Shown here piece after piece: positions 1 through 64,000 of a DNA stretch of 64,000 nucleotides. The translations under genes and the position numbers were made by a program. Under the pieces are notes generated by a model. That model was given only the letters and a program-made list of their open reading frames with translations. It was not told the DNA's origin and searched no databases. The stretch's first letter is position 1. Each line of letters starts with the position of its first letter. Location of the stretch: positions 1-64,000 of the IMG/VR virus record IMGVR_UViG_3300036851_000098; one strand, written 5' to 3'. The stretch is from a virus.

Positions 1-2
1 CA

Positions 3-515
3 CCGGATATCTACATCGATCCTTTGGACACAGCCAAGATCGCTGCTTTTCGGGCCCAGACAGCAAAGAACGCAATGGCGCAGCACATCTACATCGAGGC
101 CGTCGATGGGAACGTCTCTTCGAAGATTCCATACGTCTATGGGGTTGATTTCGGTCTTGGTGATGTCATCGAGCTGCAGGGCTTCACACAGATCTTCTCC
201 AAGGCCCGAGTGGTCGAATATATCTACTCGCAAGACCAATATGGCGAGCAGGAATATCCAACACTTGCTGTCCTTGACCCAGATTACATCGGAACGATTC
301 CGGATTTGGAGCCTGATGAAGAGTTCCCAGAGTGGTACGAAGATCCTGATTGGGACCTTGACTTTGACGATGACATTTGGGAAGACGATGAGCATGACAC
401 TGACGAGGATGACGAGGATGACAACGATCCTAATGAAAGAGAGGACCCGAATCCTGATCCTTCACCCGATTTCTCGGGGCCGCCCGTAGCCGACTTCACC
501 TGGGAGATCACCTGA
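3..515 (+). CDS. Tail protein, C-terminal part (truncated by window edge)
   Basis: The frame is open from the first bases of the window, so the start lies upstream. The residues around YGVDFGLGDV and a following ARVVEY segment resemble the C-terminal end of siphovirus tail proteins of the Gp37-like/baseplate type, an inference from family resemblance. The last third is extremely acidic, with runs of Asp and Glu, then Pro-rich. The stop overlaps the ATG of the next gene by one base, so the two tail genes are translationally coupled. Confidence 0.6.
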   Translation, partial: PDIYIDPLDTAKIAAFRAQTAKNAMAQHIYIEAVDGNVSSKIPYVYGVDFGLGDVIELQGFTQIFSKARVVEYIYSQDQYGEQEYPTLAVLDPDYIGTIPDLEPDEEFPEWYEDPDWDLDFDDDIWEDDEHDTDEDDEDDNDPNEREDPNPDPSPDFSGPPVADFTWEIT

Positions 516-2791
516 TGCCAACCGAATCATTTGTTCACAACACAGAATATCCAGTGGTTCTGGTCCCCGGCCAGACTCTGGATGTTCAAGCTTTTATCGA
601 TTTCGATCCTAATGGTGCGGTTACGCACTTCAAGTTCAAGATGCACGCGGAACAGGATGCAGCGGAAGCTCTGTATTATTTCAAAGTTCAGTTCTTCAAT
701 GAAGCTATGGAAGAATCTGATGTTTGGTCAGGTTCTCCAATCACGATTCAGGATGGCTGGATTGGTGAGGCTGGCGAAGCCTGGGGTATTAGTATCCTTC
801 CAGAAGACCAATCGGTGTTCGTGTCAGATCATGCACATTACGGAACAACCGAAGGCCCCTTTACTGCACCCGCATATCTCGGACCTTACGAGGCCGAAGA
901 CGGTGGCACGGTCTGGGAAAATAATGTTATTGAAGAAAAGAAGACCGAAAATCATCTTCCTACTGGGGGTACCTGGTACATCAGACTTGTGTTGGATGCA
1001 GCTGCTCCTAGTAATGTTACGGTAAAGGCTTTCTCACTCGAATTCGATTGGGAAACTTGGTATCCAAGGCAGATCTATTCTGTCCCTCTAACGCAGGGTT
1101 GGGTCTGCGATAATGCATTTCCAACGCCTAGCGGCTTGTATGTAATTCTTCACCGAGGATTTGCATATTTGTATGGAGAGATGCTTGATTGGAACAACTG
1201 GAATGAGGATCTCAACGAGGATTGGTTCACTGAAGTTTACGAGGATGCCACAACTATGCTAGTGGAAGCCGGGGGTCTTCCAGAGGCGGCTAGACCTTCG
1301 GGAAGAGTAGTTGTTCCTATTCGTTTCTACGACTTCGATAGATCAAGTGTTGCGCTAGGAACGACTTGGTATCTGGCAATCGGCGCGGATGGTTCCATTA
1401 AATTCTTGAGTAAGTCTGGTCGACCCGACAAGCTTCGTCTAGGTGGTGGATCTTACTCTTTCGCGCCTATGCAAGTTCGTTGGCCAATCGCTGATCAGTC
1501 GGAAGCAACTGATACAGATGCTGGTGGTATGGACGATCTTGTCTGGAGTGTTCAAAACAATCTGATCAACGACACCGGATCTGAAAGTGGAGACAACCAG
1601 GAATGGGTTCGGGATGGAGATATTACTCTTGCCACTCATGGTGGAATCACCCATCTGCGAGCTAAGGTTTACCACAACGATCCAGACACATCATTGGATG
1701 TTCCTCTTTGGCATACTGGCGGCTATTTAGCCCATGATGCCGTCAAGGTGCTTAACACAGTTCCTGGTGTGGGGCAAGATTTCGGTTTCATCCAGCAGTT
1801 TACGTTGGAGTTGTCTGATATTCCAGCTGGCGCAACTGTTAACTTCGACGCTTCATCGTCTACTGGACAACAGCCTTTGGCGTATCACTGGAACTTCGGT
1901 GATGGAAGTACAGGCTCTGGTAAAATCACATCGCATGTGTATACCGAGCCTGGGACATATTGGGTAAAACTCACTGTTACCGATCCTCGTGATCGGACTG
2001 ACAGCGTGACGAAACGTCCGAGAAACCCTGATCCAGGAGAAGGATATCCTGGAGAGTCGAATGACTGGGCAGCATATGTTAATGACAATGGTGCTGTTAT
2101 CAACGCTGCTGGCCAGCATATACTTTTCCTATCTGCTGATCCTGACACGCAAGTGTTCAAAGGTGAAGACGTAACTCCTGGGACTCTGGGTGGAGCACCG
2201 GGCAGCTGTTTCATTGGTGCGGACGACATTGCTCCATATTTTGCAGCTGATAAAAACTTTATAGACGGGGGTATGCGCGAAGCTAGCACTTCTTTGTCAA
2301 GTCCTCAAATGGAGTATGACCTAGTCAGTGCTGTTGGACGTAAATATGGAGTAGCGATCTGTGTACAGGAAGATGGCAGTCACTATAGACACGAAGTTGA
2401 ATGCACGTCTATTTCCGGAGGCTGGCCATCTGGACGACCAAATACTTATGTGCATAAATTGTACAAGAATATCGGCGGTGCTGATACGCTAATTGCTGGA
2501 CCTGTAACTAATGATTCTCCCTCTTGTTGGGTTTCCGGATTTATTTCATTTAGTGATGTGCAATCTGTTAGATGGCAACCTCATCACACGGGGGCCGTTT
2601 TCAGTGTAGCCGACACTACTGTACCAAAATCGGGCACGTGGGGTTTCTATATTGCTGGAGACGTTACTGTAGAGACTCTTGCCGTCACAGGTAATGCGTT
2701 TCCATCATATCCACCACCTGGAGAGATCGTCAACATCGAGGCTTGGTGGCCAACTTACTACGAGTACGACGAGGCACCACCGAATCCATGA
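515..2791 (+). CDS. PKD-domain tail or adsorption protein
   Basis: This 758-aa protein has a PKD fold at about residues 434-500, shown by YHWNFGDGS and GTYWVKLTVTD, the classic WxFGDG and YxVxLTV signatures. PKD domains are beta-sandwich carbohydrate or protein binding modules common in tail fibres. Flanking regions are beta-rich and aromatic, consistent with lectin-like domains, but I do not recognise a family. It follows the preceding tail gene with a one-base overlap and precedes the lysis-type membrane cassette, a typical place for the last tail or host-recognition gene. Function in host binding is inferred. Confidence 0.7.
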   Translation: MPTESFVHNTEYPVVLVPGQTLDVQAFIDFDPNGAVTHFKFKMHAEQDAAEALYYFKVQFFNEAMEESDVWSGSPITIQDGWIGEAGEAWGISILPEDQSVFVSDHAHYGTTEGPFTAPAYLGPYEAEDGGTVWENNVIEEKKTENHLPTGGTWYIRLVLDAAAPSNVTVKAFSLEFDWETWYPRQIYSVPLTQGWVCDNAFPTPSGLYVILHRGFAYLYGEMLDWNNWNEDLNEDWFTEVYEDATTMLVEAGGLPEAARPSGRVVVPIRFYDFDRSSVALGTTWYLAIGADGSIKFLSKSGRPDKLRLGGGSYSFAPMQVRWPIADQSEATDTDAGGMDDLVWSVQNNLINDTGSESGDNQEWVRDGDITLATHGGITHLRAKVYHNDPDTSLDVPLWHTGGYLAHDAVKVLNTVPGVGQDFGFIQQFTLELSDIPAGATVNFDASSSTGQQPLAYHWNFGDGSTGSGKITSHVYTEPGTYWVKLTVTDPRDRTDSVTKRPRNPDPGEGYPGESNDWAAYVNDNGAVINAAGQHILFLSADPDTQVFKGEDVTPGTLGGAPGSCFIGADDIAPYFAADKNFIDGGMREASTSLSSPQMEYDLVSAVGRKYGVAICVQEDGSHYRHEVECTSISGGWPSGRPNTYVHKLYKNIGGADTLIAGPVTNDSPSCWVSGFISFSDVQSVRWQPHHTGAVFSVADTTVPKSGTWGFYIAGDVTVETLAVTGNAFPSYPPPGEIVNIEAWWPTYYEYDEAPPNP

Positions 2792-2816
2792 GTAATCTGA
2801 CGGAAAGGAGAGGAGG

Positions 2817-3056
2817 GTGAGCAAGGAGCAATACGAAGCCTGGTCGCGAATAGTTGCATTCTCGCTGAAGTTGGTAGGCGTTCTGGGCATCATATTTGTT
2901 CCTGTGTTCTGGGCTATCACGGGTCGTGTGGAACTTGCCTTCCTGCCATTTTTCGGGACCTTGGCCGGGGTTGGTCAAGGCCTCGATGTACTTAGAGAAA
3001 TCCAACAAGGTAAAGGAGGTGGGGGTGGGTCAGATGGCTCGAAAAACGCGACTTAG
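2817..3056 (+). CDS. Small two-TM membrane protein, candidate holin
   Basis: This 79-aa protein starts at GTG behind a strong GGAGAGGAGG site. It has two hydrophobic segments (about residues 10-34 and 39-57) and a Gly-rich hydrophilic tail, a class II-like holin layout. It heads five consecutive overlapping membrane protein genes. Family not recognised; holin role is inferred from context. Confidence 0.55.
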   Translation: MSKEQYEAWSRIVAFSLKLVGVLGIIFVPVFWAITGRVELAFLPFFGTLAGVGQGLDVLREIQQGKGGGGGSDGSKNAT

Positions 3057-3201
3057 TCTTATCGGACTGTTGATAGTTGTCTCAGCTGTTTACGCCGCTC
3101 TCGTTTCCAAAGACCCCGATCTAGCACGCACCATCATGGTGGGGTACATCGGAATGGTTCTCACCATATTCGTTGTAAACGAAATGTGGAAGAAGCCATA
3201 A
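3025..3201 (+). CDS. Small membrane protein of lysis cassette
   Basis: About 58 aa, starting at GTG 3025, five bases after GGAGG; ATG 3034 is an alternative. It overlaps the previous gene. Two hydrophobic stretches, SLIGLLIVVSAVYAAL and MVGYIGMVLTIFVV, span nearly the whole protein. Probably a holin partner or antiholin; no family recognised. Confidence 0.5.
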   Translation: MGQMARKTRLSLIGLLIVVSAVYAALVSKDPDLARTIMVGYIGMVLTIFVVNEMWKKP

Positions 3202-3617
3202 TGGAAGAGCGACGTAAACAAGGAGACGATCTTACGGGGCGCCGGAATGGATATGCAGCGTTAAAGAAAGATCTACAACATTTCTTCAAAGAGGTGTGGG
3301 TAGTCGTAGTCCTTATCGGAGTAGTGTGTACTGTCGCGTTAGCTGGATTTGGAATATTTCTTCGGCACCAAGATCAAACAGCCAAAGAGTTTTGTCAAAA
3401 CCAAAATATTAGGCATGACAACGCTATATATTCTCTTATCGCCGGCTCTAATCAAGATCAGTTAGATGCTCCAACAGACGCTGCTCGAACAGATATTCGG
3501 AGACGGCGAGACGTAACCATCGGCATTATTGAAGCAATTGCTCCGAAGACTGATTGTAGTGACTCAGCCAAAGTCAAAGCCATACCAGAAGTAACACCGA
3601 TCCCGGAGCTCCCATGA
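3201..3617 (+). CDS. Single-TM membrane protein, paralogue of next gene
   Basis: This 138-aa protein has a charged N-terminus, one TM helix (around VVVLIGVVCTVALAGFG) and an outer domain with two cysteines and a Pro-rich tail containing PEVTPIPELP. Start and stop overlap its neighbours (ATAATG and ATGA). Topology and tail resemble the next gene, so the pair probably arose by duplication. A role in lysis or envelope modification is inferred from position only. Confidence 0.55.
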   Translation: MEERRKQGDDLTGRRNGYAALKKDLQHFFKEVWVVVVLIGVVCTVALAGFGIFLRHQDQTAKEFCQNQNIRHDNAIYSLIAGSNQDQLDAPTDAARTDIRRRRDVTIGIIEAIAPKTDCSDSAKVKAIPEVTPIPELP

Positions 3618-4018
3618 AAGAGGAAACTTTCGAAGAGAGAATCCTCCGTGAATGGGAGGAATACAGAACAGAGCAAGAAGAACGACTTAGTCATTTTTTC
3701 AAACGGATACTAATCGTATTCGCAATTCTAGGTTTCACCGTTGCTGGTTCTGTGTATTACGTGTATGCAACTTCGAATACTAATAAAAATGCACTTTGTG
3801 CGATGCGTTATGATGCTGAGCGTCGTGTATCCTTGTCTGAGGATTTTCTCAAAGAGAATCCAAACGGAATACCAGGGATTTCTATCGATTCTCTCCGTCG
3901 TAGTACCAATAATGCAAAGCAGACAGCTGAATCTTTGTCGTTCATAGATTGTCCGCCGCTGGAAGATCTACCAGAGGTTTCACCGTCCACATTACCTGAG
4001 GAGAGTCCAGTTCCATGA
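3614..4018 (+). CDS. Single-TM membrane protein of lysis cassette
   Basis: This 134-aa protein has an acidic N-terminus rich in Glu and Arg, one TM helix (around ILIVFAILGFTVAGSVYYV), and an outside domain with paired cysteines and a PEVSPSTLPEESP tail similar to the previous protein. The ATGA overlaps on both sides indicate coupled translation. No enzymatic motif is visible. Confidence 0.55.
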   Translation: MKEETFEERILREWEEYRTEQEERLSHFFKRILIVFAILGFTVAGSVYYVYATSNTNKNALCAMRYDAERRVSLSEDFLKENPNGIPGISIDSLRRSTNNAKQTAESLSFIDCPPLEDLPEVSPSTLPEESPVP

Positions 4019-4422
4019 TGATTCAAGGAAAGACGTACGACACCCTAAAATGGATCGCTCAGATCCTATTGCCCGCACTGGGCTCGCTATATTTCGCCCT
4101 TGCGGGGATCTGGGATCTTCCGTCAGCGGAAGACGTTGTCGGCACCATCGTGGTGGTCGATACCTTCCTTGGCGTCGTGCTCGGACTCTCGCAGTCCAGC
4201 TTTAACAAGCAAACCGCCACCGGAACCGTCGAAACAATTGAGCATCCGGACGGTGCGTTGACATATTCGCTGAACCTTGATGACGAAAATCCGGAGAACC
4301 TGCGCAATAAGAAGCGCGCTGTCTTCGATGTCGTCAAAGGGCAGGGCGGGATGAGTTCCGTCGAGTTGATCGGTCTTCTCTGTCTGATCGGCATCGCAGC
4401 GATTCTTATTGTTCTTCTGTAG
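4015..4422 (+). CDS. r1t-type phage holin
   Basis: This 135-aa protein begins YDTLKWIAQILLPALGSLYF with LAGIW and VDTFLGVVLGLSQ, the characteristic layout of the r1t holin family: two N-terminal TM helices, a soluble loop, and here an additional C-terminal TM helix. Holins permeabilise the membrane to time lysis. The longer-than-usual central segment (about residues 60-115) is hydrophilic. It is the last gene of the membrane cassette and precedes the first TTCGCG-type promoter. Endolysin-like genes are not adjacent; they sit at 53-54.7 kb. Confidence 0.8.
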   Translation: MMIQGKTYDTLKWIAQILLPALGSLYFALAGIWDLPSAEDVVGTIVVVDTFLGVVLGLSQSSFNKQTATGTVETIEHPDGALTYSLNLDDENPENLRNKKRAVFDVVKGQGGMSSVELIGLLCLIGIAAILIVLL

Positions 4423-4427
4423 GGGTA

Positions 4428-4453
4428 TTCGCGGGCGAATCATCGCCTATAAT
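4428..4453 (+). promoter_or_regulatory. TTCGCG-N14-TATAAT promoter 1
   Basis: TTCGCG at 4428-4433 is separated by 14 bases from TATAAT, followed by GAGACCC and the AAGGAG of the gene at 4479. TTCGCG is part of an inverted repeat ATTCGC-GG-GCGAAT. Confidence 0.75.
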
Positions 4454-4478
4454 GAGACCCTTACATAAAGGAGAGTAA

Positions 4479-4766
4479 TTGTTTACCAAGAATCACATCG
4501 AAACTCAGCTCGACGCTGAGATCACATCTCTGCTCAGAAAGCTGAAAGAGACCACAAAGGACTCCGAAGACTACGGAAAGCTACTCGAGCGCCTATCCAA
4601 GTTGCATTCGCTCAAGATGGACGAACGTCCGCGAAAGCGAATCAACCCGGATACGGTGCTTGTAGTAGCTGCCAACATCTTCGGGATTCTGTGGCTCGCT
4701 CGCTATGAGCGCGAGAACGTCATCAAAAGCAGAAACGCTTTGAGTTTCGTGATGAAGCCTCGGTAA
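4479..4766 (+). CDS. Conserved small membrane protein
   Basis: This 95-aa protein starts at TTG after AAGGAGAG. It has a helical N-terminal half with heptad-like Leu spacing, a TM segment around VLVVAANIFGILWLA, then NVIKSRNALSFVMK. I recognise it as a recurring hypothetical family in actinophages with a motif of this kind, but no function is known to me. Own promoter upstream and strong terminator downstream make it a monocistronic unit. Confidence 0.65.
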   Translation: MFTKNHIETQLDAEITSLLRKLKETTKDSEDYGKLLERLSKLHSLKMDERPRKRINPDTVLVVAANIFGILWLARYERENVIKSRNALSFVMKPR

Positions 4767-4796
4767 CCGTTAGTCCCTAAACAGGCTATCGAAATA

Positions 4797-4835
4797 GAGG
4801 GGCTCGTGTGCAAAACACGGCCTCTCTTTTTTTTT
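4797..4835 (+). terminator. Intrinsic terminator
   Basis: GAGGGGC-CGTGT pairs with ACACG-GCCTCTC and is followed by a run of nine T. Closes the 4479-4766 unit. Confidence 0.85.
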
Positions 4836-4877
4836 GAAAACTGAAAAATTCCCGGGGGGAAATTTCTGGATAATGTT

Positions 4878-4915
4878 CAGATATTGGTTCGTGTTTTAGA
4901 TAGATATTGGCTCGT
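4878..4915 (+). promoter_or_regulatory. Tandem AGATATTGGYTCGT repeat
   Basis: AGATATTGGTTCGT (4879-4892) and AGATATTGGCTCGT (4902-4915) are a 13/14 direct repeat, about two helical turns apart, in a noncoding gap. The core matches the CAGATA(C/T)TGG element seen at 31998, 32338, 41950, 42196 and 44356. Candidate operator pair. Confidence 0.4.
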
Positions 4916-4925
4916 ACTCGCGTGA

Positions 4926-5138
4926 TATGCCATTCCCATCGAACAGCACACTCTGGATTTGATCCAGATTCTTAACGGCGGCGTTCGTCCGGAGATCGAA
5001 GAAGAGCACACCTGGTTCATCTTCGATGTCAACCTGCCGGAGACCACCGAGAACCACAAGATCGTTCCCCACGACGAGCTATACGAGAAGAGTGTCGGAA
5101 TCGTCGGACACGGCTACGTCATCCAAATGGTGAAGTAG
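4926..5138 (+). pseudogene. Possible gene remnant or rare-start ORF
   Basis: An open frame of about 70 codons encodes a protein-like sequence (…EEHTWFIFDVNLPETTENHK…) with normal codon usage and ends immediately before a terminator. There is no ATG or GTG start and no convincing ribosome binding site; TTG 4958 is the only usual alternative. It may be the 3' end of a decayed gene, or a gene with a near-cognate start. Confidence 0.4.
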
Positions 5139-5145
5139 TCTAAGA

Positions 5146-5171
5146 GGAGAGCCTACACGGGCTTTCCTTTT
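5146..5171 (+). terminator. Intrinsic terminator
   Basis: GGAGAGCC pairs with GGCTTTCC around a TACACG loop, followed by T4. It overlaps the next promoter by two bases. Confidence 0.75.
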
Positions 5172-5195
5172 CGCGTAAAAAACTTGTCATATAAT
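5170..5195 (+). promoter_or_regulatory. TTCGCG-N14-TATAAT promoter 2
   Basis: TTCGCG and a perfect TATAAT lie 14 bases apart. It drives a 19-codon gene and abuts the preceding terminator directly. Confidence 0.8.
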
Positions 5196-5218
5196 AGAAC
5201 CACTACTAAGGAGTAATC

Positions 5219-5278
5219 ATGCTTCCCGTTTATATTCTTCTCGCCCTTCTTGTGGCGTCGTTGTTTATCTACAAGTAA
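5219..5278 (+). CDS. 19-aa hydrophobic microprotein
   Basis: ATG follows AAGGAGTAATC, giving the peptide MLPVYILLALLVASLFIYK, essentially one TM helix with a lysine end. It has its own promoter 24 bases upstream and its own terminator 25 bases downstream, so it is a complete expression unit. Role unknown; single-helix phage peptides can inhibit or modulate membrane proteins, but that is speculation. Confidence 0.7.
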   Translation: MLPVYILLALLVASLFIYK

Positions 5279-5302
5279 CACCCCCAGAGTAGTTCACTCG
5301 AA

Positions 5303-5330
5303 GGAGAGCCTACACCGGCTTTCCTTTTTT
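5303..5330 (+). terminator. Intrinsic terminator
   Basis: GGAGAGCC-TACACC-GGCTTTCC hairpin followed by T6; nearly identical to the terminator at 5146. Confidence 0.85.
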
Positions 5331-5338
5331 CCCTGCAA

Positions 5339-5364
5339 TTCGCGTATTTTTCATGTTGTATAAT
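5339..5364 (+). promoter_or_regulatory. TTCGCG-N14-TATAAT promoter 3
   Basis: TTCGCG and TATAAT 14 bases apart. No coding gene follows directly; the promoter leads into the structured RNA at about 5370. Confidence 0.8.
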
Positions 5365-5369
5365 GAAAG

Positions 5370-5459
5370 AAGTAGCTCTAAGCAATACGTTAAGTCGGAT
5401 TCGTACCCGAGAAATATTACGGTAAAAGTCCGTCATAGAGCAATGCTTCTATTTTTTTC
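5370..5459 (+). ncRNA. Compact structured RNA with two hairpins
   Basis: GCTCTA (5375-5380) pairs with TAGAGC (5436-5441). It encloses two hairpins, TCGG/CCGA (5395-5410) and ACGG/CCGT (5419-5433). AGAAG (5368-5372) and CTTCT (5446-5450) could extend the closing stem, although the first of these may lie at or before the start site. A T7 run ends it. No ribosome binding site or ORF lies within. It is a three-way-junction candidate small RNA. Family not recognised. Confidence 0.6.
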
Positions 5460-5480
5460 TCAACAACCAAAGGAACAGCT

Positions 5481-5678
5481 ATGAGTAACATTGTTGGTCG
5501 AGTTGTGTACTACGAGGAGGATCCTTCAAATCCTGCCACAGGTTTTAATGCGGGAGCTTATGCTCCTATCGGTTCCAACTATTTCGAGGTCGTTGTGGCT
5601 ATGGCGATGAATCGTCCGTCGGCAACGATCTGCATCAAGCCTGTCAACACGATTCCTTCTTGGGTATGTGATTACTAG
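5481..5678 (+). CDS. Hypothetical protein
   Basis: 65-aa protein starting at ATG after AAAGGAACAGCT. It lacks TM segments or known motifs; the middle is Gly/Ala/Asn rich. It may be co-transcribed by read-through of the preceding RNA unit. Function unknown. Confidence 0.55.
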   Translation: MSNIVGRVVYYEEDPSNPATGFNAGAYAPIGSNYFEVVVAMAMNRPSATICIKPVNTIPSWVCDY

Positions 5679-5679
5679 T

Positions 5680-5705
5680 TTCGCGGATAGTTCACTCCGT
5701 ATAAC
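5680..5705 (+). promoter_or_regulatory. TTCGCG-N14-TATAAC promoter 4
   Basis: TTCGCG, 14-base spacer containing TTCACT, and TATAAC, then GAGACC and AAAGGAG before ATG 5730. Confidence 0.75.
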
Positions 5706-5729
5706 GAGACCACTACCTAAAGGAGTGTA

Positions 5730-5969
5730 ATGTTCGAAATGTTCTACTGGAGTTCGATCATTTCAGCCCTGGAGAAGCTTCCTAAGGAAGCGATCATCTC
5801 TGTCGCCGGAGCCTATGCTGCTGCCGAGATCTACAAGCGTCACACCAATGCTCGTATTCGTCTCGCACAGATCGAAGCCGACGCGCAGGTGAAGATCGCT
5901 GAAGCGGAAAGCGAAACTCTACGTCTGAAGATCAAACTTCAAGAGATCACCGACACCGCCACAAGGTAG
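5730..5969 (+). CDS. Small membrane-associated coiled-coil protein
   Basis: 79 aa with an amphipathic or hydrophobic N-terminal third (FYWSSIISAL…AIISVAGAYAAAEIY) and a C-terminal Ala/Glu-rich coiled coil, typical of prohibitin-like or anchoring helices. Its own promoter and terminator flank it. Function unknown. Confidence 0.6.
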   Translation: MFEMFYWSSIISALEKLPKEAIISVAGAYAAAEIYKRHTNARIRLAQIEADAQVKIAEAESETLRLKIKLQEITDTATR

Positions 5970-5977
5970 TATCAAAA

Positions 5978-6003
5978 AGAGAATCCTCACGGGTTCTCTT
6001 TTT
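5978..6003 (+). terminator. Intrinsic terminator
   Basis: AGAGAATCC pairs with GGGTTCTCT, followed by T-rich tail. Confidence 0.85.
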
Positions 6004-6007
6004 CTTG

Positions 6008-6033
6008 TTCGCGAATTTTTCAGCTCATATAAT
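6008..6033 (+). promoter_or_regulatory. TTCGCG-N14-TATAAT promoter 5
   Basis: TTCGCG at 6008 and TATAAT at 6028, followed by GAGACTC; drives the gene at 6066. Confidence 0.8.
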
Positions 6034-6065
6034 GAGACTCTACACCTCTATCAAAGGAGTACAGC

Positions 6066-6275
6066 ATGTCCGAGAACGAGACCCCTGAGGTCGTCGACTC
6101 GTCCACCCCGTCCAAGCTCGCCCGCGTCAAGCGCGCCGCCATTACCGTCGGAATCTTCGGAATCCCCGTCGTCGTGATGACCGCCGCCTCTTACGCTGGC
6201 TTCAAGACGAGCGTGAACAACGTCGAGACCGCTCGACTCACCCTCGAGGCCGCCAAGCTCGCCAACAAGGCGTAA
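6066..6275 (+). CDS. Small single-TM protein
   Basis: 69 aa with an acidic N-terminus, a basic KLARVKRA flank, one TM helix (AITVGIFGIPVVVMTAASYAG) and a short helical tail. GC-rich codon use compared with neighbours. Flanked by its own promoter and terminator. Function unknown. Confidence 0.6.
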   Translation: MSENETPEVVDSSTPSKLARVKRAAITVGIFGIPVVVMTAASYAGFKTSVNNVETARLTLEAAKLANKA

Positions 6276-6283
6276 TCCTCGAA

Positions 6284-6313
6284 CGAGAGATCCTAACACG
6301 GTCTCTCGTTTTT
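6284..6313 (+). terminator. Intrinsic terminator
   Basis: CGAGAGATCC pairs with GGTCTCTCG around TAACAC, then T5. Confidence 0.85.
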
Positions 6314-6321
6314 CCCTGCAA

Positions 6322-6347
6322 TTCGCGTATTTTTCATGCATTGTAAT
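6322..6347 (+). promoter_or_regulatory. TTCGCG-N14-TGTAAT promoter 6
   Basis: TTCGCG, 14-base spacer, TGTAAT, then GAGACCC and AAGGAG. The 20 bases before it resemble the upstream flank of promoter 3. Confidence 0.75.
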
Positions 6348-6371
6348 GAGACCCTACTAAGGAGAATTACA

Positions 6372-6578
6372 ATGTTTAAGCCCATCCACGCCTTTCGTGC
6401 ATTCCACGCTCTCTGCCGTGAGTACGATCAGCAGGACGGAGTCCAAAGTTACATCAACTACAATCGTAACGCTTTCGCGTACGATCAGGAGATTCAACTC
6501 TATCTGGACCGTCGTCAGGCCGATCTCGACTCCGCTCGTAAGAGCAGCGATTCGCGATTCAATGCGGTGTTTGCATAA
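6372..6578 (+). CDS. Hypothetical protein
   Basis: 68 aa, starting at ATG after AAGGAG. Basic and aromatic N-terminus, otherwise soluble and helical, with DRRQADLDSARKSSDSRF near the end. No recognised family. Confidence 0.55.
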   Translation: MFKPIHAFRAFHALCREYDQQDGVQSYINYNRNAFAYDQEIQLYLDRRQADLDSARKSSDSRFNAVFA

Positions 6579-6606
6579 CATCAGCTTTTTCCAGTCTTTT
6601 CTCGAA

Positions 6607-6635
6607 GAGAGAGCCTTCACAGGCTTTCTCTTTTT
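6607..6635 (+). terminator. Intrinsic terminator
   Basis: GAGAGAGCC pairs with GGCTTTCTC, followed by T5. Confidence 0.8.
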
Positions 6636-6665
6636 CTGTGAGACCCCAAACTAAGGAGAGTAGTA

Positions 6666-6899
6666 ATGCAGAGTTCGCAACACCCACTCACCAACTTCTA
6701 CAACAAGGTTAAGACTCACAGTCCCATTTTGGGAGTCTTGATCAGTGAAGACGTGGTTCTGCTCGCCTTGGGCGCTCTGACTGACGAGCATGAGCCTGTC
6801 CAAGAATCTGTAGACCGGCTACGTGAGATGACCAACATGATGCCCGAGGACATTAGGATCATCCGAGAGGACGCTCTCGCGAAGCTCGGATATCTATGA
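6666..6899 (+). CDS. Hypothetical protein
   Basis: 77 aa, preceded by the recurring GAGACCCCAAACTAAGGAG leader but without an obvious promoter, so it may depend on read-through. Soluble, helical, acidic. Its stop overlaps an in-frame ATG of the next gene (ATGA). Confidence 0.55.
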   Translation: MQSSQHPLTNFYNKVKTHSPILGVLISEDVVLLALGALTDEHEPVQESVDRLREMTNMMPEDIRIIREDALAKLGYL

Positions 6900-6925
6900 T
6901 CGACGGTCGACCGGACGGAGTAACC

Positions 6926-7399
6926 ATGATTGCCAGTTGGTGCGTTCCTTTCGTTCTCCGCGAGTCTCATACATTGAACGTTCTTCAAAGCCGTCTACAC
7001 GGTTTAGACCACTGGTTTCGTGTCTGGCAGAACGGACAGATGTTGGCAAACATGGAAATCGACGTAGATCTTGAAGTCCTTGCCCTGTACGCGTTATTTC
7101 ACGACTCGATGCGTATGAACGAAGGTTCAGATCCGAGTCATGGAATGCGCGGCTTCAGGTTGTGGGAACGTGTCAACCAGCGCCAAGAAGTCGAAGACCT
7201 TCTCAGCGAACGACAGCGAGAGTTATTTTTCGAGGTATGTACTCAACATAGTGATGGGCTTCGAAGTACTGATCCAACTATCGCCGCTTGCTGGGATGCC
7301 GATCGACTGGATCTCCATCGCAAAGGGATCTGGCCGGATGCTCGTTTCATGAGCACCCAAGCAGGACTAAGTCTTGTCATGACTCGGATTACCTCATAA
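6926..7399 (+). CDS. HD-domain phosphohydrolase
   Basis: About 157 aa. The order HGLDHWFRV, ALFHDS, CTQHSDG and CWDADRLDL supplies the H, HD, H and D ligands of the HD superfamily, metal-dependent phosphohydrolases often acting on nucleotides. I chose ATG 6926 (behind CGGAG) over ATG 6896, which overlaps the preceding stop and would add ten residues. Substrate is not predictable; dNTP or signal-nucleotide hydrolysis is possible. Confidence 0.75.
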   Translation: MIASWCVPFVLRESHTLNVLQSRLHGLDHWFRVWQNGQMLANMEIDVDLEVLALYALFHDSMRMNEGSDPSHGMRGFRLWERVNQRQEVEDLLSERQRELFFEVCTQHSDGLRSTDPTIAACWDADRLDLHRKGIWPDARFMSTQAGLSLVMTRITS

Positions 7400-7421
7400 A
7401 CCCTATATTTGCAGGAGAAAC

Positions 7422-7595
7422 ATGAGCGAAGACCAAGAGAAGCATGTGGGCAAGATCAGGCATGATCGAAACAATCAGAAGGATTCGGCGATCGCGATGA
7501 AGAAGAAGGGTCACTCGAATGCAGTCATTGCTGCGATTCTTGGCATCTCAGAAAGCACCGTTCAAGAGGTGCTCAAGCCTAAGAAGGATAAGTAG
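7422..7595 (+). CDS. Small helix-turn-helix protein
   Basis: 57 aa, basic; the second half (KKKGHSNAVIAAILGISE, then STVQEVLKP) is a resolvase-type HTH. It is similar to the HTH near the N-terminus of the RNA-polymerase-like protein at 45275 (DKGMGASAIARQMDLNESTV). Probably DNA binding. RBS GCAGGAG. Confidence 0.65.
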   Translation: MSEDQEKHVGKIRHDRNNQKDSAIAMKKKGHSNAVIAAILGISESTVQEVLKPKKDK

Positions 7596-7621
7596 TTCGC
7601 GAAAAATTCACGTCATAAAAT
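7596..7621 (+). promoter_or_regulatory. TTCGCG-N14-TAAAAT promoter 7
   Basis: Starts directly after the stop codon of the HTH gene. TTCGCG and TTCACG half-sites lie 11 bases apart, and TAAAAT is at 7616. It leads into a noncoding RNA with twin hairpins. Confidence 0.75.
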
Positions 7622-7627
7622 GAGAAG

Positions 7628-7733
7628 AACCCTATCTATGTGTTTATGATCTCACAGGCACTCATAAACTAAATAGCAAAGATAGGGGGACCATGATCCC
7701 ACAGGCACTCATGGTCTCTTCTTATTTTTTCTG
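7628..7733 (+). ncRNA. Twin-hairpin structured RNA with repeated loop
   Basis: Two hairpins carry an almost identical 12-base loop: GTTTATGA/TCATAAAC around TCTCACAGGCAC (7642-7669) and GACCATGA/TCATGGTC around TCCCACAGGCAC (7689-7716). CCCTATC (7630-7636) pairs with GATAGGG (7681-7687) and encloses the first hairpin. The second hairpin is followed by a T-rich tract, so it doubles as terminator. No ORF is present. The conserved loop with diverged but compensated stems is strong evidence for a functional RNA. Confidence 0.75.
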
Positions 7734-7756
7734 AGACCCCAAATTAGGAGGACGAA

Positions 7757-8077
7757 GTGATTCACGAGGAACGGATCCTACAGATTGATGTGGAGGTGAA
7801 AAAACTAAGAAGCAATATTCGTGAACTGTTGAAAGAACGGCGTAGTCTCGTACGATCGGAGTATACGGGATCAGCAAAAACCTGGAGAAACGAGATTATC
7901 ACAATTCTTGACTGCTATCCAGGAGCATCTCGACAGAACATCGTAGATGGACTAAGTTCTTATATTTCCTCAAAGATGCTTACAAACGTGCTTACCACGT
8001 TGCGGCGTCATGGGGAAATCGAGAATCGAGGAACAAAGAAAAATCCGCAGTGGTATATCAAAGAGACCCCAAACTAG
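7757..8077 (+). CDS. Winged-helix protein with coiled-coil N-terminus
   Basis: 106 aa, GTG start after AGGAGGACGAA. Residues 1-35 form a charged coiled coil. The rest has a winged-helix pattern: EIITILDCYPGASRQNIVDGL, then VLTTLRRHGEIENRG and a wing ending in WYIKE. Likely a DNA-binding regulator. The GAGACCCCAAATTAGGAGG leader precedes it. Confidence 0.6.
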   Translation: MIHEERILQIDVEVKKLRSNIRELLKERRSLVRSEYTGSAKTWRNEIITILDCYPGASRQNIVDGLSSYISSKMLTNVLTTLRRHGEIENRGTKKNPQWYIKETPN

Positions 8078-8086
8078 GAGGACGTC

Positions 8087-8254
8087 ATGAAGATCAAACT
8101 CGATCCTCCGGTCGACGGAGTTGACGTCAACATCCACGTAGGACTTCCAACCCAAGATCTTGAGGATCTGATTGACAAAATCACCGATGCGGCCGTCACC
8201 ATTGTGGTGGCGGTCACTGTCGGCGGTATCCTCAAGCACATATTTACTAAGTAA
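8087..8254 (+). CDS. Small protein with C-terminal TM helix
   Basis: 55 aa, ATG after the GAGACCCCAAACTAGGAGG leader. Soluble first half, then a hydrophobic helix (AAVTIVVAVTVGGIL). A tail-anchored layout; function unknown. Confidence 0.6.
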   Translation: MKIKLDPPVDGVDVNIHVGLPTQDLEDLIDKITDAAVTIVVAVTVGGILKHIFTK

Positions 8255-8264
8255 AGGAGAAGTC

Positions 8265-8450
8265 ATGGAGCGTAAGCGCGTCAAGCTGGCAGTGTACGTC
8301 GATCTCGATCCGGTTCCCGGAACGTTCCACTCGGCGGAATCTGCGCAGAATACAGTGCGGAGGCTGCTTAAGCAAAGCATCCCGCATTACAACCCTCTCG
8401 TGTCGATTGAGTCGTATGATACAGAGCAGCAGAAAGAGCTTCAATCATGA
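8265..8450 (+). CDS. Hypothetical protein
   Basis: 61 aa, ATG after AAAGGAGAAGTC. Beta-alpha pattern: KLAVYVDLDPVPGTFHSAES then an amphipathic helix and NPLVSIES. ATGA overlap with the next gene. Similar short proteins are widespread in actinophages; no function known to me. Confidence 0.6.
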   Translation: MERKRVKLAVYVDLDPVPGTFHSAESAQNTVRRLLKQSIPHYNPLVSIESYDTEQQKELQS

Positions 8451-8839
8451 AATTTCGTGGGGTTTTTCATCCGTCTTATAACCCGGAGATCCGTGGGTTT
8501 AATCAAGATGGCGGGGAATTTTACATCGGCTTCTTCACCGATGATGATAGTTCAGATGGAATGATCCAGATTAAACTTACTGTCTGGGCTCCAGATTCCC
8601 CTACTCACAATACCTTTGCTTCGCTACGTGTGTACCATGATGGCATCAAGGTTCTCCGTGAACTAGAAAAGCGTGGATTTCTCAAGTTGTTCGAAGAACT
8701 CAAGGCATCCACGTTTTACGACGTGGTGCAATGCTTCGTTTGGTGTAATATTCCCATTATGTATCACGGTGGGGATGAGTACAAGGAGATGACTCCGCGC
8801 AAGATTTACCAGTTACTGTATGAAGAGCAGATCACGTAA
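8447..8839 (+). CDS. Hypothetical protein
   Basis: 130 aa, acidic and aromatic, mixed alpha/beta, no TM helices. Its start overlaps the previous stop and its end overlaps the next ATG (TAATG), so it is part of a translationally coupled trio at 8265-9159. Unrecognised. Confidence 0.55.
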   Translation: MKFRGVFHPSYNPEIRGFNQDGGEFYIGFFTDDDSSDGMIQIKLTVWAPDSPTHNTFASLRVYHDGIKVLRELEKRGFLKLFEELKASTFYDVVQCFVWCNIPIMYHGGDEYKEMTPRKIYQLLYEEQIT

Positions 8840-9159
8840 TGCCCAAAGTACCCCAAAAGTCTTGGCGAGGACGCGAGTTTCCTCTTGACAAGCATCTGAA
8901 AGACATTCGCGCGGTACGAGTGAGCGCTATCGAAGAAGAGTTGGTGAATCGTGGCTTCTGGTACGTTCAAGTCAAAGGAGACAACGGAGAATTCAGAATT
9001 CGATGTCGGTGCGGAGACATCCGCCCATGGATTGAACATCACTTCGAACAACAGACTCTCTTAGATTTCACCATATTTCCATACAAATGGGATGTTGGTA
9101 GTAAGTTAGATGTAGTCAACATCTTCGTCAAGGCGAAGGTGCACAAACTCGCGACGTAA
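8839..9159 (+). CDS. Hypothetical protein with CRCG motif
   Basis: 106 aa. It contains IRCRCGDIRPW, a possible half of a metal site, and a preceding basic stretch. The final codons contain the CTCGCG element of the next promoter, so gene end and promoter overlap. Function unknown. Confidence 0.55.
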   Translation: MPKVPQKSWRGREFPLDKHLKDIRAVRVSAIEEELVNRGFWYVQVKGDNGEFRIRCRCGDIRPWIEHHFEQQTLLDFTIFPYKWDVGSKLDVVNIFVKAKVHKLAT

Positions 9160-9173
9160 ACATGCTGTATAAT
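9148..9173 (+). promoter_or_regulatory. CTCGCG-N14-TATAAT promoter 8
   Basis: CTCGCG within the end of the previous gene, 14-base spacer, perfect TATAAT at 9168. Leads into a folded leader RNA. Confidence 0.7.
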
Positions 9174-9297
9174 GAAAGGTATCAACTCGATACTGTTGTG
9201 TAACGAACTCTGAGCGCAGAGTCCAGACCTTTCTTCCACGTCCCTTTACGGGGCGACTAGCCTTAACCGGCGAAAGCCCCGTTCACGGGCTCATATT
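9174..9297 (+). ncRNA. Structured leader RNA with alternative terminator
   Basis: GAAAGGT (9174-9180) pairs with ACCTTTC (9227-9233). It encloses hairpins GTATC/GATAC (9079+100 to 9193) and ACTCTG/CAGAGT (9207-9222). Downstream, CGGGGC (9249-9254) can pair with GCCCCG (9276-9281), but the same bases can instead form CCCG-TTCA-CGGG (9278-9289), which precedes a T-rich tract. The two folds exclude each other, an attenuator or riboswitch-like arrangement before the gene at 9322. The start site would fall near 9180, so the outer stem may be incomplete. Confidence 0.55.
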
Positions 9298-9321
9298 TTT
9301 TCCAACTACAAGGAGATTGAA

Positions 9322-9480
9322 GTGCAGCAGAAGAGGGCCAAGCAGCTCTATCGGATTCCGATAGAGTTTTCGAACGGGATGACCCGCACCGTCAAGGTGA
9401 AGGCGAAGGATCGCGAGACCGCTGAGGCCCGCGCTTTGAAGTTCCACCCCAATGCCATCGGGGTGAAGCGAGGTGACTGA
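9322..9480 (+). CDS. Small basic protein
   Basis: 52 aa, GTG after AAGGAGATTGAA. Beta-strand and helix pattern (LYRIPIEFSN, TVKVKAKDRETAEARALKFHP) typical of small phage proteins with a KAxxxxEAxxxA helix. Lies downstream of the structured leader, which may control it. Confidence 0.65.
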   Translation: MQQKRAKQLYRIPIEFSNGMTRTVKVKAKDRETAEARALKFHPNAIGVKRGD

Positions 9481-9733
9481 TTTTCGTAAGAAGCGTGAAT
9501 GGGGAGATGACGAGGAGCGAGTTTGCGACGGTTCGCTTATTTTGCTCACAGGTAAGTATATCCTTCCCGTGGACGAGTCTCCAACTCAAGTTCGGAACAT
9601 CATGGATACGTCCGACGAGAACGAGATGGTCACGTTTCACCACCACTACGATCCCGAAGTAGAGGTGTATGCTCGAAACTGCGAGATAATCGCAATAAAC
9701 GCTCGATGGACAAAGGTGGAAAATCGTGAATAG
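9473..9733 (+). CDS. Hypothetical protein
   Basis: 86 aa, GTG start overlapping the preceding gene by eight bases, RBS GAAGCGAGG. Acidic, His cluster FHHHYDP, no known domain. Confidence 0.55.
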   Translation: MTDFRKKREWGDDEERVCDGSLILLTGKYILPVDESPTQVRNIMDTSDENEMVTFHHHYDPEVEVYARNCEIIAINARWTKVENRE

Positions 9734-9902
9734 GTTCCTGTACAGCGAAAACAGCACCTCCGGTCCGTACCCGGTCTATATTCCGGTGCGTCGGCGCAAG
9801 CGCTACGGGGTCTTCAAGTTCTTCTTCGACTGCCTTCTGGTGTTCATCACCGGAGGGCTCTGGCTCATCTGGATTTTTGTTCGTGAGATGAGAAGGCGGT
9901 AA
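9726..9902 (+). CDS. Small basic membrane protein
   Basis: 58 aa, GTG start overlapping the previous gene. A basic stretch RRRKRYG precedes a TM helix (FFFDCLLVFITGGLWLIWIFV) and a basic tail REMRRR. Function unknown. Confidence 0.6.
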   Translation: MNRFLYSENSTSGPYPVYIPVRRRKRYGVFKFFFDCLLVFITGGLWLIWIFVREMRRR

Positions 9903-10084
9903 TGGACTCCATCACTCAAGAAGCTCTTCAACATTTTGAGGCATCCCTAATTCGGGCATGCCTCGAAAAGATTCGTCCTGACGTAAAAGACGAAGACCCA
10001 ATGCTTCGAGAACTGTACGAAGACGCAATCAAGGCAGGACGTATCCGCGAACCTCTCGAGACTACGATGAAGGAAAGGTCTTGA
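9902..10084 (+). CDS. Hypothetical protein
   Basis: 60 aa, TAATG overlap with the previous gene. Soluble, helical, charged. No known motif. Confidence 0.5.
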   Translation: MDSITQEALQHFEASLIRACLEKIRPDVKDEDPMLRELYEDAIKAGRIREPLETTMKERS

Positions 10085-10407
10085 TGCTCAGTTCTGAAAC
10101 ATGTGAGTGTGGTCATACGCTGGGGAGTCATCCCCCACATCCTGATCATCCTTTCGCTTGGCCTTGTCGGAGCTGCCAATGTTCCGAGTACAAGGCTACG
10201 CCACAACGTATAATGGTCTTTGACTCCGTCGAGTGGGAGAAGGCTGGATACGATCGGCCAGAAGGAAACGATCGGTTCTATCACTCAGCGGAGATCCTCG
10301 AAGTAAGTGGTTTCGGGATTGAGCAAGTAGCAACTATCAAGTTCGAACATGACGGTCGTATCAGTCGTGGTCACTTTACCTCGGCTATGAAAGAGATCGA
10401 GTCATGA
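10084..10407 (+). CDS. Putative zinc-binding protein
   Basis: 107 aa, overlapping TGATG start. CECGH near residue 9 and CRSCQC near residue 30 with a His-rich loop form a likely zinc site. The C-terminal part is beta-rich. Function unknown. Confidence 0.55.
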   Translation: MLSSETCECGHTLGSHPPHPDHPFAWPCRSCQCSEYKATPQRIMVFDSVEWEKAGYDRPEGNDRFYHSAEILEVSGFGIEQVATIKFEHDGRISRGHFTSAMKEIES

Positions 10408-10514
10408 CGTGGACATATTTGATCTTCGGCGTGATCATCTGGTACATCGGAAAGATGCTCTGGTGGATCATCCAGGACCGTCGTGAAAGCTCGCGGCAAA
10501 ATCACGGCACTTAA
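10404..10514 (+). CDS. 36-aa single-TM peptide
   Basis: ATGA overlap with the previous gene. Trp-rich TM helix (TYLIFGVIIWYIGKMLWWII) then a basic tail. Followed directly by a terminator. Confidence 0.6.
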   Translation: MTWTYLIFGVIIWYIGKMLWWIIQDRRESSRQNHGT

Positions 10515-10520
10515 TAGGAG

Positions 10521-10553
10521 GGCCCAGAGTACGTTTCTGGGCCTTCTATTTTT
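10521..10553 (+). terminator. Intrinsic terminator
   Basis: GGCCCAGA (10521-10528) pairs with TCTGGGCC (10536-10543), followed by a T-rich tail. Confidence 0.85.
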
Positions 10554-10580
10554 GTCCCCAAATTAAGGAGTTCCAGGAGA

Positions 10581-11378
10581 GTGCAGCTTCTCAATGATGT
10601 ACGGCAGAAGGCTGGAGAGTTCGTCTCAGCCAATGCTGCCGTTCTACTTACTGGTGGTGGCGTGGTCGGTACGGTCGCCACCGGCCTGGTCGCCTGGAGA
10701 GGCGGCTACAAGACGGCCGAGAAGATCGGTAACGATAAGGTTCAAGATCTTGCAGACCAGCTTTCGGTTGACTCTGAAGCATATGCTTCTGCCGATCTGG
10801 ATAAGTGGGACAAAGCCAAGATCGCGATTCCTCAGGCTTTGCCTCCGATCGTCATCGGTGGTGCCACGATCGCCAGCATCATCATGGGCCACAAGGTGTC
10901 TGCCCAGAAGGCTGCGGCTTTGGCAGCTGCCTACGGCCTCGCTGAGCGTAACCTGTCGGAGTACAAGGCCAAGGTCGAGGAAAAACTCACTGGCCCGAAG
11001 AAGACTGCCATCGAGGACGAGATTGCGCAGGATCGAGTGACCAGAACATCAGGTCACGAGAACATTGTCATCGTGGAGGGTGAGGTTCTCTGTTTCGACG
11101 AGCCTACCGGAAGATATTTCCGAAGCACGATGGAGGACATCAAGACCGCGGTTAACTCGACAAACGCAGAGATCCTCAACCACGAGTTCGCAAATGCCAG
11201 CTTCTTCTACGAGGAGCTCGGCCTGCCCGCCACGACGTGGACAGACGAGGTCGGCTGGAACCACGATCAACTCCTGGATCTGAAGTATTCCACGGTGCTG
11301 ACACCGGACAACAAGCCGTGCATCTCGATCGACTTCAAGGTGCTACCCAAGGCGGAGTACGTCCCAAAGCACTACTAG
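10581..11378 (+). CDS. DUF6353-like membrane protein
   Basis: 265 aa, GTG after CAGGAGA. Two hydrophobic segments (about residues 21-40 and 90-110), then an Ala-rich helix and a soluble beta-rich domain. The order matches the phage DUF6353 family, and the protein is a paralogue of the 314-aa one at 16432 (shared AAYGLAERNLSEYKAKVEE-like helix). Likely a membrane-anchored infection protein; function unknown. Confidence 0.7.
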   Translation: MQLLNDVRQKAGEFVSANAAVLLTGGGVVGTVATGLVAWRGGYKTAEKIGNDKVQDLADQLSVDSEAYASADLDKWDKAKIAIPQALPPIVIGGATIASIIMGHKVSAQKAAALAAAYGLAERNLSEYKAKVEEKLTGPKKTAIEDEIAQDRVTRTSGHENIVIVEGEVLCFDEPTGRYFRSTMEDIKTAVNSTNAEILNHEFANASFFYEELGLPATTWTDEVGWNHDQLLDLKYSTVLTPDNKPCISIDFKVLPKAEYVPKHY

Positions 11379-11889
11379 ACCGACTCGAAGCGCCCGAGCT
11401 CCGATTGCTTCCTTGGTATATCCTTGGGGGTGATCGGAGGAGTCGGTCCGAGGATACTCGGGTCACTTTTTTGCATAAACCGCAAAAGCAAATAGTAACA
11501 CAGGATTATCCGAAGAAACGCAACGAAAGGCCATATCAGCGGCGTTGGTCGGGTAGAGGAAAACGAGAGCTAAGGCAGGCTCGTAGAAATGTTCTCTAGA
11601 TGGGTTGGTGTAGGCAAGTTAGGGTAAGCAAGAACAGTACGATGAGTCCCCTATACCTATCGAAATCTGTCGGGTCCTGAGGGAATGGCGCTCGATCAGC
11701 TAATCGAGGAAGCCGGTCGCTAGAATCCATGCGGGGATCCGGTAGGAAGCTCGATAGACCCGGTATCATCGTATATTAAGATGGCTTTGATATCGGGCAT
11801 GAGGCTATCGAGAGTGGTCGGCATAAGGACTTAGATGCCTCTCCCTTAGCGCGGACCATATATTTGTCAACTGAAGTAAGGAGAGCGAA
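11379..11889 (+). ncRNA. Long folded noncoding region A
   Basis: There is no coding frame here. CCGACTC (11380-11386) pairs with GAGTCGG (11440-11446), and CTCCGAT (11399-11405) with ATCGGAG (11433-11439). They enclose the motif CTTGGTATATCCTTGGGGG, which recurs in regions B and E. A terminator-type hairpin follows at 11448. The remaining 400 bases are purine rich, stop-rich in all frames, and contain further possible pairings. Candidate long structured RNA of unknown family. Confidence 0.5.
11448..11472 (+). terminator. Intrinsic terminator inside region A
   Basis: CCGAG-GATA-CTCGG followed by GTCACTTTTTT. It could end the 10581 gene transcript, so the rest of region A would need another promoter or read-through. 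Confidence 0.7.
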
Positions 11890-12003
11890 GTGCACAAGAT
11901 GCTCGCCTGGCTCCGCCCTCGTCGGCGGTCGCGGCGTGACAAGCTGGCTCAGAAGTTCGGAGAGTTCTTCGGACGGGCCCTATCTCAGAAGCGGAGGAAG
12001 TAG
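11890..12003 (+). CDS. 37-aa very basic protein
   Basis: GTG after AAGGAGAGCGAA. About 16 Arg/Lys residues, including RPRRRSRR and QKRRK, around an amphipathic helix. Probably nucleic-acid or membrane binding. Adjacent to the next ATG. Confidence 0.6.
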   Translation: MHKMLAWLRPRRRSRRDKLAQKFGEFFGRALSQKRRK

Positions 12004-12456
12004 ATGCAGATCCAGATGCGGGTGATTGTTGCGATCGGCGCAGCATATTTCATCGGCTACAGCCGAGGCGTGACGGCGTCGAACAACCTGGGAACCCAGA
12101 TCGGAGAAGGACTCAACAAGGTCGGCGATGGGCTCAAGGCCCTCGCTATTGAGCTTGGAGTCGACTTCAAGAAGTACCAGGAGGAGAAGGAGGAGTTCGA
12201 TCAGAACATCGTCATGAGCGACTCCTATACCGTGGAGGAGAAGATCCGGCGTATGGGTATGCGACGAGATCTTTATCGATCCGACGATCAGATCGCAGAG
12301 AAACTGAACACCACAGTGGAGGACGTAAAGCGTATTCTTGATGAAGGAGCGGTTTCTGACATCGAAGGAGACGTCGTCGACTCCACCGTGGATGAGGACG
12401 TCCGCGCAGCAGCGCTCGGAGAACCGCCGGAAAAGCCCGGCTCAGACGCCACCTGA
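12004..12456 (+). CDS. Hypothetical membrane-anchored protein
   Basis: 150 aa. N-terminal hydrophobic segment (VIVAIGAAYFIGYSRG), a long charged helix, then an HTH-like part around DDQIAEKLNTTVEDVKRIL and an acidic tail. Directly follows the basic 37-aa gene. Confidence 0.55.
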   Translation: MQIQMRVIVAIGAAYFIGYSRGVTASNNLGTQIGEGLNKVGDGLKALAIELGVDFKKYQEEKEEFDQNIVMSDSYTVEEKIRRMGMRRDLYRSDDQIAEKLNTTVEDVKRILDEGAVSDIEGDVVDSTVDEDVRAAALGEPPEKPGSDAT

Positions 12457-12459
12457 ATC

Positions 12460-12741
12460 ATGAACGGGCCTTCCCCAATTATTCCGCCCTGGAATAAGCC
12501 ATATTCCGAGTGGAATCGCATGCAGCTAGACGCTGGTCTCCTCGCTTGCGACGAGTATCGATGGAAGAACCTCGAGCGACAAATCCGACAGGAAATCGCA
12601 GAACGCGATCAAACAAACAGGTGTTCTAACTGCGGTTCTAAAGCTTGCGGTATGTCCATATTCACCAAGCAGTTTCACTGTGATGAATGCGGTCATACGC
12701 AAGAAGCGAGCCAGGACGCGTATCTCAAGGAACTACTTTAA
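12460..12741 (+). CDS. Zinc-ribbon protein
   Basis: 93 aa. CSNCGSKACG and FHCDECGHTQE form a C-terminal zinc ribbon (two CxxC knuckles). N-terminus is Pro/Trp rich. Weak RBS. Possibly nucleic-acid binding. Confidence 0.6.
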   Translation: MNGPSPIIPPWNKPYSEWNRMQLDAGLLACDEYRWKNLERQIRQEIAERDQTNRCSNCGSKACGMSIFTKQFHCDECGHTQEASQDAYLKELL

Positions 12742-12758
12742 AGGAGAGTGAAGTAAAG

Positions 12759-13064
12759 ATGGATGAGCAGGAAAAGGCCGCCGCCAAGGAGCTCGCCGGT
12801 CGTGGTGTGCGTCAGGCCAGGCATGCAGCGAAGAACACGGCCAAGGCCACCGCATACGCCGCCGATGCCATCGGTGACGACATCCAGGAGGGTGCGGAGA
12901 AGGTTGTCGAGGCTGGAAAGCGCATCAACCCGAAGGCACTGACCTTCATCTCGAGCGAGACCGGAATGGGCTTCCTGGCACTTGCTCTCGGTGTTGGAGC
13001 ATTCGCGTTCGCCGGTCGTCGATTCAGCGGCGCTATCGCAGCCCGTAAGCAGGTTGTCAAGTAG
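12759..13064 (+). CDS. Small membrane protein with long N-terminal helix
   Basis: 101 aa, ATG after AAAGGAGAGTGAAG. Ala/Lys-rich amphipathic helix (residues 5-50) followed by a TM segment (MGFLALALGVGAFAFAG) and a basic tail. Part of the conserved core block. Confidence 0.6.
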   Translation: MDEQEKAAAKELAGRGVRQARHAAKNTAKATAYAADAIGDDIQEGAEKVVEAGKRINPKALTFISSETGMGFLALALGVGAFAFAGRRFSGAIAARKQVVK

Positions 13065-13387
13065 TGAAGGTCGACCAATTCGAGCACATCCTGGATGCGC
13101 AAATCAAACGTGTCCAGGCTGTGCTGGTCGCTAAACGCGACGAATATGCAGACGAAGATGTATTGGCAAATTTCAAGCACTCTGCCCATATGCGGGAATG
13201 TGGTCTTCCGCAAGCTGTCGAAGGCATGATGATCAAGCACACGACTTCGATCTACACCATGCTTCGAAGCGAAAAAGCATATCCGATAGAACTTTGGGAT
13301 GAGAAGATCACCGACCACATCAACTACCTCATCCTGCTCAAAGCCTGTCTTCACGAAAACGTCGATAACCCGCAGCTGGAGGTCTAG
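13064..13387 (+). CDS. DUF1599-like protein
   Basis: 107 aa, GTG overlapping the previous stop. The pattern RDEYADEDVLANFKHSA, GMMIKHTTSI, WDEKITDHINYLILLKA matches phage proteins of the DUF1599 (nucleotide-modification-associated) type. Exact biochemical role unknown; assignment rests on motif memory. Confidence 0.6.
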   Translation: MKVDQFEHILDAQIKRVQAVLVAKRDEYADEDVLANFKHSAHMRECGLPQAVEGMMIKHTTSIYTMLRSEKAYPIELWDEKITDHINYLILLKACLHENVDNPQLEV

Positions 13388-14067
13388 TGCTAAAGAAGAC
13401 CGTAACGTACGAGAACCCGTTCACTGAAGAAGAAGTGACTGAGGTTCATTACTTCCATATTTCCAAGGCCGACATGATCAAGCTGGAAATGTCGGAGCAC
13501 AAGAGGCGATACACCGGCACGGATGGCAAGGAGTACACAGGCTGGATGGCCAAGCTTCAACGAATTGTCGACTCCGAAGACGGCAGGGGCATCATGGAGG
13601 AGCTCGAGGATATTCTTCGACGTTCCTACGGCCGCAAGGATGGTGACTTCTTTCGAAAGTCTCCTGAAATTTTGGCAAACTTCGAGGACTCTGGTGCGTT
13701 CGGACAAGTTTTGTTCGAGCTCTGCACTAGCGCTGATATTGCTGCCGACTTCGTTAACCAGGTCTTTCCGAAGAACCTGGAGCAAGTTGCTGCTGAGGTC
13801 GCTGCTCTCGCAAAGGCCGAGGAGACCAAGAGCGAGGACACCCCAACTGAGACAGCCGATATTTCTGAGGAGAGGCAGAAGCGACTGGAAAGGCTGAAGA
13901 GTCTCGAAGATTCGGAAGCTAAGCCGGATGCGGATGCAGAGCGTCGATCGGTCATTTTCAAGGCTACGCCTCAGGATCCGGTTACACTCACTCGGGCTGA
14001 GATGCTCGAGATGGACAACGGACAACTTCAACGCGGCCTAACAGACGGCCGCTACAAGCTCTCCTAG
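13387..14067 (+). CDS. Tail-assembly-chaperone-like protein
   Basis: 226 aa, GTG start overlapping the previous stop. The first 130 residues (KKTVTYENPFTEEEVTEVHY, SKADMIKLEM, LFELCTSADIAADFVNQVFP) resemble tail assembly chaperones of Gram-positive siphophages. An acidic Lys/Glu-rich tail follows. Such proteins normally precede the tape measure gene, but here no tape measure follows; folded region B does. Function is therefore tentative. Confidence 0.55.
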   Translation: MLKKTVTYENPFTEEEVTEVHYFHISKADMIKLEMSEHKRRYTGTDGKEYTGWMAKLQRIVDSEDGRGIMEELEDILRRSYGRKDGDFFRKSPEILANFEDSGAFGQVLFELCTSADIAADFVNQVFPKNLEQVAAEVAALAKAEETKSEDTPTETADISEERQKRLERLKSLEDSEAKPDADAERRSVIFKATPQDPVTLTRAEMLEMDNGQLQRGLTDGRYKLS

Positions 14068-14592
14068 AGAGGTGGGGTCTCACCCAAGGGGTACCAGCGA
14101 TTAAAGCGCTCGGTAGTAGTCAATAACAGCAAATGGCACGATCTGGTTCCCTCCCGTCCCTAGATCGTCCGTATGTGTCTCTTGGGCCCATATTTAAAGA
14201 AGTAGGGACCCCGACGTAGGTGTCAAGCTCTTCAAAAGAGGGAGCGGCCTATAGGAAGCGGGGGAGCCAGATAGGGGACTGCGAAACAGGCCATAAGGCT
14301 AACTTCGCGGTGATATCGCAACCAGTGGGAGGCGATAGGGTGACTCTGGCCCGGTTTAAATGCCCTAGTGAATCGGTCCTGGGCTAAGGATCGCGGACAA
14401 GACAGGCGGAGTTCGAATCTCCGTACAGGGTTGCCTCCTGTATATGGAATTGTAACTTGTTCTCTGGGTATATTCTTGAGGGGGTCCGCGTGCTGCAACA
14501 CGCACGACCACAAAACGACAGCAGCCAGTGCCTGGGTGCTCGATACCTCGTCCCTCCCGGGGGCTTGGCGATTGCGCCCTCAAGATCCATAT
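14068..14592 (+). ncRNA. Long folded noncoding region B
   Basis: Noncoding in all frames. Visible helices are ACGATCT/AGATCGT (14138-14168), CGGAG-TTCGAAT-CTCCG (14407-14423), identical in form to a tRNA T-arm, and GCGTG/CACGC (14488-14503). The motif CTGGGTATATTCTTGAGGGGG (14464-14484), written here as CTGGGTATAT plus TCTTGAGGGGG, matches region A and E elements. I could not build a full tRNA or tmRNA around the T-arm. Candidate structured RNA. Confidence 0.5.
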
Positions 14593-14618
14593 TTCGCGTA
14601 AAATTCACGCATAATAAT
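14593..14618 (+). promoter_or_regulatory. TTCGCG-N14-AATAAT promoter 9
   Basis: TTCGCG and TTCACG half-sites lie 11 bases apart, then AATAAT and GAGACCC. CATATTT sits directly upstream at the edge of region B. Confidence 0.7.
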
Positions 14619-14651
14619 GAGACCCTAAAATCTATTCAAGGAGTATTTTTC

Positions 14652-14942
14652 ATGCTTGACCGAATCGACTTCACGCCCCGTGGCGTTGCGAAGTTCGTAG
14701 TCAACGCCGCCGTCGCCGCGAAGGTTTCAGCAACCACTGTCAATGCTATCGACGAGAACACCAGGTACGACAAGGACAACTTCCTCGTCGGTACCACCGG
14801 TACGCTCGTCGGTGCATATGTCAGCGCCAAGCTGGAACCGCTCACGGACAAGGCCGTCGACCTGACCGCTGACTTCATCACCGCCCAGCGCGAGAAGTAC
14901 GAGACCAGAAGGTCTGAAAAGAACACTGCCGAAAAGGCTTAG
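14652..14942 (+). CDS. Hypothetical helical protein
   Basis: 96 aa, ATG after AAGGAGTATTTTTC. Ala/Val-rich helices and a Gly-rich turn (LVGTTGTLVGAYVSAKL) that could insert in membrane; basic C-terminus. Own promoter and terminator. Confidence 0.6.
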   Translation: MLDRIDFTPRGVAKFVVNAAVAAKVSATTVNAIDENTRYDKDNFLVGTTGTLVGAYVSAKLEPLTDKAVDLTADFITAQREKYETRRSEKNTAEKA

Positions 14943-14952
14943 TTCTCAGAAA

Positions 14953-14980
14953 GGGAGGCCCTAACACAGCTTCTCTTTTT
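14953..14980 (+). terminator. Intrinsic terminator
   Basis: Imperfect hairpin GGGAGGCC/GCTTCTC around CTAACACA, followed by T5; overlaps the next promoter. Confidence 0.65.
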
Positions 14981-15004
14981 CGCGTGAAAATCACTCTCTT
15001 TAAT
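14979..15004 (+). promoter_or_regulatory. TTCGCG-N14-TTTAAT promoter 10
   Basis: TTCGCG starts in the T-tract of the previous terminator. TTTAAT at 14999 leads into a structured noncoding RNA. Confidence 0.65.
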
Positions 15005-15095
15005 AGAAGAATAGATAATTTCCGCGCTTCCTTTGGAAGCAGTCTACTGGTGGCGGAATTAAAAAGACTATTACCAGCATCTGCTCTTCTCTTTT
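15005..15095 (+). ncRNA. Pseudoknot-capable structured RNA
   Basis: GCTTCC-TTT-GGAAGC (15026-15040) is a perfect hairpin. TTCCGC (15020-15025) pairs with GCGGAA (15053-15058) around it. AGTCT (15041-15045) inside that loop can pair with AGACT (15065-15069) outside, or CTGGT (15047-15051) with ACCAG (15073-15077), giving pseudoknots. AGAAGA/TCTTCT could close the ends; a T5 tract ends the unit. No ORF. Confidence 0.6.
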
Positions 15096-15120
15096 TCGCG
15101 TGAGAAACACGCCATCTAAT
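15095..15120 (+). promoter_or_regulatory. TTCGCG-N14-TCTAAT promoter 11
   Basis: Begins in the T-tract of the preceding RNA unit. TCTAAT is followed by GAGACCC and AAAAGG before ATG 15147. Confidence 0.7.
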
Positions 15121-15146
15121 GAGACCCTACAAATAAAAGGATTTTC

Positions 15147-15305
15147 ATGAACAAGTTTCTCGAAAACCTTCGTCGTGAGGCCGAGGAAAACCCGGTCGCA
15201 GCTCTCGCTGCAGCAGCAGCCCTGCTGACAGCGATCACCAGCTTCCGCAACTCCAACTCATGGCGCAAGGAGACGAATCGCCGCGTCAAGATGTCCAAGA
15301 AGTAG
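15147..15305 (+). CDS. Small Ala-rich helical protein
   Basis: 52 aa with a charged start, a hydrophobic Ala/Leu helix (VAALAAAAALLTAITSF) and a basic tail (RRVKMSKK). Probably membrane associated. Own promoter and terminator. Confidence 0.65.
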   Translation: MNKFLENLRREAEENPVAALAAAAALLTAITSFRNSNSWRKETNRRVKMSKK

Positions 15306-15315
15306 ACGTCCAGAA

Positions 15316-15346
15316 TGAGGAGCCCTAACACGGCTTCTCATTTTTT
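15316..15346 (+). terminator. Intrinsic terminator
   Basis: TGAGGAGCC pairs with GGCTTCTCA around CTAACAC, followed by T6. Confidence 0.85.
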
Positions 15347-15371
15347 GCCAAACCCAAACTTTAGGAGTTCC

Positions 15372-16022
15372 ATGGAAGACTTTCCCGCTAACAGCGCCAG
15401 AATAAGAGCGCGATCTGAGGGACCACCCCCCGATCAGACGATCAGGCGCGGAGAGGCCATCGAGCAGGTTACATCTGCCGAGGTCCGTCAGCGGCGAAGG
15501 GGTCTTGGCCGTCGGGTCAAAGAGACATTTGTCGGTGGTAGTGGGCGTATGGCGTTCGACTACATGATCGCTGACGTCGTGGTTCCCGCAATTCAAGACA
15601 CCATCCTCGAAGCTCTTCAAGGTGGACTCGAACGGTTGATCAAGGGTGAGACTCGTCATAGACGAGGGTTCACTACCGCATCGCCATATACCAATCTTAC
15701 CAATCCTCCTCGCATCAACTATCAGAGTATGGGCCATACCCCTACAGCTCGGACTCTTTCACCTCAGGCTCGGACTCGTCACGATTTTCGAGATATCGTG
15801 ATTGCATCACGGCAGGAAGCAGATGAAGTTCTCGAACGGATGTACGATATTCTGGGTAAGTATGGCAGCGTATCGGTATCTGATCTATATGAGCTTACCG
15901 GCATCCAGAGCGGGCACACTGATCACAAGTGGGGCTGGGTGACCCTACGTGGTGCCAAGATCGCTCGGATGCGAAACCAGGGATATTTGTTGGATCTACC
16001 AATTCCGGAGCCTCTAGGCTAA
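15372..16022 (+). CDS. Conserved phage core protein (VSVADLYEL type)
   Basis: 216 aa, ATG after TTAGGAGTTCC. The pattern MEDFPANSAR… YMIADVVVPAIQDTI … LERLIKGET … ADEVLERMYDILGKYGSVSV … KWGWVTLRGA is a widely conserved hypothetical protein of Gram-positive siphophages, usually beside the genes found next here. The N-terminus is disordered and basic. Function unknown. Confidence 0.7.
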   Translation: MEDFPANSARIRARSEGPPPDQTIRRGEAIEQVTSAEVRQRRRGLGRRVKETFVGGSGRMAFDYMIADVVVPAIQDTILEALQGGLERLIKGETRHRRGFTTASPYTNLTNPPRINYQSMGHTPTARTLSPQARTRHDFRDIVIASRQEADEVLERMYDILGKYGSVSVSDLYELTGIQSGHTDHKWGWVTLRGAKIARMRNQGYLLDLPIPEPLG

Positions 16023-16255
16023 TGGCTAACGCCGAGCAAAAACGAGCGTTTGTCGCTAGTCTATATGTTGGCCCAGGTTGGATGCGCCGGGTTGCGAACA
16101 TGCTTGATGATCAAATCACGGCCATCTATCTAGATCATCAAGGAGAGAAGCAGCACCGTCTTCCGAAGCCCAAGCCGGAACCGGTACAGGAACATCTCGA
16201 TATTCCACTTGGGCACGGTCCTCACGCCAACGAGGACGAATTCCAAATCATTTAG
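16022..16255 (+). CDS. Hypothetical protein
   Basis: 77 aa, TAATGG overlap. Helical first half (VASLYVGPGWMRRVANMLDD) then a Pro/Lys-rich linker and acidic end. Conserved neighbour of the preceding gene. Confidence 0.55.
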   Translation: MANAEQKRAFVASLYVGPGWMRRVANMLDDQITAIYLDHQGEKQHRLPKPKPEPVQEHLDIPLGHGPHANEDEFQII

Positions 16256-16264
16256 GAGAGTTAG

Positions 16265-16435
16265 ATGGAGGAGTCGACCGAAGAAGAGTTTCGCGTCTCG
16301 CGTCCTCTTCCTTGCCCAGAGTGCCTAAGCGCAAAGGGTTTCAACAGAGTGGGTAAGTTCCGCTCGCAATGCCAAAACTGCAACGCGCTGATCCCAAACT
16401 CAGCGATTGACCAAGAAGATCAGGAGCCTCAATGA
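16265..16435 (+). CDS. Small zinc-ribbon protein
   Basis: 56 aa, ATG after AGGAGAGTTAG. CPEC and CQNC spaced by about 20 residues form a zinc ribbon. ATGA overlap with the next gene. Confidence 0.65.
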   Translation: MEESTEEEFRVSRPLPCPECLSAKGFNRVGKFRSQCQNCNALIPNSAIDQEDQEPQ

Positions 16436-17376
16436 GATTCGTACCAACCGCGATCAGTCGAAAGGTCGCTTCGCAAGCATTGCTTACCAAGAAGAACTCG
16501 CCGACGATCCTGTTCGGCGTGGGCGTCGTCAGCATGGTGGGCTCCACAGTCCTCGCATGCCGTGCGACTCTTAAAATGGAGGAGGCCCTCGACAAGATCG
16601 AGGACGACAAGAATCAGGCCGTGAAGACGAAGGAACTGGTCGACTCAGGTCAGATGAATTCAGATGTCACATATTCGGACAAGGAGCACAAGCGGGACCT
16701 CGCCATCATCAGCGTGCGTGGTGTTGGGAGTATTGCCAAGCTGTATGCGCCGTCGGTTATTCTTGGCGGTGTTGGCATTGTCTGTCTGACCAAGTCGCAT
16801 TCAATCCTTATGGAGCGTAATACGGCATTGACGGCAGCTTACATTACCATCGACAAGGCATTCTCGGCATACCGAGAGCGAGTGGTCGATCGCTACGGCG
16901 AGGACGTGGATCGCGAGCTTCGTTACGGCTCAGAGGAGATCGACGACATCGACGAGGAGACCGGTAAGGTCAAGACGTTGACTGTGGCGGCTTCTGGAGA
17001 GGTCTCGGGCTATGCCCGGTGGTTCGACGACACGAACGCCAACTGGAACGGCCCGGATTTCGATCGACACAACTGGCTATTTCTGCGTAATCAGCAGAAC
17101 TGGGCCAACGACATGCTTCGAGCTCGGGGGCATTTGTTTCTGAACGAGGTCTACTCGATGTTGGGGCTAACTCATACCTCAGCCGGAGCCATTGTGGGCT
17201 GGGTCTACAAGCGAGAGAACGAAGTCGGAGATAACTTCGTCGACTTTGGCTGCTGGGATCAAGAGAGCGGCCAGCCCAACGAGTTCTACAACGGCCGAGA
17301 GGGGATCCTACTCGACTTCAATGTCGACGGCCCCATTTGGGCACTTATCGATGACAGTGTTGCGAGGAACTCATGA
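16432..17376 (+). CDS. DUF6353-like membrane protein
   Basis: 314 aa. Two TM segments (SPTILFGVGVVSMVGSTVLA and SVILGGVGIVCLTKS) bracket a charged loop. The helix AAYITIDKAFSAYRERVVD and a C-terminal soluble domain with repeated WNGPDFD and WANDMLRARGHLFLNEVY motifs complete it. This is the usual DUF6353 architecture in phage core blocks. It overlaps both neighbours by four bases. Function unknown. Confidence 0.75.
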   Translation: MRFVPTAISRKVASQALLTKKNSPTILFGVGVVSMVGSTVLACRATLKMEEALDKIEDDKNQAVKTKELVDSGQMNSDVTYSDKEHKRDLAIISVRGVGSIAKLYAPSVILGGVGIVCLTKSHSILMERNTALTAAYITIDKAFSAYRERVVDRYGEDVDRELRYGSEEIDDIDEETGKVKTLTVAASGEVSGYARWFDDTNANWNGPDFDRHNWLFLRNQQNWANDMLRARGHLFLNEVYSMLGLTHTSAGAIVGWVYKRENEVGDNFVDFGCWDQESGQPNEFYNGREGILLDFNVDGPIWALIDDSVARNS

Positions 17377-18338
17377 ACAACTCTATTTCAGAGAAGTTCC
17401 AGGAGCTCTCAGAGCATATTCTCCCGCATGTCAAGACCGCGGCAAAGGACCAGGTCATCGAGGTTCTGAACGAAGCTTCGATCGAGGCTTTGGCTGAATC
17501 TGCCGCTCAGAAGGATGCTATGGTTCGGATTACCGAGTCCATGAGCAAAATCAAGGTCCAGTTCGGTCTTCTCGGAATCGCAATGGGTGCGACCGCTGGA
17601 GGAATGGCTGCTTTCGCCATCGCATACCGCAAGGCGGAGACAAAGTACTCCAAGATCGCCGATGAAGAGATCGAGGAGATGCGCGAGCACTACCAGGCGA
17701 AGAGTCTGGCGCTGGAAGCCGACAAAGGTAAGGGCGACCTTGAGGAGATCGTCAAGGAGAGGGGATATTCTTCTCCCGAATCCCAGAGTGTCCCTCAGCC
17801 AATGGCAATTCAGCCTCCGTTGAAGGTGGTGGAGGAGGCCGCAGAAGCAGTCGAAGGATCAGTAGATCTGGATGCTCCTGAGAACGCCTCTATCAAGGCG
17901 CAGGTCGGTGAGCCTGAACCTAGAAACATATTCCAGCAGGCTGAGACCACTCACGAGTGGGACTGGGAAGCTGAGCGACGGAGTCGACGGCCGAATAAGC
18001 CGTATGTCGTGCATGCCGACGAGCGCCATGAGATCGAGGAGTACCACGATGTCAGCCTGACGTACTACGAGGTAGACGACGTTCTGTGTGACGATCGAGA
18101 CGAAATCGTCGATCCGGCCGATCGTGACGAACTCATCGGAGAAGCGAACTTGGAGCGGTTTGGCCATGGTTCGGGCGATGCGTCTGTCGTCTATATTCGG
18201 AACGACAAACTTGAGATCCTCTACGAGGTGATCAAATCGCCGAATTCCTTTGCGGAGGAAGTGCACGGAATCAAGCACGAGTCCTATGACCGAGGAAACC
18301 TTAGGCGCATGCGAATGAGGGAGATGGATGACGAATGA
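17373..18338 (+). CDS. Conserved phage core membrane protein
   Basis: 321 aa. One TM helix (LLGIAMGATAGGMAAFAIAYR, about residues 69-89) then a coiled coil, a Pro-rich linker and an acidic C-terminal domain ending HGIKHESYDRGNLRRMRM. The gene follows the DUF6353 gene with an ATGA overlap, a linkage common in related phages. Function unknown. Confidence 0.65.
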   Translation: MNNSISEKFQELSEHILPHVKTAAKDQVIEVLNEASIEALAESAAQKDAMVRITESMSKIKVQFGLLGIAMGATAGGMAAFAIAYRKAETKYSKIADEEIEEMREHYQAKSLALEADKGKGDLEEIVKERGYSSPESQSVPQPMAIQPPLKVVEEAAEAVEGSVDLDAPENASIKAQVGEPEPRNIFQQAETTHEWDWEAERRSRRPNKPYVVHADERHEIEEYHDVSLTYYEVDDVLCDDRDEIVDPADRDELIGEANLERFGHGSGDASVVYIRNDKLEILYEVIKSPNSFAEEVHGIKHESYDRGNLRRMRMREMDDE

Positions 18339-18870
18339 CCAACTTAGAGAAGACTATCTAGGCTGGTTAGCGCCTCAACTCGGAATCGAGAACGGTAATC
18401 CGGGCAAGACCTATAATGAACTTCTCATTGCAATGTTCGAGAAGGAATTTGGTTGGGTTTTGCCCATGGATGAGAATCGAATGGTGGATGGCACTGACTT
18501 GCGAGTGGAGTATGCCCGCAAGCATCATATTCGCCCAAACACCTTGGAATTCCTTGGCGGGTGTTCGTTTCTTGAGGTTTTGATAGGACTTTCTCGTCGT
18601 CTGTCTTTTGCCGCAGGGGAGGATGCTCCAGGGTGGGCCTGGCAGCTTATTTGTAATCTCGAACTGCACAAGATGCCAGATCCACTCACGCGGCACAAGT
18701 ACCGAAAGGTGCAAGAAATCATGGATGGTGTAATTGGTAGGACGTATGCACCCGATGGCACCGGTGGGTTTTTTCCTCTGGCTTGGCCGGATGATGATCA
18801 AACCACAGTCGAACTCTGGTATCAGATGCATTCGTTTGTCGAAGAATTACATCCGGAGCATCGAAGATGA
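18328..18870 (+). CDS. Conserved phage protein (WxxPMDENR type)
   Basis: 180 aa. The N-terminal part FGWVLPMDENRMVDGTDLR, LGGCSFLEVLIGLSRRLSF and a C-terminal WYQMHSFVEEL motif define a common hypothetical protein of Gram-positive phages in this same gene order. Soluble, mainly helical. Overlaps the previous gene by eleven bases. Confidence 0.7.
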   Translation: MTNDQLREDYLGWLAPQLGIENGNPGKTYNELLIAMFEKEFGWVLPMDENRMVDGTDLRVEYARKHHIRPNTLEFLGGCSFLEVLIGLSRRLSFAAGEDAPGWAWQLICNLELHKMPDPLTRHKYRKVQEIMDGVIGRTYAPDGTGGFFPLAWPDDDQTTVELWYQMHSFVEELHPEHRR

Positions 18871-19091
18871 CCAATATAGAGGTAGGGATCAAGAAGGAGA
18901 GTTCACACAAGAGGCCGAAAGAAGTTGCTCATGATGAATCACCGGCCGTAGTCAGTAGTCACGCTTTCGAACCCATCGCAGAATGGTGGTCGAGGTGTAA
19001 GCATTGCTCTCTATATGAAGCTGCTCACGCTGAGACCACTCTGCATCATCCGGTTGGGTACGTTTCCGACGATATGCAAGCCGAGGAGTAG
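18867..19091 (+). CDS. Hypothetical Cys/His protein
   Basis: 74 aa, ATGA overlap. WWSRCKHCSLYEAAHAE holds a CxxC and His, a possible metal site. No known domain. Confidence 0.5.
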   Translation: MTNIEVGIKKESSHKRPKEVAHDESPAVVSSHAFEPIAEWWSRCKHCSLYEAAHAETTLHHPVGYVSDDMQAEE

Positions 19092-19093
19092 TA

Positions 19094-19327
19094 GTGGAAG
19101 AGAGTAGCACTGAGCGATTTCTTCGTTTGATGAATGAACAAAACATCGCAATCGCTGCCCAGGATGCTCAGAAAATCAGCAATCGATCTACGCCAGACCC
19201 AGTCCGACTACAAAGAGACCAGGAACGTCGAGAAAAATATGGCGAATTGCGAGCTCGTGAGCATCCTGGTAAACGCCCAAAGCAAGCGCACAGCATATTT
19301 CCTTATATAGATCTTTCGAAGGACTAG
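19094..19327 (+). CDS. Hypothetical protein
   Basis: 77 aa, GTG start two bases after the preceding stop. Highly charged, helical, with LRLMNEQNIAIAAQDAQ. Directly precedes the replication polyprotein. Confidence 0.5.
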   Translation: MEESSTERFLRLMNEQNIAIAAQDAQKISNRSTPDPVRLQRDQERREKYGELRAREHPGKRPKQAHSIFPYIDLSKD

Positions 19328-19347
19328 ATTAGGAGAGAGGAGGTTTA

Positions 19348-22300
19348 GTGGATTTCTATCAGATCCTTGCACGCGAAACAAAGGACAAGAACGATCCGAG
19401 GTTGGAGTTGTACCCTGACTTCGTGGTCGGGCGCTCTGAGGATCTGATGGTCCAAGGCGGTAAGTTCTACGCCATTTGGGATGAAGAGAAGGGCCTATGG
19501 TCTCGCGATGAATATGACGTTCAGCGTCTTGTCGATGAGGATCTTCGGCAAACGAGAGAGCGGTTGGAACAGGATACAGGCCAGAAGTACACCGTGAAGT
19601 TCATGCGGTCATTCCACTCGAACATCTGGGCGCAGTTCCGGAAGTTCATGGCACATATTTCGGATAACAGCAAGCCCTTGGACCGAAAGTTGGTGTTCGC
19701 CAACACGGAAGTGAAGAAGAAGGACTACGCTAGCAAGAAGCTTCCCTATGACATCGGTGAAGGTGATATTTCCGCATGGGAAGAACTGACATCAACTCTG
19801 TATTCTCCAGACGAACGAGCGAAGATCGAGTGGGCGATCGGGTCAATTGTTGCCGGGGATTCAAAGAAGATCCAGAAGTTCCTGGTGTTCTACGGACCTC
19901 CAGGTACCGGGAAGTCAACGATCTTAAATATCATTCAGCAACTGTTCGAGGGGTATACGACTTCCTTCGATGGGAAGGCCCTTGGGTCATCTAGCTCTCA
20001 GTTCGCTACTGAGGCATTCAAATATAACCCTCTGGTGGCTATTCAGCATGACGGCGATCTTAGTCGTATCGAGGACAATGCGCGGCTGAACTCTATTGTC
20101 GCTCACGAAGAAATGACGATGAACGAGAAGTATAAGCCTTCATATTCTTCAAGAATCGATGCCATGCTGTTCCTCGGATCGAATCAGCCGGTGAGAATCT
20201 CCGATGCCAAGTCGGGTATTATTCGTCGACTGATCGATATTCATCCGACAGGAATCAAGTTCGCGCCAAAGCGCTACCAAACGCTTATGACTCAGATCGG
20301 CTTTGAGCTTGGCGCCATAGCGCATCATTGTCATCAAGTATATTTGACGATGGGCAAGAACTTCTATAACGGTTATCGCCCGTTGGAGATGATGTTGCAG
20401 ACCGATGTCTTCTTCAACTTCATCGAAGCTTACTTCGATGTGTTCAAGAAGCAGAATTACACCACACTCAAGCAGGCTTACACGATGTATCGTGAGTACT
20501 GCGCTGAGAGCGGAATCGAGCGGCCCATGCCTCAGTACAAGATGCGTGAGGAACTGCGCAACTACTTTGATGAGTTCAAGGATAGAGGTGAGATCGATGG
20601 GGAAGCAGTTCGAAGCCTATATATGGGCTTCACGGCCGAGAAGTTCAAGACTCCTACGGATGATCCGACGCAGTTTTCGCTCGTCCTTGAAGAGAAGACG
20701 TCTCTGCTGGATGAGCTCCTCGCACGATTTCCCGCTCAGCTAGCAAACGCTGATGGGATGCCTACCAAACGGTGGGCAAATGTGACGACAACTCTTTCAG
20801 ATATTGATTCGCGAAAAATTCACTACGTGAAAGTTCCTGAAAAACACGTGGTTATCGACTTCGATCTGAAGGACCAAAATGGCCATAAAGCTCTGGAAAG
20901 AAACCTGGAAGCGGCATCTCACTGGCCTGCTACTTATGCAGAGATCAGCAAGTCCGGCTCAGGAATCCATCTTCATTACAACTACACCGGAGGCGATGTC
21001 TCAGATCTCAGGCGTGATTACGCTGATGGGATCGAAGTTAAGGTTTATACTGGTGACGCCTCTCTCCGTCGACGACTTACTCGCTGTAATAACGTGGGAG
21101 TGGCCGAAATCTCCAGCGGGCTTCCGCTAAAAGACAAGAGGGAGCCGATGCTAAAGACAAAAACTATGCAGAGCGAACAAGGGCTCCGAGATTTGATTCA
21201 GCGGAATCTTCGTAAGGAGATTCATCCTGGAACCAAGCCTTCGGTGGACTTCATCAAGAAGGTCCTCGATGATGCTTACGAGTCAGGTATTCAGTATGAC
21301 GTGACCGATCTTCGTAGTCGTATTGTCGCTTTCGCCAACAACTCCTCCAATCAGGCGCAGGCGTGTCTGAAGACGGTCAACGAGATGCGATGGAAGTCAG
21401 AAGAAGCTGGAGAAACCAAGGAGGAAGCCTTCACTTCCGACCATAATGTTGACGTAAAAGACGATCGCATTGCGTTCTTCGACGTAGAAGTCTATGAGAA
21501 CCTCTTCGTGATCTGCTGGAAATTCCAGGGATCTGATGAAGTGGTGAAGATGGTCAACCCAAAGGCCCATGAGGTCGCGGAGTTGTTCAGTCTCAAGCTG
21601 GTTGGTTTCTACAACCGTCGATACGACAATCATATTCTTTACGCAGCAGCTATGGGAGCCAGTAACGCGGAGCTCTTCACGTTGTCAAAGAAGTTGGTTA
21701 TTGATAACAACCGATCAGTGTCGTTTGCTCAGGCGTACAATCTCTCATACGCTGATATTTGGGAGTTCTCGTCTGAGAAGAAGTCTCTGAAGAAGTTCGA
21801 GATTGACCTGGGGATCCTGCACATGGAGCTGGATATTCCTTGGGATCAGCCTGTTGACGAGAAGGATTGGCCCAGAGTTGTGGCATACTGTGAAAACGAC
21901 GTGCGCGCAACCGAAGCCGTGTTTGAGGATCGTAAGGGGGACTTCACAGCGCGGCTAATTCTAGCTGAGTTGTCTGGTTTGACCCCCAACGATACTACGC
22001 AAAACCATACCGCCAAGATCATATTTGGCGACAAGGTGAAGACAGCCAACAAAGACTTCGTCTACACCGATCTCTCGAAGGAGTTCCCCGGGTACAAGTT
22101 CGAGCTCGGAAAGAGCTATTACAAGGGGGAAGAGCCTGGCGAAGGTGGCTATGTGTATGCCGAGCCGGGTATGTATTCAAATGTCGCCGTCTTGGATGTT
22201 GCATCGATGCATCCGATGTCGATCATCAAGCTGAACGCATTCGGTCCTTATACGCAGAAGTTCGAAGACTTGATCAAAGCTCGCATCGCGATCAAACGTA

Positions 22301-23205
22301 AAGATTTTGAGGCTGCCTCCTACATGATGGATGGGCGCCTGAAGCCGTTCCTCCTAAACGAGGACGAAAGCTATGACGTAGAGGGAGCTGACAAGCTTGC
22401 CTACGCACTCAAGATCGTGATCAATATTGTTTACGGTCTCACTTCTGCCAAGTTCGATAATCCGTTCCGCGATATTCGCAACGTCGACAACATCGTCGCC
22501 AAACGCGGCGCCTTATTCATGATCGATCTCAAGCACGCCTTGCAAGAGAAGGGCGTCTCGGTTGTGCACATCAAGACGGACTCTGTCAAGATCCCGGATA
22601 CTACTCCGGATATCATCAAATTTGTCACAGAGTTCGGTGCCAAGTACGGGTATGACTTCGAGCACGAAGAGACATATGACCGATTCTGCCTGGTCAACGA
22701 TGCGGTCTACGTGGCTGGGATTCAGGCAGTGCCTTGGGAAGAGAACTTCCCGAAGTATAAGTGGACTGCTGTTGGTGCACAGTTCCAGCACCCTTACGTC
22801 TTCAAGACGTTGTTCTCAGAAGAAGATATTTCGTTTGAGGATTATCGAGAGGGTCGTTCTGTCGTCAAGGGAGCGATGTATCTCGATAAAGCGGAAATGG
22901 AAGAGCCTGACTACACCAAGATGCGCCATATTGGCAAGACTGGCCTGTTCGTTCCAGTTCTGTCTGGTGGCGGAAAGCTTTACCGCGTCAACAAAGATAC
23001 AGATGCCGAAGGTCACGATATCGAAAAATACTACGCGGTGAGCGGTACTAAGGGCCATCTCTGGATGGATGCCGATGAAGCAAGCGAAGCCAACGAGAAG
23101 GGCAATCTCGAAATTGACATGTCATATTTCGAGAAATTGAAAGATGACGCCGTCAAGACGATCGAGAAGTTCGGTAACTTCGACGAATTCATAGGGAGGA
23201 AGTGA
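19348..23205 (+). CDS. SF3 helicase-primase-family B DNA polymerase fusion
   Basis: 1285 aa, GTG after GGAGAGAGGAGG. Residues 1-310 form a D5/SF3-type helicase with Walker A GPPGTGKST (about 183), the HDGD strand and the GSNQPVRI motif. Residues about 490-570 resemble a prim-pol-like domain (HVVIDFDLKD, SKSGSGIHLH). Residues 700-860 hold a 3'-5' exonuclease: FFDVEVYEN, FYNRRYDN, YCENDVRATE. Polymerase motifs A (LDVASMHPMS), B (KIVINIVYGLTSAKF) and C (HIKTDS) follow. Motif C has Lys where DTD is usual, leaving one Asp. One protein could unwind, prime and synthesise DNA. Primase assignment is the weakest part. Confidence 0.85.
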   Translation: MDFYQILARETKDKNDPRLELYPDFVVGRSEDLMVQGGKFYAIWDEEKGLWSRDEYDVQRLVDEDLRQTRERLEQDTGQKYTVKFMRSFHSNIWAQFRKFMAHISDNSKPLDRKLVFANTEVKKKDYASKKLPYDIGEGDISAWEELTSTLYSPDERAKIEWAIGSIVAGDSKKIQKFLVFYGPPGTGKSTILNIIQQLFEGYTTSFDGKALGSSSSQFATEAFKYNPLVAIQHDGDLSRIEDNARLNSIVAHEEMTMNEKYKPSYSSRIDAMLFLGSNQPVRISDAKSGIIRRLIDIHPTGIKFAPKRYQTLMTQIGFELGAIAHHCHQVYLTMGKNFYNGYRPLEMMLQTDVFFNFIEAYFDVFKKQNYTTLKQAYTMYREYCAESGIERPMPQYKMREELRNYFDEFKDRGEIDGEAVRSLYMGFTAEKFKTPTDDPTQFSLVLEEKTSLLDELLARFPAQLANADGMPTKRWANVTTTLSDIDSRKIHYVKVPEKHVVIDFDLKDQNGHKALERNLEAASHWPATYAEISKSGSGIHLHYNYTGGDVSDLRRDYADGIEVKVYTGDASLRRRLTRCNNVGVAEISSGLPLKDKREPMLKTKTMQSEQGLRDLIQRNLRKEIHPGTKPSVDFIKKVLDDAYESGIQYDVTDLRSRIVAFANNSSNQAQACLKTVNEMRWKSEEAGETKEEAFTSDHNVDVKDDRIAFFDVEVYENLFVICWKFQGSDEVVKMVNPKAHEVAELFSLKLVGFYNRRYDNHILYAAAMGASNAELFTLSKKLVIDNNRSVSFAQAYNLSYADIWEFSSEKKSLKKFEIDLGILHMELDIPWDQPVDEKDWPRVVAYCENDVRATEAVFEDRKGDFTARLILAELSGLTPNDTTQNHTAKIIFGDKVKTANKDFVYTDLSKEFPGYKFELGKSYYKGEEPGEGGYVYAEPGMYSNVAVLDVASMHPMSIIKLNAFGPYTQKFEDLIKARIAIKRKDFEAASYMMDGRLKPFLLNEDESYDVEGADKLAYALKIVINIVYGLTSAKFDNPFRDIRNVDNIVAKRGALFMIDLKHALQEKGVSVVHIKTDSVKIPDTTPDIIKFVTEFGAKYGYDFEHEETYDRFCLVNDAVYVAGIQAVPWEENFPKYKWTAVGAQFQHPYVFKTLFSEEDISFEDYREGRSVVKGAMYLDKAEMEEPDYTKMRHIGKTGLFVPVLSGGGKLYRVNKDTDAEGHDIEKYYAVSGTKGHLWMDADEASEANEKGNLEIDMSYFEKLKDDAVKTIEKFGNFDEFIGRK

Positions 23206-23330
23206 TGAGGGAAGAACTACAAGAAAAGCTAGTGCTAGGTGGGTTTGTGTTGATTGGGCTTGCCCAACTGGCACTCCACCCTCGAAAGACATACAACCTA
23301 GTCGTCCATAAAGTCGGCTGGCACAACTGA
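23205..23330 (+). CDS. 41-aa small membrane peptide
   Basis: ATG overlaps the polymerase stop (TGATG), RBS GGGAGGAAG. Hydrophobic centre LVLGGFVLIGLAQLAL, then a basic aromatic tail. Confidence 0.6.
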   Translation: MREELQEKLVLGGFVLIGLAQLALHPRKTYNLVVHKVGWHN

Positions 23331-23521
23331 TGGGAATCAACAACATAGGATTTCTTATCTCGGACGGCGACATTCACATTACGCTGCACCCTCCTGAGAG
23401 TTCGAGGATTATTCAAGCTCAAGCTGCATACGCACAAACTCTGATCGAAGCTCATCGCCGCGGAGAACATCCGTGGGGAAACATGCGACGAGATTGTCCG
23501 TTGTGCCAGCTGAATAAATAG
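23330..23521 (+). CDS. Hypothetical protein
   Basis: 63 aa, overlapping TGATG start. Beta-rich start then a helix with HRRGEHPWGNMRRDCPLC, one CxxC. No recognised family. Confidence 0.5.
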   Translation: MGINNIGFLISDGDIHITLHPPESSRIIQAQAAYAQTLIEAHRRGEHPWGNMRRDCPLCQLNK

Positions 23522-23531
23522 AAAGGAAATT

Positions 23532-23792
23532 TTGTCCCGACATATTATCGAGCAGGGGGAGAAGAAATACGTGTTCGGCTGGGATCAGTCGCTCATGAGC
23601 TTCTATCTTCAAATTCATGATCTACTCAAAGAGCCAGATCATGAGGATCGAATTCCTGTTTGGTTGGGGGCTACAGTAAATACTCGCATGTACGAAGTTG
23701 AGGAGCTTGTACATGCAGCTCAGAAGTATGGGCTACATATTGATCATCAAACGCAGGTCAAACTCTACGGAGAAAAAGATGATGGAGTCTAG
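23532..23792 (+). CDS. Conserved actinobacterial/phage hypothetical protein
   Basis: 86 aa, TTG start after GAAAGGAAATT. VFGWDQSLMSFYLQIHDL, VWLGATVN, EELVHAAQKYGLHI is a pattern I know from small proteins of actinobacterial plasmids and phages. Function unknown. Confidence 0.6.
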   Translation: MSRHIIEQGEKKYVFGWDQSLMSFYLQIHDLLKEPDHEDRIPVWLGATVNTRMYEVEELVHAAQKYGLHIDHQTQVKLYGEKDDGV

Positions 23793-24075
23793 AATAGAAG
23801 CATCTGCTGAGGAGAGGCAAAAAGTTCTTCTTAACATGCTAAACACTCTAGGCTCTTTGACAGTTCAGAAAGCATGGGAAGTTGGACATAGTGCAGGGTT
23901 CTACATCGGTGGCGATGTAGGTCTTGTCAAGGACGATCTAAAGGCGCTCAGTAATCAACGACTGGCTCGTCGACATGATGGGTTTTGGCGCCACATCAAT
24001 GAGCCGGATCGTATTCGGCGAAAGTATAAGCGGTGGGCTGATTACTGGACCCCGCTTGGGAAAGGAGTTAAGTGA
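23779..24075 (+). CDS. Putative winged-helix protein
   Basis: 98 aa, ATGATG start overlapping the previous gene. LLNMLNTLGSLTVQKAWEVG then DDLKALSNQRLARRHDGFWR and a basic tail suggest a winged-helix fold. Possibly DNA binding. Confidence 0.5.
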   Translation: MMESRIEASAEERQKVLLNMLNTLGSLTVQKAWEVGHSAGFYIGGDVGLVKDDLKALSNQRLARRHDGFWRHINEPDRIRRKYKRWADYWTPLGKGVK

Positions 24076-24545
24076 AGTATAGAAAGAAGCCACCTGTCGT
24101 CGAAGCCACTCAGTGGTGGAGAAACGGCGATCATCCCCAAGACAAGTCAAAGTCGGTAGACACCGCTGGTGGAGGAACTACTCTCACCGAAGGTAAGGTC
24201 GTCCGATATTTCCGCCGACTCAACGTTCCTGGGAATCGATTCTGTCAGGAATGTGGGCAGATTATGCAGCGGCACGGTCTCCTTAACGGACTGAACGGAG
24301 AAGAGGTCATCTGCCCTGGTGACTATATCGTCACCAACAAGCAGGGGCTTCTCTACCGAATGAGGTCCGTCGACTTCGAGGCTCAGTACGAGCCGTACGA
24401 TACGGTCGCTCATCCGTCGCCCAAGATGGATAAGCCCGAGCCGGTCTTGGCGGATGAGGAACAAGGGAAGAACCCTCCGAAGGAGGATAAATCCCCTCCC
24501 AAGAAGCCTGAGCCAATCACAGTCGATCCTGGCAAAGTAAGTTCG
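24072..24545 (+). CDS. Conserved phage protein (PGDY/W motif)
   Basis: 158 aa, GTG start. MKYRKKPPVVEATQWWRNGD, EGKVVRYFRRL, a CQECGQIMQRHG zinc-like site and CPGDYIVTNKQG belong to a common phage family with a PGDW motif. The C-terminus is Pro/Lys-rich and disordered. Paralogous domain at 25677. The stop is at 24546-24548, so the gene overlaps the next start. Confidence 0.65.
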
Positions 24546-24754
24546 TGAGGATTAACCAAGATACTCTGCGTCGAGATACGGTGGTATTGATAACCGAGAT
24601 CGACAAGCAGATCGAAGAAGCTAAGTCAGCTATGAGAGCCTCTACGTCGACTACGTTGACGCGCAACTTCTCAGCTGATTCCACGTATGCCACGTTGCTT
24701 GGAGCCAAGGCAACGGCATACAACACACTCGTACTCCTCCAAACCAAGAGATAA
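24545..24754 (+). CDS. Hypothetical helical protein
   Basis: 69 aa, GTG overlapping the previous stop. Two helices with a Ser/Thr-rich turn; no motif recognised. Confidence 0.55.
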   Translation: MRINQDTLRRDTVVLITEIDKQIEEAKSAMRASTSTTLTRNFSADSTYATLLGAKATAYNTLVLLQTKR

Positions 24755-24756
24755 AG

Positions 24757-24978
24757 ATGGATGAGTACCCCATATTCACCAAGGAAGCGTTGAAGGATCA
24801 AGATGGTAAAAAGGTCCCTCTGACCAAGTACCCAGGGGGACCGGTCATCGGCGAATGCACTCTGAAGTACAACGAAGCTGAGAAACGGTTGGACCTTGTT
24901 GAAGCCAGCATCACAGACGAGGCGTATCTCAAGTTGCTCAGCAATCCATCCGTGCCCATATCTAAGAAGGAGAGGTAA
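24757..24978 (+). CDS. Hypothetical protein
   Basis: 73 aa. PLTKYPGGPVIGECTLKYNEAEKRL suggests a small beta fold. Overlaps the next gene by one base (TAATG). Confidence 0.55.
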   Translation: MDEYPIFTKEALKDQDGKKVPLTKYPGGPVIGECTLKYNEAEKRLDLVEASITDEAYLKLLSNPSVPISKKER

Positions 24979-25466
24979 TGTCACGTGTAGAAGAGCCAGT
25001 TGTGATGGAGAATGTGAGGATCATTTTCCGTAACTTCGAAGGCAAGGAAGGCCCGTTCAACAAGCCGGGAGAGCGAAACTTCGGCGTGGTCCTTCCGCCT
25101 GACGTCGCCGAAGCCATGGCGCGCGACGGATGGAACGTCAAATATCTCGACCCGAGAGACGAAGACGAGATCGACCCCAATGATCCGTTGGAGGGCCGGA
25201 CCCCATGGCTATCGGTGAAGGTCGCCTACGACAAGGGACGTCCGCCGAAGATCATGCTGATCACGTCTCGTGGAAAGACGGCGCTGGACGAGGCCACGGT
25301 CAAGGAGCTCGATTGGGCCGACATCACTAACGTCGATCTGATCGTCAGTCCGTTTAACTGGGAAATCAACCAGAAGGCGGGAGTCGCGGCCTACTGCAAG
25401 TCGATGTTTGTCACGATCGAGGAGGACGAACTCGAGCGCAAGTACGCAGAGATGGACGGGCAGTAA
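24978..25466 (+). CDS. Conserved phage protein, possible ssDNA-binding
   Basis: 162 aa, ATG after AAGGAGAGGTA. NVRIIFRNFEGKEGPFNK, RNFGVVLP, DGWNVKYLDPRDE, VKVAYDKGRPPKI, VDLIVSPFNWEIN and an acidic C-terminus EEDELERKYAEM define a family common in Gram-positive phages near replication genes. An acidic tail is typical of SSB-like proteins, but the function is only suggested. Confidence 0.65.
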   Translation: MSRVEEPVVMENVRIIFRNFEGKEGPFNKPGERNFGVVLPPDVAEAMARDGWNVKYLDPRDEDEIDPNDPLEGRTPWLSVKVAYDKGRPPKIMLITSRGKTALDEATVKELDWADITNVDLIVSPFNWEINQKAGVAAYCKSMFVTIEEDELERKYAEMDGQ

Positions 25467-25561
25467 TGGTTCGACAGTGGAACTGGGAACTGATCGGAGT
25501 TCTCTTCGCGCTGGCATGCTTCTGGGTCTTTGTGATCTGGAGCTTGATGGAGATCTTCTAA
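25466..25561 (+). CDS. 31-aa single-TM peptide
   Basis: TAATG overlap start. Trp-rich helix (LIGVLFALACFWVFVIW) with a short acidic end. Function unknown. Confidence 0.55.
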   Translation: MVRQWNWELIGVLFALACFWVFVIWSLMEIF

Positions 25562-25562
25562 C

Positions 25563-25643
25563 GTGATCACCGGCGCCATCATCATGCTTGTGGGGATCCT
25601 CGTTGGATGGGCCCTGAAATCTTCTACCACTTCTGACACGTAA
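25563..25643 (+). CDS. 26-aa single-TM peptide
   Basis: GTG two bases after the preceding stop. Helix AIIMLVGILVGWALK then a Ser/Thr tail. A small hairpin (CCGTA/TACGG) follows at 25647-25659. Confidence 0.5.
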   Translation: MITGAIIMLVGILVGWALKSSTTSDT

Positions 25644-25676
25644 ATCCGTAAAATACGGAAGGACACTGCCGTACAT

Positions 25677-26084
25677 ATGACAGCTGTTACCACAACTCGA
25701 TACATCAGGAAGCCACTCTACGTCGATGCTGTGAGGGTGACCAAGCAGAACTTCGACGCGATTGCGGAGTGGTGCCAGGGTGAGATCCTGGAGGAGGATG
25801 ACAGGAACCAGCAGGAACAGAAGTTCATCCGGGTCCGTGTCCACAATCCGAAGAACACGCGTCAGACGCAGGCGTTCGTCGGAGACTGGATCCTCTATAC
25901 CGAGCGCGGCTACAAGGTCTACACGAACAAGGCCTTCCGAGGTTCGTTTGACCTGGTGGAAGTGGAGGATCCGGACCTGGACCTCGACGAGGAGCTCTCA
26001 GAGGAGGAAGAGGCGACCTTTCAGAACGGCACTAAGCTAGAGGAGAAGACCTTTTCGGAACCCGCCGATGAGAAGGTGGCGTAG
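25677..26084 (+). CDS. Conserved phage protein (GDW motif)
   Basis: 135 aa. YIRKPLYVDAVRVTKQN, IAEWCQGEI, FVGDWILYTERGYKVYTNKA share the layout of the PGDW family and of the protein at 24072. The acidic C-terminal tail is disordered. Confidence 0.6.
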   Translation: MTAVTTTRYIRKPLYVDAVRVTKQNFDAIAEWCQGEILEEDDRNQQEQKFIRVRVHNPKNTRQTQAFVGDWILYTERGYKVYTNKAFRGSFDLVEVEDPDLDLDEELSEEEEATFQNGTKLEEKTFSEPADEKVA

Positions 26085-26086
26085 TC

Positions 26087-26437
26087 ATGTCGACAACACC
26101 GGATATTTTCGGGGATAACCGGCAAGACATCGCACCGCCGGAGCGTTCGCTCAAGCAACGTATGGAGGCGTTGCATACCGCCAATCGAATCCGTTCCGCA
26201 CGAGCGAAGTTGAAGCTCGATCTGAAAGCGGGACGTGAGCGCGTTCACGATATTCTTCTGGAACCGCCGGAGTATATCGAGACGATGAAGGCTTTCGACC
26301 TATTGTTGGCCACACCGAAGTACGGACGAGTCAAGACAAATCGACTCTTGGCTCAGTGCCGGATGTCTCCCTCGAAGACGATCGGTGGAATGAGCGAACG
26401 TCAGCGGAACGAACTCGTCTCAATGCTGAGACGATAG
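26087..26437 (+). CDS. mIHF-like nucleoid protein
   Basis: 116 aa. The C-terminal 70 residues (PPEYIETMKAFDLLLA, PKYGRVKTNRLLAQCRMS, SKTIGGMSERQRNEL) match the actinobacterial integration host factor mIHF, including its H2TH-like region and the S-K-T-GG-S-RQR signature. mIHF bends DNA and organises the nucleoid in actinobacteria. The N-terminal 40 residues are basic and variable. It suggests an actinobacterial host and a role in phage DNA organisation or replication. Confidence 0.8.
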   Translation: MSTTPDIFGDNRQDIAPPERSLKQRMEALHTANRIRSARAKLKLDLKAGRERVHDILLEPPEYIETMKAFDLLLATPKYGRVKTNRLLAQCRMSPSKTIGGMSERQRNELVSMLRR

Positions 26438-26961
26438 CAGCTATATCTGGTCGACAGCCGGTGACGATCTAGGGAATAGGTAGCCACGCATTCAAATAAG
26501 TCGTGAGGGTAGAACAATACGCATCGCTTTAACGGATAAGTGATCTTAAGTTATTGCGACTCGTGTCCCTCGTTGTGTAAATCCTATTAGGGCTGTGGAA
26601 GCGGGTAGATCACAAAACCCCCTTCGCCCTAGATGACCGATAAAATAGAGGTCCGGGGGTGATAAACCACACCGGTATAAGTCGATTTCTGAGGTCGATC
26701 GAAAGGGTGAGTCCTAGGCCACCTTACCTCTATAAACGTGATGGGACACGCCCATCGCCGTAAGTCCTGCAACGCGTGGAGGCAAATGCCTGCGAAGCTC
26801 GTGTCAGTCAGGTAAATCGGCAACACGTGAGGTTCGCCGCTCACGTCAATAGAGCACCCGTTGTGGTGGACTCGAGTTAAACCCGGGGTAGTGACCTGGT
26901 ACCAGGGGGAGATCGGCGCCCCCTGGTCATTACATATTCCCCCCGGAAAGGAGGTGACAGC
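26438..26961 (+). ncRNA. Long folded noncoding region C
   Basis: No coding frame. A strong hairpin ACCAGGGGG/CCCCCTGGT (26901-26927) sits near the end, partly competing with CCTGGTACCAGG (26895-26906). ACGTGAG/CTCACGT enclose a GTTCGCCG loop around 26826-26848. Many other G/C-rich complementary blocks occur. CATATTCC precedes the RBS of the next gene. Candidate structured RNA or long leader. Confidence 0.5.
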
Positions 26962-27141
26962 ATGGGGAGAAAGTGGGCAAAGGTTGGTTTGACTTCCGAC
27001 GGAACGCTGTACATCTCTGAGGAAGTTCGTCCGGGAGATGCGATGCGTCTCGAGAAGGCGATGACCAACCCCGAGAAGAAGGAACAGCTCGAGAAGCGTA
27101 TGGACGATCTGATCGTCGCTCTCGGGGCGAAGTGGGGATAA
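26962..27141 (+). CDS. Small soluble protein
   Basis: 59 aa, ATG after AAAGGAGGTGACAG. KWAKVGLTSDGTLYISEEVR then a charged helix with KKEQLEKRMDDLIVALG. Unknown family. Confidence 0.6.
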   Translation: MGRKWAKVGLTSDGTLYISEEVRPGDAMRLEKAMTNPEKKEQLEKRMDDLIVALGAKWG

Positions 27142-27254
27142 GTTAGAAGTTGGGAGTCCTAGCGTACGCCTATTGGCTGTAACCGCGTATTCTGGCGGCA
27201 GAACAGTAGCTTTGCGTGTAAAGAGGACGAAGTTGGATTGGGGAGCGCCGGAGA

Positions 27255-27725
27255 GTGTCGCTCGAGGCACAGAAGGTCGGGAAACTCCAACATATGTACA
27301 ACACAATTCCTGGGTGGATACCTAGGAGAAAGGATGGGCGGATGCTCACCCGAATCAGGATCGAAGTAGAAGGCGCCGATTCGGCGGCCGCATGCGAGGA
27401 AGAGCTTTCCAAGTACGAACACGCCATGCAAGTAACCGAGGCGCAACGCTATGGCATCGGCTACGAATACATCGAAACCGAGAAAGGAATAAATCAGTCC
27501 TCAGCCACTCATCGCCCATGGGATTTCTCGGTGGAAACCCGAGACTTCTATAACTCGCAACTCGGACGTGAGGTGACCGATGAGGTCATCGAATACGATG
27601 CGTCTCTGCCTGGCTACCGAGGTCGGCGAGTGGTGCAGTTCAAGCGTATGGACACGCGTGCCTACACATACGGCCGAGCGGATCAGCATGAGGTCGGAGA
27701 GGCGGCTCGTCAGAGCCTTGCTTAA
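27255..27725 (+). CDS. Hypothetical protein
   Basis: 156 aa from GTG 27255; ATG 27342, behind AGGAGAAAGG, is an alternative start giving about 127 aa. LTRIRIEVEGADSAAACEEE suggests a beta-alpha fold. The C-terminal half is aromatic, basic and includes YGRADQHEVGEAARQ. Lies between folded regions C and D. Confidence 0.5.
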   Translation: MSLEAQKVGKLQHMYNTIPGWIPRRKDGRMLTRIRIEVEGADSAAACEEELSKYEHAMQVTEAQRYGIGYEYIETEKGINQSSATHRPWDFSVETRDFYNSQLGREVTDEVIEYDASLPGYRGRRVVQFKRMDTRAYTYGRADQHEVGEAARQSLA

Positions 27726-28345
27726 TAAGTAATTCAGTAGATCGGGAGATCGGGCCCCTTTTGATCGGGGGTGGATAATACCGGCTGACGCGGGATGATG
27801 GAGATCATATCCGAAAGGATAAGGTCGTTGGGACGCCCGCATTACTTTGGGTCAACCTGGGCTCAAGGGTCGACGAGAGTCGATTGGCTCACTCCGTACG
27901 TTATGTCGGAGGACAACAGAGGCCAATGGCGGACTACGCCTGTTCGAAAGCGAGGCGTCGGTTTGAGAGGGCCGAAGACGTTTGAATTCCTCTCTTGTGT
28001 GGTCAAGACCCGATAAGAAGCTTGGTCATAAGGACTAAAAGGCAGACTAAGCTCGCCGCACAAAGTAGGCCTGCTCTACTATTTCAGGAAGTCCGACTCT
28101 AGTGAGAATACCTATGGGCCCTCCTAGATAGGCGCTGCGTCAGAGGTCAGACGTAGAGGGATGGAATAGAACCCCACCTCTTATCCAACGATGGGAGACG
28201 TTAGGAATCGGAGTGAGCCGATCCTGAACGCGAACCTATTGGCTGCGGCCATGGAAGAAGGATTCCACTTTGTATAAGAGTTTCTCTCTGAAAGACCGGT
28301 CTATTCGCGATCCCATATTTAGAGACCCCAATTTAAAGGAACATC
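27726..28345 (+). ncRNA. Long folded noncoding region D
   Basis: About 620 bases with no supported gene. It contains a GNRA-type hairpin TATCC-GAAA-GGATA (27808-27821), a CCCC/GGGG hairpin at 27755-27770, and several complementary G/C-rich blocks such as GAGAGG/CCTCTC near 27970-28000. It ends with CCATATTT followed by the GAGACCC leader. Candidate structured RNA. Confidence 0.5.
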
Positions 28346-28441
28346 ATGAAGCTTTTCTTCGTAATTCTTCTAGCAATCCTCGTCGCATTTGGTGGACTGC
28401 TGTGGTTCCTTCGTTGGGCCGCGCAGGATATCGACCAGTGA
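28346..28441 (+). CDS. 31-aa single-TM peptide
   Basis: ATG after TTTAAAGGAACATC. KLFFVILLAILVAFGGLLWF helix then charged tail. Coupled to the next gene by an ATGA-like GTGA overlap. Confidence 0.6.
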   Translation: MKLFFVILLAILVAFGGLLWFLRWAAQDIDQ

Positions 28442-28857
28442 GCACTAACCGTATCCCAGTTTTGCTCCTTCCTGGGGTAAATCACACCGAAGATCTTGTG
28501 GGATTCGGCGAACTCACAGATGACGGAAAGCTGATCATCACCGTAGAGCACGACCGAGGATATTCGAGAACTCTATCTGAGTCTCGGGTTTACTCTACAA
28601 GACGGCTACCGAACGAGAAGTATATGATGAAGTGGTTGCAAAGGTTTCAACGCAGTAAAGAAGAACGTGTTCTCAAAGCAATTCGAAACAATGTCCGATT
28701 TACTTTAGAGATCAGCAAGGAAGCGCGCATTGGTATTAGTTCCTTATATCCCATTCTAGCCCGTTTAGAGAATGACGGAGTCATCGACAGCGCTTGGGGT
28801 TGGGACGACAATATCAAACGGCGAGTCTATTACATCAAGGAAGAAAATCATGAGTAA
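28438..28857 (+). CDS. PadR-like winged-helix protein
   Basis: 139 aa, GTG overlapping the previous stop. Residues 80-139 (ERVLKAIRNNVRFTLEIS, SSLYPILARLENDGVIDSAW, RRVYYIKEE) match a PadR-type winged helix. The N-terminal half is a beta-rich domain of unknown type. Likely transcription regulator. Confidence 0.65.
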   Translation: MSTNRIPVLLLPGVNHTEDLVGFGELTDDGKLIITVEHDRGYSRTLSESRVYSTRRLPNEKYMMKWLQRFQRSKEERVLKAIRNNVRFTLEISKEARIGISSLYPILARLENDGVIDSAWGWDDNIKRRVYYIKEENHE

Positions 28858-29104
28858 TTGGCCAACGTTGTCAACTACCTGGCCGATCATCTGGGCGGTA
28901 AAGCGGAATGACGGGGAGCCAGGTCTCGTTATCTGTCGGGCTAAGGACAGAGAAGGAGCCAAGCGGATTGCAGCAAAGCGACTACTTGGTAATCCGGATC
29001 AGTTCATTGTCGAACCCCTCTCTCGAGAAGGAGAGGCGGTCGTATTTGATCTCGAAATTGAAGGGAAGAAGAATGACACGCGTCTACGAGGTTTTCGTGG
29101 TTAG
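28850..29104 (+). CDS. Hypothetical protein
   Basis: 84 aa, start overlapping the previous gene. IIWAVKRNDGEPGLVICRAKDREGAKRIAAKRL gives a beta-beta-alpha pattern seen in small phage proteins. Confidence 0.5.
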   Translation: MSNWPTLSTTWPIIWAVKRNDGEPGLVICRAKDREGAKRIAAKRLLGNPDQFIVEPLSREGEAVVFDLEIEGKKNDTRLRGFRG

Positions 29105-29147
29105 TGGTTCCACTCGGAACCTACAGGCTAAGACTAGCCTGGTCTAA
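29073..29147 (+). CDS. Possible 24-aa peptide
   Basis: ATG after GAAGGGAAGAAG, overlapping the previous gene out of frame. MTRVYEVFVVSGSTRNLQAK. The good RBS supports it, but it is short and may not be real. Confidence 0.35.
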   Translation: MTRVYEVFVVSGSTRNLQAKTSLV

Positions 29148-29171
29148 CCACCAACTAGAAGGAGGCCAGTA

Positions 29172-29324
29172 ATGGCCGAGGGCGCGAACTCCATCGTCGA
29201 CCTCAAGAAGTACTTGTCGACACCGGAGAACCCGGTGACAATGGAAGAGCTCAAGGAGTTTTGGGAGTCCTGCTCCGACGAGGAGAAGGAGCAGTTCAAG
29301 AACACGGAGCTGCCGAAAAGCTAG
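29172..29324 (+). CDS. Small acidic protein
   Basis: 50 aa, ATG after AAGGAGGCCAGTA. Acidic, helical (VTMEELKEFWESCSDEEKEQ). It resembles small phage proteins with an EF-hand-like appearance but no calcium motif is complete. Confidence 0.6.
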   Translation: MAEGANSIVDLKKYLSTPENPVTMEELKEFWESCSDEEKEQFKNTELPKS

Positions 29325-29940
29325 TGTGTTAATTTGGTTGATAATGATGCCTGGGAGAAGAACGGGATTCATTATCAACCTTGGGTGAGAGTGAAGCTAA
29401 ACGTCGATCTGTGTATGCGCCTGCCATCATCACTGGGTATATACTAGGGAGTTTGGTGGAACGTTAGGACTACATAGGAACGCGCAATATGTCCTTCTCA
29501 CCCTAAATAATCGGGGAGCCTCACCGGTGCACCGGGAGAAGGAGGCGATGCTGAATAGGGGAGTGGGCTAATGATCCACGGGTGACTTCAGCAAAAGTAG
29601 TGCTTGTCAGACCCCTGGAGGTCGTGAAACACCTCGGGGCAAGTGGCTGATGAGATCTGGCAGCGTACCGGTATTTAAGCCATCTCCCGGATGCGTGGTC
29701 AGGGGGCAATGGGGTCTCACCGGGGGGTTGGTATGGATTGCGGATTCCTGATACTGACTCCCCGGCCCGCCTCAATAAGACTTATATTCAAATAATCAAT
29801 TGGAGGAATCATGAGCGATTGATCGGTAGGGCGTCGGAATCCGACCCCAATTAAATATCAACCAGGAACGGTAAAGAGAGTGGGGGTGTCTACGGCGAGA
29901 GGGTCGAGGCACCCCTGCATATTTCAGAAAGGAGGCACGT
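29325..29940 (+). ncRNA. Long folded noncoding region E
   Basis: No supported gene. A 12-bp hairpin GGTTGATAATGA/TCATTATCAACC (29336-29380), a CCCC…CGGGG hairpin with AGGT/ACCT (29612-29639), and the motif ACTGGGTATATACTAGGGAG (29432-29451) are visible. CTGATGAG at about 29650 recalls a hammerhead core, but the partner GAAA is not placed correctly. CATATTT appears at the end. Candidate structured RNA. Confidence 0.5.
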
Positions 29941-30417
29941 ATGATGAGACCACTACTAGCAGTTCTAGCAACTCTCTGTACGTGTATCGGGCTGGCAGCG
30001 CCAGCTTCAGCGGATTGGCGATGGGCCGATCCAACTATCAAACCGGTCAAACCGAAGATATTTGATTGCAAGATAAAACTGTGCCAAAAGAAGGCCAAGC
30101 GTGTAGCAACCCTGAAATACAGGTTGAAGGTAGCGAAGTACTCGTATAAGAAGGAGCGCGAGTGGCAGCGCTGGATCAACCAGTATATTCCGGCCTGTAC
30201 TTGGTACGGCGAGAGTGGCCCAGGACCTGAATTTGCGGCCTGGCGATACGCCGTACCAAATACAATGGGATCATCTGCTCGAGGGAAATACCAGATGATG
30301 CCCGGAACTTACTCTTCAAGAGCCAGATATTTCGATTGGAGTCCGCTCGATCAAGAGATCGCGGGTCATCGAGAGTTCTGGGCAAACGGAACCTCCCCCT
30401 GGGAGGCTTGCCACTAG
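29941..30417 (+). CDS. Secreted lysozyme-like/transglycosylase protein
   Basis: 158 aa, ATG after AGAAAGGAGGCACGT. A signal peptide (MMRPLLAVLATLCTC… ending APASA) precedes a basic linker and a C-terminal lysozyme-like module: CTWYGESGPGPEF with a candidate catalytic Glu and GKYQMMPGTYSS, as in Rpf/SLT-type muralytic domains. It probably acts on the cell wall from outside. Its position far from the tail and lysis genes and its signal peptide suggest a role before or outside normal lysis. Confidence 0.7.
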   Translation: MMRPLLAVLATLCTCIGLAAPASADWRWADPTIKPVKPKIFDCKIKLCQKKAKRVATLKYRLKVAKYSYKKEREWQRWINQYIPACTWYGESGPGPEFAAWRYAVPNTMGSSARGKYQMMPGTYSSRARYFDWSPLDQEIAGHREFWANGTSPWEACH

Positions 30418-30431
30418 AAAGGAATGTTGGG

Positions 30432-30689
30432 ATGGACGGCGACCTCGCATTGAAGTATCTCGATGCTACGCCTAAATGCCCTCGAACTGAGACAATTGAA
30501 AAAAGCTCTGGTCGAGGCGTTATGGGAAGCAAATCAAAGGTCGAAGTGATGTGTGGCGCCGTCCTTTCCTGGAAACATGGTGTGAACGGGTTCGGCTCAT
30601 GGTGGTGCGGCGTTCATGGCCTGATTGACGAGGCTCGTCCAGTTCAACCACTACGCGGAGATTCCCGAGAAGGTCTTTCAGCAGCGTAA
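30432..30689 (+). CDS. Hypothetical protein
   Basis: 85 aa, ATG after GAAAGGAATGTTGG. Trp/Cys/Gly-rich middle (VMCGAVLSWKHGVNGFGSWW), no complete metal site. Unknown. Confidence 0.45.
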   Translation: MDGDLALKYLDATPKCPRTETIEKSSGRGVMGSKSKVEVMCGAVLSWKHGVNGFGSWWCGVHGLIDEARPVQPLRGDSREGLSAA

Positions 30690-30698
30690 GGAGAGAGC

Positions 30699-30917
30699 AT
30701 GCCTTTCGAAATGACAATGCGTCCAAGCGAGTTGCGTGGTGTTCGTGAAGCAATGCGCACCATGCCCAAGCTCATACAATCTCTCAACGATGGGGAAGTT
30801 GAGAAATATGTTCTTATGAAGCGAGGGCGTGTTGTTGCCGTAATGCTAGATCTGGAAGACTACTCCGAAATGGTAGAAAGGACGAAGAATGCCGACAGAG
30901 TCGAACACCAGCAGTGA
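30699..30917 (+). CDS. Phd/YefM-type antitoxin-like protein
   Basis: 72 aa, ATG after AAGGAGAGAGC. MTMRPSELRGVREAMRTMP, then EKYVLMKRGRVVAVMLDLED and YSEMVE follow the Phd/YefM antitoxin fold (N-terminal DNA-binding helix region, beta strands, V-xLDxEDY motif). No recognisable toxin follows: the next gene encodes 58 aa with no toxin-like motif. It may therefore be an orphan regulator or a phage antidote to a host toxin. Confidence 0.65.
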   Translation: MPFEMTMRPSELRGVREAMRTMPKLIQSLNDGEVEKYVLMKRGRVVAVMLDLEDYSEMVERTKNADRVEHQQ

Positions 30918-31065
30918 TCTAGGCCCCAATGCTCGGCACAAGCACACACCGACTCCAGTGAAATGTTTTGACGGCAAGGGAGAAGTGCGTCTTTTGATAC
31001 CCATCGAAACTCCTAAAGAGCGAATGGCACGAGTGGTCAAGAATATTCGAGAGAAGAAGCGATGA
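30889..31065 (+). CDS. Small basic protein
   Basis: 58 aa, ATG overlapping the antitoxin-like gene, RBS AAAGGACGA. Disordered N-terminus, then VRLLIPIETPKERMARVVKN and a basic end. Unknown. Confidence 0.5.
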   Translation: MPTESNTSSDLGPNARHKHTPTPVKCFDGKGEVRLLIPIETPKERMARVVKNIREKKR

Positions 31066-31241
31066 GAACCAAGAAGGTTCGTAACTATTTCGCCCCTCGG
31101 TGGTGGCAATTCAAGCTTCGCTATCGACTTAAAAAACAGGAACGTCGACTAGCTCAACTCGTACAGCGAAGAAAAATCGATGATATAGAATCTACCATCG
31201 ATCATCGAATTATCTATGGAACCAAAATAGACAAAGGATAA
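31062..31241 (+). CDS. Small very basic protein
   Basis: 59 aa, ATGA overlap. Arg/Lys/Trp-rich (APRWWQFKLRYRLKKQERR). Likely nucleic-acid or membrane binding. Confidence 0.55.
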   Translation: MRTKKVRNYFAPRWWQFKLRYRLKKQERRLAQLVQRRKIDDIESTIDHRIIYGTKIDKG

Positions 31242-31242
31242 A

Positions 31243-31497
31243 ATGACTCTTCTTGACGGTGAACACTACGTTGGAATTCCTGGGCATGTGCTAACTTCTC
31301 GAGAGTGGGCTTCAGATCAGCTTCAAGAAGTATCGGAATACTGTTTCACTGGTAGTTACCCACACGAAATTAAAGCGTTTGATCTAGGACGTGCCATAGG
31401 TCGAGCACTTTCTAACAACAACGAAGACGATTCCTATGGAGAGCTACGTAGAGGAATTGAGCACTATCTACATAGCAAAGGGGAGACAGGAGACTAA
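31243..31497 (+). CDS. Hypothetical protein
   Basis: 84 aa. Mixed fold with DLGRAIGRALSNNNEDDSYGEL; no recognised family. RBS AAAGGATAAA. Confidence 0.5.
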   Translation: MTLLDGEHYVGIPGHVLTSREWASDQLQEVSEYCFTGSYPHEIKAFDLGRAIGRALSNNNEDDSYGELRRGIEHYLHSKGETGD

Positions 31498-31499
31498 GA

Positions 31500-31934
31500 T
31501 TGAAAGCAGATTTCACCATCACGATTCATACGGGGAGAAAGCCTATGGGAGTACGTGTGATCGTGTACGAGAACGTCCGAGCTCTTCGAAGCGCGGCTAC
31601 GCAGCATGACAACCTATATTGGAATCGCCCAGTACGAGGTAAGCCGAAATACGGAGAGTTCAAAGACACTCTCGGAATCTGTCATCGCCATCACTGGGAT
31701 GGAGATTCTGTCTATGCGATTGTCAGAGTGGCTCCACCAAACATAGGAATAGGAATCATCTCTCACGAACTGGCCCACGCTGCGATATGGCTGTGGGCAA
31801 TCGAGAACAAATTCGACGAGAAAGCACTCACATGTGAAAATGACGAATGGTTCTGCTGGGTGCTGGGAGAATTAGTGCGAGAAACTGTTAACAAATTCTA
31901 TGAAATAGGAATCTGGGAAGACAAAAACTCGTAA
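31500..31934 (+). CDS. Putative HExxH zinc metallopeptidase
   Basis: 144 aa, TTG start after AGGAGAC. The motif SHELAHAAIWLW at about residues 82-93 gives HExxH, and ENDEWFCWVLGELV later provides acidic residues that could act as a third ligand, as in gluzincins. Upstream beta strands (TITIHTG, VRVIVYENV) fit a minigluzincin fold. Function unknown. Confidence 0.55.
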   Translation: MKADFTITIHTGRKPMGVRVIVYENVRALRSAATQHDNLYWNRPVRGKPKYGEFKDTLGICHRHHWDGDSVYAIVRVAPPNIGIGIISHELAHAAIWLWAIENKFDEKALTCENDEWFCWVLGELVRETVNKFYEIGIWEDKNS

Positions 31935-31997
31935 TTTGCAGGGAGAAAAGGCGCCTTCGGCGCGGAAATCAACTGCCCTTGCATAAGACACACGGTT

Positions 31998-32010
31998 CAG
32001 ATACTGGGAT
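31998..32010 (+). promoter_or_regulatory. CAGATACTGGGAT element upstream of csrA-like gene
   Basis: Identical in its first 13 bases to the elements at 41950 and 42196. It lies 23 bases before the csrA-like start. Candidate operator or RNA element. Confidence 0.45.
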
Positions 32011-32032
32011 ATTTAAAAAGAAAGGAATCGCC

Positions 32033-32281
32033 ATGGGACTAGCTCTCACTCGTAAGCGCAATCAGTCGATCGTGCTTTTTCAAGATGGAGAGACGCTTTG
32101 CCGGGTTACCGTCGTGGAGATCGGCGACGGGAAGGTTAAGTTGGGATTCGAGGCGCCCAAGGATGTGACGATCTTGCGCGAAGAGATCATCGATCGGACT
32201 CCGACTGTCGGTCCAGATAAGAACGATAACTCCATCAACGACGATTTCGTCGAGCGCGTCAAGGCATATTTGCCTGAATAG
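32033..32281 (+). CDS. csrA: CsrA-like translational regulator
   Basis: 82 aa, ATG after AAAGGAATCGCC. LALTRKRNQSIVLFQDGE, VTVVEIGDGKVKLGFEAPKD, VTILREEI matches CsrA: the LTRKxNESI start, the KVKLGF-AP core and the VxREEI strand carrying the RNA-binding Arg. A 20-aa extension follows. CsrA dimers bind GGA motifs in mRNA leaders and block or stabilise translation. Phage-borne CsrA is unusual, and a target set could be this phage's AAGGAG-containing leaders or host mRNAs; that is inference. The element at 31998 and a terminator at 32307 flank the gene. Confidence 0.8.
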   Translation: MGLALTRKRNQSIVLFQDGETLCRVTVVEIGDGKVKLGFEAPKDVTILREEIIDRTPTVGPDKNDNSINDDFVERVKAYLPE

Positions 32282-32306
32282 TTCGTGGGGTTTCACTGCG
32301 CATAAT
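32282..32306 (+). promoter_or_regulatory. TTCGTG-N13-CATAAT variant promoter
   Basis: Divergent member of the promoter family (13-base spacer). A terminator hairpin starts immediately after CATAAT, so it may be weak or non-functional. Confidence 0.4.
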
Positions 32307-32334
32307 AGAAGATTTAACCGTCTTCTCTTTTTTT
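32307..32334 (+). terminator. Intrinsic terminator
   Basis: AGAAGA-TTTAACCG-TCTTCT followed by CTTTTTTT. Ends the csrA-like unit. Confidence 0.85.
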
Positions 32335-32337
32335 AAA

Positions 32338-32347
32338 CAGATATTGG
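32338..32347 (+). promoter_or_regulatory. CAGATATTGG element before ArsR-like gene
   Basis: Same core as the elements at 4878, 31998 and 41950. Sits 42 bases upstream of the regulator gene, consistent with autoregulation. Confidence 0.4.
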
Positions 32348-32379
32348 GCTTCCAAATTTAGTCTATAGAAAGGGCCATA

Positions 32380-32691
32380 ATGAAGAAGGTAGATGCAGAG
32401 AAATTGGTCCGCCATCCCGTTCGCGTCCAGATTGTGGCGCTGCTGGCAGATCAGACAATGTCTCCGAAGGACCTCGCCGATCAGACTGGGGTCACTCTGG
32501 GGACCGTGGCATACCATGTCCGAACGATGGAGAAGTTCGGCGCCATTCGGTTGGCTAAGACAAGGCCCGTGCGTGGGGCGATCGAACATTTCTACACCTT
32601 GCGCACGCCCGCAAGAGAGCCGATCAAGACGGCTTTGACCAAGATGTCGAAGGAACGATCAGCGGCTGAAAACGCACTGACAATACTCTAG
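32380..32691 (+). CDS. ArsR-like winged-helix regulator
   Basis: 103 aa, ATG after AGAAAGGGCCATA. HPVRVQIVALLADQTMSPKD, LADQTGVTLGTVAYHVRTME and a wing (GAIRLAKTRPVRGAIEHFYTL) match the ArsR winged helix with no visible metal site. Likely a transcription regulator of the phage. Confidence 0.75.
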   Translation: MKKVDAEKLVRHPVRVQIVALLADQTMSPKDLADQTGVTLGTVAYHVRTMEKFGAIRLAKTRPVRGAIEHFYTLRTPAREPIKTALTKMSKERSAAENALTIL

Positions 32692-32692
32692 C

Positions 32693-32890
32693 ATGTCCAT
32701 TGATCCAGTATGCGCGATTCACGGCAAACGCTGGTCAGAACACGACGGTGGACGCTGTCTCTACTGCTGCATCTGCTTTAAGCCGCTGGAACCCGAAGAC
32801 TGCGTCGAAGATTCCTCAGGAAAGAAATGGGATGTTTGTAAGGGACAATGTGCAATCGAAGCCGGTATACAAGAAAGGAAAATTAAATGA
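32693..32890 (+). CDS. Small zinc-binding protein
   Basis: 65 aa. Cys clusters CAIHGK, CLYCCICFKPLEPEDC and CKGQC form one or two zinc knuckles. Possibly nucleic-acid binding. Confidence 0.6.
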   Translation: MSIDPVCAIHGKRWSEHDGGRCLYCCICFKPLEPEDCVEDSSGKKWDVCKGQCAIEAGIQERKIK

Positions 32891-33069
32891 ACGATGCTGA
32901 CCGAATCGCCAAAGCCGGAGGCATTGTGGATATTACACCAGGATGCTTCGCGCTCAAGGACGGATCAATTCTCTCGTGGCGAGGAGAGAACTACGTTCCC
33001 CAGAAACCTTCTCTATTGGCCCGTTTTCACAATTGGCGCGTTAGGCGCTGGAACAAGAGGCACGCATGA
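32887..33069 (+). CDS. Hypothetical basic protein
   Basis: 60 aa, ATGA overlap. C-terminal half very basic (ARFHNWRVRRWNKRHA). Unknown. Confidence 0.5.
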   Translation: MNDADRIAKAGGIVDITPGCFALKDGSILSWRGENYVPQKPSLLARFHNWRVRRWNKRHA

Positions 33070-33473
33070 ACCCTTTGGACTTGGCCGCGAGCGAATTGCT
33101 AATCTGGGGGATTTTCCTTCATCTCGTAGCTGACTGGTTGTTGCAGAACGACTGGATGGCAAACAATAAGCAGAGCCCGCTTCATCCTGCAGCATGGGTC
33201 CACGCAGGAATTCACGGAATTCTGTTCGCGCTCATCTTCGGCTGGGTCGCGTTCCCTTTGACAATCGCGCACCTTCTCATCGATACGCGCAAGCCTGTGG
33301 TCTGGTGGGCTAGATTCATCAGACAGACTCCGTCAACAGTATTTATGGTTACCAACCCTAATACTGGTGGTCGTGTGGCTCTGATGGATATGGGGACCAT
33401 GGTACGAATCTGGGTGGATCAGGTCTTTCACATTTTCTGTGTGGGAATCGCTGCTCTACTGGTAACGCTGTAG
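33066..33473 (+). CDS. DUF3307 membrane protein
   Basis: 135 aa, overlapping start. FLHLVADWLLQNDWMANNK, HAGIHGILFALIFG and AHLLID are characteristic of DUF3307: H-xx-ADxxLQ-xxxMA-xK and His residues in three or four TM helices. Function unknown; common in phages. Confidence 0.75.
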   Translation: MNPLDLAASELLIWGIFLHLVADWLLQNDWMANNKQSPLHPAAWVHAGIHGILFALIFGWVAFPLTIAHLLIDTRKPVVWWARFIRQTPSTVFMVTNPNTGGRVALMDMGTMVRIWVDQVFHIFCVGIAALLVTL

Positions 33474-33510
33474 TTTCTAACGAGACAACCAAAACTAAGG
33501 AGAGTTCGTA

Positions 33511-33756
33511 ATGGAATACATCGAATATCGCCGTAAGATCAAGAGTCTGAAAAAGCACAAGACCACGATCGCATGTGGTGTAACCGCTGTCGTCACCACC
33601 GCCATCACGTGGAAGGTGTCTGGCGTCGTCATGAATCACACGTTCAACCAGCGCTACCAAGCCCTGCTCCTCCGCGAAGTCGTCTTGCGCGACTTTGTGA
33701 GCGCCAAGGGTCTTAAGGAAGAGTTCCTCAACGAGTTCATTCCGTCTTTGAACTAG
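33511..33756 (+). CDS. Small single-TM protein
   Basis: 81 aa, ATG after ACTAAGGAGAGTTCGTA. Basic N-terminus, TM helix (TTIACGVTAVVTTAITWKV) and a helical outside part. Unknown. Confidence 0.6.
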   Translation: MEYIEYRRKIKSLKKHKTTIACGVTAVVTTAITWKVSGVVMNHTFNQRYQALLLREVVLRDFVSAKGLKEEFLNEFIPSLN

Positions 33757-33760
33757 AAGA

Positions 33761-33786
33761 TTCGCGAAGTTTTCATGGGGTATAAT
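33761..33786 (+). promoter_or_regulatory. TTCGCG-N14-TATAAT promoter 12
   Basis: TTCGCG at 33761, TATAAT at 33781, then GAGACCC. Drives 33811. Confidence 0.8.
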
Positions 33787-33810
33787 GAGACCCTTATTGA
33801 AAGGAAAATC

Positions 33811-34020
33811 ATGTCCCAGCCTCCGCTCAATCTGCTTGCAGAAGTGCTTGTCGCCGAAGACGATTTGCTCAAAGCTCAGCGAAAGATCGCCCGCGTTCAG
33901 AAGACCCCCATTGGGAAACTTCCGATCGTTCGATCCAAGTTGAACAGTCGACAGATCAATCTCGCCAGCAAGCACATTCGCATCAAAGCCGCGAAGCAGT
34001 ACCTGAATTCCACCACTTAG
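33811..34020 (+). CDS. Hypothetical helical protein
   Basis: 69 aa, ATG after AAAGGAAAATC. Basic, two long helices, no TM. Own promoter and terminator. Confidence 0.6.
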   Translation: MSQPPLNLLAEVLVAEDDLLKAQRKIARVQKTPIGKLPIVRSKLNSRQINLASKHIRIKAAKQYLNSTT

Positions 34021-34027
34021 TTTCAAA

Positions 34028-34055
34028 GAAGAGAATCTTCACGGATTCTCTTTTT
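34028..34055 (+). terminator. Intrinsic terminator
   Basis: AAGAGAATC pairs with GATTCTCTT, T-rich tail merges into the next TTCGCG. Confidence 0.85.
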
Positions 34056-34079
34056 CGCGAGATATTCACGCAGCATAAT
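34054..34079 (+). promoter_or_regulatory. TTCGCG-N14-CATAAT promoter 13
   Basis: TTCGCG and TTCACG half-sites 11 bases apart, CATAAT at 34074, GAGACCC after. Confidence 0.75.
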
Positions 34080-34112
34080 GAGACCCTATTCATCCTTAAC
34101 AGGAGACTTGTT

Positions 34113-34382
34113 ATGCCCAAGTTTGCCCTCGTTCCTGCATTCCTCGCCGGAGCCATCATCGCAGATGCGTACAGGTGTCACCGTGCCAAGAAGGCCATTC
34201 TCTGCATGGCAGATGAGATCAACGACGTCGTTCTCGAAACCGTCATCGATCCGCTCCACCAGGAAAACGCTCTTCTCGCTGCCACGGTCGACTACCTCGC
34301 GTCCAAGATCGCTGACTCCGACATGGAGCTGGACGAGTTCGACCTGATCATCATCAACGATCTCGCTCAGATGAAGCAGTAA
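34113..34382 (+). CDS. Small N-terminally anchored protein
   Basis: 89 aa with a short hydrophobic start (FALVPAFLAGAIIADAY) then a charged helical body. Own promoter and terminator. Unknown. Confidence 0.6.
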   Translation: MPKFALVPAFLAGAIIADAYRCHRAKKAILCMADEINDVVLETVIDPLHQENALLAATVDYLASKIADSDMELDEFDLIIINDLAQMKQ

Positions 34383-34387
34383 TCCAA

Positions 34388-34421
34388 AGAGGGAGGCCCT
34401 AACACGGCCTCTCTTTTTTTT
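34388..34421 (+). terminator. Intrinsic terminator
   Basis: AGAGGGAGGCC/GGCCTCTCT hairpin around CTAACAC, followed by T8. Confidence 0.9.
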
Positions 34422-34432
34422 AAAGGAGGGTA

Positions 34433-34762
34433 ATGCAGACACACGAATACGAAGTTGTCAATCCAACGCATTACAAAAACAACAGAGCATGTATCGAAGC
34501 CTATACCAAGGAAGGCTGGCGACTGGTAGCGGTGATCCCACCCCCCACCCACGGCTCTGGATACACGCATTCCATGGTTTTCGAAAAGCCAATTAAAAAG
34601 CAAATAGAACTAAAATCACCGGGGACTGTTGAAGCATTAATCGAGAATCTGAGACAATTCGACCCCAAAGCTTCATATTCGCTGATGATGACCTTAGGTG
34701 GAAATCATTCATATCTCATCATTGGGGAAGCTGGTGAGGAAAACGCAGTACCACTAACATAA
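34433..34762 (+). CDS. DUF4177-like protein
   Basis: 109 aa, ATG after AAAGGAGGGTA. The N-terminal 50 residues (EYEVVNPTHYKNNRACIEAY, GWRLVAVIP, MVFEKP) resemble DUF4177 small beta-alpha proteins. The C-terminal half includes GTVEALIENLRQFDPKASYSL. Function unknown. Confidence 0.6.
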   Translation: MQTHEYEVVNPTHYKNNRACIEAYTKEGWRLVAVIPPPTHGSGYTHSMVFEKPIKKQIELKSPGTVEALIENLRQFDPKASYSLMMTLGGNHSYLIIGEAGEENAVPLT

Positions 34763-34772
34763 AAGGAGAGTC

Positions 34773-35318
34773 ATGCCTATCAGTGCTCTAACTGGCGAGA
34801 GGATGGTCCCCGTGTTGTACTGCGATCTCGACGGTACGATTCGACACGGGAAAGACGAACTGGGTCGATTTGTCAATGGCCCAGAGGATGTCAAGGTTTT
34901 TGACGAGATTCCTGCTCTGTTTCGCGCATACAAGAAGCTTGAATGGCGCATTGTCGGAATCAGTAACCAGGGTGGCATCGCTCTTGGCTATATGGACATG
35001 AAGACTTGTACCGCTGCGATGATCGAGACCAACAGACAATGCAAGGGTATGTTTGATAAGATCGCTTGGTGTCAACATCACCCAAATGCCAAGGATCCTG
35101 AGATGGCTGTCTGCTGGTGTCGTAAACCCCGCCCCGGTTTGGTTATCGAGTCAGCGTTGGCTCTGGCTGAGAAAACTGGAGAGATCTATCCTCCGCATCT
35201 AGGTTTGTTCGTCGGGGATCGTCCTGAAGATGAATTGTGTGCTCAAGGCGCTGGATTGCGGTTCATGCCCGCCGACGAATGGCGCACAGGTGCGCATATC
35301 GTTACTCTTGAGAGATGA
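34773..35318 (+). CDS. HAD-family phosphatase
   Basis: 181 aa, ATG after AAAGGAGAGTC. HAD motifs are clear: YCDLDGTIRH (motif I), VGISNQGGI (II), CRKPRPG (III) and GDRPEDELCAQGAG (IV). The layout is that of GmhB/histidinol-phosphatase and polynucleotide 3'-phosphatase-like enzymes. A Cys/His cluster (CQHHPN…CWC) resembles the GmhB zinc loop. A DNA/RNA end-healing or sugar-phosphate role is possible; no kinase or ligase partner was seen. Confidence 0.75.
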   Translation: MPISALTGERMVPVLYCDLDGTIRHGKDELGRFVNGPEDVKVFDEIPALFRAYKKLEWRIVGISNQGGIALGYMDMKTCTAAMIETNRQCKGMFDKIAWCQHHPNAKDPEMAVCWCRKPRPGLVIESALALAEKTGEIYPPHLGLFVGDRPEDELCAQGAGLRFMPADEWRTGAHIVTLER

Positions 35319-35644
35319 CAGTTCAATCCGTAACATCCCAAGTAAATTCTCATGGGCTTGTAATTCTCGATTCCAAGGAAATTTTAATGGCTAAATTCGT
35401 TGGTCGTCGTGGTGATCTGAAGTGGGGACCATACGATTATCCCGTGACCAAGACGCAGAAGATCACGTTGGAAGGACTTCACAACATCATGAAGGGCGTG
35501 CCTCGTACCAATCGTGGAAAGATGCCCGCGGGGTATTATGGGTCTCAGCGCCCCAGTGATGGTGGTATCATCGTTGGTTTGAACCACTATTCGGTGACCG
35601 TGCACCGTAACGGTCGCATTACCAGCAACCGGGAAAAGATCTAG
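35315..35644 (+). CDS. Hypothetical protein
   Basis: 109 aa from ATGA overlap at 35315; ATG 35387 with AAGGAA upstream is an alternative start (85 aa). Basic beta-rich sequence, KWGPYDYPVTKTQ and HYSVTVHRNGRIT. Unknown. Confidence 0.5.
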   Translation: MTVQSVTSQVNSHGLVILDSKEILMAKFVGRRGDLKWGPYDYPVTKTQKITLEGLHNIMKGVPRTNRGKMPAGYYGSQRPSDGGIIVGLNHYSVTVHRNGRITSNREKI

Positions 35645-35652
35645 GAGGAAAC

Positions 35653-35829
35653 ATGAACGACGAAGTCATCGAGACTTTACCAGGTCTCTATACAGTTCGG
35701 ACTCGCTTTCACCACCACGGAGATATGGTCCAAAATCTAGAATTTGTCGAAGCGATTCGACTGGTTCAAGATCGTTTCGAAAAGAGCAACGGTGCGGTGT
35801 TCTTTGCCTCAATCGAACGGCAGGAATAA
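35653..35829 (+). CDS. Hypothetical protein
   Basis: 58 aa, ATG after CTAGGAGGAAAC. Strand-strand-helix layout (GLYTVRTRFHHHGD, FVEAIRLVQDRFE). Unknown. Confidence 0.55.
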   Translation: MNDEVIETLPGLYTVRTRFHHHGDMVQNLEFVEAIRLVQDRFEKSNGAVFFASIERQE

Positions 35830-35837
35830 AGAGCATT

Positions 35838-36059
35838 ATGGATCCTATTTCGAATCTGCGTGAGCAATTAGAACTTTCCCGAGATATTATCGCGCTAGTC
35901 AACGGTACCCACGAACGCGGTATGACTGAGGAAGAGCGAGCCAAGAATGAAAGCCGCGGCGAACGACTCGCCTGGGCTGTACTTGCACTCGATGAATGGC
36001 GACGAAATGGTGGGTCTGACCCCTATCAGAATGCTCACCAAGGAGATAACAAAAATTAG
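35838..36059 (+). CDS. Hypothetical helical protein
   Basis: 73 aa. Charged, helical. It contains the AAGGAG RBS used by the next gene within its last codons. Confidence 0.5.
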   Translation: MDPISNLREQLELSRDIIALVNGTHERGMTEEERAKNESRGERLAWAVLALDEWRRNGGSDPYQNAHQGDNKN

Positions 36060-36231
36060 AAAACATCGGTGGCGATTCAAACCATCTACACAAAACTACA
36101 TCTGTACAAGATGTAAATGTTGGGACTACGAACTAATACAAATTGACTCTACCGGGCATTTCTATCCTCCGTGTAGACACCGTCAAACACTCGTTAATTG
36201 GATCTTAGCTCTTCTTAGGAAAGGAGCCTAA
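36055..36231 (+). CDS. Small zinc-binding protein, likely ATT start
   Basis: About 58 aa. ATT 36055 lies nine bases after AAGGAG and overlaps the preceding TAG. ATG 36031 would add eight residues but lacks an RBS. CTRCKCWD…CRHRQ gives a zinc-ribbon-like site. C-terminus is hydrophobic and basic. The rare start is supported by a similar case at 37715. The stop overlaps the next ATG by one base. Confidence 0.5.
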   Translation: MRKHRWRFKPSTQNYICTRCKCWDYELIQIDSTGHFYPPCRHRQTLVNWILALLRKGA

Positions 36232-36335
36232 TGGAGGTATCAGTTGGAGAATTCGCAGTCATCGCATTTATTATCCTTGTCAGCGTTTTGATCGGCTACG
36301 CGCTTGGTGCACCGAAAAAGGATGATGAAAGCTGA
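36231..36335 (+). CDS. 34-aa single-TM peptide
   Basis: ATG after AAAGGAGCCTA. FAVIAFIILVSVLIGYALG helix and a short charged tail. Confidence 0.6.
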   Translation: MEVSVGEFAVIAFIILVSVLIGYALGAPKKDDES

Positions 36336-36598
36336 TGGCTGGGATCGGATGTCGATGCGGTTGGCCATTGGATCCCTGTGCCCCACAGCACGCTGAGGGT
36401 AAGCCGTGCGGTAAAAAGCGACATGAAGCTGAATTGGCGAAGAGACACAAAGAAAGCATCTGGGGTCAAGCAGAAATCGCAATCGAGACAGGGGATCTAC
36501 ACAAAGCTGTAGCTTTGTTGTTGGATATCTGTAAAAAGCAGCAAACAGAGATTGAAGCAAACCGCCCAGACCCAAGAATAGCGTTTATTGGGGGATAG
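36335..36598 (+). CDS. Cys-rich N-terminal protein
   Basis: 87 aa, TGATG overlap. CRCGWPLDPC…GKPCG likely binds metal; the rest is helical with a DLHKAVALLLDIC helix. Unknown. Confidence 0.5.
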   Translation: MAGIGCRCGWPLDPCAPQHAEGKPCGKKRHEAELAKRHKESIWGQAEIAIETGDLHKAVALLLDICKKQQTEIEANRPDPRIAFIGG

Positions 36599-36610
36599 AA
36601 AGGAATCAAC

Positions 36611-36808
36611 ATGTGGGTTTTAGTGGTTTACAACGAACATTCAGACACAGTTTATGTTTATGGAGGTACTGAAAAGAAGCCGTGGACTTCTGATCAGGCT
36701 AACGAAGCTGCCGCAGAATATGTTCGACGTCACATCAGCAACAAGGGAAACTTCTCCAGCGATACATTTCGGATGACGGTCATTCAGATCGAAGCATTGG
36801 CAAAGTAG
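36611..36808 (+). CDS. Hypothetical protein
   Basis: 65 aa, ATG after AAAGGAATCAAC. WVLVVYNEHSDTVYVYGG start, then a helix and strands. Unknown. Confidence 0.5.
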   Translation: MWVLVVYNEHSDTVYVYGGTEKKPWTSDQANEAAAEYVRRHISNKGNFSSDTFRMTVIQIEALAK

Positions 36809-36810
36809 GA

Positions 36811-37269
36811 ATGCCTTCAGAAACTCACGGACATCGTAAAGGCCCTAGGAAACAGAAGTCCAACGGGCAAAAGAACCAATGGGATCCCACCTACGGATCG
36901 TGGCGAGAAATGAAACGGCGGTGTTTAGATCCGAAACGATCAGACTTTCAGTATTATGGCGCCGTAGGAATTCAAGTATGCCCGCAATGGATTGCAAAAC
37001 CGGGTGGGTTTGAGCAATTCTTAAAGGACGTAGGTAAGAGACCTGACGGACATACTCTGGACCGTATAAATCCGTATGGGCATTACGAGCCGGGAAATGT
37101 GCGTTGGGTTCCTACCTTAGAAAATTCTTCTGGGAATCGCCGTTCTGACTGGGATCGTGACTATGGTCCACCACCAGAGGACAGTTTGTTCCAAATCCAG
37201 CCTAAGTGGCCTGAGCTTCTAGTAGATCAAGATAAGCCTGAGACGGACGAAGAAGAGATTCCTTTTTAG
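36811..37269 (+). CDS. HNH-type homing endonuclease-like protein
   Basis: 152 aa. YGSWREMKRRCLDP, FQYYGAVGIQVC, GHTLDRINPYGHYEPGNVRW, ENSSGNRR is the pattern of free-standing phage HNH nucleases with an HNH-like core (HTLDRI-N-GNVRW). Basic N-terminus. Probably a mobile homing gene inserted between small accessory genes. Confidence 0.75.
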   Translation: MPSETHGHRKGPRKQKSNGQKNQWDPTYGSWREMKRRCLDPKRSDFQYYGAVGIQVCPQWIAKPGGFEQFLKDVGKRPDGHTLDRINPYGHYEPGNVRWVPTLENSSGNRRSDWDRDYGPPPEDSLFQIQPKWPELLVDQDKPETDEEEIPF

Positions 37270-37282
37270 AAAGAAGGTGATG

Positions 37283-37489
37283 ATGGCCGACTGTCCTGCG
37301 GGACGAATTCCTAGCACTTGTCCTGATACATGTTCTTGCGCGAGTATCTGCGGGCAGGCGATTATCGATGGACGCTACACCCTTAAGTGGGAAAAAGGCT
37401 TGAATATAGAAAGTAAGCGCTTACGTCGATTGGTCGGTCCATGGTTACTCGATCGTAGTAGTCCACAGGTCAAATTGAAGGATCTCTAA
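37283..37489 (+). CDS. Cys-rich small protein
   Basis: 68 aa; ATG 37283 fits AAGAAGG best, ATG 37280 is possible. CPAGRIPSTCPDTCSCASIC likely binds metal. Basic C-terminus. Unknown. Confidence 0.5.
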   Translation: MADCPAGRIPSTCPDTCSCASICGQAIIDGRYTLKWEKGLNIESKRLRRLVGPWLLDRSSPQVKLKDL

Positions 37490-37506
37490 GTTAAAAAGGA
37501 GGTGTC

Positions 37507-37710
37507 GTGTTAGACGTGAGCAAAATCACGCTAGATGACCTCAATGAAGAGATCGATCGTACAGTAGACAAATTGGAACGTTTGTTAAAGCTACATGACG
37601 CAGTGTCTTCTCAGAATCAGCGCCGAGTTGAGAAACTCATCTCTGAATACAATACCATGCTTAGAAAACAGTCCAAAGACGCTGGAATGATCGAAATCGC
37701 TAGGAGGTGA
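37507..37710 (+). CDS. Small coiled-coil protein
   Basis: 67 aa, GTG after AAGGAGGTGTC. Strongly helical with heptads (LNEEIDRTVDKLERLLKLHD). Unknown. Confidence 0.55.
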   Translation: MLDVSKITLDDLNEEIDRTVDKLERLLKLHDAVSSQNQRRVEKLISEYNTMLRKQSKDAGMIEIARR

Positions 37711-37714
37711 CGTA

Positions 37715-38035
37715 ATTTCAAAGATCGATCTGTCAACACTATTACCTCCGCTTATCGCAGATCCCGACAGCGAAGCCGGACGATTCCTTTCATCACGCGG
37801 GCTACCGTTGACCTATGAGAACAGACGTGTACTCGGAACTCGCTCCTGTGGGAAAGAAATACTAAGTCTGTTACCAAGTGGTCCAGTTGTCATAGATTGC
37901 CAACATGTCGAAGTAATCAGTCCGACAGTCTTTCACGAATTGCTTCTAAAACGAGATGATCTTACGTTTGAAGGGATGAACGAAGATGTCCAAGAATCTT
38001 TGAAGCTTGTCGAAGAAAGACTAGGTAAAAATTAG
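37715..38035 (+). CDS. STAS-like (DUF4325-type) protein with ATT start
   Basis: 106 aa. The protein-like sequence begins at ATT 37715, seven bases after GGAGG, and no ATG or GTG lies before TTG 37808. GRFLSSRGLPLTYENRRVLG, GPVVIDCQHVEVISPTVFHE matches the STAS-like DUF4325 fold, often seen near signalling or defence genes. A near-cognate ATT start is the best explanation. Confidence 0.55.
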   Translation: MSKIDLSTLLPPLIADPDSEAGRFLSSRGLPLTYENRRVLGTRSCGKEILSLLPSGPVVIDCQHVEVISPTVFHELLLKRDDLTFEGMNEDVQESLKLVEERLGKN

Positions 38036-38049
38036 AAAGGAGGTGGCAT

Positions 38050-38358
38050 ATGGTAAATGCTGAATTGAAGAAACTGACAGCTAAAGAGTTCCGAGCTCAG
38101 GGATACCTACAAGAACTCAATCGACGATTTCTTCATCCTCTAGGTCTTGCCCTTGAAGTGACCCTCCACGAAGACGGCAATGAAACTTTTGGTGAAGTCT
38201 GGGATTGCCGAGATGATCCAGAGGGATTGATCTATGGCCCGGGTGTCATCAATCCCAAGAAGGCTAAATTCGTCTACGACGAGACCGCAGCTCGTTTTCC
38301 AGAACGAGTGAAGAGACTCGGATTCGACATCCAACCGGATGGAGAGATAGATACGTAA
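38050..38358 (+). CDS. Hypothetical conserved protein
   Basis: 102 aa, ATG after AAGGAGGTGGCAT. KEFRAQGYLQELNRRFLHPL, GLALEVTLHEDGNETFGEVW, GVINPKKAKFV is a pattern I know from actinophage hypothetical proteins; function unknown. Confidence 0.6.
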   Translation: MVNAELKKLTAKEFRAQGYLQELNRRFLHPLGLALEVTLHEDGNETFGEVWDCRDDPEGLIYGPGVINPKKAKFVYDETAARFPERVKRLGFDIQPDGEIDT

Positions 38359-38525
38359 TGGGAGAATTAGAAAGGAATGACGGCATACCACACAAACGGC
38401 CCATTTGTCCGCACTGTGGAGAATTAGCTCCTTACGGTGACGAGCGGTTGGCGTGGATAAGCTGGCACATCGATCATCCTATTCATGCTTGGTGGTGGAG
38501 ATGGAAGAACCGTAAGAAAAAGTAG
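38358..38525 (+). CDS. Small zinc-binding protein
   Basis: 55 aa, TAATG overlap. CPHCGE and HxxHP/HAWWW His residues, basic end. Unknown. Confidence 0.55.
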   Translation: MGELERNDGIPHKRPICPHCGELAPYGDERLAWISWHIDHPIHAWWWRWKNRKKK

Positions 38526-38540
38526 AAAGGATTCGTAATA

Positions 38541-38648
38541 ATGTTTATCATTTACTACTGGGCTTCACACCCCTGTGGCGGATGGTATCTAGAAGCAGCA
38601 CACTATTGGACCGAGAATGGGCGTGGTAAATACGCTCCAAGAAGGTGA
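38541..38648 (+). CDS. 35-aa aromatic peptide
   Basis: ATG after AAAGGATTCGTAATA. Tyr/Trp-rich soluble peptide (IIYYWASHPCGGWYLE). Unknown. Confidence 0.45.
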   Translation: MFIIYYWASHPCGGWYLEAAHYWTENGRGKYAPRR

Positions 38649-38649
38649 C

Positions 38650-38763
38650 ATGCTCGGCTGTCATTACGATCGAAATACGGGAGCAATGATCTGTTGGTGG
38701 GAGGAGAACGGAAAGGTCGTTGCGGTATGGGTAGTCAATCGTAAACAGAGACGGAAAAATTAG
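38650..38763 (+). CDS. 37-aa hypothetical peptide
   Basis: ATG just after the preceding stop. Aromatic and basic (ICWWEENGKVVAVWVV). Unknown. Confidence 0.4.
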   Translation: MLGCHYDRNTGAMICWWEENGKVVAVWVVNRKQRRKN

Positions 38764-38779
38764 AAAGGAGGTGACAGTA

Positions 38780-39997
38780 ATGGGAGAGATTCGAACCGGC
38801 GTTAAACTGGCTGAGCATCAGCAGATCGCTCTAGGTAAGTTGAAGGACGGCAATATCCTTTGGGGCGGCGTCGGTTCGGGTAAGAGTCGAGTTGGTATGG
38901 CGTACTATTGCACGACCGAACAAGACGAAGACTTGATCGTCATCACGACGGCCAAGAAGCGTGATTCTCTGGATTGGGAGACCGAGGCGGCACGATTCGG
39001 CGTGGGTAAGGAGAGAGACGCCACTCAGCACGGCACCATTACTGTCGACTCCTGGAACAACATCGAGAAATACATCGATGTAGAGGGCGCGTTCTTTATT
39101 TTCGACGAGCAACGACTGGTGGGAGCGGGTAAGTGGTCGAAGTCGTTTCTTAAGATCGCGAAGCGCAACCGATGGATCATGTTGTCAGCGACACCAGGAG
39201 ATACCTGGCTGGATTACATTCCCGTATTCGTGGCAAATGGGTTCTACCGAAATCGCACCGAATTCAAGCGCGAGCACGTGATCTACCGCCCATTCTCGAA
39301 GTATCCCGTAGTGGAGAGATATGTAGGAGTCCAGCGTCTGGTACGTCACCGTAATCAGATACTGGTGCACATGCCGTATGCAAAGGAGACGACTCGCCAC
39401 CCAGTTAACATCTGGTGTGAACATGATGAGGTCGCTCTGGCTCGAGTTTCACATGGACTGTGGAACATATTTGAAGAAAAGCCTATCCGAGACAAGGCTG
39501 AGCTTTTCCATGTGATGCGCAGGGTTGTAAACTCTGATCCATCCCGTCTAAGGGCTGTCCAAGAACTGCTGGACAAACACGACAGGCTGATCGTCTTCTA
39601 CAGTTTTGACTACGAGCTCGCAATCCTTCGAGAGCTATCTGAATCTTCAAAGCGGGTTTATGCCGAGTGGAACGGTCACAAGCATGAAGAGATCCCCACG
39701 ACGGACAAGTGGGTCTACGTGGTTCAGTATGTCGCAGGTGCAGAAGGATGGAATTGCGTCACGACAAATGCGGTGTGTTTCTACAGTCTGACATATTCGT
39801 ATAAAATGTGGGAACAAGCCCACGGGCGAATTGACAGGCTCGATACCGACTTCATTGATCTGTATTACTACGCGCTCCGGTCGAAGGCTACGATCGACTG
39901 GGCCATTTGGCGTTCTTTGAAGTCTAAGAAGTCTTTCCAGACCGAGCACTTCGACATGACAGATGCCGAGTTTGCGGATTTTTCCTATCAGGAGTAG
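38780..39997 (+). CDS. SF2-type helicase/ATPase
   Basis: 405 aa, ATG eight bases after GGAGG. Walker A GGVGSGKSRVG (about residue 32), motif II FIFDEQRLVG with DEQR instead of DExH/DEAD, motif III LSATPGDTW, and motif VI HGRIDRLD support an SNF2/DEAD-like superfamily 2 helicase with two RecA domains. Such helicases occur in phage replication or recombination modules. Confidence 0.8.
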   Translation: MGEIRTGVKLAEHQQIALGKLKDGNILWGGVGSGKSRVGMAYYCTTEQDEDLIVITTAKKRDSLDWETEAARFGVGKERDATQHGTITVDSWNNIEKYIDVEGAFFIFDEQRLVGAGKWSKSFLKIAKRNRWIMLSATPGDTWLDYIPVFVANGFYRNRTEFKREHVIYRPFSKYPVVERYVGVQRLVRHRNQILVHMPYAKETTRHPVNIWCEHDEVALARVSHGLWNIFEEKPIRDKAELFHVMRRVVNSDPSRLRAVQELLDKHDRLIVFYSFDYELAILRELSESSKRVYAEWNGHKHEEIPTTDKWVYVVQYVAGAEGWNCVTTNAVCFYSLTYSYKMWEQAHGRIDRLDTDFIDLYYYALRSKATIDWAIWRSLKSKKSFQTEHFDMTDAEFADFSYQE

Positions 39998-40011
39998 AAA
40001 GGTGGCCACGA

Positions 40012-40209
40012 TTGAATAATTGTCTGTGTCTCTGCTCCGCTAACCACCCGGATCAACTCGGTGTCTGCACGGGCGACCCGACTCGAACGCTTCGGTTCAG
40101 CGACTTCCCAAAGGACTCACCTCTTCACGGACTAGATCATGTAGATATACACATGTGTGAATCGTGTTTTCTAAGAACAACAGCTAGGAGAAAAGATGGA
40201 AGCTCTTAG
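40012..40209 (+). CDS. Cys-rich small protein
   Basis: 65 aa, TTG start after GAAAGGTGG. CLCLCSANHP…CTGD and a CESC motif likely bind zinc. Unknown. Confidence 0.5.
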   Translation: MNNCLCLCSANHPDQLGVCTGDPTRTLRFSDFPKDSPLHGLDHVDIHMCESCFLRTTARRKDGSS

Positions 40210-40444
40210 AATCATCCCTGATTTGGAACGTCATGGTATTCGCGACGAGCCGTATAATGTCGTGGAATACGATAACGGTCCTATTATCATCGGTGGAATG
40301 TCCAAGGGCACCGAGAACGGAAAGCCGGTTGTCATGATCGCTATCGATACTGATGACGGAGATGTCATGGTCATTCAGACCACGTTGGCTTTATTCCTCA
40401 GTGCTGCCGATGCGCTCAAAGCTTACCATGGTGATCCCAGATAG
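40196..40444 (+). CDS. Hypothetical protein
   Basis: 82 aa, RBS AGGAGAAAAG. GPIIIGGMSKGTENGKPVVM, IDTDDGDVMVIQTT is a beta-rich fold with a C-terminal helix. A family of this kind recurs in actinophages. Unknown function. Confidence 0.55.
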   Translation: MEALRIIPDLERHGIRDEPYNVVEYDNGPIIIGGMSKGTENGKPVVMIAIDTDDGDVMVIQTTLALFLSAADALKAYHGDPR

Positions 40445-40458
40445 ATGGAGAATCGTCG

Positions 40459-40674
40459 ATGAGCGATGAAACCGAGAAGATGAGTCAAGAAGAGTTATTG
40501 CGTTGGAACCTGGTTCGAGCCGAGCAGCACGCGTCTCAAGCTTTAGACCTGATCTATGGAAACAAAGCAGGTGGGATCCGGGTTCCGCGCGGTTTCTGGT
40601 GGCGTAGAAGACTACTAGCTGCTCAGAATCATCTAATGACTCTGACAGTAAGAGAATTGAATAAAAAAGGGTGA
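40459..40674 (+). CDS. Hypothetical protein
   Basis: 71 aa. LLRWNLVRAEQHASQALDLIY is helical; basic C-terminus. Unknown. Confidence 0.5.
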   Translation: MSDETEKMSQEELLRWNLVRAEQHASQALDLIYGNKAGGIRVPRGFWWRRRLLAAQNHLMTLTVRELNKKG

Positions 40675-40677
40675 CAG

Positions 40678-40902
40678 ATGTCTGATCTCGTCTCATTTAC
40701 TATCGAAGTCGATATGGAGAAACGTTGGGTACCACACTTCCTGGGTATGTTACAGTCAATGGAACATCTAGGTCGTCTAGGTTTGTCACGAGCGCTTACG
40801 TTCTTCTCAGATGGAGACGGAGACTTCCATCCGCGATTCAAATGGAATATCGAAGCACAACCAATTCAGCCAGGTGAGGAATATTCATGGGATGCAGGAT
40901 GA
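40678..40902 (+). CDS. Hypothetical protein
   Basis: 74 aa. VSFTIEVDMEKRWVPHFLGM, LGRLGLSRALTFFSDGDGDFHPRFKW: beta-alpha-beta. Conserved-looking actinophage small protein; unknown function. Confidence 0.55.
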   Translation: MSDLVSFTIEVDMEKRWVPHFLGMLQSMEHLGRLGLSRALTFFSDGDGDFHPRFKWNIEAQPIQPGEEYSWDAG

Positions 40903-41075
40903 AAGATAGCGGATACGAACAACTCGTCACCAACATACGAACTGAGGCCGATAACCTAAAGGCACATCAAGATGCATCCCCCCAGCAAGTGAGAGCTCTT
41001 CGGCAATTCGCTGATTTCATCGCAATGGGACGTTGGGGCAACAACAATCGTGAAACGGAGGTGAAAAATTGCTAG
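40899..41075 (+). CDS. Hypothetical protein
   Basis: 58 aa, ATGA overlap. Charged helical protein with QQVRALRQFADFIAMG. Unknown. Confidence 0.5.
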   Translation: MKDSGYEQLVTNIRTEADNLKAHQDASPQQVRALRQFADFIAMGRWGNNNRETEVKNC

Positions 41076-41320
41076 AATATCGCGCTATCGTGCGTTTCGA
41101 AGATCGCCATGACACTTGGTCTTTTTCCCCACACGTTACCAAGTGGAATCCAGATCGACAAGCAGCACTCATTTACATTGAGATTTACAGAGGTATTCCT
41201 TCATATAGGTCAGGTAAGATCGAAAAACGAGAAGTTGGGTTCCCAAAAGACGATGAGCTGTTCCCTAAGGAGGTGAAAGATGGCAGCAAAGCGACTGAAA
41301 ACGAAGATAACCCCCGATGA
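41069..41320 (+). CDS. Hypothetical protein
   Basis: 83 aa, TTG seven bases after GGAGGTG. Basic beta-rich, WSFSPHVTKWNPDRQAALIY. Unknown. Confidence 0.5.
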   Translation: MLEYRAIVRFEDRHDTWSFSPHVTKWNPDRQAALIYIEIYRGIPSYRSGKIEKREVGFPKDDELFPKEVKDGSKATENEDNPR

Positions 41321-41522
41321 TCAGCTAACTGAGTACTTGAAAGTTGCAGAGGAGGCCCTCATAGGGGCCGTAAAGCTCTTCTCAGAGCATAAAACGCTTA
41401 ATCGAAGGGTTGGGTACCTAACACGGCTCGTAAGGGCTCAGGAGGGCGTTACGGGCCTTCATAGGGAGGAATTGGTGCGTGCGCTGGCTACGAAAGGTAG
41501 AAAAGGGCGGAAAAAGGCTTAA
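41280..41522 (+). CDS. Hypothetical basic protein
   Basis: 80 aa, ATG after AAGGAGGTGAAAG inside the previous gene. Helical and basic at the end (KGRKGRKKA). Unknown. Confidence 0.5.
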   Translation: MAAKRLKTKITPDDQLTEYLKVAEEALIGAVKLFSEHKTLNRRVGYLTRLVRAQEGVTGLHREELVRALATKGRKGRKKA

Positions 41523-41538
41523 AAGGGGGTCTAAATCG

Positions 41539-41733
41539 ATGGAAGAGACCATCACAAACCTGGATTCGTACGTCAATGGCTATAAAGTCGTGTCCTCGGA
41601 TGAAAAGACGGTTACTTTGGAGGATGGGGTAACCGTTGAGAAGGCGAAATGTGAGTATGTAGGGCGTTTGTCCGAGTCTGGGGCAACATTGTATCACTGC
41701 GATGATCTTAGAGAAGAGGGCGATCAACTGTGA
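41539..41733 (+). CDS. Hypothetical protein
   Basis: 64 aa. Small beta-barrel-like sequence GYKVVSSDEKTVTLEDGVTV. Stop overlaps the next start. Unknown. Confidence 0.5.
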   Translation: MEETITNLDSYVNGYKVVSSDEKTVTLEDGVTVEKAKCEYVGRLSESGATLYHCDDLREEGDQL

Positions 41734-41969
41734 TCAAGCTTATATTCCCTCCTGGGTTCCCCCATGATCTGGAAGTTCACATCCGGCCAGACTCTATTGA
41801 ATACTGGAGATGGGGCGGAAAGATCCTGGAGCTCACTCCCCCACAATACGGGATGATTCACAGGGCTATAGAAGAGAAGCTACGCTCTATAGAGGTGGAT
41901 CAGCTGTTTGTGCCGTATAAGCCGGAAAAACTCGAAAATCGGGTAGATTCAGATACTGGGATGCCCTAA
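41730..41969 (+). CDS. Hypothetical protein
   Basis: 79 aa, GTG overlapping the previous gene. IKLIFPPGFPHDLEVHIRPD start; the last codons contain the first CAGATACTGGGATGC element. Unknown. Confidence 0.5.
   Translation: MIKLIFPPGFPHDLEVHIRPDSIEYWRWGGKILELTPPQYGMIHRAIEEKLRSIEVDQLFVPYKPEKLENRVDSDTGMP
41950..41964 (+). promoter_or_regulatory. CAGATACTGGGATGC element, copy 1
   Basis: Exact 15-base match to 42196-42210. It overlaps the end of the 41730 gene and marks the left edge of the repeat-rich intergenic region. Confidence 0.5.
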
Positions 41970-42195
41970 AACAAGCTAAAAACGGCTTGCCAAGCTTTTT
42001 GCCAAGATTTTCTTTGGCAAGATTTTAATGCTGAATCACCTGCAAATAAGCGGTTTTGTGTTGCGAAAACGCTTGCCAAGAAATTTCGTAAAAAGTTTTT
42101 TAATATTTTACGACTTCAATATCTGATTATACCTATGGTATTCCTTATATATCTACGCGGGCGCGCGGAAAAATAGGGGGTTCCATACAAGGAAT

Positions 42196-42210
42196 CAGAT
42201 ACTGGGATGC
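42196..42210 (+). promoter_or_regulatory. CAGATACTGGGATGC element, copy 2
   Basis: Exact copy of 41950-41964, 246 bases away, in noncoding DNA. Confidence 0.5.
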
Positions 42211-42283
42211 GTTTTTATAAAAACTTTTTGTCCTCAAAATCTTGGCAGACAAATTCGGCCTAAAAAGTCGCTGTTTGCGGAGA

Positions 42284-42295
42284 ATCCCAGTATCT
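42284..42295 (-). promoter_or_regulatory. Inverted AGATACTGGGAT element
   Basis: ATCCCAGTATCT on the + strand is the inverse of the element core; faces copy 2. Confidence 0.5.
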
Positions 42296-42423
42296 ATTTG
42301 GTCTATTTGCCAAGATTTGCCAAGATTTAGGATAATGTGGACCGCGAAAACCCATGCTGTAGGGGTACTCTAATATCTGAAAACGGGTGCCAAATCGACA
42401 GATATTGACTGAAAGGAAAATTG

Positions 42424-42654
42424 ATGGCTTCATTGGTGAACGCTGAGTTTAGATACTGGAGGACAGACACCAAGCGTCACAGTCGGGAAATCTACGCGCT
42501 TGTGTACAACGATCCGGCAAAGCCCTCGCCTCATGATCCATTGATCGGGACGATGGAGACTGCCGATTTGGCTGAGATCGTGGTGGAAGTACACAACAAC
42601 GCTATCCGGAAGTACGGAAAGCGGTATCTGAAGGTGCTGCAATCAGATGGATGA
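42424..42654 (+). CDS. Hypothetical protein
   Basis: 76 aa, ATG after GAAAGGAAAATTG. First gene after the iteron region. FRYWRTDTKRHSREIYALVY, EIVVEVHNNAIRKYGKRYLKV: alpha-beta. Unknown. Confidence 0.55.
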   Translation: MASLVNAEFRYWRTDTKRHSREIYALVYNDPAKPSPHDPLIGTMETADLAEIVVEVHNNAIRKYGKRYLKVLQSDG

Positions 42655-42835
42655 AGAGAGATTGGTTGAGATTCGTGGATTTGCGCTTGATCTTGTCGAA
42701 GAACTATTCGCGACTGGTAATTACAACCATCTCGATGGGTACGGCGGCGCCAGTCTCGTTATTGATCTCGAAGAAGCTGTGACGGCGCTTCATAAAAAAG
42801 GGTGGGCGATCGCTCGAGAGCTCGGGGATGGTTAG
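42647..42835 (+). CDS. Hypothetical protein
   Basis: 62 aa, overlapping start. Acidic helices, LVIDLEEAVTALHKKGWAIA. Unknown. Confidence 0.5.
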   Translation: MDEERLVEIRGFALDLVEELFATGNYNHLDGYGGASLVIDLEEAVTALHKKGWAIARELGDG

Positions 42836-43034
42836 TTTTCCTATGCTGAATCATGTGTGGTATTACGTGATTCGGAAACCAGATGAAATGTTCAGGTTCA
42901 TCGATAGGAAGGCAGTCATAACATACTACCGACCATGGCATACTGTTGTCTATCTAGAAGGCGCCTTTGAGTCGGATGACAAAGAAGAGCTCATGCAAGA
43001 GGTGTATCGAGCAGCAGCTTCAAAACTCAACTGA
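42828..43034 (+). CDS. Hypothetical protein
   Basis: 68 aa, overlapping start; ATG 42843 is possible. HVWYYVIRKPDEMFRFIDRK aromatic beta-rich protein. Unknown. Confidence 0.5.
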   Translation: MVSFPMLNHVWYYVIRKPDEMFRFIDRKAVITYYRPWHTVVYLEGAFESDDKEELMQEVYRAAASKLN

Positions 43035-43044
43035 AAGGATTCCT

Positions 43045-43341
43045 ATGATGGTTAGCGATTACACGTATGAGGCTTCACGCATGGCGAACTTCGGACGGGA
43101 CACCGCCAAGGCGCATTCTACATTTACTCGATCGACTGAGAAGTTGGCTGCTGAAATCAACGCCGCAATCGACAACGGCATCAAGCCTATCAAGGTTGCA
43201 CACGATGTCATGGGGCGGTGCTCATCAAGAGAGATGCAGATCGAACTTCTGTCATCTTTGATGGCATTGGCGCAGATGAACAAGATTCCGCAGTCGGTGG
43301 TGGACCCCTTCGAGGGAGGTATCCGTGTTAAACGAGTCTGA
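43045..43341 (+). CDS. Hypothetical helical protein
   Basis: 98 aa, ATGATG after GAAAGGATTCCT. Long helices (STEKLAAEINAAIDNGIKPI, MQIELLSSLMALAQMNKIPQ). Unknown. Confidence 0.55.
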   Translation: MMVSDYTYEASRMANFGRDTAKAHSTFTRSTEKLAAEINAAIDNGIKPIKVAHDVMGRCSSREMQIELLSSLMALAQMNKIPQSVVDPFEGGIRVKRV

Positions 43342-43486
43342 TGTTGAATGTGGACGGAGACTTGTTTTAAATCTTCGGAACGCATGCCATGATGCCAATT
43401 CTCCGATTGTCCCAACGCCCATTGCTGAAGCAATCAGAGCGTTGGTAGTGTGGGCAGAGAAGGGAAAAGAAAATGAAAGAGAATGA
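43325..43486 (+). CDS. Hypothetical protein
   Basis: 53 aa, GTG after GGGAGGTATCC inside the previous gene. Helical, with two cysteines. Unknown. Confidence 0.5.
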   Translation: MLNESDVECGRRLVLNLRNACHDANSPIVPTPIAEAIRALVVWAEKGKENERE

Positions 43487-43649
43487 TAGATCTCAGGATA
43501 CGAAAGTGTTTCTTGGTGGACGAGCTTTGTGTTCTCCTATGTTTAGATGCTTTCCTCCTCAACCTACCATCTGTCTAATTTGTCAAGGAACTACGACTGA
43601 GTTTTGTTTGCTGGTAGAGAAATTGGAGAGAGCTGATGATAGAGAATGA
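43473..43649 (+). CDS. Cys-rich hypothetical protein
   Basis: 58 aa, overlapping start. CLICQGTTTEFC likely metal binding. Overlaps the next start as well. Confidence 0.45.
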   Translation: MKENDRSQDTKVFLGGRALCSPMFRCFPPQPTICLICQGTTTEFCLLVEKLERADDRE

Positions 43650-44139
43650 TGGATGGAGGCCGGTGGAAGGATTTCCTGGTTATAGCATAAACGCCCTAGG
43701 CCAGATTGCAAGAGACTCTACTGGTCGGTTGCTGCGTCCAAGGTATAATCAGTATGGTGTCCCCTACGTCGGACTTATGCGAAATTGGCAACAGTGTATT
43801 CGTTCTCTACCCCGATTGGTGGCGTTGGCGTTTCTAGATAATCCATCGGATATTTTCGATACTCCGATTCAAATAGATGGGGATCCGGCTAACTGTCGAG
43901 CCGACAATCTGATGTGGCGTCCTCGGTGGTATGCGGTGCTTTACAAGAAGCAGTTTGAAAAGGAAGGTCGATATGAGAATCCTATCGATTCTCCTGTGCA
44001 TGCTGTGAACGAAGGAGAGCGTTTTTCAAACTCTTTGGAGGCAGCGTGCCGGTATGGTCTTCTAGAACGTGAGGTCGTGTTGTCTATTCTTAATAAGACA
44101 CCAGCATGGCCTACATATCAATTCTTCGAGATGCTGTAG
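43636..44139 (+). CDS. NUMOD4/HNH homing endonuclease-like protein
   Basis: 167 aa, ATG after TTGGAGAGAGCTG. WRPVEGFPGYSINALGQIAR is the NUMOD4 motif; the HNH-like core LPRLVALAFLDNP…IDGDPANCRADNLMWRP is degenerate at the first His, so activity is uncertain. The C-terminal part (SLEAACRYGLLEREVVLSIL) resembles a NUMOD1-type DNA-binding helix pair. Probably a homing endonuclease, possibly decayed. Confidence 0.7.
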   Translation: MIENDGWRPVEGFPGYSINALGQIARDSTGRLLRPRYNQYGVPYVGLMRNWQQCIRSLPRLVALAFLDNPSDIFDTPIQIDGDPANCRADNLMWRPRWYAVLYKKQFEKEGRYENPIDSPVHAVNEGERFSNSLEAACRYGLLEREVVLSILNKTPAWPTYQFFEML

Positions 44140-44146
44140 GGGTCAA

Positions 44147-44320
44147 ATGGAATCCGAGATTTTGGTAAACCTTAGTTTGCGTCTGCCTCAAGCGGATCGG
44201 CGAGCATTAGCTGACCATTTGGCCCCAGTTATCAAGGAGGCAATCATTGCTGGAGGAGACAGTGTAGTTGTTTCGTTGCAACCGTATGATCCAGACAAAG
44301 ACCCAGAAGGCGAGGAATAG
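44147..44320 (+). CDS. Hypothetical protein
   Basis: 57 aa, start after TAGGGGTCAA. ILVNLSLRLPQADRRALADH helical; small acidic tail. Unknown. Confidence 0.5.
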   Translation: MESEILVNLSLRLPQADRRALADHLAPVIKEAIIAGGDSVVVSLQPYDPDKDPEGEE

Positions 44321-44355
44321 AGCCAAATAGTGAGCAAATCACTCCTTATTTTTTT

Positions 44356-44365
44356 CAGATACTGG
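44356..44365 (+). promoter_or_regulatory. CAGATACTGG element
   Basis: Core of the repeated element, directly beside the −35 region of the next promoter. Placement suggests regulation of this promoter. Confidence 0.4.
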
Positions 44366-44391
44366 ATCGTGGAGAAATCGCGCCATATAAT
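44366..44391 (+). promoter_or_regulatory. ATCGTG-N14-TATAAT promoter 15
   Basis: Divergent −35-like box ATCGTG and TATAAT 14 bases apart. A hairpin GGG-TACAATAT-CCC with T-rich tail follows before the 44453 start, so it may be attenuated. Confidence 0.6.
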
Positions 44392-44452
44392 AGAAGGAGG
44401 GTACAATATCCCTTCTGCTTCTTTCTTTTTTCGGCGATCGGAAGGAGGTTTT

Positions 44453-44770
44453 GTGGCTGAGAACGCCTATCAGCGAAAATTGATCCGTAAGTTGAAGAGA
44501 ATGTTTCCTGGCTGCGAAATCCTCAAAAACGATTCGCAATATCTTCAAGGAGTGTTGGATCTTACAATTTTGTGGGGTCCTTTGTGGGCAATGCTTGAGG
44601 TTAAAACGTCTCGTGATGCTCCATTTCGTCCAAATCAAGAGTACTACATCAAGCGGTTTGATGAGATGGCGTTTGCGTCTTCTATCTGCCCCGAAGATGA
44701 AGAGGAGGTGCTAACTGCGCTTCAACAAGCATTCGCATCTCGAGGGGCAGCATGCGTTCCTCAGTCCTAG
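44453..44770 (+). CDS. VRR-NUC-type PD-(D/E)xK nuclease
   Basis: 105 aa, GTG after GGAAGGAGGTTTT. QRKLIRKLKRMFPGCEILKN, YLQGVLDLTILWGPLWAMLEVKTSRDAPFRPNQ has the D…ExK core with following Gln of VRR-NUC nucleases. Probably a Holliday-junction or flap-type endonuclease in replication or recombination. It overlaps the next gene by 56 bases in a different frame. Confidence 0.75.
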   Translation: MAENAYQRKLIRKLKRMFPGCEILKNDSQYLQGVLDLTILWGPLWAMLEVKTSRDAPFRPNQEYYIKRFDEMAFASSICPEDEEEVLTALQQAFASRGAACVPQS

Positions 44771-45275
44771 TTCGTATCACTGGATCAACTACGACGAAGA
44801 AAAACTTAGGTTTCGCTATAAGACTCTTCGTGCGGCGCTCGAAGGAATAGAGCAGCATCGCTACGCAGCGATTTGTATCGCCGAAAGGATTGTCCAAGAT
44901 GATGAAAGAACAACCCTGGGACTGTACATCAATCAATGCATTCAATACAGAATGCACCCAGAAATTGTCCTGTTTTATTCTCCTAATGCATTCGGAACAG
45001 TTGACGCCATTGCGTATCGATATCGAGTGCTTAGGATCTCAGATCTCAAGACAGGAGCCACTCGAGTCTCAGAACATCAGCTGGAAGTATATGCAGCGTT
45101 TTTCTGTCTCGAGTACGAAATTAGTCCTTTCCACATGAGAGGAATTGAGCTTCGTATTTACAAAGACGGCAAAGTACAGGTGTACGATGCTGATCCCCAC
45201 TACATAAAGGGGCTCATGGATAAGATCGTTCGTTTCGACGGAATTCTCAACATGCTTCGAGAGGAGGTGTCGTAG
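44715..45275 (+). CDS. RecB/Cas4-like exonuclease with probable CTG start
   Basis: About 186 aa. The frame opens at a stop at 44712. CTG 44715, seven bases after GAGGAGGTG, is the first start and gives KHSHLEGQHAFLSPSSYHW, a conserved phage N-terminus that would be lost from ATG 44952. FGTVDAIAYR, RISDLKTGATRVSEHQLEVY provide the D, D-x-K and Q of the RecB/Cas4 nuclease core. Likely processes DNA ends for recombination. A programmed frameshift from the previous gene is a less likely alternative. Confidence 0.65.
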   Translation: MRFNKHSHLEGQHAFLSPSSYHWINYDEEKLRFRYKTLRAALEGIEQHRYAAICIAERIVQDDERTTLGLYINQCIQYRMHPEIVLFYSPNAFGTVDAIAYRYRVLRISDLKTGATRVSEHQLEVYAAFFCLEYEISPFHMRGIELRIYKDGKVQVYDADPHYIKGLMDKIVRFDGILNMLREEVS

Positions 45276-48139
45276 TGCGCGTTACTGAAGAAGACTACTT
45301 GATGCATTACGGCATCAAGCGTAAGTCAGGTCGGTATCCTTGGGGATCTGGTCAGAATCCTCTACAACGTTCAAAGACGTTCCTAGGAATAATCGAGCAA
45401 CACAAGAAAATCGACAAAATGACTGAGTCCGAGATTGCTAGGGCATACTCGGATAATGATCACAAACTCAGTGTCGCTGACATTAGAGCAATGAGGTCTA
45501 TTGCTGGTGCAGAAGTCAAGATGGATCAGATTCGTACTGCCCAACGTCTAAGAGATAAGGGTATGGGCGCGTCTGCGATTGCAAGGCAGATGGACCTAAA
45601 CGAGTCTACTGTCCGTTCGCTTCTGGAGCCAGGTAGGCAGGAGAAGTTGGACATTCTCATGAATACCGCCGACATGCTCAAGCGGCAGGTCGAAGAAAAG
45701 GGTATGATTGACGTCGGTTCAAACGTCAATCTAGATCTTCCGATTGGCGACAATCCTGCCACCCGAATCGGAATTAGTCCAGATAAGTTTGCTACTGCTC
45801 TTTCCATGCTCAAGGAAGAGGGCTACCAAGTTCATACTTTCAACGCCCCTCAGGTTGGAACTGGAGAGATGACCAAGTACAAGGTGCTGGTCAAGCCTGG
45901 GGTTACGCAGAAAGAAGCTTGGTCCAATCGTGACAACATTCGTCTGATCTCGGAAAAGACCGACGATCGTGGCAGAAATTTCACCGATTTTGGTATCCAG
46001 CCTCCGTTGAATGTCTCCTCCAAGCGAGTGGGCATCAACTATAAGGAGGATGGTGGTAGTGACGCGGACGGCGTGATCTATGTTCGTCCTGGTGTCCCTG
46101 ATATAACGCTTGGTAAATCTCGTTATGCTCAGGTTCGTATTGCGATTGATGGTTCACACTATCTCAAGGGTATGGCTGTCTACAAAGACAATCTACCCCC
46201 TGGCATGGATCTTCAGTTCAATACGAACAAGTCCAACACGGGCAATAAGCGTGACGCTATGAAACCCCTGAAGAGGGACCCTCAAACGGGTGAGGTCGAT
46301 AAGGATAACCCATTTGGTGCCGTCATCAAGAAGGATGGCCAGATCCTAGATAAGAATGGGAAAGTCAAGTCGGCGATGAATCTCATCAACGAAGAGGGTG
46401 ATTGGGATACATGGTCAAGAAACTTGTCCAGTCAGGTTCTCTCGAAGCAGAAGCCTGAACTAATTAAGACCCAATTGGATCTTACTCATGATCGGCGTAG
46501 AGCTGAGCTTGAAGAAATTCGCTCGCTCACTAACCCGCAGATCAAGAGAAAGCTTCTCGAAACTTTCGCTGAAGAGACTGATGCTGCAGCTGTGCATCTC
46601 AAAGCAGCAGCTATGCCTAATCAGGCTACTAAAGTCATTCTTCCGTCGAACAAAGTAAAGCCTAATGAGATCTTTGCTCCTACTTTCAGGGATGGAGACA
46701 AGGTTGCTCTTGTGCGATTCCCTCATGCGGGAACGTTCGAGATTCCAGAACTGACTGTTAACAACAAGTCACGTGAAGCAAAGGCTCTAGTTGGACTGAA
46801 CAAGGGTGGGACAGCAAGAGACGCTGTAGTCATTCACCCCAAGGTAGCAGAGAGACTATCTGGTGCTGACTTTGATGGCGACGCTGTCGTTGTCATTCCA
46901 AACAATCGTGGGCGGATTACCCATAAGCCCCCGTTGGAGGGACTTAAGGGATTTGATCCTCAAAGCGAATTTGCTCCCTATCATGGTATGAAGACCATTG
47001 ATGGAGGAACGTACAACGCTACTACAAAGAAGATCGAATACCCTAAGGACAAGGACGGTAACGAACGCAGTCCCAACAAGTCGAGAAAACAGCATGAGAT
47101 GGGTAACGTTACCAACCTAATCTCTGACATGACCATTCGTGGTGCTAACAACGACGAGATAGCTCGTGCAGTGAAGCACTCTATGGTGGTTATCGATTCT
47201 GAGAAGCATGTTCTCGACTTCAAGGCTTCGGAGAGAATCAACGGAATCACAGCTCTTAAGAAGAAGTATCAAGGCGTGCACCCTAAGACAGGGCAAGCAC
47301 GTGGTGCTTCTACGATCATTACTCGTGCTACTGCACAGACTCATCCTGTACAAAGGAAGGACGCATCAGCTGGTCCTGGCAGAACTAGGATCTCTAGTGG
47401 TACGGTTGACAATCGTACAGGTAAGAAGCTGTATGAACCTACGGGTAAGCGTAAGCGTGACGGTAGTCTAGCTACGTTTAAGTCTCAGAAGTTGGCTGAG
47501 ACAGATGATGCCTTTGAGTTGGTGTCAAAAGGTAGGGGCACTACGGAAGAACAGCTCTATGCTGAGCATTCTAATCGGCTTAAGGCTATGGCCAATGAGG
47601 TACGTAAAGAACTAATCCGTATCAAGCCCATCCCCTACTCGCCCTCAGCCAACAAGGTGTACAAGCATGAAGTGGATTCGCTTACAGCGAAATTGCGTAA
47701 GGCTGAAAAGAACGCCCCCCTCGAACGGCAGGCCCAGGCTGTAGCCAGGCGGATCGTTGCGGATCGTAAACGCGCAAACCCAGGGATGGAGAAGGACGAG
47801 GAGCGGAAGATCAAAGGTCAGGCGTTGACCGAAGCTCGACGTAGAACAGGAGCGGGTAAAGTACGCCTAGGTTCTGATGAATCCCCCATTACTGATCGTG
47901 AGTGGGAAGCTATTCAGAATGGTGCGATCTCGAATCACATGTTGGATAACATCTTGAAGAACTCTAACATAGACAAGATCCGTGAGCGCGCAACACCTAG
48001 AGAGAAGCCTGTGATGAGTAATGTCATGACAGCTAGGGCCAGGCAGATGATTGCGTCTGGGTACCCATTGTCGGTCATTGCTGAGCAACTGGACATTCCT
48101 GTGTCCACCCTTAAGTCTGGGCTTGAGGATGGGGGGTGA
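45275..48139 (+). CDS. RNA polymerase beta-prime-like protein with DFDGD motif
   Basis: 954 aa, GTG overlapping the previous stop, after GAGGAGG. The N-terminus contains LMHYGIKRKSGRYPWGSG (residues 9-26), a tag related to HYG…RWG motifs of phage head proteins. An HTH follows (DKGMGASAIARQMDLNESTV, about 90-115). VALVRFPHAGTFEIPELTV and VVIHPKVAERLSGADFDGDA (DFDGD at 532-536) align with the double-psi beta-barrel of RNAP beta-prime (R-x-P and HP…ADFDGD). Basic middle segments and a C-terminal HTH end it. This resembles single-chain YonO or crAss-like RNAPs. Transcription activity is inferred; the second barrel is not assigned. Confidence 0.65.
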   Translation: MRVTEEDYLMHYGIKRKSGRYPWGSGQNPLQRSKTFLGIIEQHKKIDKMTESEIARAYSDNDHKLSVADIRAMRSIAGAEVKMDQIRTAQRLRDKGMGASAIARQMDLNESTVRSLLEPGRQEKLDILMNTADMLKRQVEEKGMIDVGSNVNLDLPIGDNPATRIGISPDKFATALSMLKEEGYQVHTFNAPQVGTGEMTKYKVLVKPGVTQKEAWSNRDNIRLISEKTDDRGRNFTDFGIQPPLNVSSKRVGINYKEDGGSDADGVIYVRPGVPDITLGKSRYAQVRIAIDGSHYLKGMAVYKDNLPPGMDLQFNTNKSNTGNKRDAMKPLKRDPQTGEVDKDNPFGAVIKKDGQILDKNGKVKSAMNLINEEGDWDTWSRNLSSQVLSKQKPELIKTQLDLTHDRRRAELEEIRSLTNPQIKRKLLETFAEETDAAAVHLKAAAMPNQATKVILPSNKVKPNEIFAPTFRDGDKVALVRFPHAGTFEIPELTVNNKSREAKALVGLNKGGTARDAVVIHPKVAERLSGADFDGDAVVVIPNNRGRITHKPPLEGLKGFDPQSEFAPYHGMKTIDGGTYNATTKKIEYPKDKDGNERSPNKSRKQHEMGNVTNLISDMTIRGANNDEIARAVKHSMVVIDSEKHVLDFKASERINGITALKKKYQGVHPKTGQARGASTIITRATAQTHPVQRKDASAGPGRTRISSGTVDNRTGKKLYEPTGKRKRDGSLATFKSQKLAETDDAFELVSKGRGTTEEQLYAEHSNRLKAMANEVRKELIRIKPIPYSPSANKVYKHEVDSLTAKLRKAEKNAPLERQAQAVARRIVADRKRANPGMEKDEERKIKGQALTEARRRTGAGKVRLGSDESPITDREWEAIQNGAISNHMLDNILKNSNIDKIRERATPREKPVMSNVMTARARQMIASGYPLSVIAEQLDIPVSTLKSGLEDGG

Positions 48140-48143
48140 AACA

Positions 48144-48434
48144 GTGGCTCACGAACCTGAATACATGTTGACAACGGTAGACAACCCATTTGATCCTTGG
48201 ACACAGTGGGATGAATGGTTCGCTTACGATCAGAATTCTGGGTACAATACCCCCGGCCTCCTGGCCAGGGTAGCTCTTGCCTCTAACGAATTAGCTGAAG
48301 TGGATCAAGATCATGCTATCCAGACAGCTATCCAAGAGATCGTGCGCGAGAATGTTTCTGGTGTTCATACGAAAGTGAAAGAAGGAGAAGTACAAACACT
48401 TTCTAATCAGAACGAATCTGAGACCGAGGCATAA
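48144..48434 (+). CDS. Conserved phage protein (DxWFAYDxxxGYNT type)
   Basis: 96 aa, GTG. YMLTTVDNPFDPWTQWDEWF, DQNSGYNTPGLLARVA, HAIQTAIQEIVREN is a widespread siphophage protein, usually encoded between genes like the one before and the head or terminase module. Function unknown. Confidence 0.75.
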   Translation: MAHEPEYMLTTVDNPFDPWTQWDEWFAYDQNSGYNTPGLLARVALASNELAEVDQDHAIQTAIQEIVRENVSGVHTKVKEGEVQTLSNQNESETEA

Positions 48435-48788
48435 GGTTTATGTTAAATCTCAGGTATAGAAATTAGGTATCTCACATGAGTGAAGCACGACCCCCCTACC
48501 TCCACCTACCATGGATAGATAGTTAAAGAAAAACTTTTTCATACATGTTCTTTTCTTTTTTTTTGTAAAAGATTAGAAAAGAAATTTTTAGAACGGGTAG
48601 GGGGGAGGGGTCAAAAAAATTTAACCCCCCGTGTGCATCGCTCGGCTCCCAAAAATATCCCCGGGGGGATTTTTTCTGGGAACAATCTGGTATGGTACCC
48701 GGCATAAACCCCTTGGTAAGCGCGAAGAAGCCTTACTCATCAGTTCGAAACATAGTGCAAAAATTTTCAGATAAGAAAGGAGGCACCG
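48435..48788 (+). other. Intergenic region with complementary G/C tracts
   Basis: No gene. CCCCCCTACC (48491-48500) is fully complementary to GGTAGGGGGG (48596-48605). Poly-T tracts and a second GGGG/CCCC pairing lie near 48606-48625, and a CCCCGGGGGG block is near 48660. Together these could form long hairpins (transcript barrier), or mark a packaging or origin site. No TTCGCG-type promoter is visible. Confidence 0.5.
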
Positions 48789-49475
48789 ATGGGCATCCAT
48801 GTCAAGGGTGTTGAACAGCAGTACTCCAATCTGGGCCGCCAGATGGTTCATGATTCCAAGTCGCGTGCCTTCCCAACCGATGTCATCATCGACAAATCGA
48901 AGTGGGTTGATAAGAAGGTTCGTATCTACGACCCTGAGATCAATCCGAATCAGTGTCACGGCGAGTGCACGGGTTGCGCGAAAGCGATGGAGATGAATGC
49001 GCTTGGTAATCGGGTCGCCGGTGTTGTTCTCGGAATGAACAAAGCACACGAACTGTATTCGGCGGCAACTAAGATCGATCCATTCGAAGGAACGTGGCCG
49101 CCTGAAGATACTGGGTCGTCTGGTCTCGCTGCAGCGAAGGCGGCAAAAGCCTTAGGGCTCGGTGGGGCCTATCGTCACGTATTCGGTGGAGCAAACGAAG
49201 TTGTGCAGTTGATCATGCTCGGCCGCGTTGTCAACATCGGGACGTGGTGGTACGAAGGTATGTTCCACCCGAACTCATACAAAGTCATCGTGCCAACTGG
49301 CGACATTGTTGGCGGCCATCAGTACATCGCAAGAGGGTACGATGTCGACACCGACCGTGTCATGATTCGCTGCTGGTGGGGCTCGTTCCGAGATGTATGG
49401 ATCAAACGGTCGGACCTTCATAAGCTTTTACTGGATGGTGGGGATGCTCACATCCAGGATCGACTCAAGCCGTAG
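48789..49475 (+). CDS. Papain-like peptidase-fold phage protein
   Basis: 228 aa, ATG after AAAGGAGGCACCG. HGECTGCAKAMEMNALG with Cys at about residue 60, PFEGTWPPEDTGSSGLAAAK, YRHVFGG and the late GGHQYIARGYDVDTDRVMIR match phage proteins with the papain-like C1/C39 fold (Cys, then His). The third residue before the Cys departs from the usual Gln oxyanion position, so activity is uncertain. Possibly a structural or morphogenetic peptidase. Confidence 0.65.
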   Translation: MGIHVKGVEQQYSNLGRQMVHDSKSRAFPTDVIIDKSKWVDKKVRIYDPEINPNQCHGECTGCAKAMEMNALGNRVAGVVLGMNKAHELYSAATKIDPFEGTWPPEDTGSSGLAAAKAAKALGLGGAYRHVFGGANEVVQLIMLGRVVNIGTWWYEGMFHPNSYKVIVPTGDIVGGHQYIARGYDVDTDRVMIRCWWGSFRDVWIKRSDLHKLLLDGGDAHIQDRLKP

Positions 49476-49478
49476 CTT

Positions 49479-49595
49479 ATGACTGTCCTGTTTAGTGTGA
49501 TAAACATTCATTCGGGTGCAGTCATATCCACCGTGACATACGTTGTCGGGCTGAAGTCCGATCGCGTACTATCGGTATCGTCAGGTAAGAGATAG
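49479..49595 (+). CDS. Possible 38-aa peptide
   Basis: ATG shortly after the peptidase stop; no good RBS. MTVLFSVINIHSGAVISTVT, mostly beta. Low confidence. Confidence 0.3.
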   Translation: MTVLFSVINIHSGAVISTVTYVVGLKSDRVLSVSSGKR

Positions 49596-49617
49596 TACAC
49601 ACAACTAAGGAGGCATC

Positions 49618-49830
49618 ATGGCCCCTATCGAAGACGAGAATGTCCCGCACGAGGCTGAGCACGCTGCTGCAACCGATGCTCAGATGCGCCGCACTTCAGA
49701 TCACGCGGCCATCGCAGATCTCGCGGCCCCGTCCGCGGCATATGTGGAGGCTGAGCAGATCGCACAGACCAACGCGATCAATGCGATCCTCGACGTCCTC
49801 CGAGACGCCGAGCTGATCCCGAGCGCGTAA
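49618..49830 (+). CDS. Hypothetical helical protein
   Basis: 70 aa, ATG after AAGGAGGCATC. Ala/Asp-rich helices (HEAEHAAATDAQMRRTSDHA, AYVEAEQIAQTNAINAIL). Resembles short phage head-associated proteins but no firm family. Confidence 0.6.
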   Translation: MAPIEDENVPHEAEHAAATDAQMRRTSDHAAIADLAAPSAAYVEAEQIAQTNAINAILDVLRDAELIPSA

Positions 49831-49899
49831 ACTTCTGTGACGTGGGGTAGGCGCTTACTCAGGTCTGCCCCACCTCACGAAGAGGAAGGAGGTGAGTGT

Positions 49900-50145
49900 A
49901 TGAACGCTACCACTCACGAAGCAGTGGGAACCGTGATCGAGTATGTTGATCCGGTCGGTAAGAGTCACGATGCGCTGGTCACCGCTGTTTGGGGACCAGA
50001 TCTTGGTGTGAACTCCATTAACTTGGTGTTCGTTTCGGATAATCATGCGAAGACCGACTCGTGTGGTCGCCAGATTGTACGAGAAACTAGCGTCTCGCCC
50101 GAAGGACCAAACACAGCATACGGTAGATTTTACCGAATCAAGTAG
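49900..50145 (+). CDS. Hypothetical protein
   Basis: 81 aa, ATG after GGAAGGAGGTGAGTGT. Beta-rich (VGTVIEYVDPVGKSHDALVT). Unknown. Confidence 0.55.
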   Translation: MNATTHEAVGTVIEYVDPVGKSHDALVTAVWGPDLGVNSINLVFVSDNHAKTDSCGRQIVRETSVSPEGPNTAYGRFYRIK

Positions 50146-50213
50146 TCTCAATTGGGGTGGCGCCGACGAGGTACCTCAAAGCCCCGAGGCCATATACAAA
50201 CAGGAGAGACATT

Positions 50214-50447
50214 ATGCATCTTACAAAGGATGAACTCGCGCATCGGTTCCAGTTCCATCCGGCCGACGCACAGAACAAGAAGGAAGCTCATGAGGAAGTT
50301 CGCAATGTGTTGCTCGAGGCTGCCGACAAGATTGTTGACCTTACGGGTGCTCAGTCACGTGAACAATCGCTTGCGGTGACCCATCTCGAGGAAGCTATGT
50401 TCTGGGCAAACGCTGCCATTGCACGCGGCGATGGACCGAGGACGTGA
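50214..50447 (+). CDS. Acb2-like cyclic-nucleotide sponge (anti-CBASS)
   Basis: 77 aa, ATG after CAGGAGAGACATT. RFQFHPADAQNKKEAHEEVR, NVLLEAADKIVDLTGAQSRE, QSLAVTHLEEAMFWANAAIA follows the Acb2 family pattern (FxxHPP…K…R…REQSLAxTxLEEAMxWANAxIAR). Acb2 proteins sequester cyclic di- and trinucleotide signals and block CBASS abortive infection. The short helical protein has the right size. Its neighbours are head- and wall-related enzymes rather than early genes. Confidence 0.8.
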   Translation: MHLTKDELAHRFQFHPADAQNKKEAHEEVRNVLLEAADKIVDLTGAQSREQSLAVTHLEEAMFWANAAIARGDGPRT

Positions 50448-50890
50448 GCGCACTTCTCATGATTCCGCGACTTATTGTCGTGGACCGGGAGAACTTCACA
50501 CTCGACATCTATCGATGGCGTACGTTCAAACAACGTTACGATACTCAACATCGATATATGGTCACCGTAGGCAAGGAAGGCAATGAGACTCCTCATGGTC
50601 TGTACTTTGTCGAGCGTAAGACACGAGAAGCAGACTGGCGTATTCCAGAAGACCCGGACTATTCCGAAGAAAGCTGGGGAAGCATCGTTCCACACGGCGC
50701 CCCAGGCAATCCGTTCAAAAGCGGATTCATATCTCTGGGTGGAGATGTATCGGGCATTGGCATTCACGATACGACGTTTGAACCTCGAGTGGGTACAGCG
50801 TCTAGTCATGGGTGTATCCGGATGAGAACTGAGGATTTTCTGGAGATCTATGATAGGTGCAAGATCGGAACACCAGTCTATCTACACTAG
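50444..50890 (+). CDS. L,D-transpeptidase (YkuD) family protein
   Basis: 148 aa, GTG overlapping the preceding stop. RLIVVDRENFTLDIYRWRTF, HRYMVTVGKEGNETPHGLY, SGIGIHDT, SHGCIRMRTEDFLEIYD: His, and the catalytic Cys in SHGCIRM of YkuD domains (about residue 122). It can cross-link or edit actinobacterial peptidoglycan, where 3-3 cross-links are common. No signal peptide; it may act as virion-associated wall enzyme. Confidence 0.8.
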   Translation: MSALLMIPRLIVVDRENFTLDIYRWRTFKQRYDTQHRYMVTVGKEGNETPHGLYFVERKTREADWRIPEDPDYSEESWGSIVPHGAPGNPFKSGFISLGGDVSGIGIHDTTFEPRVGTASSHGCIRMRTEDFLEIYDRCKIGTPVYLH

Positions 50891-50932
50891 GAGAGTTGGC
50901 TAACAGGACTGTAGGGGACCTGGGAGGCAACA

Positions 50933-51253
50933 ATGTATTTCGTTGTACCACAGACGTGGGTTACTCCGGCGATAACCGCCGCGGCTCTTCATTTCGGGCC
51001 AATTGGCCAACCTGTGGAAGTTAAGTATCGGGCTCTCGATTGGGGGATAGGTACGATCGACAGACCGAACGTGATAATTGTGGATAAGCGACCAAGATGG
51101 GATTGGTCTAGAGTAAAAGCTCAATGCACGCTTGTTCATGAGTATGGACATTTGACAGGAAATAGACACTCAGACAATCCGAAATCAGTAATGTATCCGG
51201 TTTACAGATACCGGGTTTGCAAACGATGGCTAATACGCCATGGGGTGCTGTAA
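50933..51253 (+). CDS. Minimal metzincin-type metallopeptidase
   Basis: 106 aa, ATG after GGGAGGCAACA. HEYGHLTGNRH (about residues 67-77) is the extended metzincin zinc site HExxHxxGxxH, and SVMYP supplies a Met-turn. Only a small beta-rich N-terminal part precedes the site, so it is a minimal catalytic domain. No signal peptide. Target unknown: virion or wall proteins, or host factors. Confidence 0.7.
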   Translation: MYFVVPQTWVTPAITAAALHFGPIGQPVEVKYRALDWGIGTIDRPNVIIVDKRPRWDWSRVKAQCTLVHEYGHLTGNRHSDNPKSVMYPVYRYRVCKRWLIRHGVL

Positions 51254-51269
51254 AAGAAGGAGAGATAAA

Positions 51270-51650
51270 TTGACCAACGCACGGCCGAACACAAAGTTCT
51301 TGGACAATCTTGACGAGGCTACTCTTCGCCAAGTGTGTAGCAGGCTAGATGCGCTTGAACCTTATATTGCGGAGCATCGAGATCTTGTCAAACGTCGCCG
51401 TGCGTTGGAGATTCGCCTGGGCAAAATTTCAAAGTCGGATCGAGTGCGACAACTTCTTGCTCATCATCCTAATGGGCTTACACGAGCAGTGATAGGAGAT
51501 AAACTTGACATAACAGTCGGACTGTCGGGAGTGTTGGGTGAACTTAAACGACAAGGGCATATCGATCAGCCTGGGAAAGGACTCTATCGGCTCACTGACC
51601 TTGGCCATCAGGCCACGAGTTCAATGGTGGTTAACCAAAACGCAACCTAA
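51270..51650 (+). CDS. Winged-helix protein
   Basis: 126 aa, TTG after GAAGGAGAGATAAA. Coiled-coil start, then DRVRQLLAHHPNGLTRAVIG, DKLDITVGLSGVLGELKRQG and GKGLYRLTDLG give a winged helix. Overlaps the sigma factor frame by over 100 bases. Confidence 0.6.
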   Translation: MTNARPNTKFLDNLDEATLRQVCSRLDALEPYIAEHRDLVKRRRALEIRLGKISKSDRVRQLLAHHPNGLTRAVIGDKLDITVGLSGVLGELKRQGHIDQPGKGLYRLTDLGHQATSSMVVNQNAT

Positions 51651-52284
51651 TCGACAAGATCATGAAGATCTTGTAAGCGCGGTGATGATTCAGCTTTTAG
51701 AGGCTGAAGTAAGATTTACCGGTACTCCAGAAACTTGGCCAGCATATGCTTGGCCTAGAATCAAAGGCACTATTCTTGACGAAATTCGTAAAACTAAACC
51801 AAGAGGGTTTCGTCGACGGCGACACGATGATACACCTGTGATCGTGTCTATTAACGAATTCATTGGGGAAACCGATCAGACTCTAAGCGATACGATTCCT
51901 GATATAAAAGCGATCATCGATCATGATCCGGTCGCAGAACAGAAATTTGCTGATGCTATCTCCGCACTTTCTGTTAACGAACGGGTTGTGGTTGAGTTAA
52001 TGATTGACCAGGATCTGTCATCAGCCGATATAGCAAAAGTCCTTGGCGTAACTAATGGGCGAGTAAGTCAGATGGCGAAAGCTATTCGACATCAACTAGT
52101 AGAGAGTCTTGCGCACCCAATGCTACGCAAGGAGGCTCTTTGTTCTCTACGCTCTGAAAGCTTTCTCCGTGATCGAGTCCGGAGTGGTCACAGCGTAAGA
52201 GAGATAGCAGACGAACTAGGTGTAGCTCGAACCAGCGTTCGAGAATGGATGAGGCTATACCAAATTCAACCAGTCAATCGCTGA
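51538..52284 (+). CDS. Sigma-70 family RNA polymerase sigma factor
   Basis: 248 aa from GTG 51538; a TTG near 51592 is an alternative, because the first 20 codons overlap the preceding gene. RQDHEDLVSAVMIQLLEAEV and WPRIKGTILDEIRKTKPRGF resemble region 2 of sigma factors of the FliA/SigB type. LSVNERVVVELMIDQDLSSA, DIAKVLGVTNGRVSQMAKAI is region 4. A further HTH (SGHSVREIADELGVARTSVR) follows at the C-terminus, an uncommon addition. It probably directs late phage or host transcription. Confidence 0.75.
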   Translation: MNLNDKGISISLGKDSIGSLTLAIRPRVQWWLTKTQPNRQDHEDLVSAVMIQLLEAEVRFTGTPETWPAYAWPRIKGTILDEIRKTKPRGFRRRRHDDTPVIVSINEFIGETDQTLSDTIPDIKAIIDHDPVAEQKFADAISALSVNERVVVELMIDQDLSSADIAKVLGVTNGRVSQMAKAIRHQLVESLAHPMLRKEALCSLRSESFLRDRVRSGHSVREIADELGVARTSVREWMRLYQIQPVNR

Positions 52285-52325
52285 AGTAAGCGGTCAAACT
52301 AACACTAAAGAAAGGAGTGTGACTA

Positions 52326-52655
52326 ATGGCCAGATCAAGATCGTCTGATCGTAAGAACAACCCAGCGCGCACTCCTGAAGCGCGGGAGCTACAACTTGCC
52401 TCGGCGGCTTACGACCTAGCTGAGGAACAGCTCAACGCTGGCACAGCCTCATCGCAGGTAATCACCCACTTCCTGAAGATGGGGTCAACAAGGGAACGTC
52501 TCGAGCAGCAAAGCATCCAGCACGACATCGAACTCAAGAAGGTGAAGGCCGAGCAGATCGAAGCGCAGAAGCACATTGAGAGCCTCTTTGTCGAGGCCAT
52601 CAGTGCGATGCGGTCGTATCAGGGTGGGGAGCCAGTCGAGTCTCCGGACGAGTAA
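52326..52655 (+). CDS. Terminase small-subunit-like protein
   Basis: 109 aa, ATG after AAAGGAGTGTGACTA. ASAAYDLAEEQLNAGTASSQ, VITHFLKMGSTRERLEQQSI, and a Lys/Glu-rich coiled coil with AEQIEAQKHIES are typical of small proteins encoded near terminases in Gram-positive phages, thought to be small terminase subunits. TerL itself is 8 kb downstream. Confidence 0.6.
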   Translation: MARSRSSDRKNNPARTPEARELQLASAAYDLAEEQLNAGTASSQVITHFLKMGSTRERLEQQSIQHDIELKKVKAEQIEAQKHIESLFVEAISAMRSYQGGEPVESPDE

Positions 52656-52660
52656 GTTCT

Positions 52661-53071
52661 ATGCGAACTCGAACCTATAGAGAGCTTCGACGTATTGGAA
52701 CCTTTGAAGAGCGCTTCCAATATCTCTCGCTTTCTGGTGAAGTCGGAGCAGCGACTTTCGGCTTTGATCGTTGGGTCAATCAGCAGTTCTATCGTTCCAG
52801 AGAGTGGAAGCAAGCTCGCAACTATGTTGTTGTAAGAGACAACGGTTGTGATCTGGGAATTCCTGGTTTAGAAATTCAAAATGGGTATGTGGTTCACCAC
52901 ATGAATCCACTGACTCCAGAAGATTTGGAACGAGGTGGCGATTGGATTCTCGATCCAGAGTATCTGATCACCACCACACATCGCACGCACAACGCCATTC
53001 ACTACGGTGATGAGAGTTTACTCCGCAGAGCGCCTGTTGAAAGACGACCTGGGGATACAAAGCTGTGGTAA
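52661..53071 (+). CDS. HNH endonuclease
   Basis: 136 aa, ATG. YRSREWKQARNYVVVRDNGC, DLGIPGLEIQNGYVVHHMNP, LITTTHRTHNAIHYG: the HNH core (HH-M-P, later H…NAIH) of phage nucleases that commonly sit beside the terminase and aid DNA packaging. It directly follows the small-terminase-like gene. Confidence 0.8.
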   Translation: MRTRTYRELRRIGTFEERFQYLSLSGEVGAATFGFDRWVNQQFYRSREWKQARNYVVVRDNGCDLGIPGLEIQNGYVVHHMNPLTPEDLERGGDWILDPEYLITTTHRTHNAIHYGDESLLRRAPVERRPGDTKLW

Positions 53072-53198
53072 CTCATCCACAGTAAAGGATCGTGAACGAC
53101 CCGGCTTCGTAGGAGCTGAAGCGAGATGAGCGGGGAGGGCGATGGCCCCGGTTGAGTCGTCCAACCGTCGACCCGTTGAATAGACATAAAGGAGAGTA

Positions 53199-53918
53199 AT
53201 GTCAAGATTTATCCTCGATACGAGGCTGAGTGAAGCTCACTACGTTCTTTGTACGGAAGCCATTCGTCGTGGCATCATCACGCCGAGCGATCTTAACGAA
53301 GGTCGCCGGACAATGGACGAACAGTGGGCATTCTATAACAATCAGCCCCCATTGGCTGCATATCCTCGTCCGACTGCCCCACACATCTGGGCAGGTAAGG
53401 CGAATCATGCAATTGATGCCAACTCCTGGAATGGCGCGGCGCGACGTCTGGCCAACTTCTACGAGAGTCAAGGCGTTGACGTCGTTTTCAACGTTCCGGG
53501 TGAGAATTGGCACTTCCAGCCTACATCTGAGTCGCAGCTTCTCAATGCTGCTAATCGGATTCGGGATCGCCGCGATCTCCTAATTTCCAAAGTTGGAGAG
53601 ACCGAGCCACGTATCAACTTCTTCAAGTTCCAGCTGCACTACATTCACGATCCGGATACTGGGAAGTCATATTTCCAGCCTGGTCAGAAGCGCCCTGACG
53701 AAGGCTACGGAGACAAGTTCACTCCGGAGCTTGAAACTTCAGTTAAGAAGTTCCAACGAGATCACGATCTCAAGGCTGACGGCGTCATCGGGCCGATCAC
53801 CGATCGTAAGATCGATGCCGCGTATACGCGCGCGAAGAACAACCGTACACTCAAGTCTGTTGAGCTGCATGCCAAGGAGCGTAAGGCTCGGGTCGAGGCT
53901 GGAAAGGCGGCGATGTGA
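53199..53918 (+). CDS. M15-type peptidase with peptidoglycan-binding domain
   Basis: 239 aa, ATG after AAAGGAGAGTA. HAIDAN near residue 70 and ENWHFQ near 102 supply the H…D and E-WH residues of M15/VanY-like D-Ala carboxypeptidase or endopeptidase domains. FTPELETSVKKFQRDHDLKA, DGVIGPITDRKIDAA is a PG_binding_1 domain. The C-terminus is basic and Ala-rich. Likely one half of a two-gene lysin. Confidence 0.8.
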   Translation: MSRFILDTRLSEAHYVLCTEAIRRGIITPSDLNEGRRTMDEQWAFYNNQPPLAAYPRPTAPHIWAGKANHAIDANSWNGAARRLANFYESQGVDVVFNVPGENWHFQPTSESQLLNAANRIRDRRDLLISKVGETEPRINFFKFQLHYIHDPDTGKSYFQPGQKRPDEGYGDKFTPELETSVKKFQRDHDLKADGVIGPITDRKIDAAYTRAKNNRTLKSVELHAKERKARVEAGKAAM

Positions 53919-54710
53919 ATGACACTACCGAGTAGTCCGCCAATTTATCGGAGTTGGACGGAGCTAGTTGCACCGATTCGTTTTGGCGAAGGTCTGTCCA
54001 GCCATGGTTGGGAAACAGGTACCTGGCGTGTTTATGCATTGCAGACGGGCTTGAAGGCCGTTGGTCGTGACACTGTGCCAGATGGAATGTTTGGTGAGTA
54101 TACCAAGAAGCAAGTGATCGGATTCCAGGCTAATAATGGGCTTACAGCAGATGGAATCGCTGGACAGCTAACACAACGTGCACTTGTTAAGAAGGCTGCA
54201 ACGCGCTTGCGTGACATGTTTTACCCGCGCGTGCCTGAGGGCATGATGTTTGGTATTGCAATCAAGGAAACATCCGGTTTTGTCGGAGCGACCAACGACT
54301 TCGATCCGAGTCTGTCAGATCTGGGTTGCGATTGCGGTGTGATTCAGCGTCGGGTCAAAGGTCCGCCATATTCCATGGAAACTCTGTTGCTCGCGTTTGA
54401 TGTTGCCCAGGCATTGATCTGGGGAGCGGTTGACGACGGCGGCGGCGATCCAGGAAAGATGAAGGGATATTTGCCGCGTTACGATCGGCTTACTCGCGCA
54501 CAGCCGACTCTTTCTGAGCTGACTAAGCGTAAAGCCGTGATCATCGCTCACAACGCACCGTTCATGTATGAGCAGTTCGTTGACCACGGGCGTTTGACGA
54601 CTCCGAATGCGCTTGCGAAGTGGACACTCAAGCCTGGTGGCGGTCACTATACGCATGCCGAGTGGCTAGAAGTCTACACGAGCGAAGTTCTTTCATTCGT
54701 GACTGGGTAA
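53919..54710 (+). CDS. Lysin with PG-binding and lysozyme-like domains
   Basis: 263 aa, ATG immediately after the previous stop. WRVYALQTGLKAVGRDTVPD, GMFGEYTKKQVIGFQANNGL, DGIAGQLTQRAL is a PG_binding_1 domain (residues 35-85). The rest (GIAIKETSGFVGATNDFDPS, LSDLGCDCGVIQR, YLPRYDRL) resembles lysozyme-like glycosidases with a Glu in KETSG. Probably the muramidase half of the lysin pair. No signal peptide. Confidence 0.75.
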   Translation: MTLPSSPPIYRSWTELVAPIRFGEGLSSHGWETGTWRVYALQTGLKAVGRDTVPDGMFGEYTKKQVIGFQANNGLTADGIAGQLTQRALVKKAATRLRDMFYPRVPEGMMFGIAIKETSGFVGATNDFDPSLSDLGCDCGVIQRRVKGPPYSMETLLLAFDVAQALIWGAVDDGGGDPGKMKGYLPRYDRLTRAQPTLSELTKRKAVIIAHNAPFMYEQFVDHGRLTTPNALAKWTLKPGGGHYTHAEWLEVYTSEVLSFVTG

Positions 54711-54743
54711 CTACTTAGAACGCTAACCAAGGAGGCGATTTTC

Positions 54744-55097
54744 TTGGCACAGACCAAGGCAGAGCGTAGTGCAGCAGCGAAGAAGGCTGCCGCAACTCGG
54801 AAGAAGAACGCCAAGGCCACTGAACGAGGGGTCGAAGCAAGGAAGGCTCGGGCTATGCAGGCCACGGCCGAGGATGTCGCGTCGATGGAAGAGCCCCAGC
54901 AGGCTGAGGGTCTTTCTGAGTACCGACCGAAGCACAAGGCTCTTCAGGCTGCTGGTTTGGATCAGCAGGCCGCACATAAGGTGCGGGAGGCCGAGCGGCA
55001 GGCGGAACGTGACAGGCATCTTGCACTCACTGGTGATGTCAGTCGCGGTCTTGTTCGTAAGAGCCGTGGGATTCCGCGCAAGGGCCGGAAGAACTAA
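54744..55097 (+). CDS. Lys/Ala-rich virion-associated-like protein
   Basis: 117 aa, TTG after AAGGAGGCGATTTTC. Low-complexity, basic (AERSAAAKKAAATRKKNAKA) with further charged helices and SRGIPRKGRKN at the end. Possibly DNA-binding or scaffold; unknown. Confidence 0.5.
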   Translation: MAQTKAERSAAAKKAAATRKKNAKATERGVEARKARAMQATAEDVASMEEPQQAEGLSEYRPKHKALQAAGLDQQAAHKVREAERQAERDRHLALTGDVSRGLVRKSRGIPRKGRKN

Positions 55098-55127
55098 CAT
55101 TCAACATATTTCGAAAGGGGGTGGAGA

Positions 55128-55553
55128 ATGGAACAGAGCATTCTAAAGAGTACCAAGAAGTATGTGGGTCTTGATCCTGAAAACACAGCATTCGATCTTG
55201 ACATCCTCACCCTTATTAACTCGGCGTTCTCCACCATCCACGATCTGGGTGTGGGTCCTGATAGTGGCTTCGCTATCGAAGACGAAGAAACGGTGTGGCA
55301 GGATTTTCTTGATGAGGACCCCGTGCAGCTTGGGCATATCAAAATCGTCGTCTGGACTCGGACACGGCTGGGATTTGATCCTCCTACTCAGCAATTCCTT
55401 ATCGAGGCAATCAACAAGCAGCGTGAGGAAGCTGAGTGGCGACTCAACACGAACCGCGAAGCAGTCGCGTGGGTCGATCCTGATCCGGCTGATGTCGTAG
55501 ATGAAGACGAATTGGTCGTCCTCGACGGCGGCGACGCGGAGGATTCACCATGA
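55128..55553 (+). CDS. Hypothetical structural-type protein
   Basis: 141 aa, ATG after AAAGGGGGTGGAGA. DLDILTLINSAFSTIHDLGV, FDPPTQQFLIEAINKQREEA resemble head-tail-connector-like phage proteins, with an acidic tail. Overlaps the collagen-like gene by four bases. Confidence 0.55.
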   Translation: MEQSILKSTKKYVGLDPENTAFDLDILTLINSAFSTIHDLGVGPDSGFAIEDEETVWQDFLDEDPVQLGHIKIVVWTRTRLGFDPPTQQFLIEAINKQREEAEWRLNTNREAVAWVDPDPADVVDEDELVVLDGGDAEDSP

Positions 55554-58378
55554 GTCGAATCGTTTTCAAGCTTCGACGAGATTTCGCCGCAGATTGGACT
55601 GCGGCAAATCCTGTCCTTTCTGATGGCGAGCCTGGATTGGAGATCGATACCGGGAATCTGAAGGTCGGCGATGGAATCACCGCTTGGAATGAGCTGGATT
55701 ATTTTGTCGAAGCAGGATCGGTTGGGCCAGCAGGCCCGGCAGGTCCCGAAGGCCCGGCAGGTCCCGAAGGCCCGGCAGGTCCCGAAGGCCCTGCAGGCGC
55801 CGATGGCGCAGATGGCGCACCTGGTCCGGCAGGTCCAGCTGGTGAACCGGGTTCAGCAGGAGCTGATGGCGAAGACGGTGCCACAGGTCCGCAGGGCGCA
55901 ACTGGCCCCGCAGGGCCGCAGGGTGTTGAAGGACCGCAAGGCGGGCAGGGGCCTCAGGGTGCTGACGGCACTTCCTTCATTTACCAAGGTGAATGGAACA
56001 ATACCGATACATACAATCCTCTTGATGTTGTTCGCAGTCCAATTTCTTTTGATACGTATATTGCAGTTCAAGAGAATACTGGAGTAAACCCCGACACCGA
56101 TACGACGAACACGTATTGGGATCCGATTGCTATTGAAGGCGTTATGGGTCCCGAAGGCCCGCAAGGTGAGCAGGGGGCAACCGGTCCTGCGGGTCCTCAA
56201 GGTATTCAGGGGATTCAGGGTGAGCAAGGCGAAACTGGTCCTGCTGGTCCCGAAGGCCCCGAAGGTCCCGAAGGACCTCAGGGTGAGACCGGCCCTATGG
56301 GCCTACCCTCTCCTGGTGCTGTGTTGTTCTTCGAAACGTTCGACGTGGATCTTTCCAACTATTCACAGCCCTCACGGGGTGCTGTGTCTGGTGGATTGTT
56401 CAACGCGGTTACGCCGTTCAATGTGGACACTGTTATGTCAACAGTGCTCAAGTTCCCGTACGGCGTCATCATGCATGAAATCAAGTATGTAATCGGTTCG
56501 GGTGGCACCACTCCTAATGGCGTTGGCGTCATGCTTCGATATCTTGACGATAACAACTACGTCTTCGTCAGGCATGAGTATATTGCCAACCGTCTTGGTG
56601 TGTACAGGAAAATTGGCGGCGCTTCGCCCGCACTTGTTGGTCGAATCAATGTTGCGGCGACGGCTGTCGGAGCTACTCGTTGGCTGAGAGCTTGGCTAAC
56701 GCCAGATGGCTATGCGCATGCTGCACTATTTTCTTCTGACCCCAACGTCGATACTCCTCCGGATCCAATCTCGGTTACCTCAGAACAGGGAACGGTTCTC
56801 AGTTCGAACGCCACGTTTGGCGCTATGCGCAACGATTTGGCGGCTGGTCTATATTTCAATCTGCCTTCGGCTACGACGAAGATCGACCATCATAAGGTCT
56901 ACGTTGCATCTCGCGGGCCTAAGGGTGACACTGGTTCTACGGGAGTAACTGGTGCTACTGGGGCTACCGGAGCAACTGGTGCCACTGGGGCTACCGGACC
57001 TGCCGGGCCGACTGGTGCTGAGGGCGATTCGGCCTATGAGGTTGCTGTCGCGAATGGGTTTGTGGGAACTGAGGAAGACTGGCTCGAGTCGTTGGGCGGT
57101 ATCCAAGGTCCTGCGGGCGAAGATGGTTCGACATGGCATTCTGGAACAGGCGCTCCTTCTGGGGCTATCCATGATGTCGGCGATTGGTATCTGGATGATT
57201 CCAATGGCAATGTCTATGAGAAAACTGGTGCTTCTTCGTGGACGCTTCGAGATAATTTGACAGGTCCACAGGGTATTCAGGGTATTCAGGGTGATCCTGG
57301 TGAAGGTGGAAGCGCCGCTGTTTGGCGTTCTGGTACAGGAGCTCCTTCGGGTGCTCTCGGTAATATCGGCGACTGGTATCTGGATGATGCTAATGGCGAT
57401 GTATATGAAAAGACCGGATCGTCCACTTACACGCTTCGTGACAACATTATGGGGCCCGCTGGTGCTGATGGTACTATTGGTGCCGATGGCGCGGATGGAT
57501 CAGTTTGGCGTTCGGGTTCCGGAGCTCCTTCGGGAGCTCTAGGAGTAATTGGTGATTGGTATCTTGACACCGCTAATGGCGATGTGTATGAGAAGACTGG
57601 TTCTTCTACTTACACTCTGCGTGATAACCTTACTGGCCCAGCTGGTGCAGATGGAACTGACGGGTCGGTTTGGCGATCTGGTACTGGTGCACCTTCTGGT
57701 GCGTTAGGTGTAATTGGAGACTGGTATCTGAACGACGCTAACGGAGATGTTTACGAGAAGACTGGCTCTTCTACGTATACTCTGCGTGACAACCTTACTG
57801 GTCCTACGGGTGCGGCTGGTGCCGATGGCGCTGACGGAGCCGATGGATCGCCTGGCGCAGCCGGTGCGGATGGTGTTGATGGATCAGTTTGGCGTTCGGG
57901 TTCCGGAGCTCCTTCGGGAGCTCTGGGGGTGATTGGCGATTGGTATCTTGACACCGCTAATGGCGATGTGTATGAGAAGACTGGTTCTTCTACTTATACA
58001 CTTCGAACCAATATTACTGGGCCGCAAGGTCCTGCTGCATCAAACGTCTATTACCACACGTTTAATTTCACAGTCATGGGCACTGTGGCTGATGGAATCA
58101 CAGTTCCTGATGTTCGTATTAGGTTGGCGACGGGACAGACAGCTCGTCTAATTGTTGTGGAAGCGAATATTGTTACCGGCTCTATCACCATTCAACCGCG
58201 TATCAATGGTTCTAATGCAGGCTCTTCGTTCTCCACCGATTCGGATGCAGCTTGGGAAACGAGTGCAACATTGAACACCTCGCTATCTGATGGTGATGTG
58301 CTCGATTTTACAACCGCTTCTGGTGCATCTTCTCCGGCGAACCTGACTGTCGCATTTGTGGTGGAGTATACGATCTAA
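55550..58378 (+). CDS. Collagen-like tail fibre protein
   Basis: 942 aa. The N-terminal 60 residues (KLRRDFAADWTAANPVLSDG, EPGLEIDTGNLKVGDGITAW) are a known fibre/hyaluronidase-associated start. Many Gly-X-Y collagen-like runs (GPAGPAGPEGPAGPEGPAG etc.) alternate with a carbohydrate-type beta domain (about residues 260-440) and five copies of a SGTGAPSGALGxIGDWYLDD, NGDVYEKTG module. The C-terminal domain is beta-rich. It is a trimeric tail or baseplate fibre for host recognition. Internal DNA repeats suggest recombination-prone length variation. Confidence 0.85.
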   Translation: MSRIVFKLRRDFAADWTAANPVLSDGEPGLEIDTGNLKVGDGITAWNELDYFVEAGSVGPAGPAGPEGPAGPEGPAGPEGPAGADGADGAPGPAGPAGEPGSAGADGEDGATGPQGATGPAGPQGVEGPQGGQGPQGADGTSFIYQGEWNNTDTYNPLDVVRSPISFDTYIAVQENTGVNPDTDTTNTYWDPIAIEGVMGPEGPQGEQGATGPAGPQGIQGIQGEQGETGPAGPEGPEGPEGPQGETGPMGLPSPGAVLFFETFDVDLSNYSQPSRGAVSGGLFNAVTPFNVDTVMSTVLKFPYGVIMHEIKYVIGSGGTTPNGVGVMLRYLDDNNYVFVRHEYIANRLGVYRKIGGASPALVGRINVAATAVGATRWLRAWLTPDGYAHAALFSSDPNVDTPPDPISVTSEQGTVLSSNATFGAMRNDLAAGLYFNLPSATTKIDHHKVYVASRGPKGDTGSTGVTGATGATGATGATGATGPAGPTGAEGDSAYEVAVANGFVGTEEDWLESLGGIQGPAGEDGSTWHSGTGAPSGAIHDVGDWYLDDSNGNVYEKTGASSWTLRDNLTGPQGIQGIQGDPGEGGSAAVWRSGTGAPSGALGNIGDWYLDDANGDVYEKTGSSTYTLRDNIMGPAGADGTIGADGADGSVWRSGSGAPSGALGVIGDWYLDTANGDVYEKTGSSTYTLRDNLTGPAGADGTDGSVWRSGTGAPSGALGVIGDWYLNDANGDVYEKTGSSTYTLRDNLTGPTGAAGADGADGADGSPGAAGADGVDGSVWRSGSGAPSGALGVIGDWYLDTANGDVYEKTGSSTYTLRTNITGPQGPAASNVYYHTFNFTVMGTVADGITVPDVRIRLATGQTARLIVVEANIVTGSITIQPRINGSNAGSSFSTDSDAAWETSATLNTSLSDGDVLDFTTASGASSPANLTVAFVVEYTI

Positions 58379-59724
58379 TGCCTGCGCCTCCGACACCCAC
58401 TACCATTGGCGATGTTCTTTCAACAGTTAACTCAGCATCAGTGATTATTACAACCACTGATGCTGTAGCAGCTGGTGAATCGATTATCGTTGCGGCCATG
58501 AGAAAAACTAATGGTTGTGATTTGGCTCATGTTCAAGATTCTGGCGGAAATATTTATGAGATAGAAGGCACAACCACAACGGGTCTAGCGGGCGGAATTG
58601 CTGTTGCTACTGCTAAAACAGCATTACCTGTAGGATCGACAATTACAGTGACTTTCACTGTAACTGCTAATACGGATCCAAAGTATGCAGCAGCATATAA
58701 AACTTCGACAGCTGTTGTAATTGATCAAAGAGCACTAGCAACAGGCGCTGCTACAACTGCTTGGTCATCGGGCGCTACTGGGACTACTAGCCATGCCAAT
58801 GAGTTAGTATTCACAATGGCGGCAACTAATACATCACCTGTTTCTTCAACTCCTGATGGTTCTCAGATTGAACTGTATGACAATTCAACTACCGGTGCTG
58901 CTTTTGTAGCCCAATACGAATTGATTAGTTCTATTGGTACGCCAAGTGGTTCCGGAGTTTGGTCTACGTCTGCGACAAACTGGCTTGCTGTTTGTGTGAC
59001 TTTACGTGACGCATCGACAGGTATTACCAGAGAAACAGTCGGTACGCCTACCGCCGTTACCACATTTGGCCAGGGTGGACAAGGATTGACCTCGACAATT
59101 ACAACCACTGGAGCTATTCCATCTGGAGCTACAGCATTTCTTGTTGTTGGTAGTTCGGTTGTTGGCGCGGGTGTTCTTTCCGTTAAAGATAACGACGGTA
59201 ATCTATGGCATAGAGTCGCCAATCAGACATCAGCAAATTCCGTTAATGCTTCAATTTTCGCTCGTTATATGCGAGCTGGGTTGGCTTCTGGGAAGATTAT
59301 TACAATTACGTATGCCAGCGGATCATCTAAGACAGCACAAGCGGTTATTGGCTATATGACTGGGCGTGCTTTAGTAGATGCGGTTGCTAGCGCTGGTGGA
59401 GGATCTGGAACAGCGTGGTCCACAGGAGCGAGTGGCGCGACGGTCTTGTCTGATGAGCAATCGGTTGCCGTTGCGAATGCTAGTTCGGCGACATCGAATT
59501 CAAACACAACTGGTTCGTCTCCAGCAATGACTGAGATGAATGACATTAGTGGTAACTCCCGAGCTACGGTGCTTACCCGAGCAAGTTCGTCTATTGGCTC
59601 AGGTACTGCTGTTACTGCAGCAGGAACATGGGCTGCTGGGTCTACTTGGAACGCAGCGGTGGCAACATTTGCTGGCGTACTTGATGGTGTGGAGCCGTTC
59701 ACGAACTTTAATGTGATTGGCTAA
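58378..59724 (+). CDS. Beta-rich tail/adhesin protein
   Basis: 448 aa. Two long Ser/Thr/Ala-rich beta-sandwich repeats with recurring ATxGAAxTAWSSGATGTTSH and SGTAWSTGASG turns. No enzymatic motif. Overlap with the fibre stop (TAATG). Probably a fibre tip or adhesin. Confidence 0.7.
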   Translation: MPAPPTPTTIGDVLSTVNSASVIITTTDAVAAGESIIVAAMRKTNGCDLAHVQDSGGNIYEIEGTTTTGLAGGIAVATAKTALPVGSTITVTFTVTANTDPKYAAAYKTSTAVVIDQRALATGAATTAWSSGATGTTSHANELVFTMAATNTSPVSSTPDGSQIELYDNSTTGAAFVAQYELISSIGTPSGSGVWSTSATNWLAVCVTLRDASTGITRETVGTPTAVTTFGQGGQGLTSTITTTGAIPSGATAFLVVGSSVVGAGVLSVKDNDGNLWHRVANQTSANSVNASIFARYMRAGLASGKIITITYASGSSKTAQAVIGYMTGRALVDAVASAGGGSGTAWSTGASGATVLSDEQSVAVANASSATSNSNTTGSSPAMTEMNDISGNSRATVLTRASSSIGSGTAVTAAGTWAAGSTWNAAVATFAGVLDGVEPFTNFNVIG

Positions 59725-59771
59725 TGTTCGAAGCTATTCGTCAGCAATTGAAAAGGAGGTGAAGCTTCAAA

Positions 59772-60980
59772 ATGGGTAGTAATCTTGTCGTAGTGGCTAT
59801 CCCCGATGAGAACGATCGTGTATGGAAGGTCTCGAGCGAAAAGATTCCTCATCTCACCGTCCTCTTCCTGGGTGATGTGGACGAGGTTTCAAATCTCGAT
59901 CAGATCGTCCAGTTCGTGGAGCATGCGGCCGAGCAGACGCTGCGGCGGTTCTATCTTCCGGTGGACCGTCGCGGTGAGCTTGGCGCCGACAAAGCGGACG
60001 TTCTCTTTTTCAAGAAGGGACGTTACGACTTCAAGGCGATTCGAGACTTCCGAACGGCGCTTCTTCAGGACAGCAACATCAGGAAAGCGTACGATTCTAC
60101 AACACAATTCGAAACGCCGCCTGCGGTTGGTTCTCCTGGGCAGTCCTGGATCCCTCATCTGACTCTCGGCTATCCGACGTCGCCAGCCAAGCCTGAGAAG
60201 GGAGATCAGTATCCCGGATTCTACGACGTCTGCTTCCACAAGATCGCTGTGTGGGTGGGAGATTACGAGGGCTCCGAGTTTCTGTTGAAGGATCAGTGGG
60301 AAGAGATGGAGCTAGCTGAGGTTGCGCCAATGGACGTAGCTATGAGCGATCTGGTAAGTCGGAATCAGGCTCGTATTGCTCTCGGCCTTAAGGAGATCGA
60401 AGCCGAGCTCGAACACTATGGCGTGAAGGGTATGCGTTGGGGACAGCGTAGGTCGGAGCGTCAGCTTGCTGTGGCTCAGAAGCGAAGGAATGACGCTAAG
60501 ACTCTGGAAGAAGCTGCTGCTCGTAGAGGCGAAGGGGCTACTCGTGGAATCCTTGAGCGACTCGCTGCTCAAGAGCGAAGCGGAGCGCTTAAGCTTGAAG
60601 CCAAAGCTAGGTCAAGACAAGAGAAATTGGCTGAGAAAACGGCTACAGTAGAGCCTACCGCTAAGTCTGTTGTTCCTCCTGGGTCGAAGCGTAAGACTAA
60701 AATCGATGTTGAAGGTGGAGAAAATCATCCGGCTACGGAAGACGCGCTTAACGTAGCTAAGGCTCAAGTTAAATTGCAAAAGAGTGGTGCTGCTGCTCTC
60801 TCTAATAAAGAGCTTCGTGAAGTTGCTAATCGGCTGCAACTAGAGCAACAAGTCAAGCAGCTGTCTACGTCTGGTGGACGTAAGTTTGTAACTAACCTGT
60901 TGAGAGAACAGGGCAAGCAACAGACTCAAAGTCTTATCAACGAGCAGATCAGAGACTTGCGGCGTCGCCAGGCAGCATAA
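59772..60980 (+). CDS. 2H-phosphoesterase fused to HYGVKGMRWG head-tag
   Basis: 402 aa, ATG after AAAGGAGGTGAAGCTTCAAA. Residues 1-200 contain the two signature H-x-T motifs, IPHLTVLFLGD (about 25-35) and IPHLTLGYP (about 127-135), of the 2H phosphodiesterase fold (LigT/Acb1-like). EHYGVKGMRWGQRRSERQ (about 213-230) is the tag found in phage head-associated and muF-type proteins. A long Ala/Glu/Lys coiled coil follows. Potential roles: RNA or cyclic-oligonucleotide cleavage, and capsid packaging. The link to anti-CBASS is inference. Confidence 0.7.
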   Translation: MGSNLVVVAIPDENDRVWKVSSEKIPHLTVLFLGDVDEVSNLDQIVQFVEHAAEQTLRRFYLPVDRRGELGADKADVLFFKKGRYDFKAIRDFRTALLQDSNIRKAYDSTTQFETPPAVGSPGQSWIPHLTLGYPTSPAKPEKGDQYPGFYDVCFHKIAVWVGDYEGSEFLLKDQWEEMELAEVAPMDVAMSDLVSRNQARIALGLKEIEAELEHYGVKGMRWGQRRSERQLAVAQKRRNDAKTLEEAAARRGEGATRGILERLAAQERSGALKLEAKARSRQEKLAEKTATVEPTAKSVVPPGSKRKTKIDVEGGENHPATEDALNVAKAQVKLQKSGAAALSNKELREVANRLQLEQQVKQLSTSGGRKFVTNLLREQGKQQTQSLINEQIRDLRRRQAA

Positions 60981-60994
60981 GAAAGGAGGGGTAC

Positions 60995-62740
60995 GTGGCA
61001 CTGTCCAACAAAGCAGTCCCGGTGTATTACGGGCAGTTCCGCGATGCGGTGATGCGGGGCGACATTCCGGTCAACCGGGAAATCTCACTAGAGATGAACC
61101 GGATCGATTCGCTCATCGCAAACCCCAACATCTATTACGACGATCAGGCAGTGGAGGGCTTTCTCCGCTTTTGCGAGGGCGAGATGACCCTTACAGATGG
61201 AAACGATCTCCACCTCCTATTCACATTCAAGCTATGGGCCGAACAGATCTTCGGCTGGTATTACTTCGTTGACCGGTCGATTTACGTCCCCTCTGATGGT
61301 AATCACGGGGGTCATTACGAGACTAGGACGATCAAAATCCGGTTGATCAAGAAGTTCTACCTTATCGTAGCCCGAGGTGCGGCCAAATCGATGTTCGCTG
61401 CATTAATCCAGGCATACTTCCTAACCGTCGATACGGCGACTACTCATCAGATCACAGCGGCCCCGACCATGAAGCAGGCAGAAGAGGTCATGTCCCCCTT
61501 CCGTACTGCCATCACCAGAGCTAGAGGTCCGTTGTTCAAGTTCCTTACCGAGGGATCTCTGCAGAATACTACCGGAGATCGGATGCTTCGGCAGAAGTTG
61601 GCAGCAACTAAGAAGGGAGTCGAGAACTTCCTTACTGGATCACTGCTTGAAGTCCGTCCAATGACCATTAATAAGCTTCAGGGTCTTCGAACCAAGATCG
61701 CTTCAATCGATGAGTGGCTTTCTGGTGACCTTCGAGAGGATGTAATTGGCGCAGTTGAGCAGGGTGCTTCTAAGCTTGATGACTATTTGATCATTGCTAT
61801 CTCTTCTGAGGGCACTGTTCGAAATGGTTCCGGTGACACAATCAAAATGGAACTTGCTGACATCCTCAAGGGTGAGTATGCAGCTCCTCACGTTTCAATC
61901 TGGCACTACAAACTGGACGAATTGGAGGAAGTTGGCGATCCGTCTACGTGGTTGAAGGCGAATCCTAATCTTGGGCAAACAGTTACATACGAGACTTATC
62001 AGCTCGATGTCGAAAGAGCTGAAAAAGCTCCAGCTGCTCGTAACGATATTCTTGCCAAGCGTTTTGGTATCCCGATGGAGGGTTACACATACTTCTTCAC
62101 GTATGAAGAGACTCTTCCGCATCGTGTTCGTGAGTTCTGGCAGCTTCCGTGTTCTCTGGGTATGGATGCTTCACAGGGTGACGACTTCTGGGCGTTTACT
62201 TTCTTGTTCCCGCTAGGCGGAAGCCGATTTGGTGTAAAAACTCGCAGCTACATCACCGAGCGGACGCTCATGATGTTGCAGCCTGCCATGCGCCAGAAGT
62301 ATGAAGAGTTCATCCAAGAGGGAAGTCTTCATGTAATGCCGGGAACCGTTCTCGAATGGGAACAGATCTATGATGACATGGATGCGTTTATCATCAAAGC
62401 AGAGTACGACGTTCGATGCTTTGGTTACGACCCGTACAATGCTAAAGAGTTCGTTACTCGATGGGAAGCTGAAAATGGCCCATTCGGTATTGAGAAGGTG
62501 ATTCAGGGTGCGAAGACTGAGTCCGTGCCGTTAGGAGAGTTGAAAAAGCTTTCAGAAGATCGTTTTCTCATATTTGACCAGTCTCTGATGTCATTCGCCA
62601 TGGGTAATGCTATTACTCTGGAAGATACAAATGGTAATCGCAAGCTGCTTAAGAAGCGCCAAGAGGAGAAAATCGACAACGTGGCGGCCATGATGGATGC
62701 TTACATCGCGTTCAAGGCAAACACAGAGGCATTCGAATGA
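60995..62740 (+). CDS. terL: Terminase large subunit
   Basis: 581 aa, GTG after AAAGGAGGGGTAC. LIVARGAAKSMFAALI near residue 125 is the deviant Walker A of TerL, SIDEW near 237 is motif II, and MDASQGDDFWAF near 389, FGYDPYNAKE and DNVAAMMDAYIAFK supply the RNase H-like nuclease aspartates. The HK97-type terminase packages DNA into the procapsid. It lies between a 2H-phosphoesterase and fibre-like genes, not beside a portal gene. Confidence 0.9.
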   Translation: MALSNKAVPVYYGQFRDAVMRGDIPVNREISLEMNRIDSLIANPNIYYDDQAVEGFLRFCEGEMTLTDGNDLHLLFTFKLWAEQIFGWYYFVDRSIYVPSDGNHGGHYETRTIKIRLIKKFYLIVARGAAKSMFAALIQAYFLTVDTATTHQITAAPTMKQAEEVMSPFRTAITRARGPLFKFLTEGSLQNTTGDRMLRQKLAATKKGVENFLTGSLLEVRPMTINKLQGLRTKIASIDEWLSGDLREDVIGAVEQGASKLDDYLIIAISSEGTVRNGSGDTIKMELADILKGEYAAPHVSIWHYKLDELEEVGDPSTWLKANPNLGQTVTYETYQLDVERAEKAPAARNDILAKRFGIPMEGYTYFFTYEETLPHRVREFWQLPCSLGMDASQGDDFWAFTFLFPLGGSRFGVKTRSYITERTLMMLQPAMRQKYEEFIQEGSLHVMPGTVLEWEQIYDDMDAFIIKAEYDVRCFGYDPYNAKEFVTRWEAENGPFGIEKVIQGAKTESVPLGELKKLSEDRFLIFDQSLMSFAMGNAITLEDTNGNRKLLKKRQEEKIDNVAAMMDAYIAFKANTEAFE

Positions 62741-62976
62741 ACAATACTTACAGAGCACACATTTTCAAGCAATGTCAAGTCGGGCTACGTGAGGAAGTAA
62801 AGCTTAGATTGTTTACTACATTAGGTGATCCAATTGACCTATGTGGTAACGATGAAGAAGATCCCGATATTCCCATCCCGGAGGATCTCTCTGAGCATGT
62901 GAATTCGGAAACTCCACATCCTATCTACGATGACGGGCCGTCTCTTGTCCTCCTTTATGAGAATGCGAAGGTTTGA
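62737..62976 (+). CDS. Hypothetical protein after terL
   Basis: 79 aa, overlapping start. Acidic, beta-rich (REEVKLRLFTTLGDPIDLCG, DPDIPIPEDLSEHV). Probably a structural accessory protein of the fibre region; unknown. Confidence 0.5.
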   Translation: MNNTYRAHIFKQCQVGLREEVKLRLFTTLGDPIDLCGNDEEDPDIPIPEDLSEHVNSETPHPIYDDGPSLVLLYENAKV

Positions 62977-62978
62977 TC

Positions 62979-63632
62979 ATGTCGCTCCAAACCCGTCTAA
63001 GTGACCTGATCACTGCGGTCGGCACTGATTACAAGCAGCTTCGAACCTGGCTTACCGGATCTGCTTCTGGAGATCTTACTGGTCTTACAACCACGGACAA
63101 GACTAGCGTTGTGGCGGCCATTAACGAGGTTGATGCGCAGTCCAGTGCTCCTCCGGATGCCAGTACTACGGTCAAGGGGCTCATCGAGATTGCTACATTG
63201 GCTGAGGTAAGTACAGGCACGGATTCTGATCGTGCAGTTACGCCTGCGGGTGTTAAGCAGGAGACTGATGCCGTAAGAGACGCAATTCTAGGTGTCGGAG
63301 TTCCTGCCGCATTGGACACTTTGGACGAGTTGGCTGCCGCTTTGGGCGACGATGCCAACTTCGCTTCGTCAGTTACTACCTCTCTGGCTGGAAAGCAGCC
63401 GCTTGACACAGATTTGACAGCCATTGCAGCGCTAGTATCGGCTGCAGACAAGTTCCCGTATGCTACGGGAGCAGGTACCTGGACGTTGGGTGACGTGTCG
63501 GCGTTTGCCCGAACGTTGCTCGACGATGCTGACGCAGCGACTACTCGTGGGACGCTTTCGGTTTACAGCCAAGTCGAGCTTGGTAACCCTGATACCGATC
63601 TTGCAGCGCTCTACGCAACCGCTAAGGCGTAA
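62979..63632 (+). CDS. Tail-fibre-like protein
   Basis: 217 aa, ATG overlapping the preceding stop region. MSLQTRLSDLITAVGTDYKQ is the same N-terminal module as the next gene. TTTDKTSVVAAINEVDAQ, IEIATLAEVSTGTDSDRAVT and GKQPLDTDLTAIAALV repeats are typical of phage tail fibres. Probably modular fibre proteins with exchangeable tips. Confidence 0.75.
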   Translation: MSLQTRLSDLITAVGTDYKQLRTWLTGSASGDLTGLTTTDKTSVVAAINEVDAQSSAPPDASTTVKGLIEIATLAEVSTGTDSDRAVTPAGVKQETDAVRDAILGVGVPAALDTLDELAAALGDDANFASSVTTSLAGKQPLDTDLTAIAALVSAADKFPYATGAGTWTLGDVSAFARTLLDDADAATTRGTLSVYSQVELGNPDTDLAALYATAKA

Positions 63633-63634
63633 TC

Positions 63635-64000
63635 ATGGCCTCGCTGGCCACTCGCATCAGTGAGCTAATCACAGCTATTGGTGCGGATATTAAAGCGTTG
63701 CAAACCAGGGATACAAGTTACAACGCATCGACATCGGCGCAATCTGGAATCAGCGGCGATACATATTTGGCGGGGTCTAGCATTGCGATTCCACAAGGTA
63801 AGATAAAAGCTGGAACGATCTACCGATGCAAGTTCAACGTTGTTAAGACTGCAGCCGGAACTGGCGCGCCGGTTATATCTGTTCGAGTCGGAACAGCGGC
63901 ATCAACGGCTGATACCGCTCGGGCCACGTTGACATTTGCTGCGCAGACTGCGGTAGTCGATGAGGGTATATTTGAGGTAGATTGTGTATTCCGTGCTGCT
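63635..64000 (+). CDS. Tail-fibre-like protein, truncated at window end
   Basis: The start MASLATRISELITAIGADIK matches the N-terminus of the previous protein, so both may anchor to the same structure. A beta-rich domain follows (TYLAGSSIAIPQGKIKAGTI). The frame is open to the last base; the stop lies beyond the window. Confidence 0.7.
   Translation, partial: MASLATRISELITAIGADIKALQTRDTSYNASTSAQSGISGDTYLAGSSIAIPQGKIKAGTIYRCKFNVVKTAAGTGAPVISVRVGTAASTADTARATLTFAAQTAVVDEGIFEVDCVFRAA

Follow-up and report, generated by a model that had tools for sequence, protein, structure and literature searches.

Conserved short tags on a predicted RNA polymerase and a 2H phosphoesterase: probable virion-loading signals in a lineage of siphophages

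Two otherwise unrelated proteins encoded in the viral DNA analysed here (hereafter the window: 64,000 nucleotides, positions 1 to 64,000 of the record IMGVR_UViG_3300036851_000098) carry short HYG-containing segments that are probably subtypes of a single virion-loading tag, i.e. of a disordered, conserved docking peptide for proteins transported in the phage particle. One variety, which we call tag B, is found at the N-terminus of a predicted single-chain RNA polymerase, and the other, tag A, follows the catalytic domain of a 2H phosphoesterase. This reading is based on the modular recurrence of the tag, the relatedness of A and B, their predicted disorder, the location in the head gene cluster, the association with one type of capsid protein, and the labels of the tagged proteins in Lactococcus phage 1706. 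The first-pass annotation of the window had proposed a common capsid-targeting signal. A shared signal for virion entry is indeed the interpretation best supported by the disorder, the head-cluster genes and the 1706 labels, but it does not take the form of one identical tag.

Two tags and the proteins that carry them

Tag B (LMHYGIKRKSGRYPWGSG, 45299-45352, plus strand) comprises residues 9-26 of the 954-aa polymerase ORF (45275-48139, plus strand), whose N-terminus reads MRVTEEDYLMHYGIKRKSGRYPWGSGQNPLQRS; the H of its HYG is residue 11 (nt 45305). Tag A (ELEHYGVKGMRWG) is located at residues ~212-224 of the 402-aa 2H ORF (59772-60980, plus strand), with the H of HYG at residue 215 (nt 60414). 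From residue 208 on, this ORF reads EIEAELEHYGVKGMRWGQRRSE, and residues 208-229 (60393-60458, plus strand), which include ELEHYGVKGMRWGQRR, match the Pfam family DUF7211 (PF23847, E=1.8e-11). The HYG...WG motif noticed at first pass is thus present in both proteins, and a search of all six frames of the window with a loose HxG...WG pattern returns these two matches only, as does a search of the whole 79,866-bp phage record with the DUF7211 profile. Tag A scores 43.6 bits (47.8 bits in the own-genome scan) against a curated cut-off of 27, and is a clear member of this family, to which Pfam assigns no function. Tag B, with 16.3 bits (E=9.6e-4 in its own genome), falls below the cut-off, and by sequence it appears to be a relative of DUF7211 that we do not file as a member.

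The subtypes can be described by the patterns HYGVKGM[KR]WG (tag A) and HYG-x6-RYPWGSG (tag B), and have in common the LxHYG head, usually preceded by acidic residues. Of the single tag suggested in the first-pass annotation, the common head and a relationship at the level of profiles have stood up, with the common part starting a few residues before HYG; the tags are nonetheless best described, judging from their sequences, as two related subtypes.

In the AlphaFold models, which are otherwise confident, the pLDDT drops to ~30-50 across both tags (32-49 in tag A), so we rejected the possibility that the motif forms part of different folded domains, which the first-pass annotation had named as the finding that would speak against its idea. 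Despite the predicted disorder, H, G, G, W/Y and G hardly vary across both tags, and in tag B the residues H11, G13, S18-Y21 and G24-G26 are invariant among 71 homologues. Because they combine disorder in the models with several invariant residues, the tags bear the signature of short linear (docking) motifs. A chance origin was also rejected, both by the controls of the tag-A HMM described below and by codon shuffling, which left none of the 47 occurrences of the tag-A motif found in 20 loci.

The polymerase (phrog_4291, E=0; AF2 pLDDT 86.9) possesses a helix-turn-helix region at residues 82-113 (45518-45613, plus strand; Pfam HTH_7, E=6.5e-7) and a catalytic DFDGD motif at residues 532-536 (46868-46882, plus strand), which is invariant in the alignments of homologues. 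The best folds matched by the model are those of QDE-1 (Z 15.3 over 383 residues) and of the phage RNA polymerases 8f72/8f5m (Z about 14). The DxDGD loop and the double-barrel fold of the model are those expected of a single-chain two-barrel RNA polymerase. The label "RNA-dependent RNA polymerase" attached to such proteins in public records reflects the QDE-1-type likeness, the activity itself being a prediction. Sequence searches of solved structures gave no match for the single polymerase and 2H proteins, and with a profile of the polymerase core only weak matches around DFDGD and no clear relatives. The Foldseek/VIA rows are insufficient for the assignment of a specific subfamily; the RNA polymerase of crAss phages is absent among the fold matches listed, which carries no weight either way. 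A sigma-factor-like protein that has an additional helix-turn-helix at its C-terminus (51538-52284) is encoded in the stretch from the polymerase to the head genes, and could be a late transcription factor.

The 2H ORF contains two HxT motifs, H27-L-T29 (59850-59858, plus strand) and H129-L-T131 (60156-60164, plus strand), with the H and T columns invariant. The best folds for this domain in the comparison of the model with known structures are LigT and CPDase, and with two HxT/S motifs in a LigT-like fold the protein qualifies as a member of the 2H superfamily, the Pfam 2H matches being just under the cut-off. Tag A is followed by a C-terminal helical tail (60456-60977, plus strand; helices 229-291 and 323-401 in the model), which contains an LSNKEL...RLQLEQQ module conserved after the last tag in the relatives. 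The gene is located directly upstream of that for the large terminase subunit TerL (60995-62740, plus strand; PF20441, E=3e-35; phrog_9). A virion structural protein of phrog_4247, from the same head lineage, is encoded at 55128-55553 (plus strand; E=9.5e-39). In the region 55550-59724, between this gene and the 2H gene, there are genes for a collagen-like protein (GXY) and for a protein of 448 aa that has no family matches; in Gordonia phage Tanis and in phage 1706, the corresponding genes adjoin.

Relationship of the tags and their recurrence in unrelated proteins

To avoid selection on the tag, polymerases were retrieved by their catalytic core alone, which yielded 150 complete ORFs. The strict tag-B pattern is present in 138 of them, and most of the others exhibit spaced variants such as HYGVGKLDGAPGRGSGRYPLGSG. 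The HMM of tag A, which gives 15.8 bits for tag B of the window, scored above 5 bits in 86% of the 150 polymerase N-termini and in none of the 2,405 controls (1500 shuffles and 905 interior windows). The direct comparison of the two tags by hhalign aligned 13 columns in the LxHYG half, by which, as far as the sequences tell, their resemblance is mainly carried. This limited overlap, together with the sub-threshold DUF7211 score of the polymerase tag (16.3 bits, cut-off 27), would also suit a scenario that we regard as unlikely, in which A and B are unrelated, tag A being DUF7211 in head-cluster proteins and tag B a polymerase-specific extension that has converged on LxHYG. The controlled profile test favors relatedness instead, as do the matching sets of phages with A and B, and two further observations argue in the same direction. 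First, in locus L145 three neighboring proteins of one phage, none of them a polymerase and two of them GNATs, carry tag B, and GNATs elsewhere bear tag A. Second, the ORF L379:2113-5235 encodes, as a natural fusion of 1041 aa, a 2H phosphoesterase followed by tag B and a whole polymerase, i.e. the counterpart of the arrangement of 2H, tag A and helices in the window. Common descent of the two tags, with subsequent divergence, is therefore likely. The notion that tag B is an N-terminus exclusive to polymerases was rejected, given its presence on the GNATs of L145 and on a protein of L178.

Tag A occurs in 925 places in 240 phage records, about four per genome, with up to 7-8 tagged ORFs in a phage and up to four copies in a protein. 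When 404 tagged ORFs of the retrieved loci (almost exclusively metagenomic viral contigs) were compared by BLAST with the tags masked, they fell into 112 groups; this number overcounts the families, since short ORFs join poorly, and dozens of unrelated attachments still remain. The Pfam domains in tag-A proteins include 2H, GNAT, glutamine-deamidase-like, ATPase and portal domains, and helical tails are also among the attached parts. In "beads-on-a-string" proteins, two to four copies of tag A separate different domains, as in L057:1854-3452 (2H, tag, GNAT, tag, helices), L061:4265-6484 (four tags), L107:1-2040 and L018:1636-4755. Such an architecture may be read in another way, namely that the prohead protease recognizes or cleaves the tag and that the multi-tag proteins are polyproteins cut in the procapsid; in line with this, the matching capsid protein is fused to a protease. 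Nonetheless, the near-invariance of H, G, G, W and G over ~10 residues exceeds what a cleavage site usually needs, and we regard processing as the primary role of the tag as very improbable. By analogy, the two roles may be compatible, since the targeting sequence of phage T4 is also cleaved off.

Tags of non-homologous proteins are more similar within one genome than between genomes (0.72 vs 0.63; 0 of 1000 permutations). At the sequence level, this would be expected either with one local receptor or with copying of the tag between genes.

Two additional segments deserve a comment. A candidate third tag (tag C, LxH..YDPVKAHEYY), with the same LxH start as A and B, forms the N-terminus (LMHRYDPVKAHEYYERTKKLKGRKRG / LQHYASPYYDPVKAHEYYMRTRELKGRR) of an ORF beside the portal gene in L405:3336-3926 (the phage of the window itself, about 66076-66666, just past the window), L305:16867-17694 and L359:14100-14549. 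Directly upstream of the portal gene of the same phage, a 144-aa ORF (L405:1495-1926, about 64235-64666) has a C-terminus, KEALEHYGVKVTR, that resembles a truncated tag A.

Gene neighborhood, capsid type and virion labels

The neighbors of tag-A genes encode TerL, the portal, the head-maturation protease and the virion structural family. Tag A is present in 53 of the 55 loci that were fetched with the polymerase, and thus not chosen by tag A, and in these loci the median distance from a tag-A gene to the nearest TerL, portal or MCP match is 0.55 kb, compared to 4.6 kb for random points. In Gordonia phage Tanis, 2H-tag A precedes TerL, after which come three further tag-A proteins, the portal and MCP-protease; the tag-B polymerase is encoded at the opposite extremity of the linear map. 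In Rhodococcus phage ReqiPepy6, TerL and portal are separated by seven tag-A proteins, and a Hungatella prophage has the order polymerase, 110-aa tag-A protein (L312:13402-13731), TerL, portal and MCP-protease.

In a set of 50,697 phage records, the polymerase is found in about 255, tag A in 240, and the MCP-protease fusion in 258. Compared as per-genus counts rather than as lists of records, tag A, polymerase and MCP-protease fusion agree exactly in Arthrobacter (95/95/95), Gordonia (55/55/55), Streptomyces (54/54/54), Curtobacterium (7/7/7), Rhodococcus (4/4/4) and Microbacterium (4/4/4), and are close, albeit not identical, in Lactococcus, where the three counts are 13, 10 and 13. Related TerL proteins are found in 2,172 records, as opposed to ~250 for these three features. 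The co-occurrence is partly a matter of shared ancestry; the lineage is deep (its polymerases are less than 60% identical), and the tag has been kept with the same capsid type.

Lactococcus phage 1706 (EU081845) has only two tagged ORFs: orf7, which has two copies of tag A and no 2H domain, and orf75, which is the polymerase with tag B. Both were deposited as "structural protein", a label that does not separate head from tail. Structural, portal, capsid or tail labels are carried by 15 of the 76 ORFs of this phage, including both tagged ones, an association that with such small numbers reaches only P=0.037. Garneau et al. (Virology 2008) reportedly identified 15 structural proteins in 1706 virions by LC-MS/MS, which we take to be the source of these labels; in Rhodococcus phages, the same label was assigned by similarity to 1706. 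Open papers searched for proteomic data on the 1706 group yielded nothing of use. Two small untagged ORFs from the DNA-metabolism region of 1706, orf62 and orf71 (L245:45052-45330 and L246:4659-5012), were also deposited as structural proteins.

Alternatively, the tag may be an assembly motif that tethers proteins of a structural or scaffold-like kind to the shell or portal vertex while the head is built, with the enzymes being part of that complex and not injected. The Hungatella protein upstream of TerL, the minimal variant from Firmicutes, consists of just a tag and short helices, the helical module comes after the last tag, and there are one tagged portal and one tagged head-morphogenesis protein, all of which fit such a role. 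On the other hand, the tag is joined to catalytic domains of various kinds (2H with both HxT motifs, GNAT, deamidase-like, polymerase), which make better sense as cargo than as scaffold. Classical scaffolds exit before maturation, and the tagged orf7 and orf75 are among the listed structural proteins of 1706. We therefore consider it improbable that the tag serves assembly alone, and prefer to regard it as a loading signal.

A proposed model of virion loading and its parallels in other phages

We propose that, in this lineage of siphophages, gene fusion attaches the tag to whatever protein the phage is to carry in its particle. The tag would probably bind a component of the lineage's own procapsid during assembly, with the portal, the MCP-protease fusion and a small protein beside these as candidates, and would presumably suffice for loading. 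The tagged carriers, presumably located in the interior of the head, would then exit with the DNA and be injected. The polymerase would act as a virion RNA polymerase, entering the cell together with the DNA to transcribe the early genes, and the 2H enzyme may be co-delivered for host takeover or counter-defence, acting on 2'-5'/cyclic nucleotides or RNA ends.

The closest functional analogy is offered by the capsid targeting sequence of T4, a short conserved peptide common to diverse internal proteins, which routes these proteins, as well as GFP or a nuclease, into the head core (PMC3012670). As in T4, the tag is what otherwise unrelated proteins have in common, and their internal location in the head is presumed. 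The T4 sequences are N-terminal propeptides of 10-20 residues (PMC5694885); tag B is N-terminal as well, but tag A is internal (residue 215 in the 2H protein) and repeated in other proteins. The tag probably works like a capsid targeting sequence, but given the internal position of tag A, and with cleavage possible and sufficiency presumed, we do not file it as one.

RNA polymerases are known as virion components of several phages. In P23-45, the vRNAP is fused to the tape measure (PMC10770324), the virions of crAss001 contain a multi-protein RNAP cargo (PMC10172136), and phiKZ-type phages provide another precedent for a virion polymerase (PMC5694885). The polymerase described here shares the two-barrel DFDGD architecture with the P23-45 enzyme, but differs from the P23-45 and crAss polymerases in being a separate 950-aa enzyme with a disordered N-terminal tag. 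According to the deposited label, its 1706 homologue is carried in the virion, a further parallel to the virion polymerases, among which those of N4 and the phiKZ-type phages are also to be counted. Another parallel is provided by the injected effectors of the polyvalent/MuF type, in which catalytic domains, including 2H, GNAT and ART, are strung together and encoded with the virion genes (PMC5512222); here, in contrast, the units are separated by repeated short tags, and the Pfam matches listed for the scanned proteins include no MuF domain. A full-text search of the literature for the tag motif or the DUF7211 family name found no paper.

It is tempting to generalize these observations to the MCP-protease-fusion siphophages of Actinobacteria and Firmicutes, which may use a family of short, interchangeable "zip codes" (A, B and perhaps C). 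These would direct enzymes of an open-ended range, a virion RNA polymerase among them, into the particles, and a single protein could hold several cargo domains with repeated tags in between. We give this wider scenario an even chance. If the tag does serve virion loading, DUF7211 would mark those "hypothetical" proteins of many cultured actinophages and gut prophages that ride inside the particle, and it would become clear how a lineage of siphophages brings its own enzyme for early transcription. A short, portable tag would then also be at hand for the loading of proteins into such capsids.

What the first reader, a model, noticed from the sequence alone, without database searches (positions are those of the whole stretch)
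59772..60980. 2H-phosphoesterase fused to the HYGVKGMRWG head-associated motif
Two H-x-T motifs about 100 residues apart are visible, as in LigT-type and Acb1-type enzymes. The HYG tag follows directly. Enzymes delivered with the capsid could cleave RNA or cyclic-nucleotide signals at infection start.
Basis: partly seen in the sequence, partly recalled or inferred. Interest (0 to 1): 0.75.

Follow-up and report, generated by a model that had tools for sequence, protein, structure and literature searches.

The report
Phage head protein carrying 2H phosphoesterase
Next to the DNA-packaging motor gene, this phage encodes a well-conserved RNA/nucleotide-cleaving enzyme joined to a short tag shared by many head-region phage proteins, so the enzyme is probably carried in the virus particle and released into the bacterium to blunt its defences; the enzyme idea is already in the literature, but the tag as a general cargo label appears undescribed.

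Summary
ORF 59772-60980 (402 aa) has a confident 2H-phosphoesterase fold (residues 1-175; HLT at 27-29 and 129-131), a ~40-residue linker, the DUF7211 tag HYGVKGMRWG (215-224) and a helical C-terminus, 14 bp upstream of TerL. Both HxT motifs are invariant in 48 aligned sequences, and dN/dS is 0.03-0.22. The fold sits nearer LigT/CPDase/Usb1 (VIA Z about 12) than Acb1 (Z 8.5). The same 2H subfamily is fused to MuF in Arthrobacter, Microbacterium and Curtobacterium phages; in the records checked, tag phages lack MuF and MuF phages lack the tag. In six complete phages every above-cut-off tag lies between the 1706-gp06-like gene and portal. Tags also sit on GNAT, papain-fold-toxin and protease-like proteins, on a portal C-terminus, and in variant form on a ~900-aa RNA polymerase. 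The syntenic Lactococcus 1706 gp07, labelled structural protein, carries two tags without 2H. Head-packaged 2H effectors were already predicted (Iyer et al. 2017; PMC9503650, 2022). Best reading: a virion-borne, injected counter-defence phosphoesterase, with DUF7211 a modular head-cargo address. Activity, substrate and presence in particles are untested.

The parts
59755..59759 (+). GGAGG ribosome-binding site of the gene
   Evidence: read directly
59772..60980 (+). 402-aa protein: 2H phosphoesterase - DUF7211 tag - helical C-terminus
59772..60296 (+). 2H phosphoesterase domain (residues 1-175), pLDDT above 90 over most of its length
59850..59858 (+). catalytic-type motif 1, H27-L-T29
   Evidence: invariant H and T in A1 and A3; in register with E. 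coli ThpR
60156..60164 (+). catalytic-type motif 2, H129-L-T131
   Evidence: invariant H and T in A1 and A3; in register with ThpR and T4 Acb1
60393..60458 (+). DUF7211 tag (core HYGVKGMRWG at 60414-60443), predicted flexible
   Evidence: Pfam PF23847 E 1.8e-11; pLDDT under 50 over residues 205-226
60456..60977 (+). helical C-terminal module containing LSNKELREVANRLQLEQQ, shared with tag proteins that lack 2H, including Lactococcus phage 1706 gp07
60995..62740 (+). terminase large subunit, 14 bp downstream (context)
   Evidence: Pfam TerL_nuclease E 3.3e-35; phrog_9 E 1.3e-110
55128..55553 (+). virion structural protein of the Lactococcus 1706 gp06 type (context)
   Evidence: phrog_4247 E 9.5e-39

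Best explanation
The gene encodes a 2H phosphoesterase built as cargo onto a head-associated tag protein. Shown here: a 2H fold with both HxT motifs under purifying selection; a DUF7211 tag confined to the terminase-portal block in the complete phages checked; and the same 2H subfamily mounted on MuF, a head protein, in phages without the tag. Inferred: the tag and C-terminal helices dock the protein into the prohead, the enzyme leaves with the DNA, and in the new host it breaks 2',3'-cyclic, 2'-5' or cyclic 3'-5' phosphodiesters by metal-free HxT/HxT acid-base chemistry. The most likely benefit is early removal of oligonucleotide defence signals such as CBASS or type III CRISPR messengers; cutting or trimming host RNA is second.
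For: 2H fold: model pLDDT 84.5 with the domain above 90; VIA Z 12.4 to Arabidopsis CPDase, 12.0 to E. coli LigT, 11.9 to human Usb1, 8.5 to Acb1; Foldseek E to 6.7e-7. Pfam 2_5_RNA_ligase2 in 48 of 48 aligned sequences. H27, T29, H129, T131 invariant in 48. dN/dS 0.03-0.22. In a search by 2H motifs only, 65 of 67 distinct relatives carry a tag in the same ORF and 66 of 67 have both HxT motifs, the other being cut by the contig end. Tag and MuF exclude each other in the records checked: 6 tag phages and the window phage lack MuF, 5 phages with the MuF-type 2H gene lack the tag. All 25 above-cut-off tags in six complete phages lie between the gp06-like gene and portal. Lactococcus 1706 gp07 has two tags, the shared helix and no 2H, sits just before TerL and is labelled structural protein. 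Directly before TerL, the tag gene has 2H in 50 distinct cases and lacks it in 86 whole ORFs. Other tag payloads: GNAT, papain-fold toxin, protease-like; one tag is on a portal C-terminus. No ATP-grasp RNA ligase PF09414 in the phage, with controls ringing. Published predictions of head-borne 2H.
Against: No enzymatic or virion proteomic data seen here; the paper behind the 1706 structural labels is not held. Two of 67 relatives (L232, L239) are 2H genes without a tag, placed after TerL. The Arg130 of LigT is Tyr or Phe here and Acb1-specific features were not established, so the substrate is open. The host, and so its defences, are unknown. The head link of the tag rests mainly on gene position and record labels, which alone do not prove packaging.
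Confidence: 0.5

Rival explanations
1. Head-delivered RNase or RNA trimmer: the 2H domain cuts or trims host RNA, as Usb1 does, to take over the host, rather than destroying signalling nucleotides.
For: Usb1 is among the closest folds, Z 11.9; Iyer et al. 2017 proposed an RNase role for MuF/portal-fused 2H domains by comparison with PBECR RNases.
Against: No RNA-binding domain recognised; Z values of LigT, CPDase and Usb1 are tied, so fold does not choose.
Confidence: 0.22
2. Cytoplasmic RNA-repair enzyme: opens 2',3'-cyclic ends left by host anticodon nucleases; not a virion protein.
For: Nearest folds LigT and CPDase act on such ends; several records call it RNA ligase.
Against: No ATP-grasp RNA ligase PF09414 in the phage (the T4 Rnl1-type PF09511 search was uninformative because no control rang); 65 of 67 relatives carry the tag and sit in the head block; the same domain is fused to MuF elsewhere.
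Confidence: 0.12
3. Purely structural: the tag protein is a minor head component and the 2H domain is a passenger or assembly aid without catalytic role.
For: 86 whole TerL-adjacent tag genes lack 2H; 1706 gp07 is labelled structural and has none.
Against: H27, T29, H129, T131 are invariant in 48 aligned sequences and dN/dS is 0.03-0.22; an unused active site should decay.
Confidence: 0.1
4. The tag is a processing site for the capsid protease (fused to the major capsid protein here) rather than a docking address. This concerns the tag only and could hold together with the best explanation for the enzyme.
For: Tags lie between modules, up to four per protein, and the phage has a head maturation protease.
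Against: Most tags are near the N-terminus (median first tag at residue 13) with conserved sequence on both sides of the core; repeated docking motifs fit as well.
Confidence: 0.2

Closest known systems
Head-packaged 2H domains fused to MuF or portal (Iyer et al. 2017, PMC5512222; NAD-ADPr survey 2022, PMC9503650)
   Same: 2H domain on a head-block protein; predicted injection and attack on nucleotide signals or RNA; same 2H subfamily found on MuF here.
   Different: Here the carrier is the DUF7211 tag plus helix; no MuF in this phage. The tag is not mentioned in the passages read, and no held paper prints the motif strings searched or the name DUF7211.
E. coli LigT/ThpR and plant CPDase
   Same: Fold (Z 12.0 and 12.4); both HxT motifs in register with ThpR.
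   Different: Position of LigT Arg130 is Tyr134 (Tyr 45, Phe 3 of 48); extra tag and helices.
Acb1 (T4 gene 57B; FBB1 structure 7t26)
   Same: 2H fold, HxT/HxT, and P-H-x-T with an aromatic three before and Tyr five after the second His.
   Different: Lower Z (8.5 against about 12); profile match covers motif 2 only; lid and base-stacking residues not established.
Rhodococcus phage ReqiPepy6 gp013 and homologs in Gordonia and Streptomyces phages
   Same: Same architecture and position just before TerL; some annotated RNA ligase or phosphoesterase.
   Different: About 38-49% identity; longer linker in Pepy6 and Gordonia; ReqiPepy6 adds seven further N-terminally tagged genes before portal.
Lactococcus phage 1706 gp07
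   Same: Two DUF7211 tags and the C-terminal helix; directly before TerL; labelled structural protein.
   Different: No 2H domain.
T4 capsid targeting sequence on internal proteins (PMC10229621)
   Same: Short N-terminal peptide that loads enzymes into the head: working analogy.
   Different: No sequence relation tested; DUF7211 also occurs internally and C-terminally and in several copies.

Membership tests
2H phosphoesterase superfamily | two H-x-S/T motifs | tested here: met
   invariant in 48 aligned sequences; 66 of 67 in a search not using the tag, the other truncated
2H phosphoesterase superfamily | 2H fold | tested here: met
   model with domain pLDDT above 90; VIA Z up to 12.4; Foldseek E to 6.7e-7
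2H phosphoesterase superfamily | catalytic histidines facing each other | not testable with these tools
   model coordinates not exposed; both motifs align in register with ThpR
2H phosphoesterase superfamily | phosphodiesterase activity | not testable with these tools
   needs an assay
LigT/ThpR RNA 2',3'-cyclic phosphodiesterase | phosphate-binding Arg after second HxT (Arg130 in E. coli) | tested here: not met
   aligned residue is Tyr134; Tyr or Phe in all 48 (role of Arg130)
LigT/ThpR RNA 2',3'-cyclic phosphodiesterase | match to Pfam LigT_PEase over its cut-off | tested here: inconclusive
   22.6 bits for the whole protein and 23.7 for residues 1-234 against cut-off 23.3
Acb1 anti-CBASS nuclease | HxT/HxT tetrad in 2H fold | tested here: met
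Acb1 anti-CBASS nuclease | aromatic base-stacking residues and C-terminal lid over the ligand | tested here: inconclusive
   features; only the motif 2 region aligns in the profile comparison
Acb1 anti-CBASS nuclease | cleaves cyclic di/trinucleotides | not testable with these tools
   needs an assay
DUF7211 tag proteins | PF23847 match over cut-off | tested here: met
   43.6 bits against 27, E 1.8e-11
MuF-fused head effectors | Phage_Mu_F domain in the same protein | tested here: not met
   no PF04233 in protein or phage record
virion-packaged ejected protein | present in purified particles | not testable with these tools
   only context and record labels available

The most novel reading that the evidence does not exclude
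DUF7211 is a general head-loading address: a peptide of about 20 residues, mobile among genes of the terminase-portal block, that packages many different enzymes (2H, GNAT, papain-fold toxins, proteases) and, in a variant form, a ~900-aa DFDGD RNA polymerase, for injection with the DNA, taking the role that MuF has in other phages.
Probability: 0.5. Interest if true: 0.78.

Novelty: new variant of a known kind. Interest (0 to 1): 0.55.

Why it matters
Phages need to act in the first minutes of infection, before their own genes are expressed. If the DUF7211 tag is a loading address, tagged genes form a readable list of what a whole phage group injects, and the 2H enzyme becomes a direct test of counter-defence delivered before transcription. 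The tag could be tested quickly by fusing it to a reporter, and would help name many unknown genes next to terminase.

Tried and rejected
Sequence search of PDB with the single protein found nothing; with the family profile only weak hits, two of them LigT-like proteins whose HxT aligns with motif 1. The genome-contig scan with the 2H profile gave 14 pattern matches but no confirmed relative, so no cellular or prophage parent was found there. Literature searches for the tag string or DUF7211 found no paper; the 1706 paper is not held and the passages on 1706 in a review that cites it say nothing on its virion proteins. The PF09511 search was uninformative because no control rang. My first single-linkage clustering of tag payloads chained 242 proteins into one and was replaced by a coverage-based greedy one. 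A first count of TerL distances mixed genes before and after TerL and used heuristic starts; it was redone on stop-to-stop ORFs. Filing it as LigT or as Acb1 was rejected: Arg130 not met, Acb1 features not established. The record name RNA ligase most likely comes from the name of the Pfam family and is not evidence of ligation.

Full report
The observation. The ORF at 59772-60980 is real: ATG start, a GGAGG site at 59755-59759, 402 residues, ending 14 bp before a terminase large-subunit gene at 60995-62740. HLT motifs stand at residues 27-29 and 129-131, and HYGVKGMRWG at 215-224. Pfam recognises the tag as DUF7211 (PF23847, E 1.8e-11) and the N-terminus as 2_5_RNA_ligase2 (E 5.6e-5) and LigT_PEase (E 1.2e-4), both just below cut-off.

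The enzyme domain. Forty-seven relatives from viral contigs align with it (A1). H27, T29, H129 and T131 are invariant, with S21, S22, R67, G71, D76, F80, R94, Q112, P128, G133, P135, P138, A139, W161 and G167. 2_5_RNA_ligase2 is found in all 48 members scanned one by one. The AlphaFold2 model has pLDDT above 90 over most of residues 1-175. In the PDB its best VIA matches are Arabidopsis CPDase 12.4, a P. horikoshii LigT-like protein 12.2, E. coli LigT 12.0 and human Usb1 11.9; rotavirus VP3 C-terminal domain 11.4; Acb1 8.5. Scores within 1 are ties, so the subfamily and substrate are not decided. Profile comparison with E. coli ThpR puts both HxT motifs in register (P 5.2e-6), with T4 Acb1 only the second (P 1.1e-4). 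The LigT residue Arg130, which binds the product phosphate, is Tyr or Phe here. Pairwise dN/dS over the domain is 0.03-0.22. The shown part ends here: a conserved, selected 2H domain. That it is catalytically active is a strong inference, not a measurement.

The tag. In a search with 2H motifs only, so not biased towards the tag, 65 of 67 distinct relatives have at least one tag in the same ORF and 66 have both HxT motifs, the last being cut by a contig end. The two exceptions, L232 and L239, are 2H genes without a tag, placed after TerL. In six complete phages every one of the 25 matches above the family cut-off lies between the gp06-like gene and portal. ReqiPepy6 has seven consecutive genes, gp015-gp021, each beginning with a tag, besides gp013. 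The sequence is nearly fixed: L-x-H-Y-G-V-K-G-M-K-W-G-V-R, mostly near the N-terminus (median first position 13; starts were chosen by a heuristic). The model gives pLDDT below 50 over residues 205-226, as expected of a short motif that orders on binding (inference).

Modularity. Directly before TerL, the tag gene carries a 2H domain in 50 distinct cases and lacks it in 86 whole ORFs; 6 loci have no tag gene there. Lactococcus phage 1706 gp07, in the same place, has two tags and the same C-terminal helix but no 2H, and is labelled structural protein in its record. Of 108 representative tag proteins, all match DUF7211; recognisable payloads include GNAT acetyltransferase, papain-fold toxin (Gln_amidase) and 2H, and one tag sits on the C-terminus of a portal protein. 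Some have an HExxH-like protease sequence. Conversely, the same 2H subfamily (same SSE, LG-ADV, QF-W-PHVTLGYP signatures) is fused to MuF or the capsid protease in Arthrobacter, Microbacterium and Curtobacterium phages. The five such records have no DUF7211, and the six tag phages and the window phage have no MuF domain; in one of the five, Kithara, the 2H domain is at the N-terminus and no Mu_F match is seen. The enzyme has thus been mounted on two different head-block carriers, which is the best evidence that being carried in the head is the point.

Mechanism. The best-supported reading is a virion-borne effector: tag and helices hold it in the prohead, it leaves with the DNA, and it hydrolyses phosphodiesters in the new host through the HxT pair. 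The packaging step, the injection and the substrate are inferred. Removal of cyclic or 2'-5' oligonucleotide signals is favoured because the domain would be delivered early, no ATP-grasp RNA ligase PF09414 is present in the record, and the same proposal was made for MuF- and portal-fused 2H domains by Iyer et al. 2017 (PMC5512222) and in 2022 (PMC9503650). An RNase role is the main rival. The host of this phage is unknown; its relatives infect Actinobacteria.

Novelty. A head-carried 2H enzyme is a published prediction, and homologs of this gene sit in 125 public phage records, some called RNA ligase or phosphoesterase. What seems new is the carrier: DUF7211 has no assigned function and no paper held prints the motif strings searched or the name. 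A variant of the tag, L-x-H-Y-G-I-x-R-x-S-G-R-Y-P-W-G-S-G, begins the RNA polymerase (phrog_4291) at 45275-48139 and its homologs in ReqiPepy6, Kenosha, ClubPenguin, Miek and 1706; the ReqiPepy6 record notes the 1706 homolog as a structural protein. If that polymerase is packaged too, the tag is a general address. I grade the finding a new variant of a known kind.

Noticed in passing
45275-48139 (+): RNA polymerase of phrog_4291 (GADFDGD motif, annotated RNA-dependent RNA polymerase in relatives) begins with a variant of the tag, LMHYGIKRKSGRYPWGSG; same in ReqiPepy6 gp048, Kenosha gp89, ClubPenguin gp90, Miek gp87 and 1706 gp75. The ReqiPepy6 record calls the 1706 homolog a structural protein, so it may be a virion RNA polymerase.
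   Followed up: partly
L083:3336-3770 (record 64235-64669, outside the window): 144-aa protein just before portal, ending in a broken tag EHYGVKVTR; the related L005:10831-12264 has the same domain followed by a full tag.
   Followed up: partly
55550-58378 (+): 942-aa protein with six collagen-repeat stretches and an Mtd_N domain at the N-terminus, likely a tail or head fibre.
   Followed up: no
L232:3905-4522 and L239:811-1413: The two 2H relatives without a tag are solo genes placed after TerL instead of before it.
   Followed up: partly
window, among the 62 ORFs scanned: By Pfam the phage has a CsrA-like regulator, a sigma-70-like factor, an L,D-transpeptidase (YkuD) and a matrixin-like peptidase.
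   Followed up: no
L085:14185-19935: ReqiPepy6 gp015-gp021: seven consecutive genes each starting with the HYGVKGMKWG tag, payloads mostly of unknown function.
   Followed up: partly
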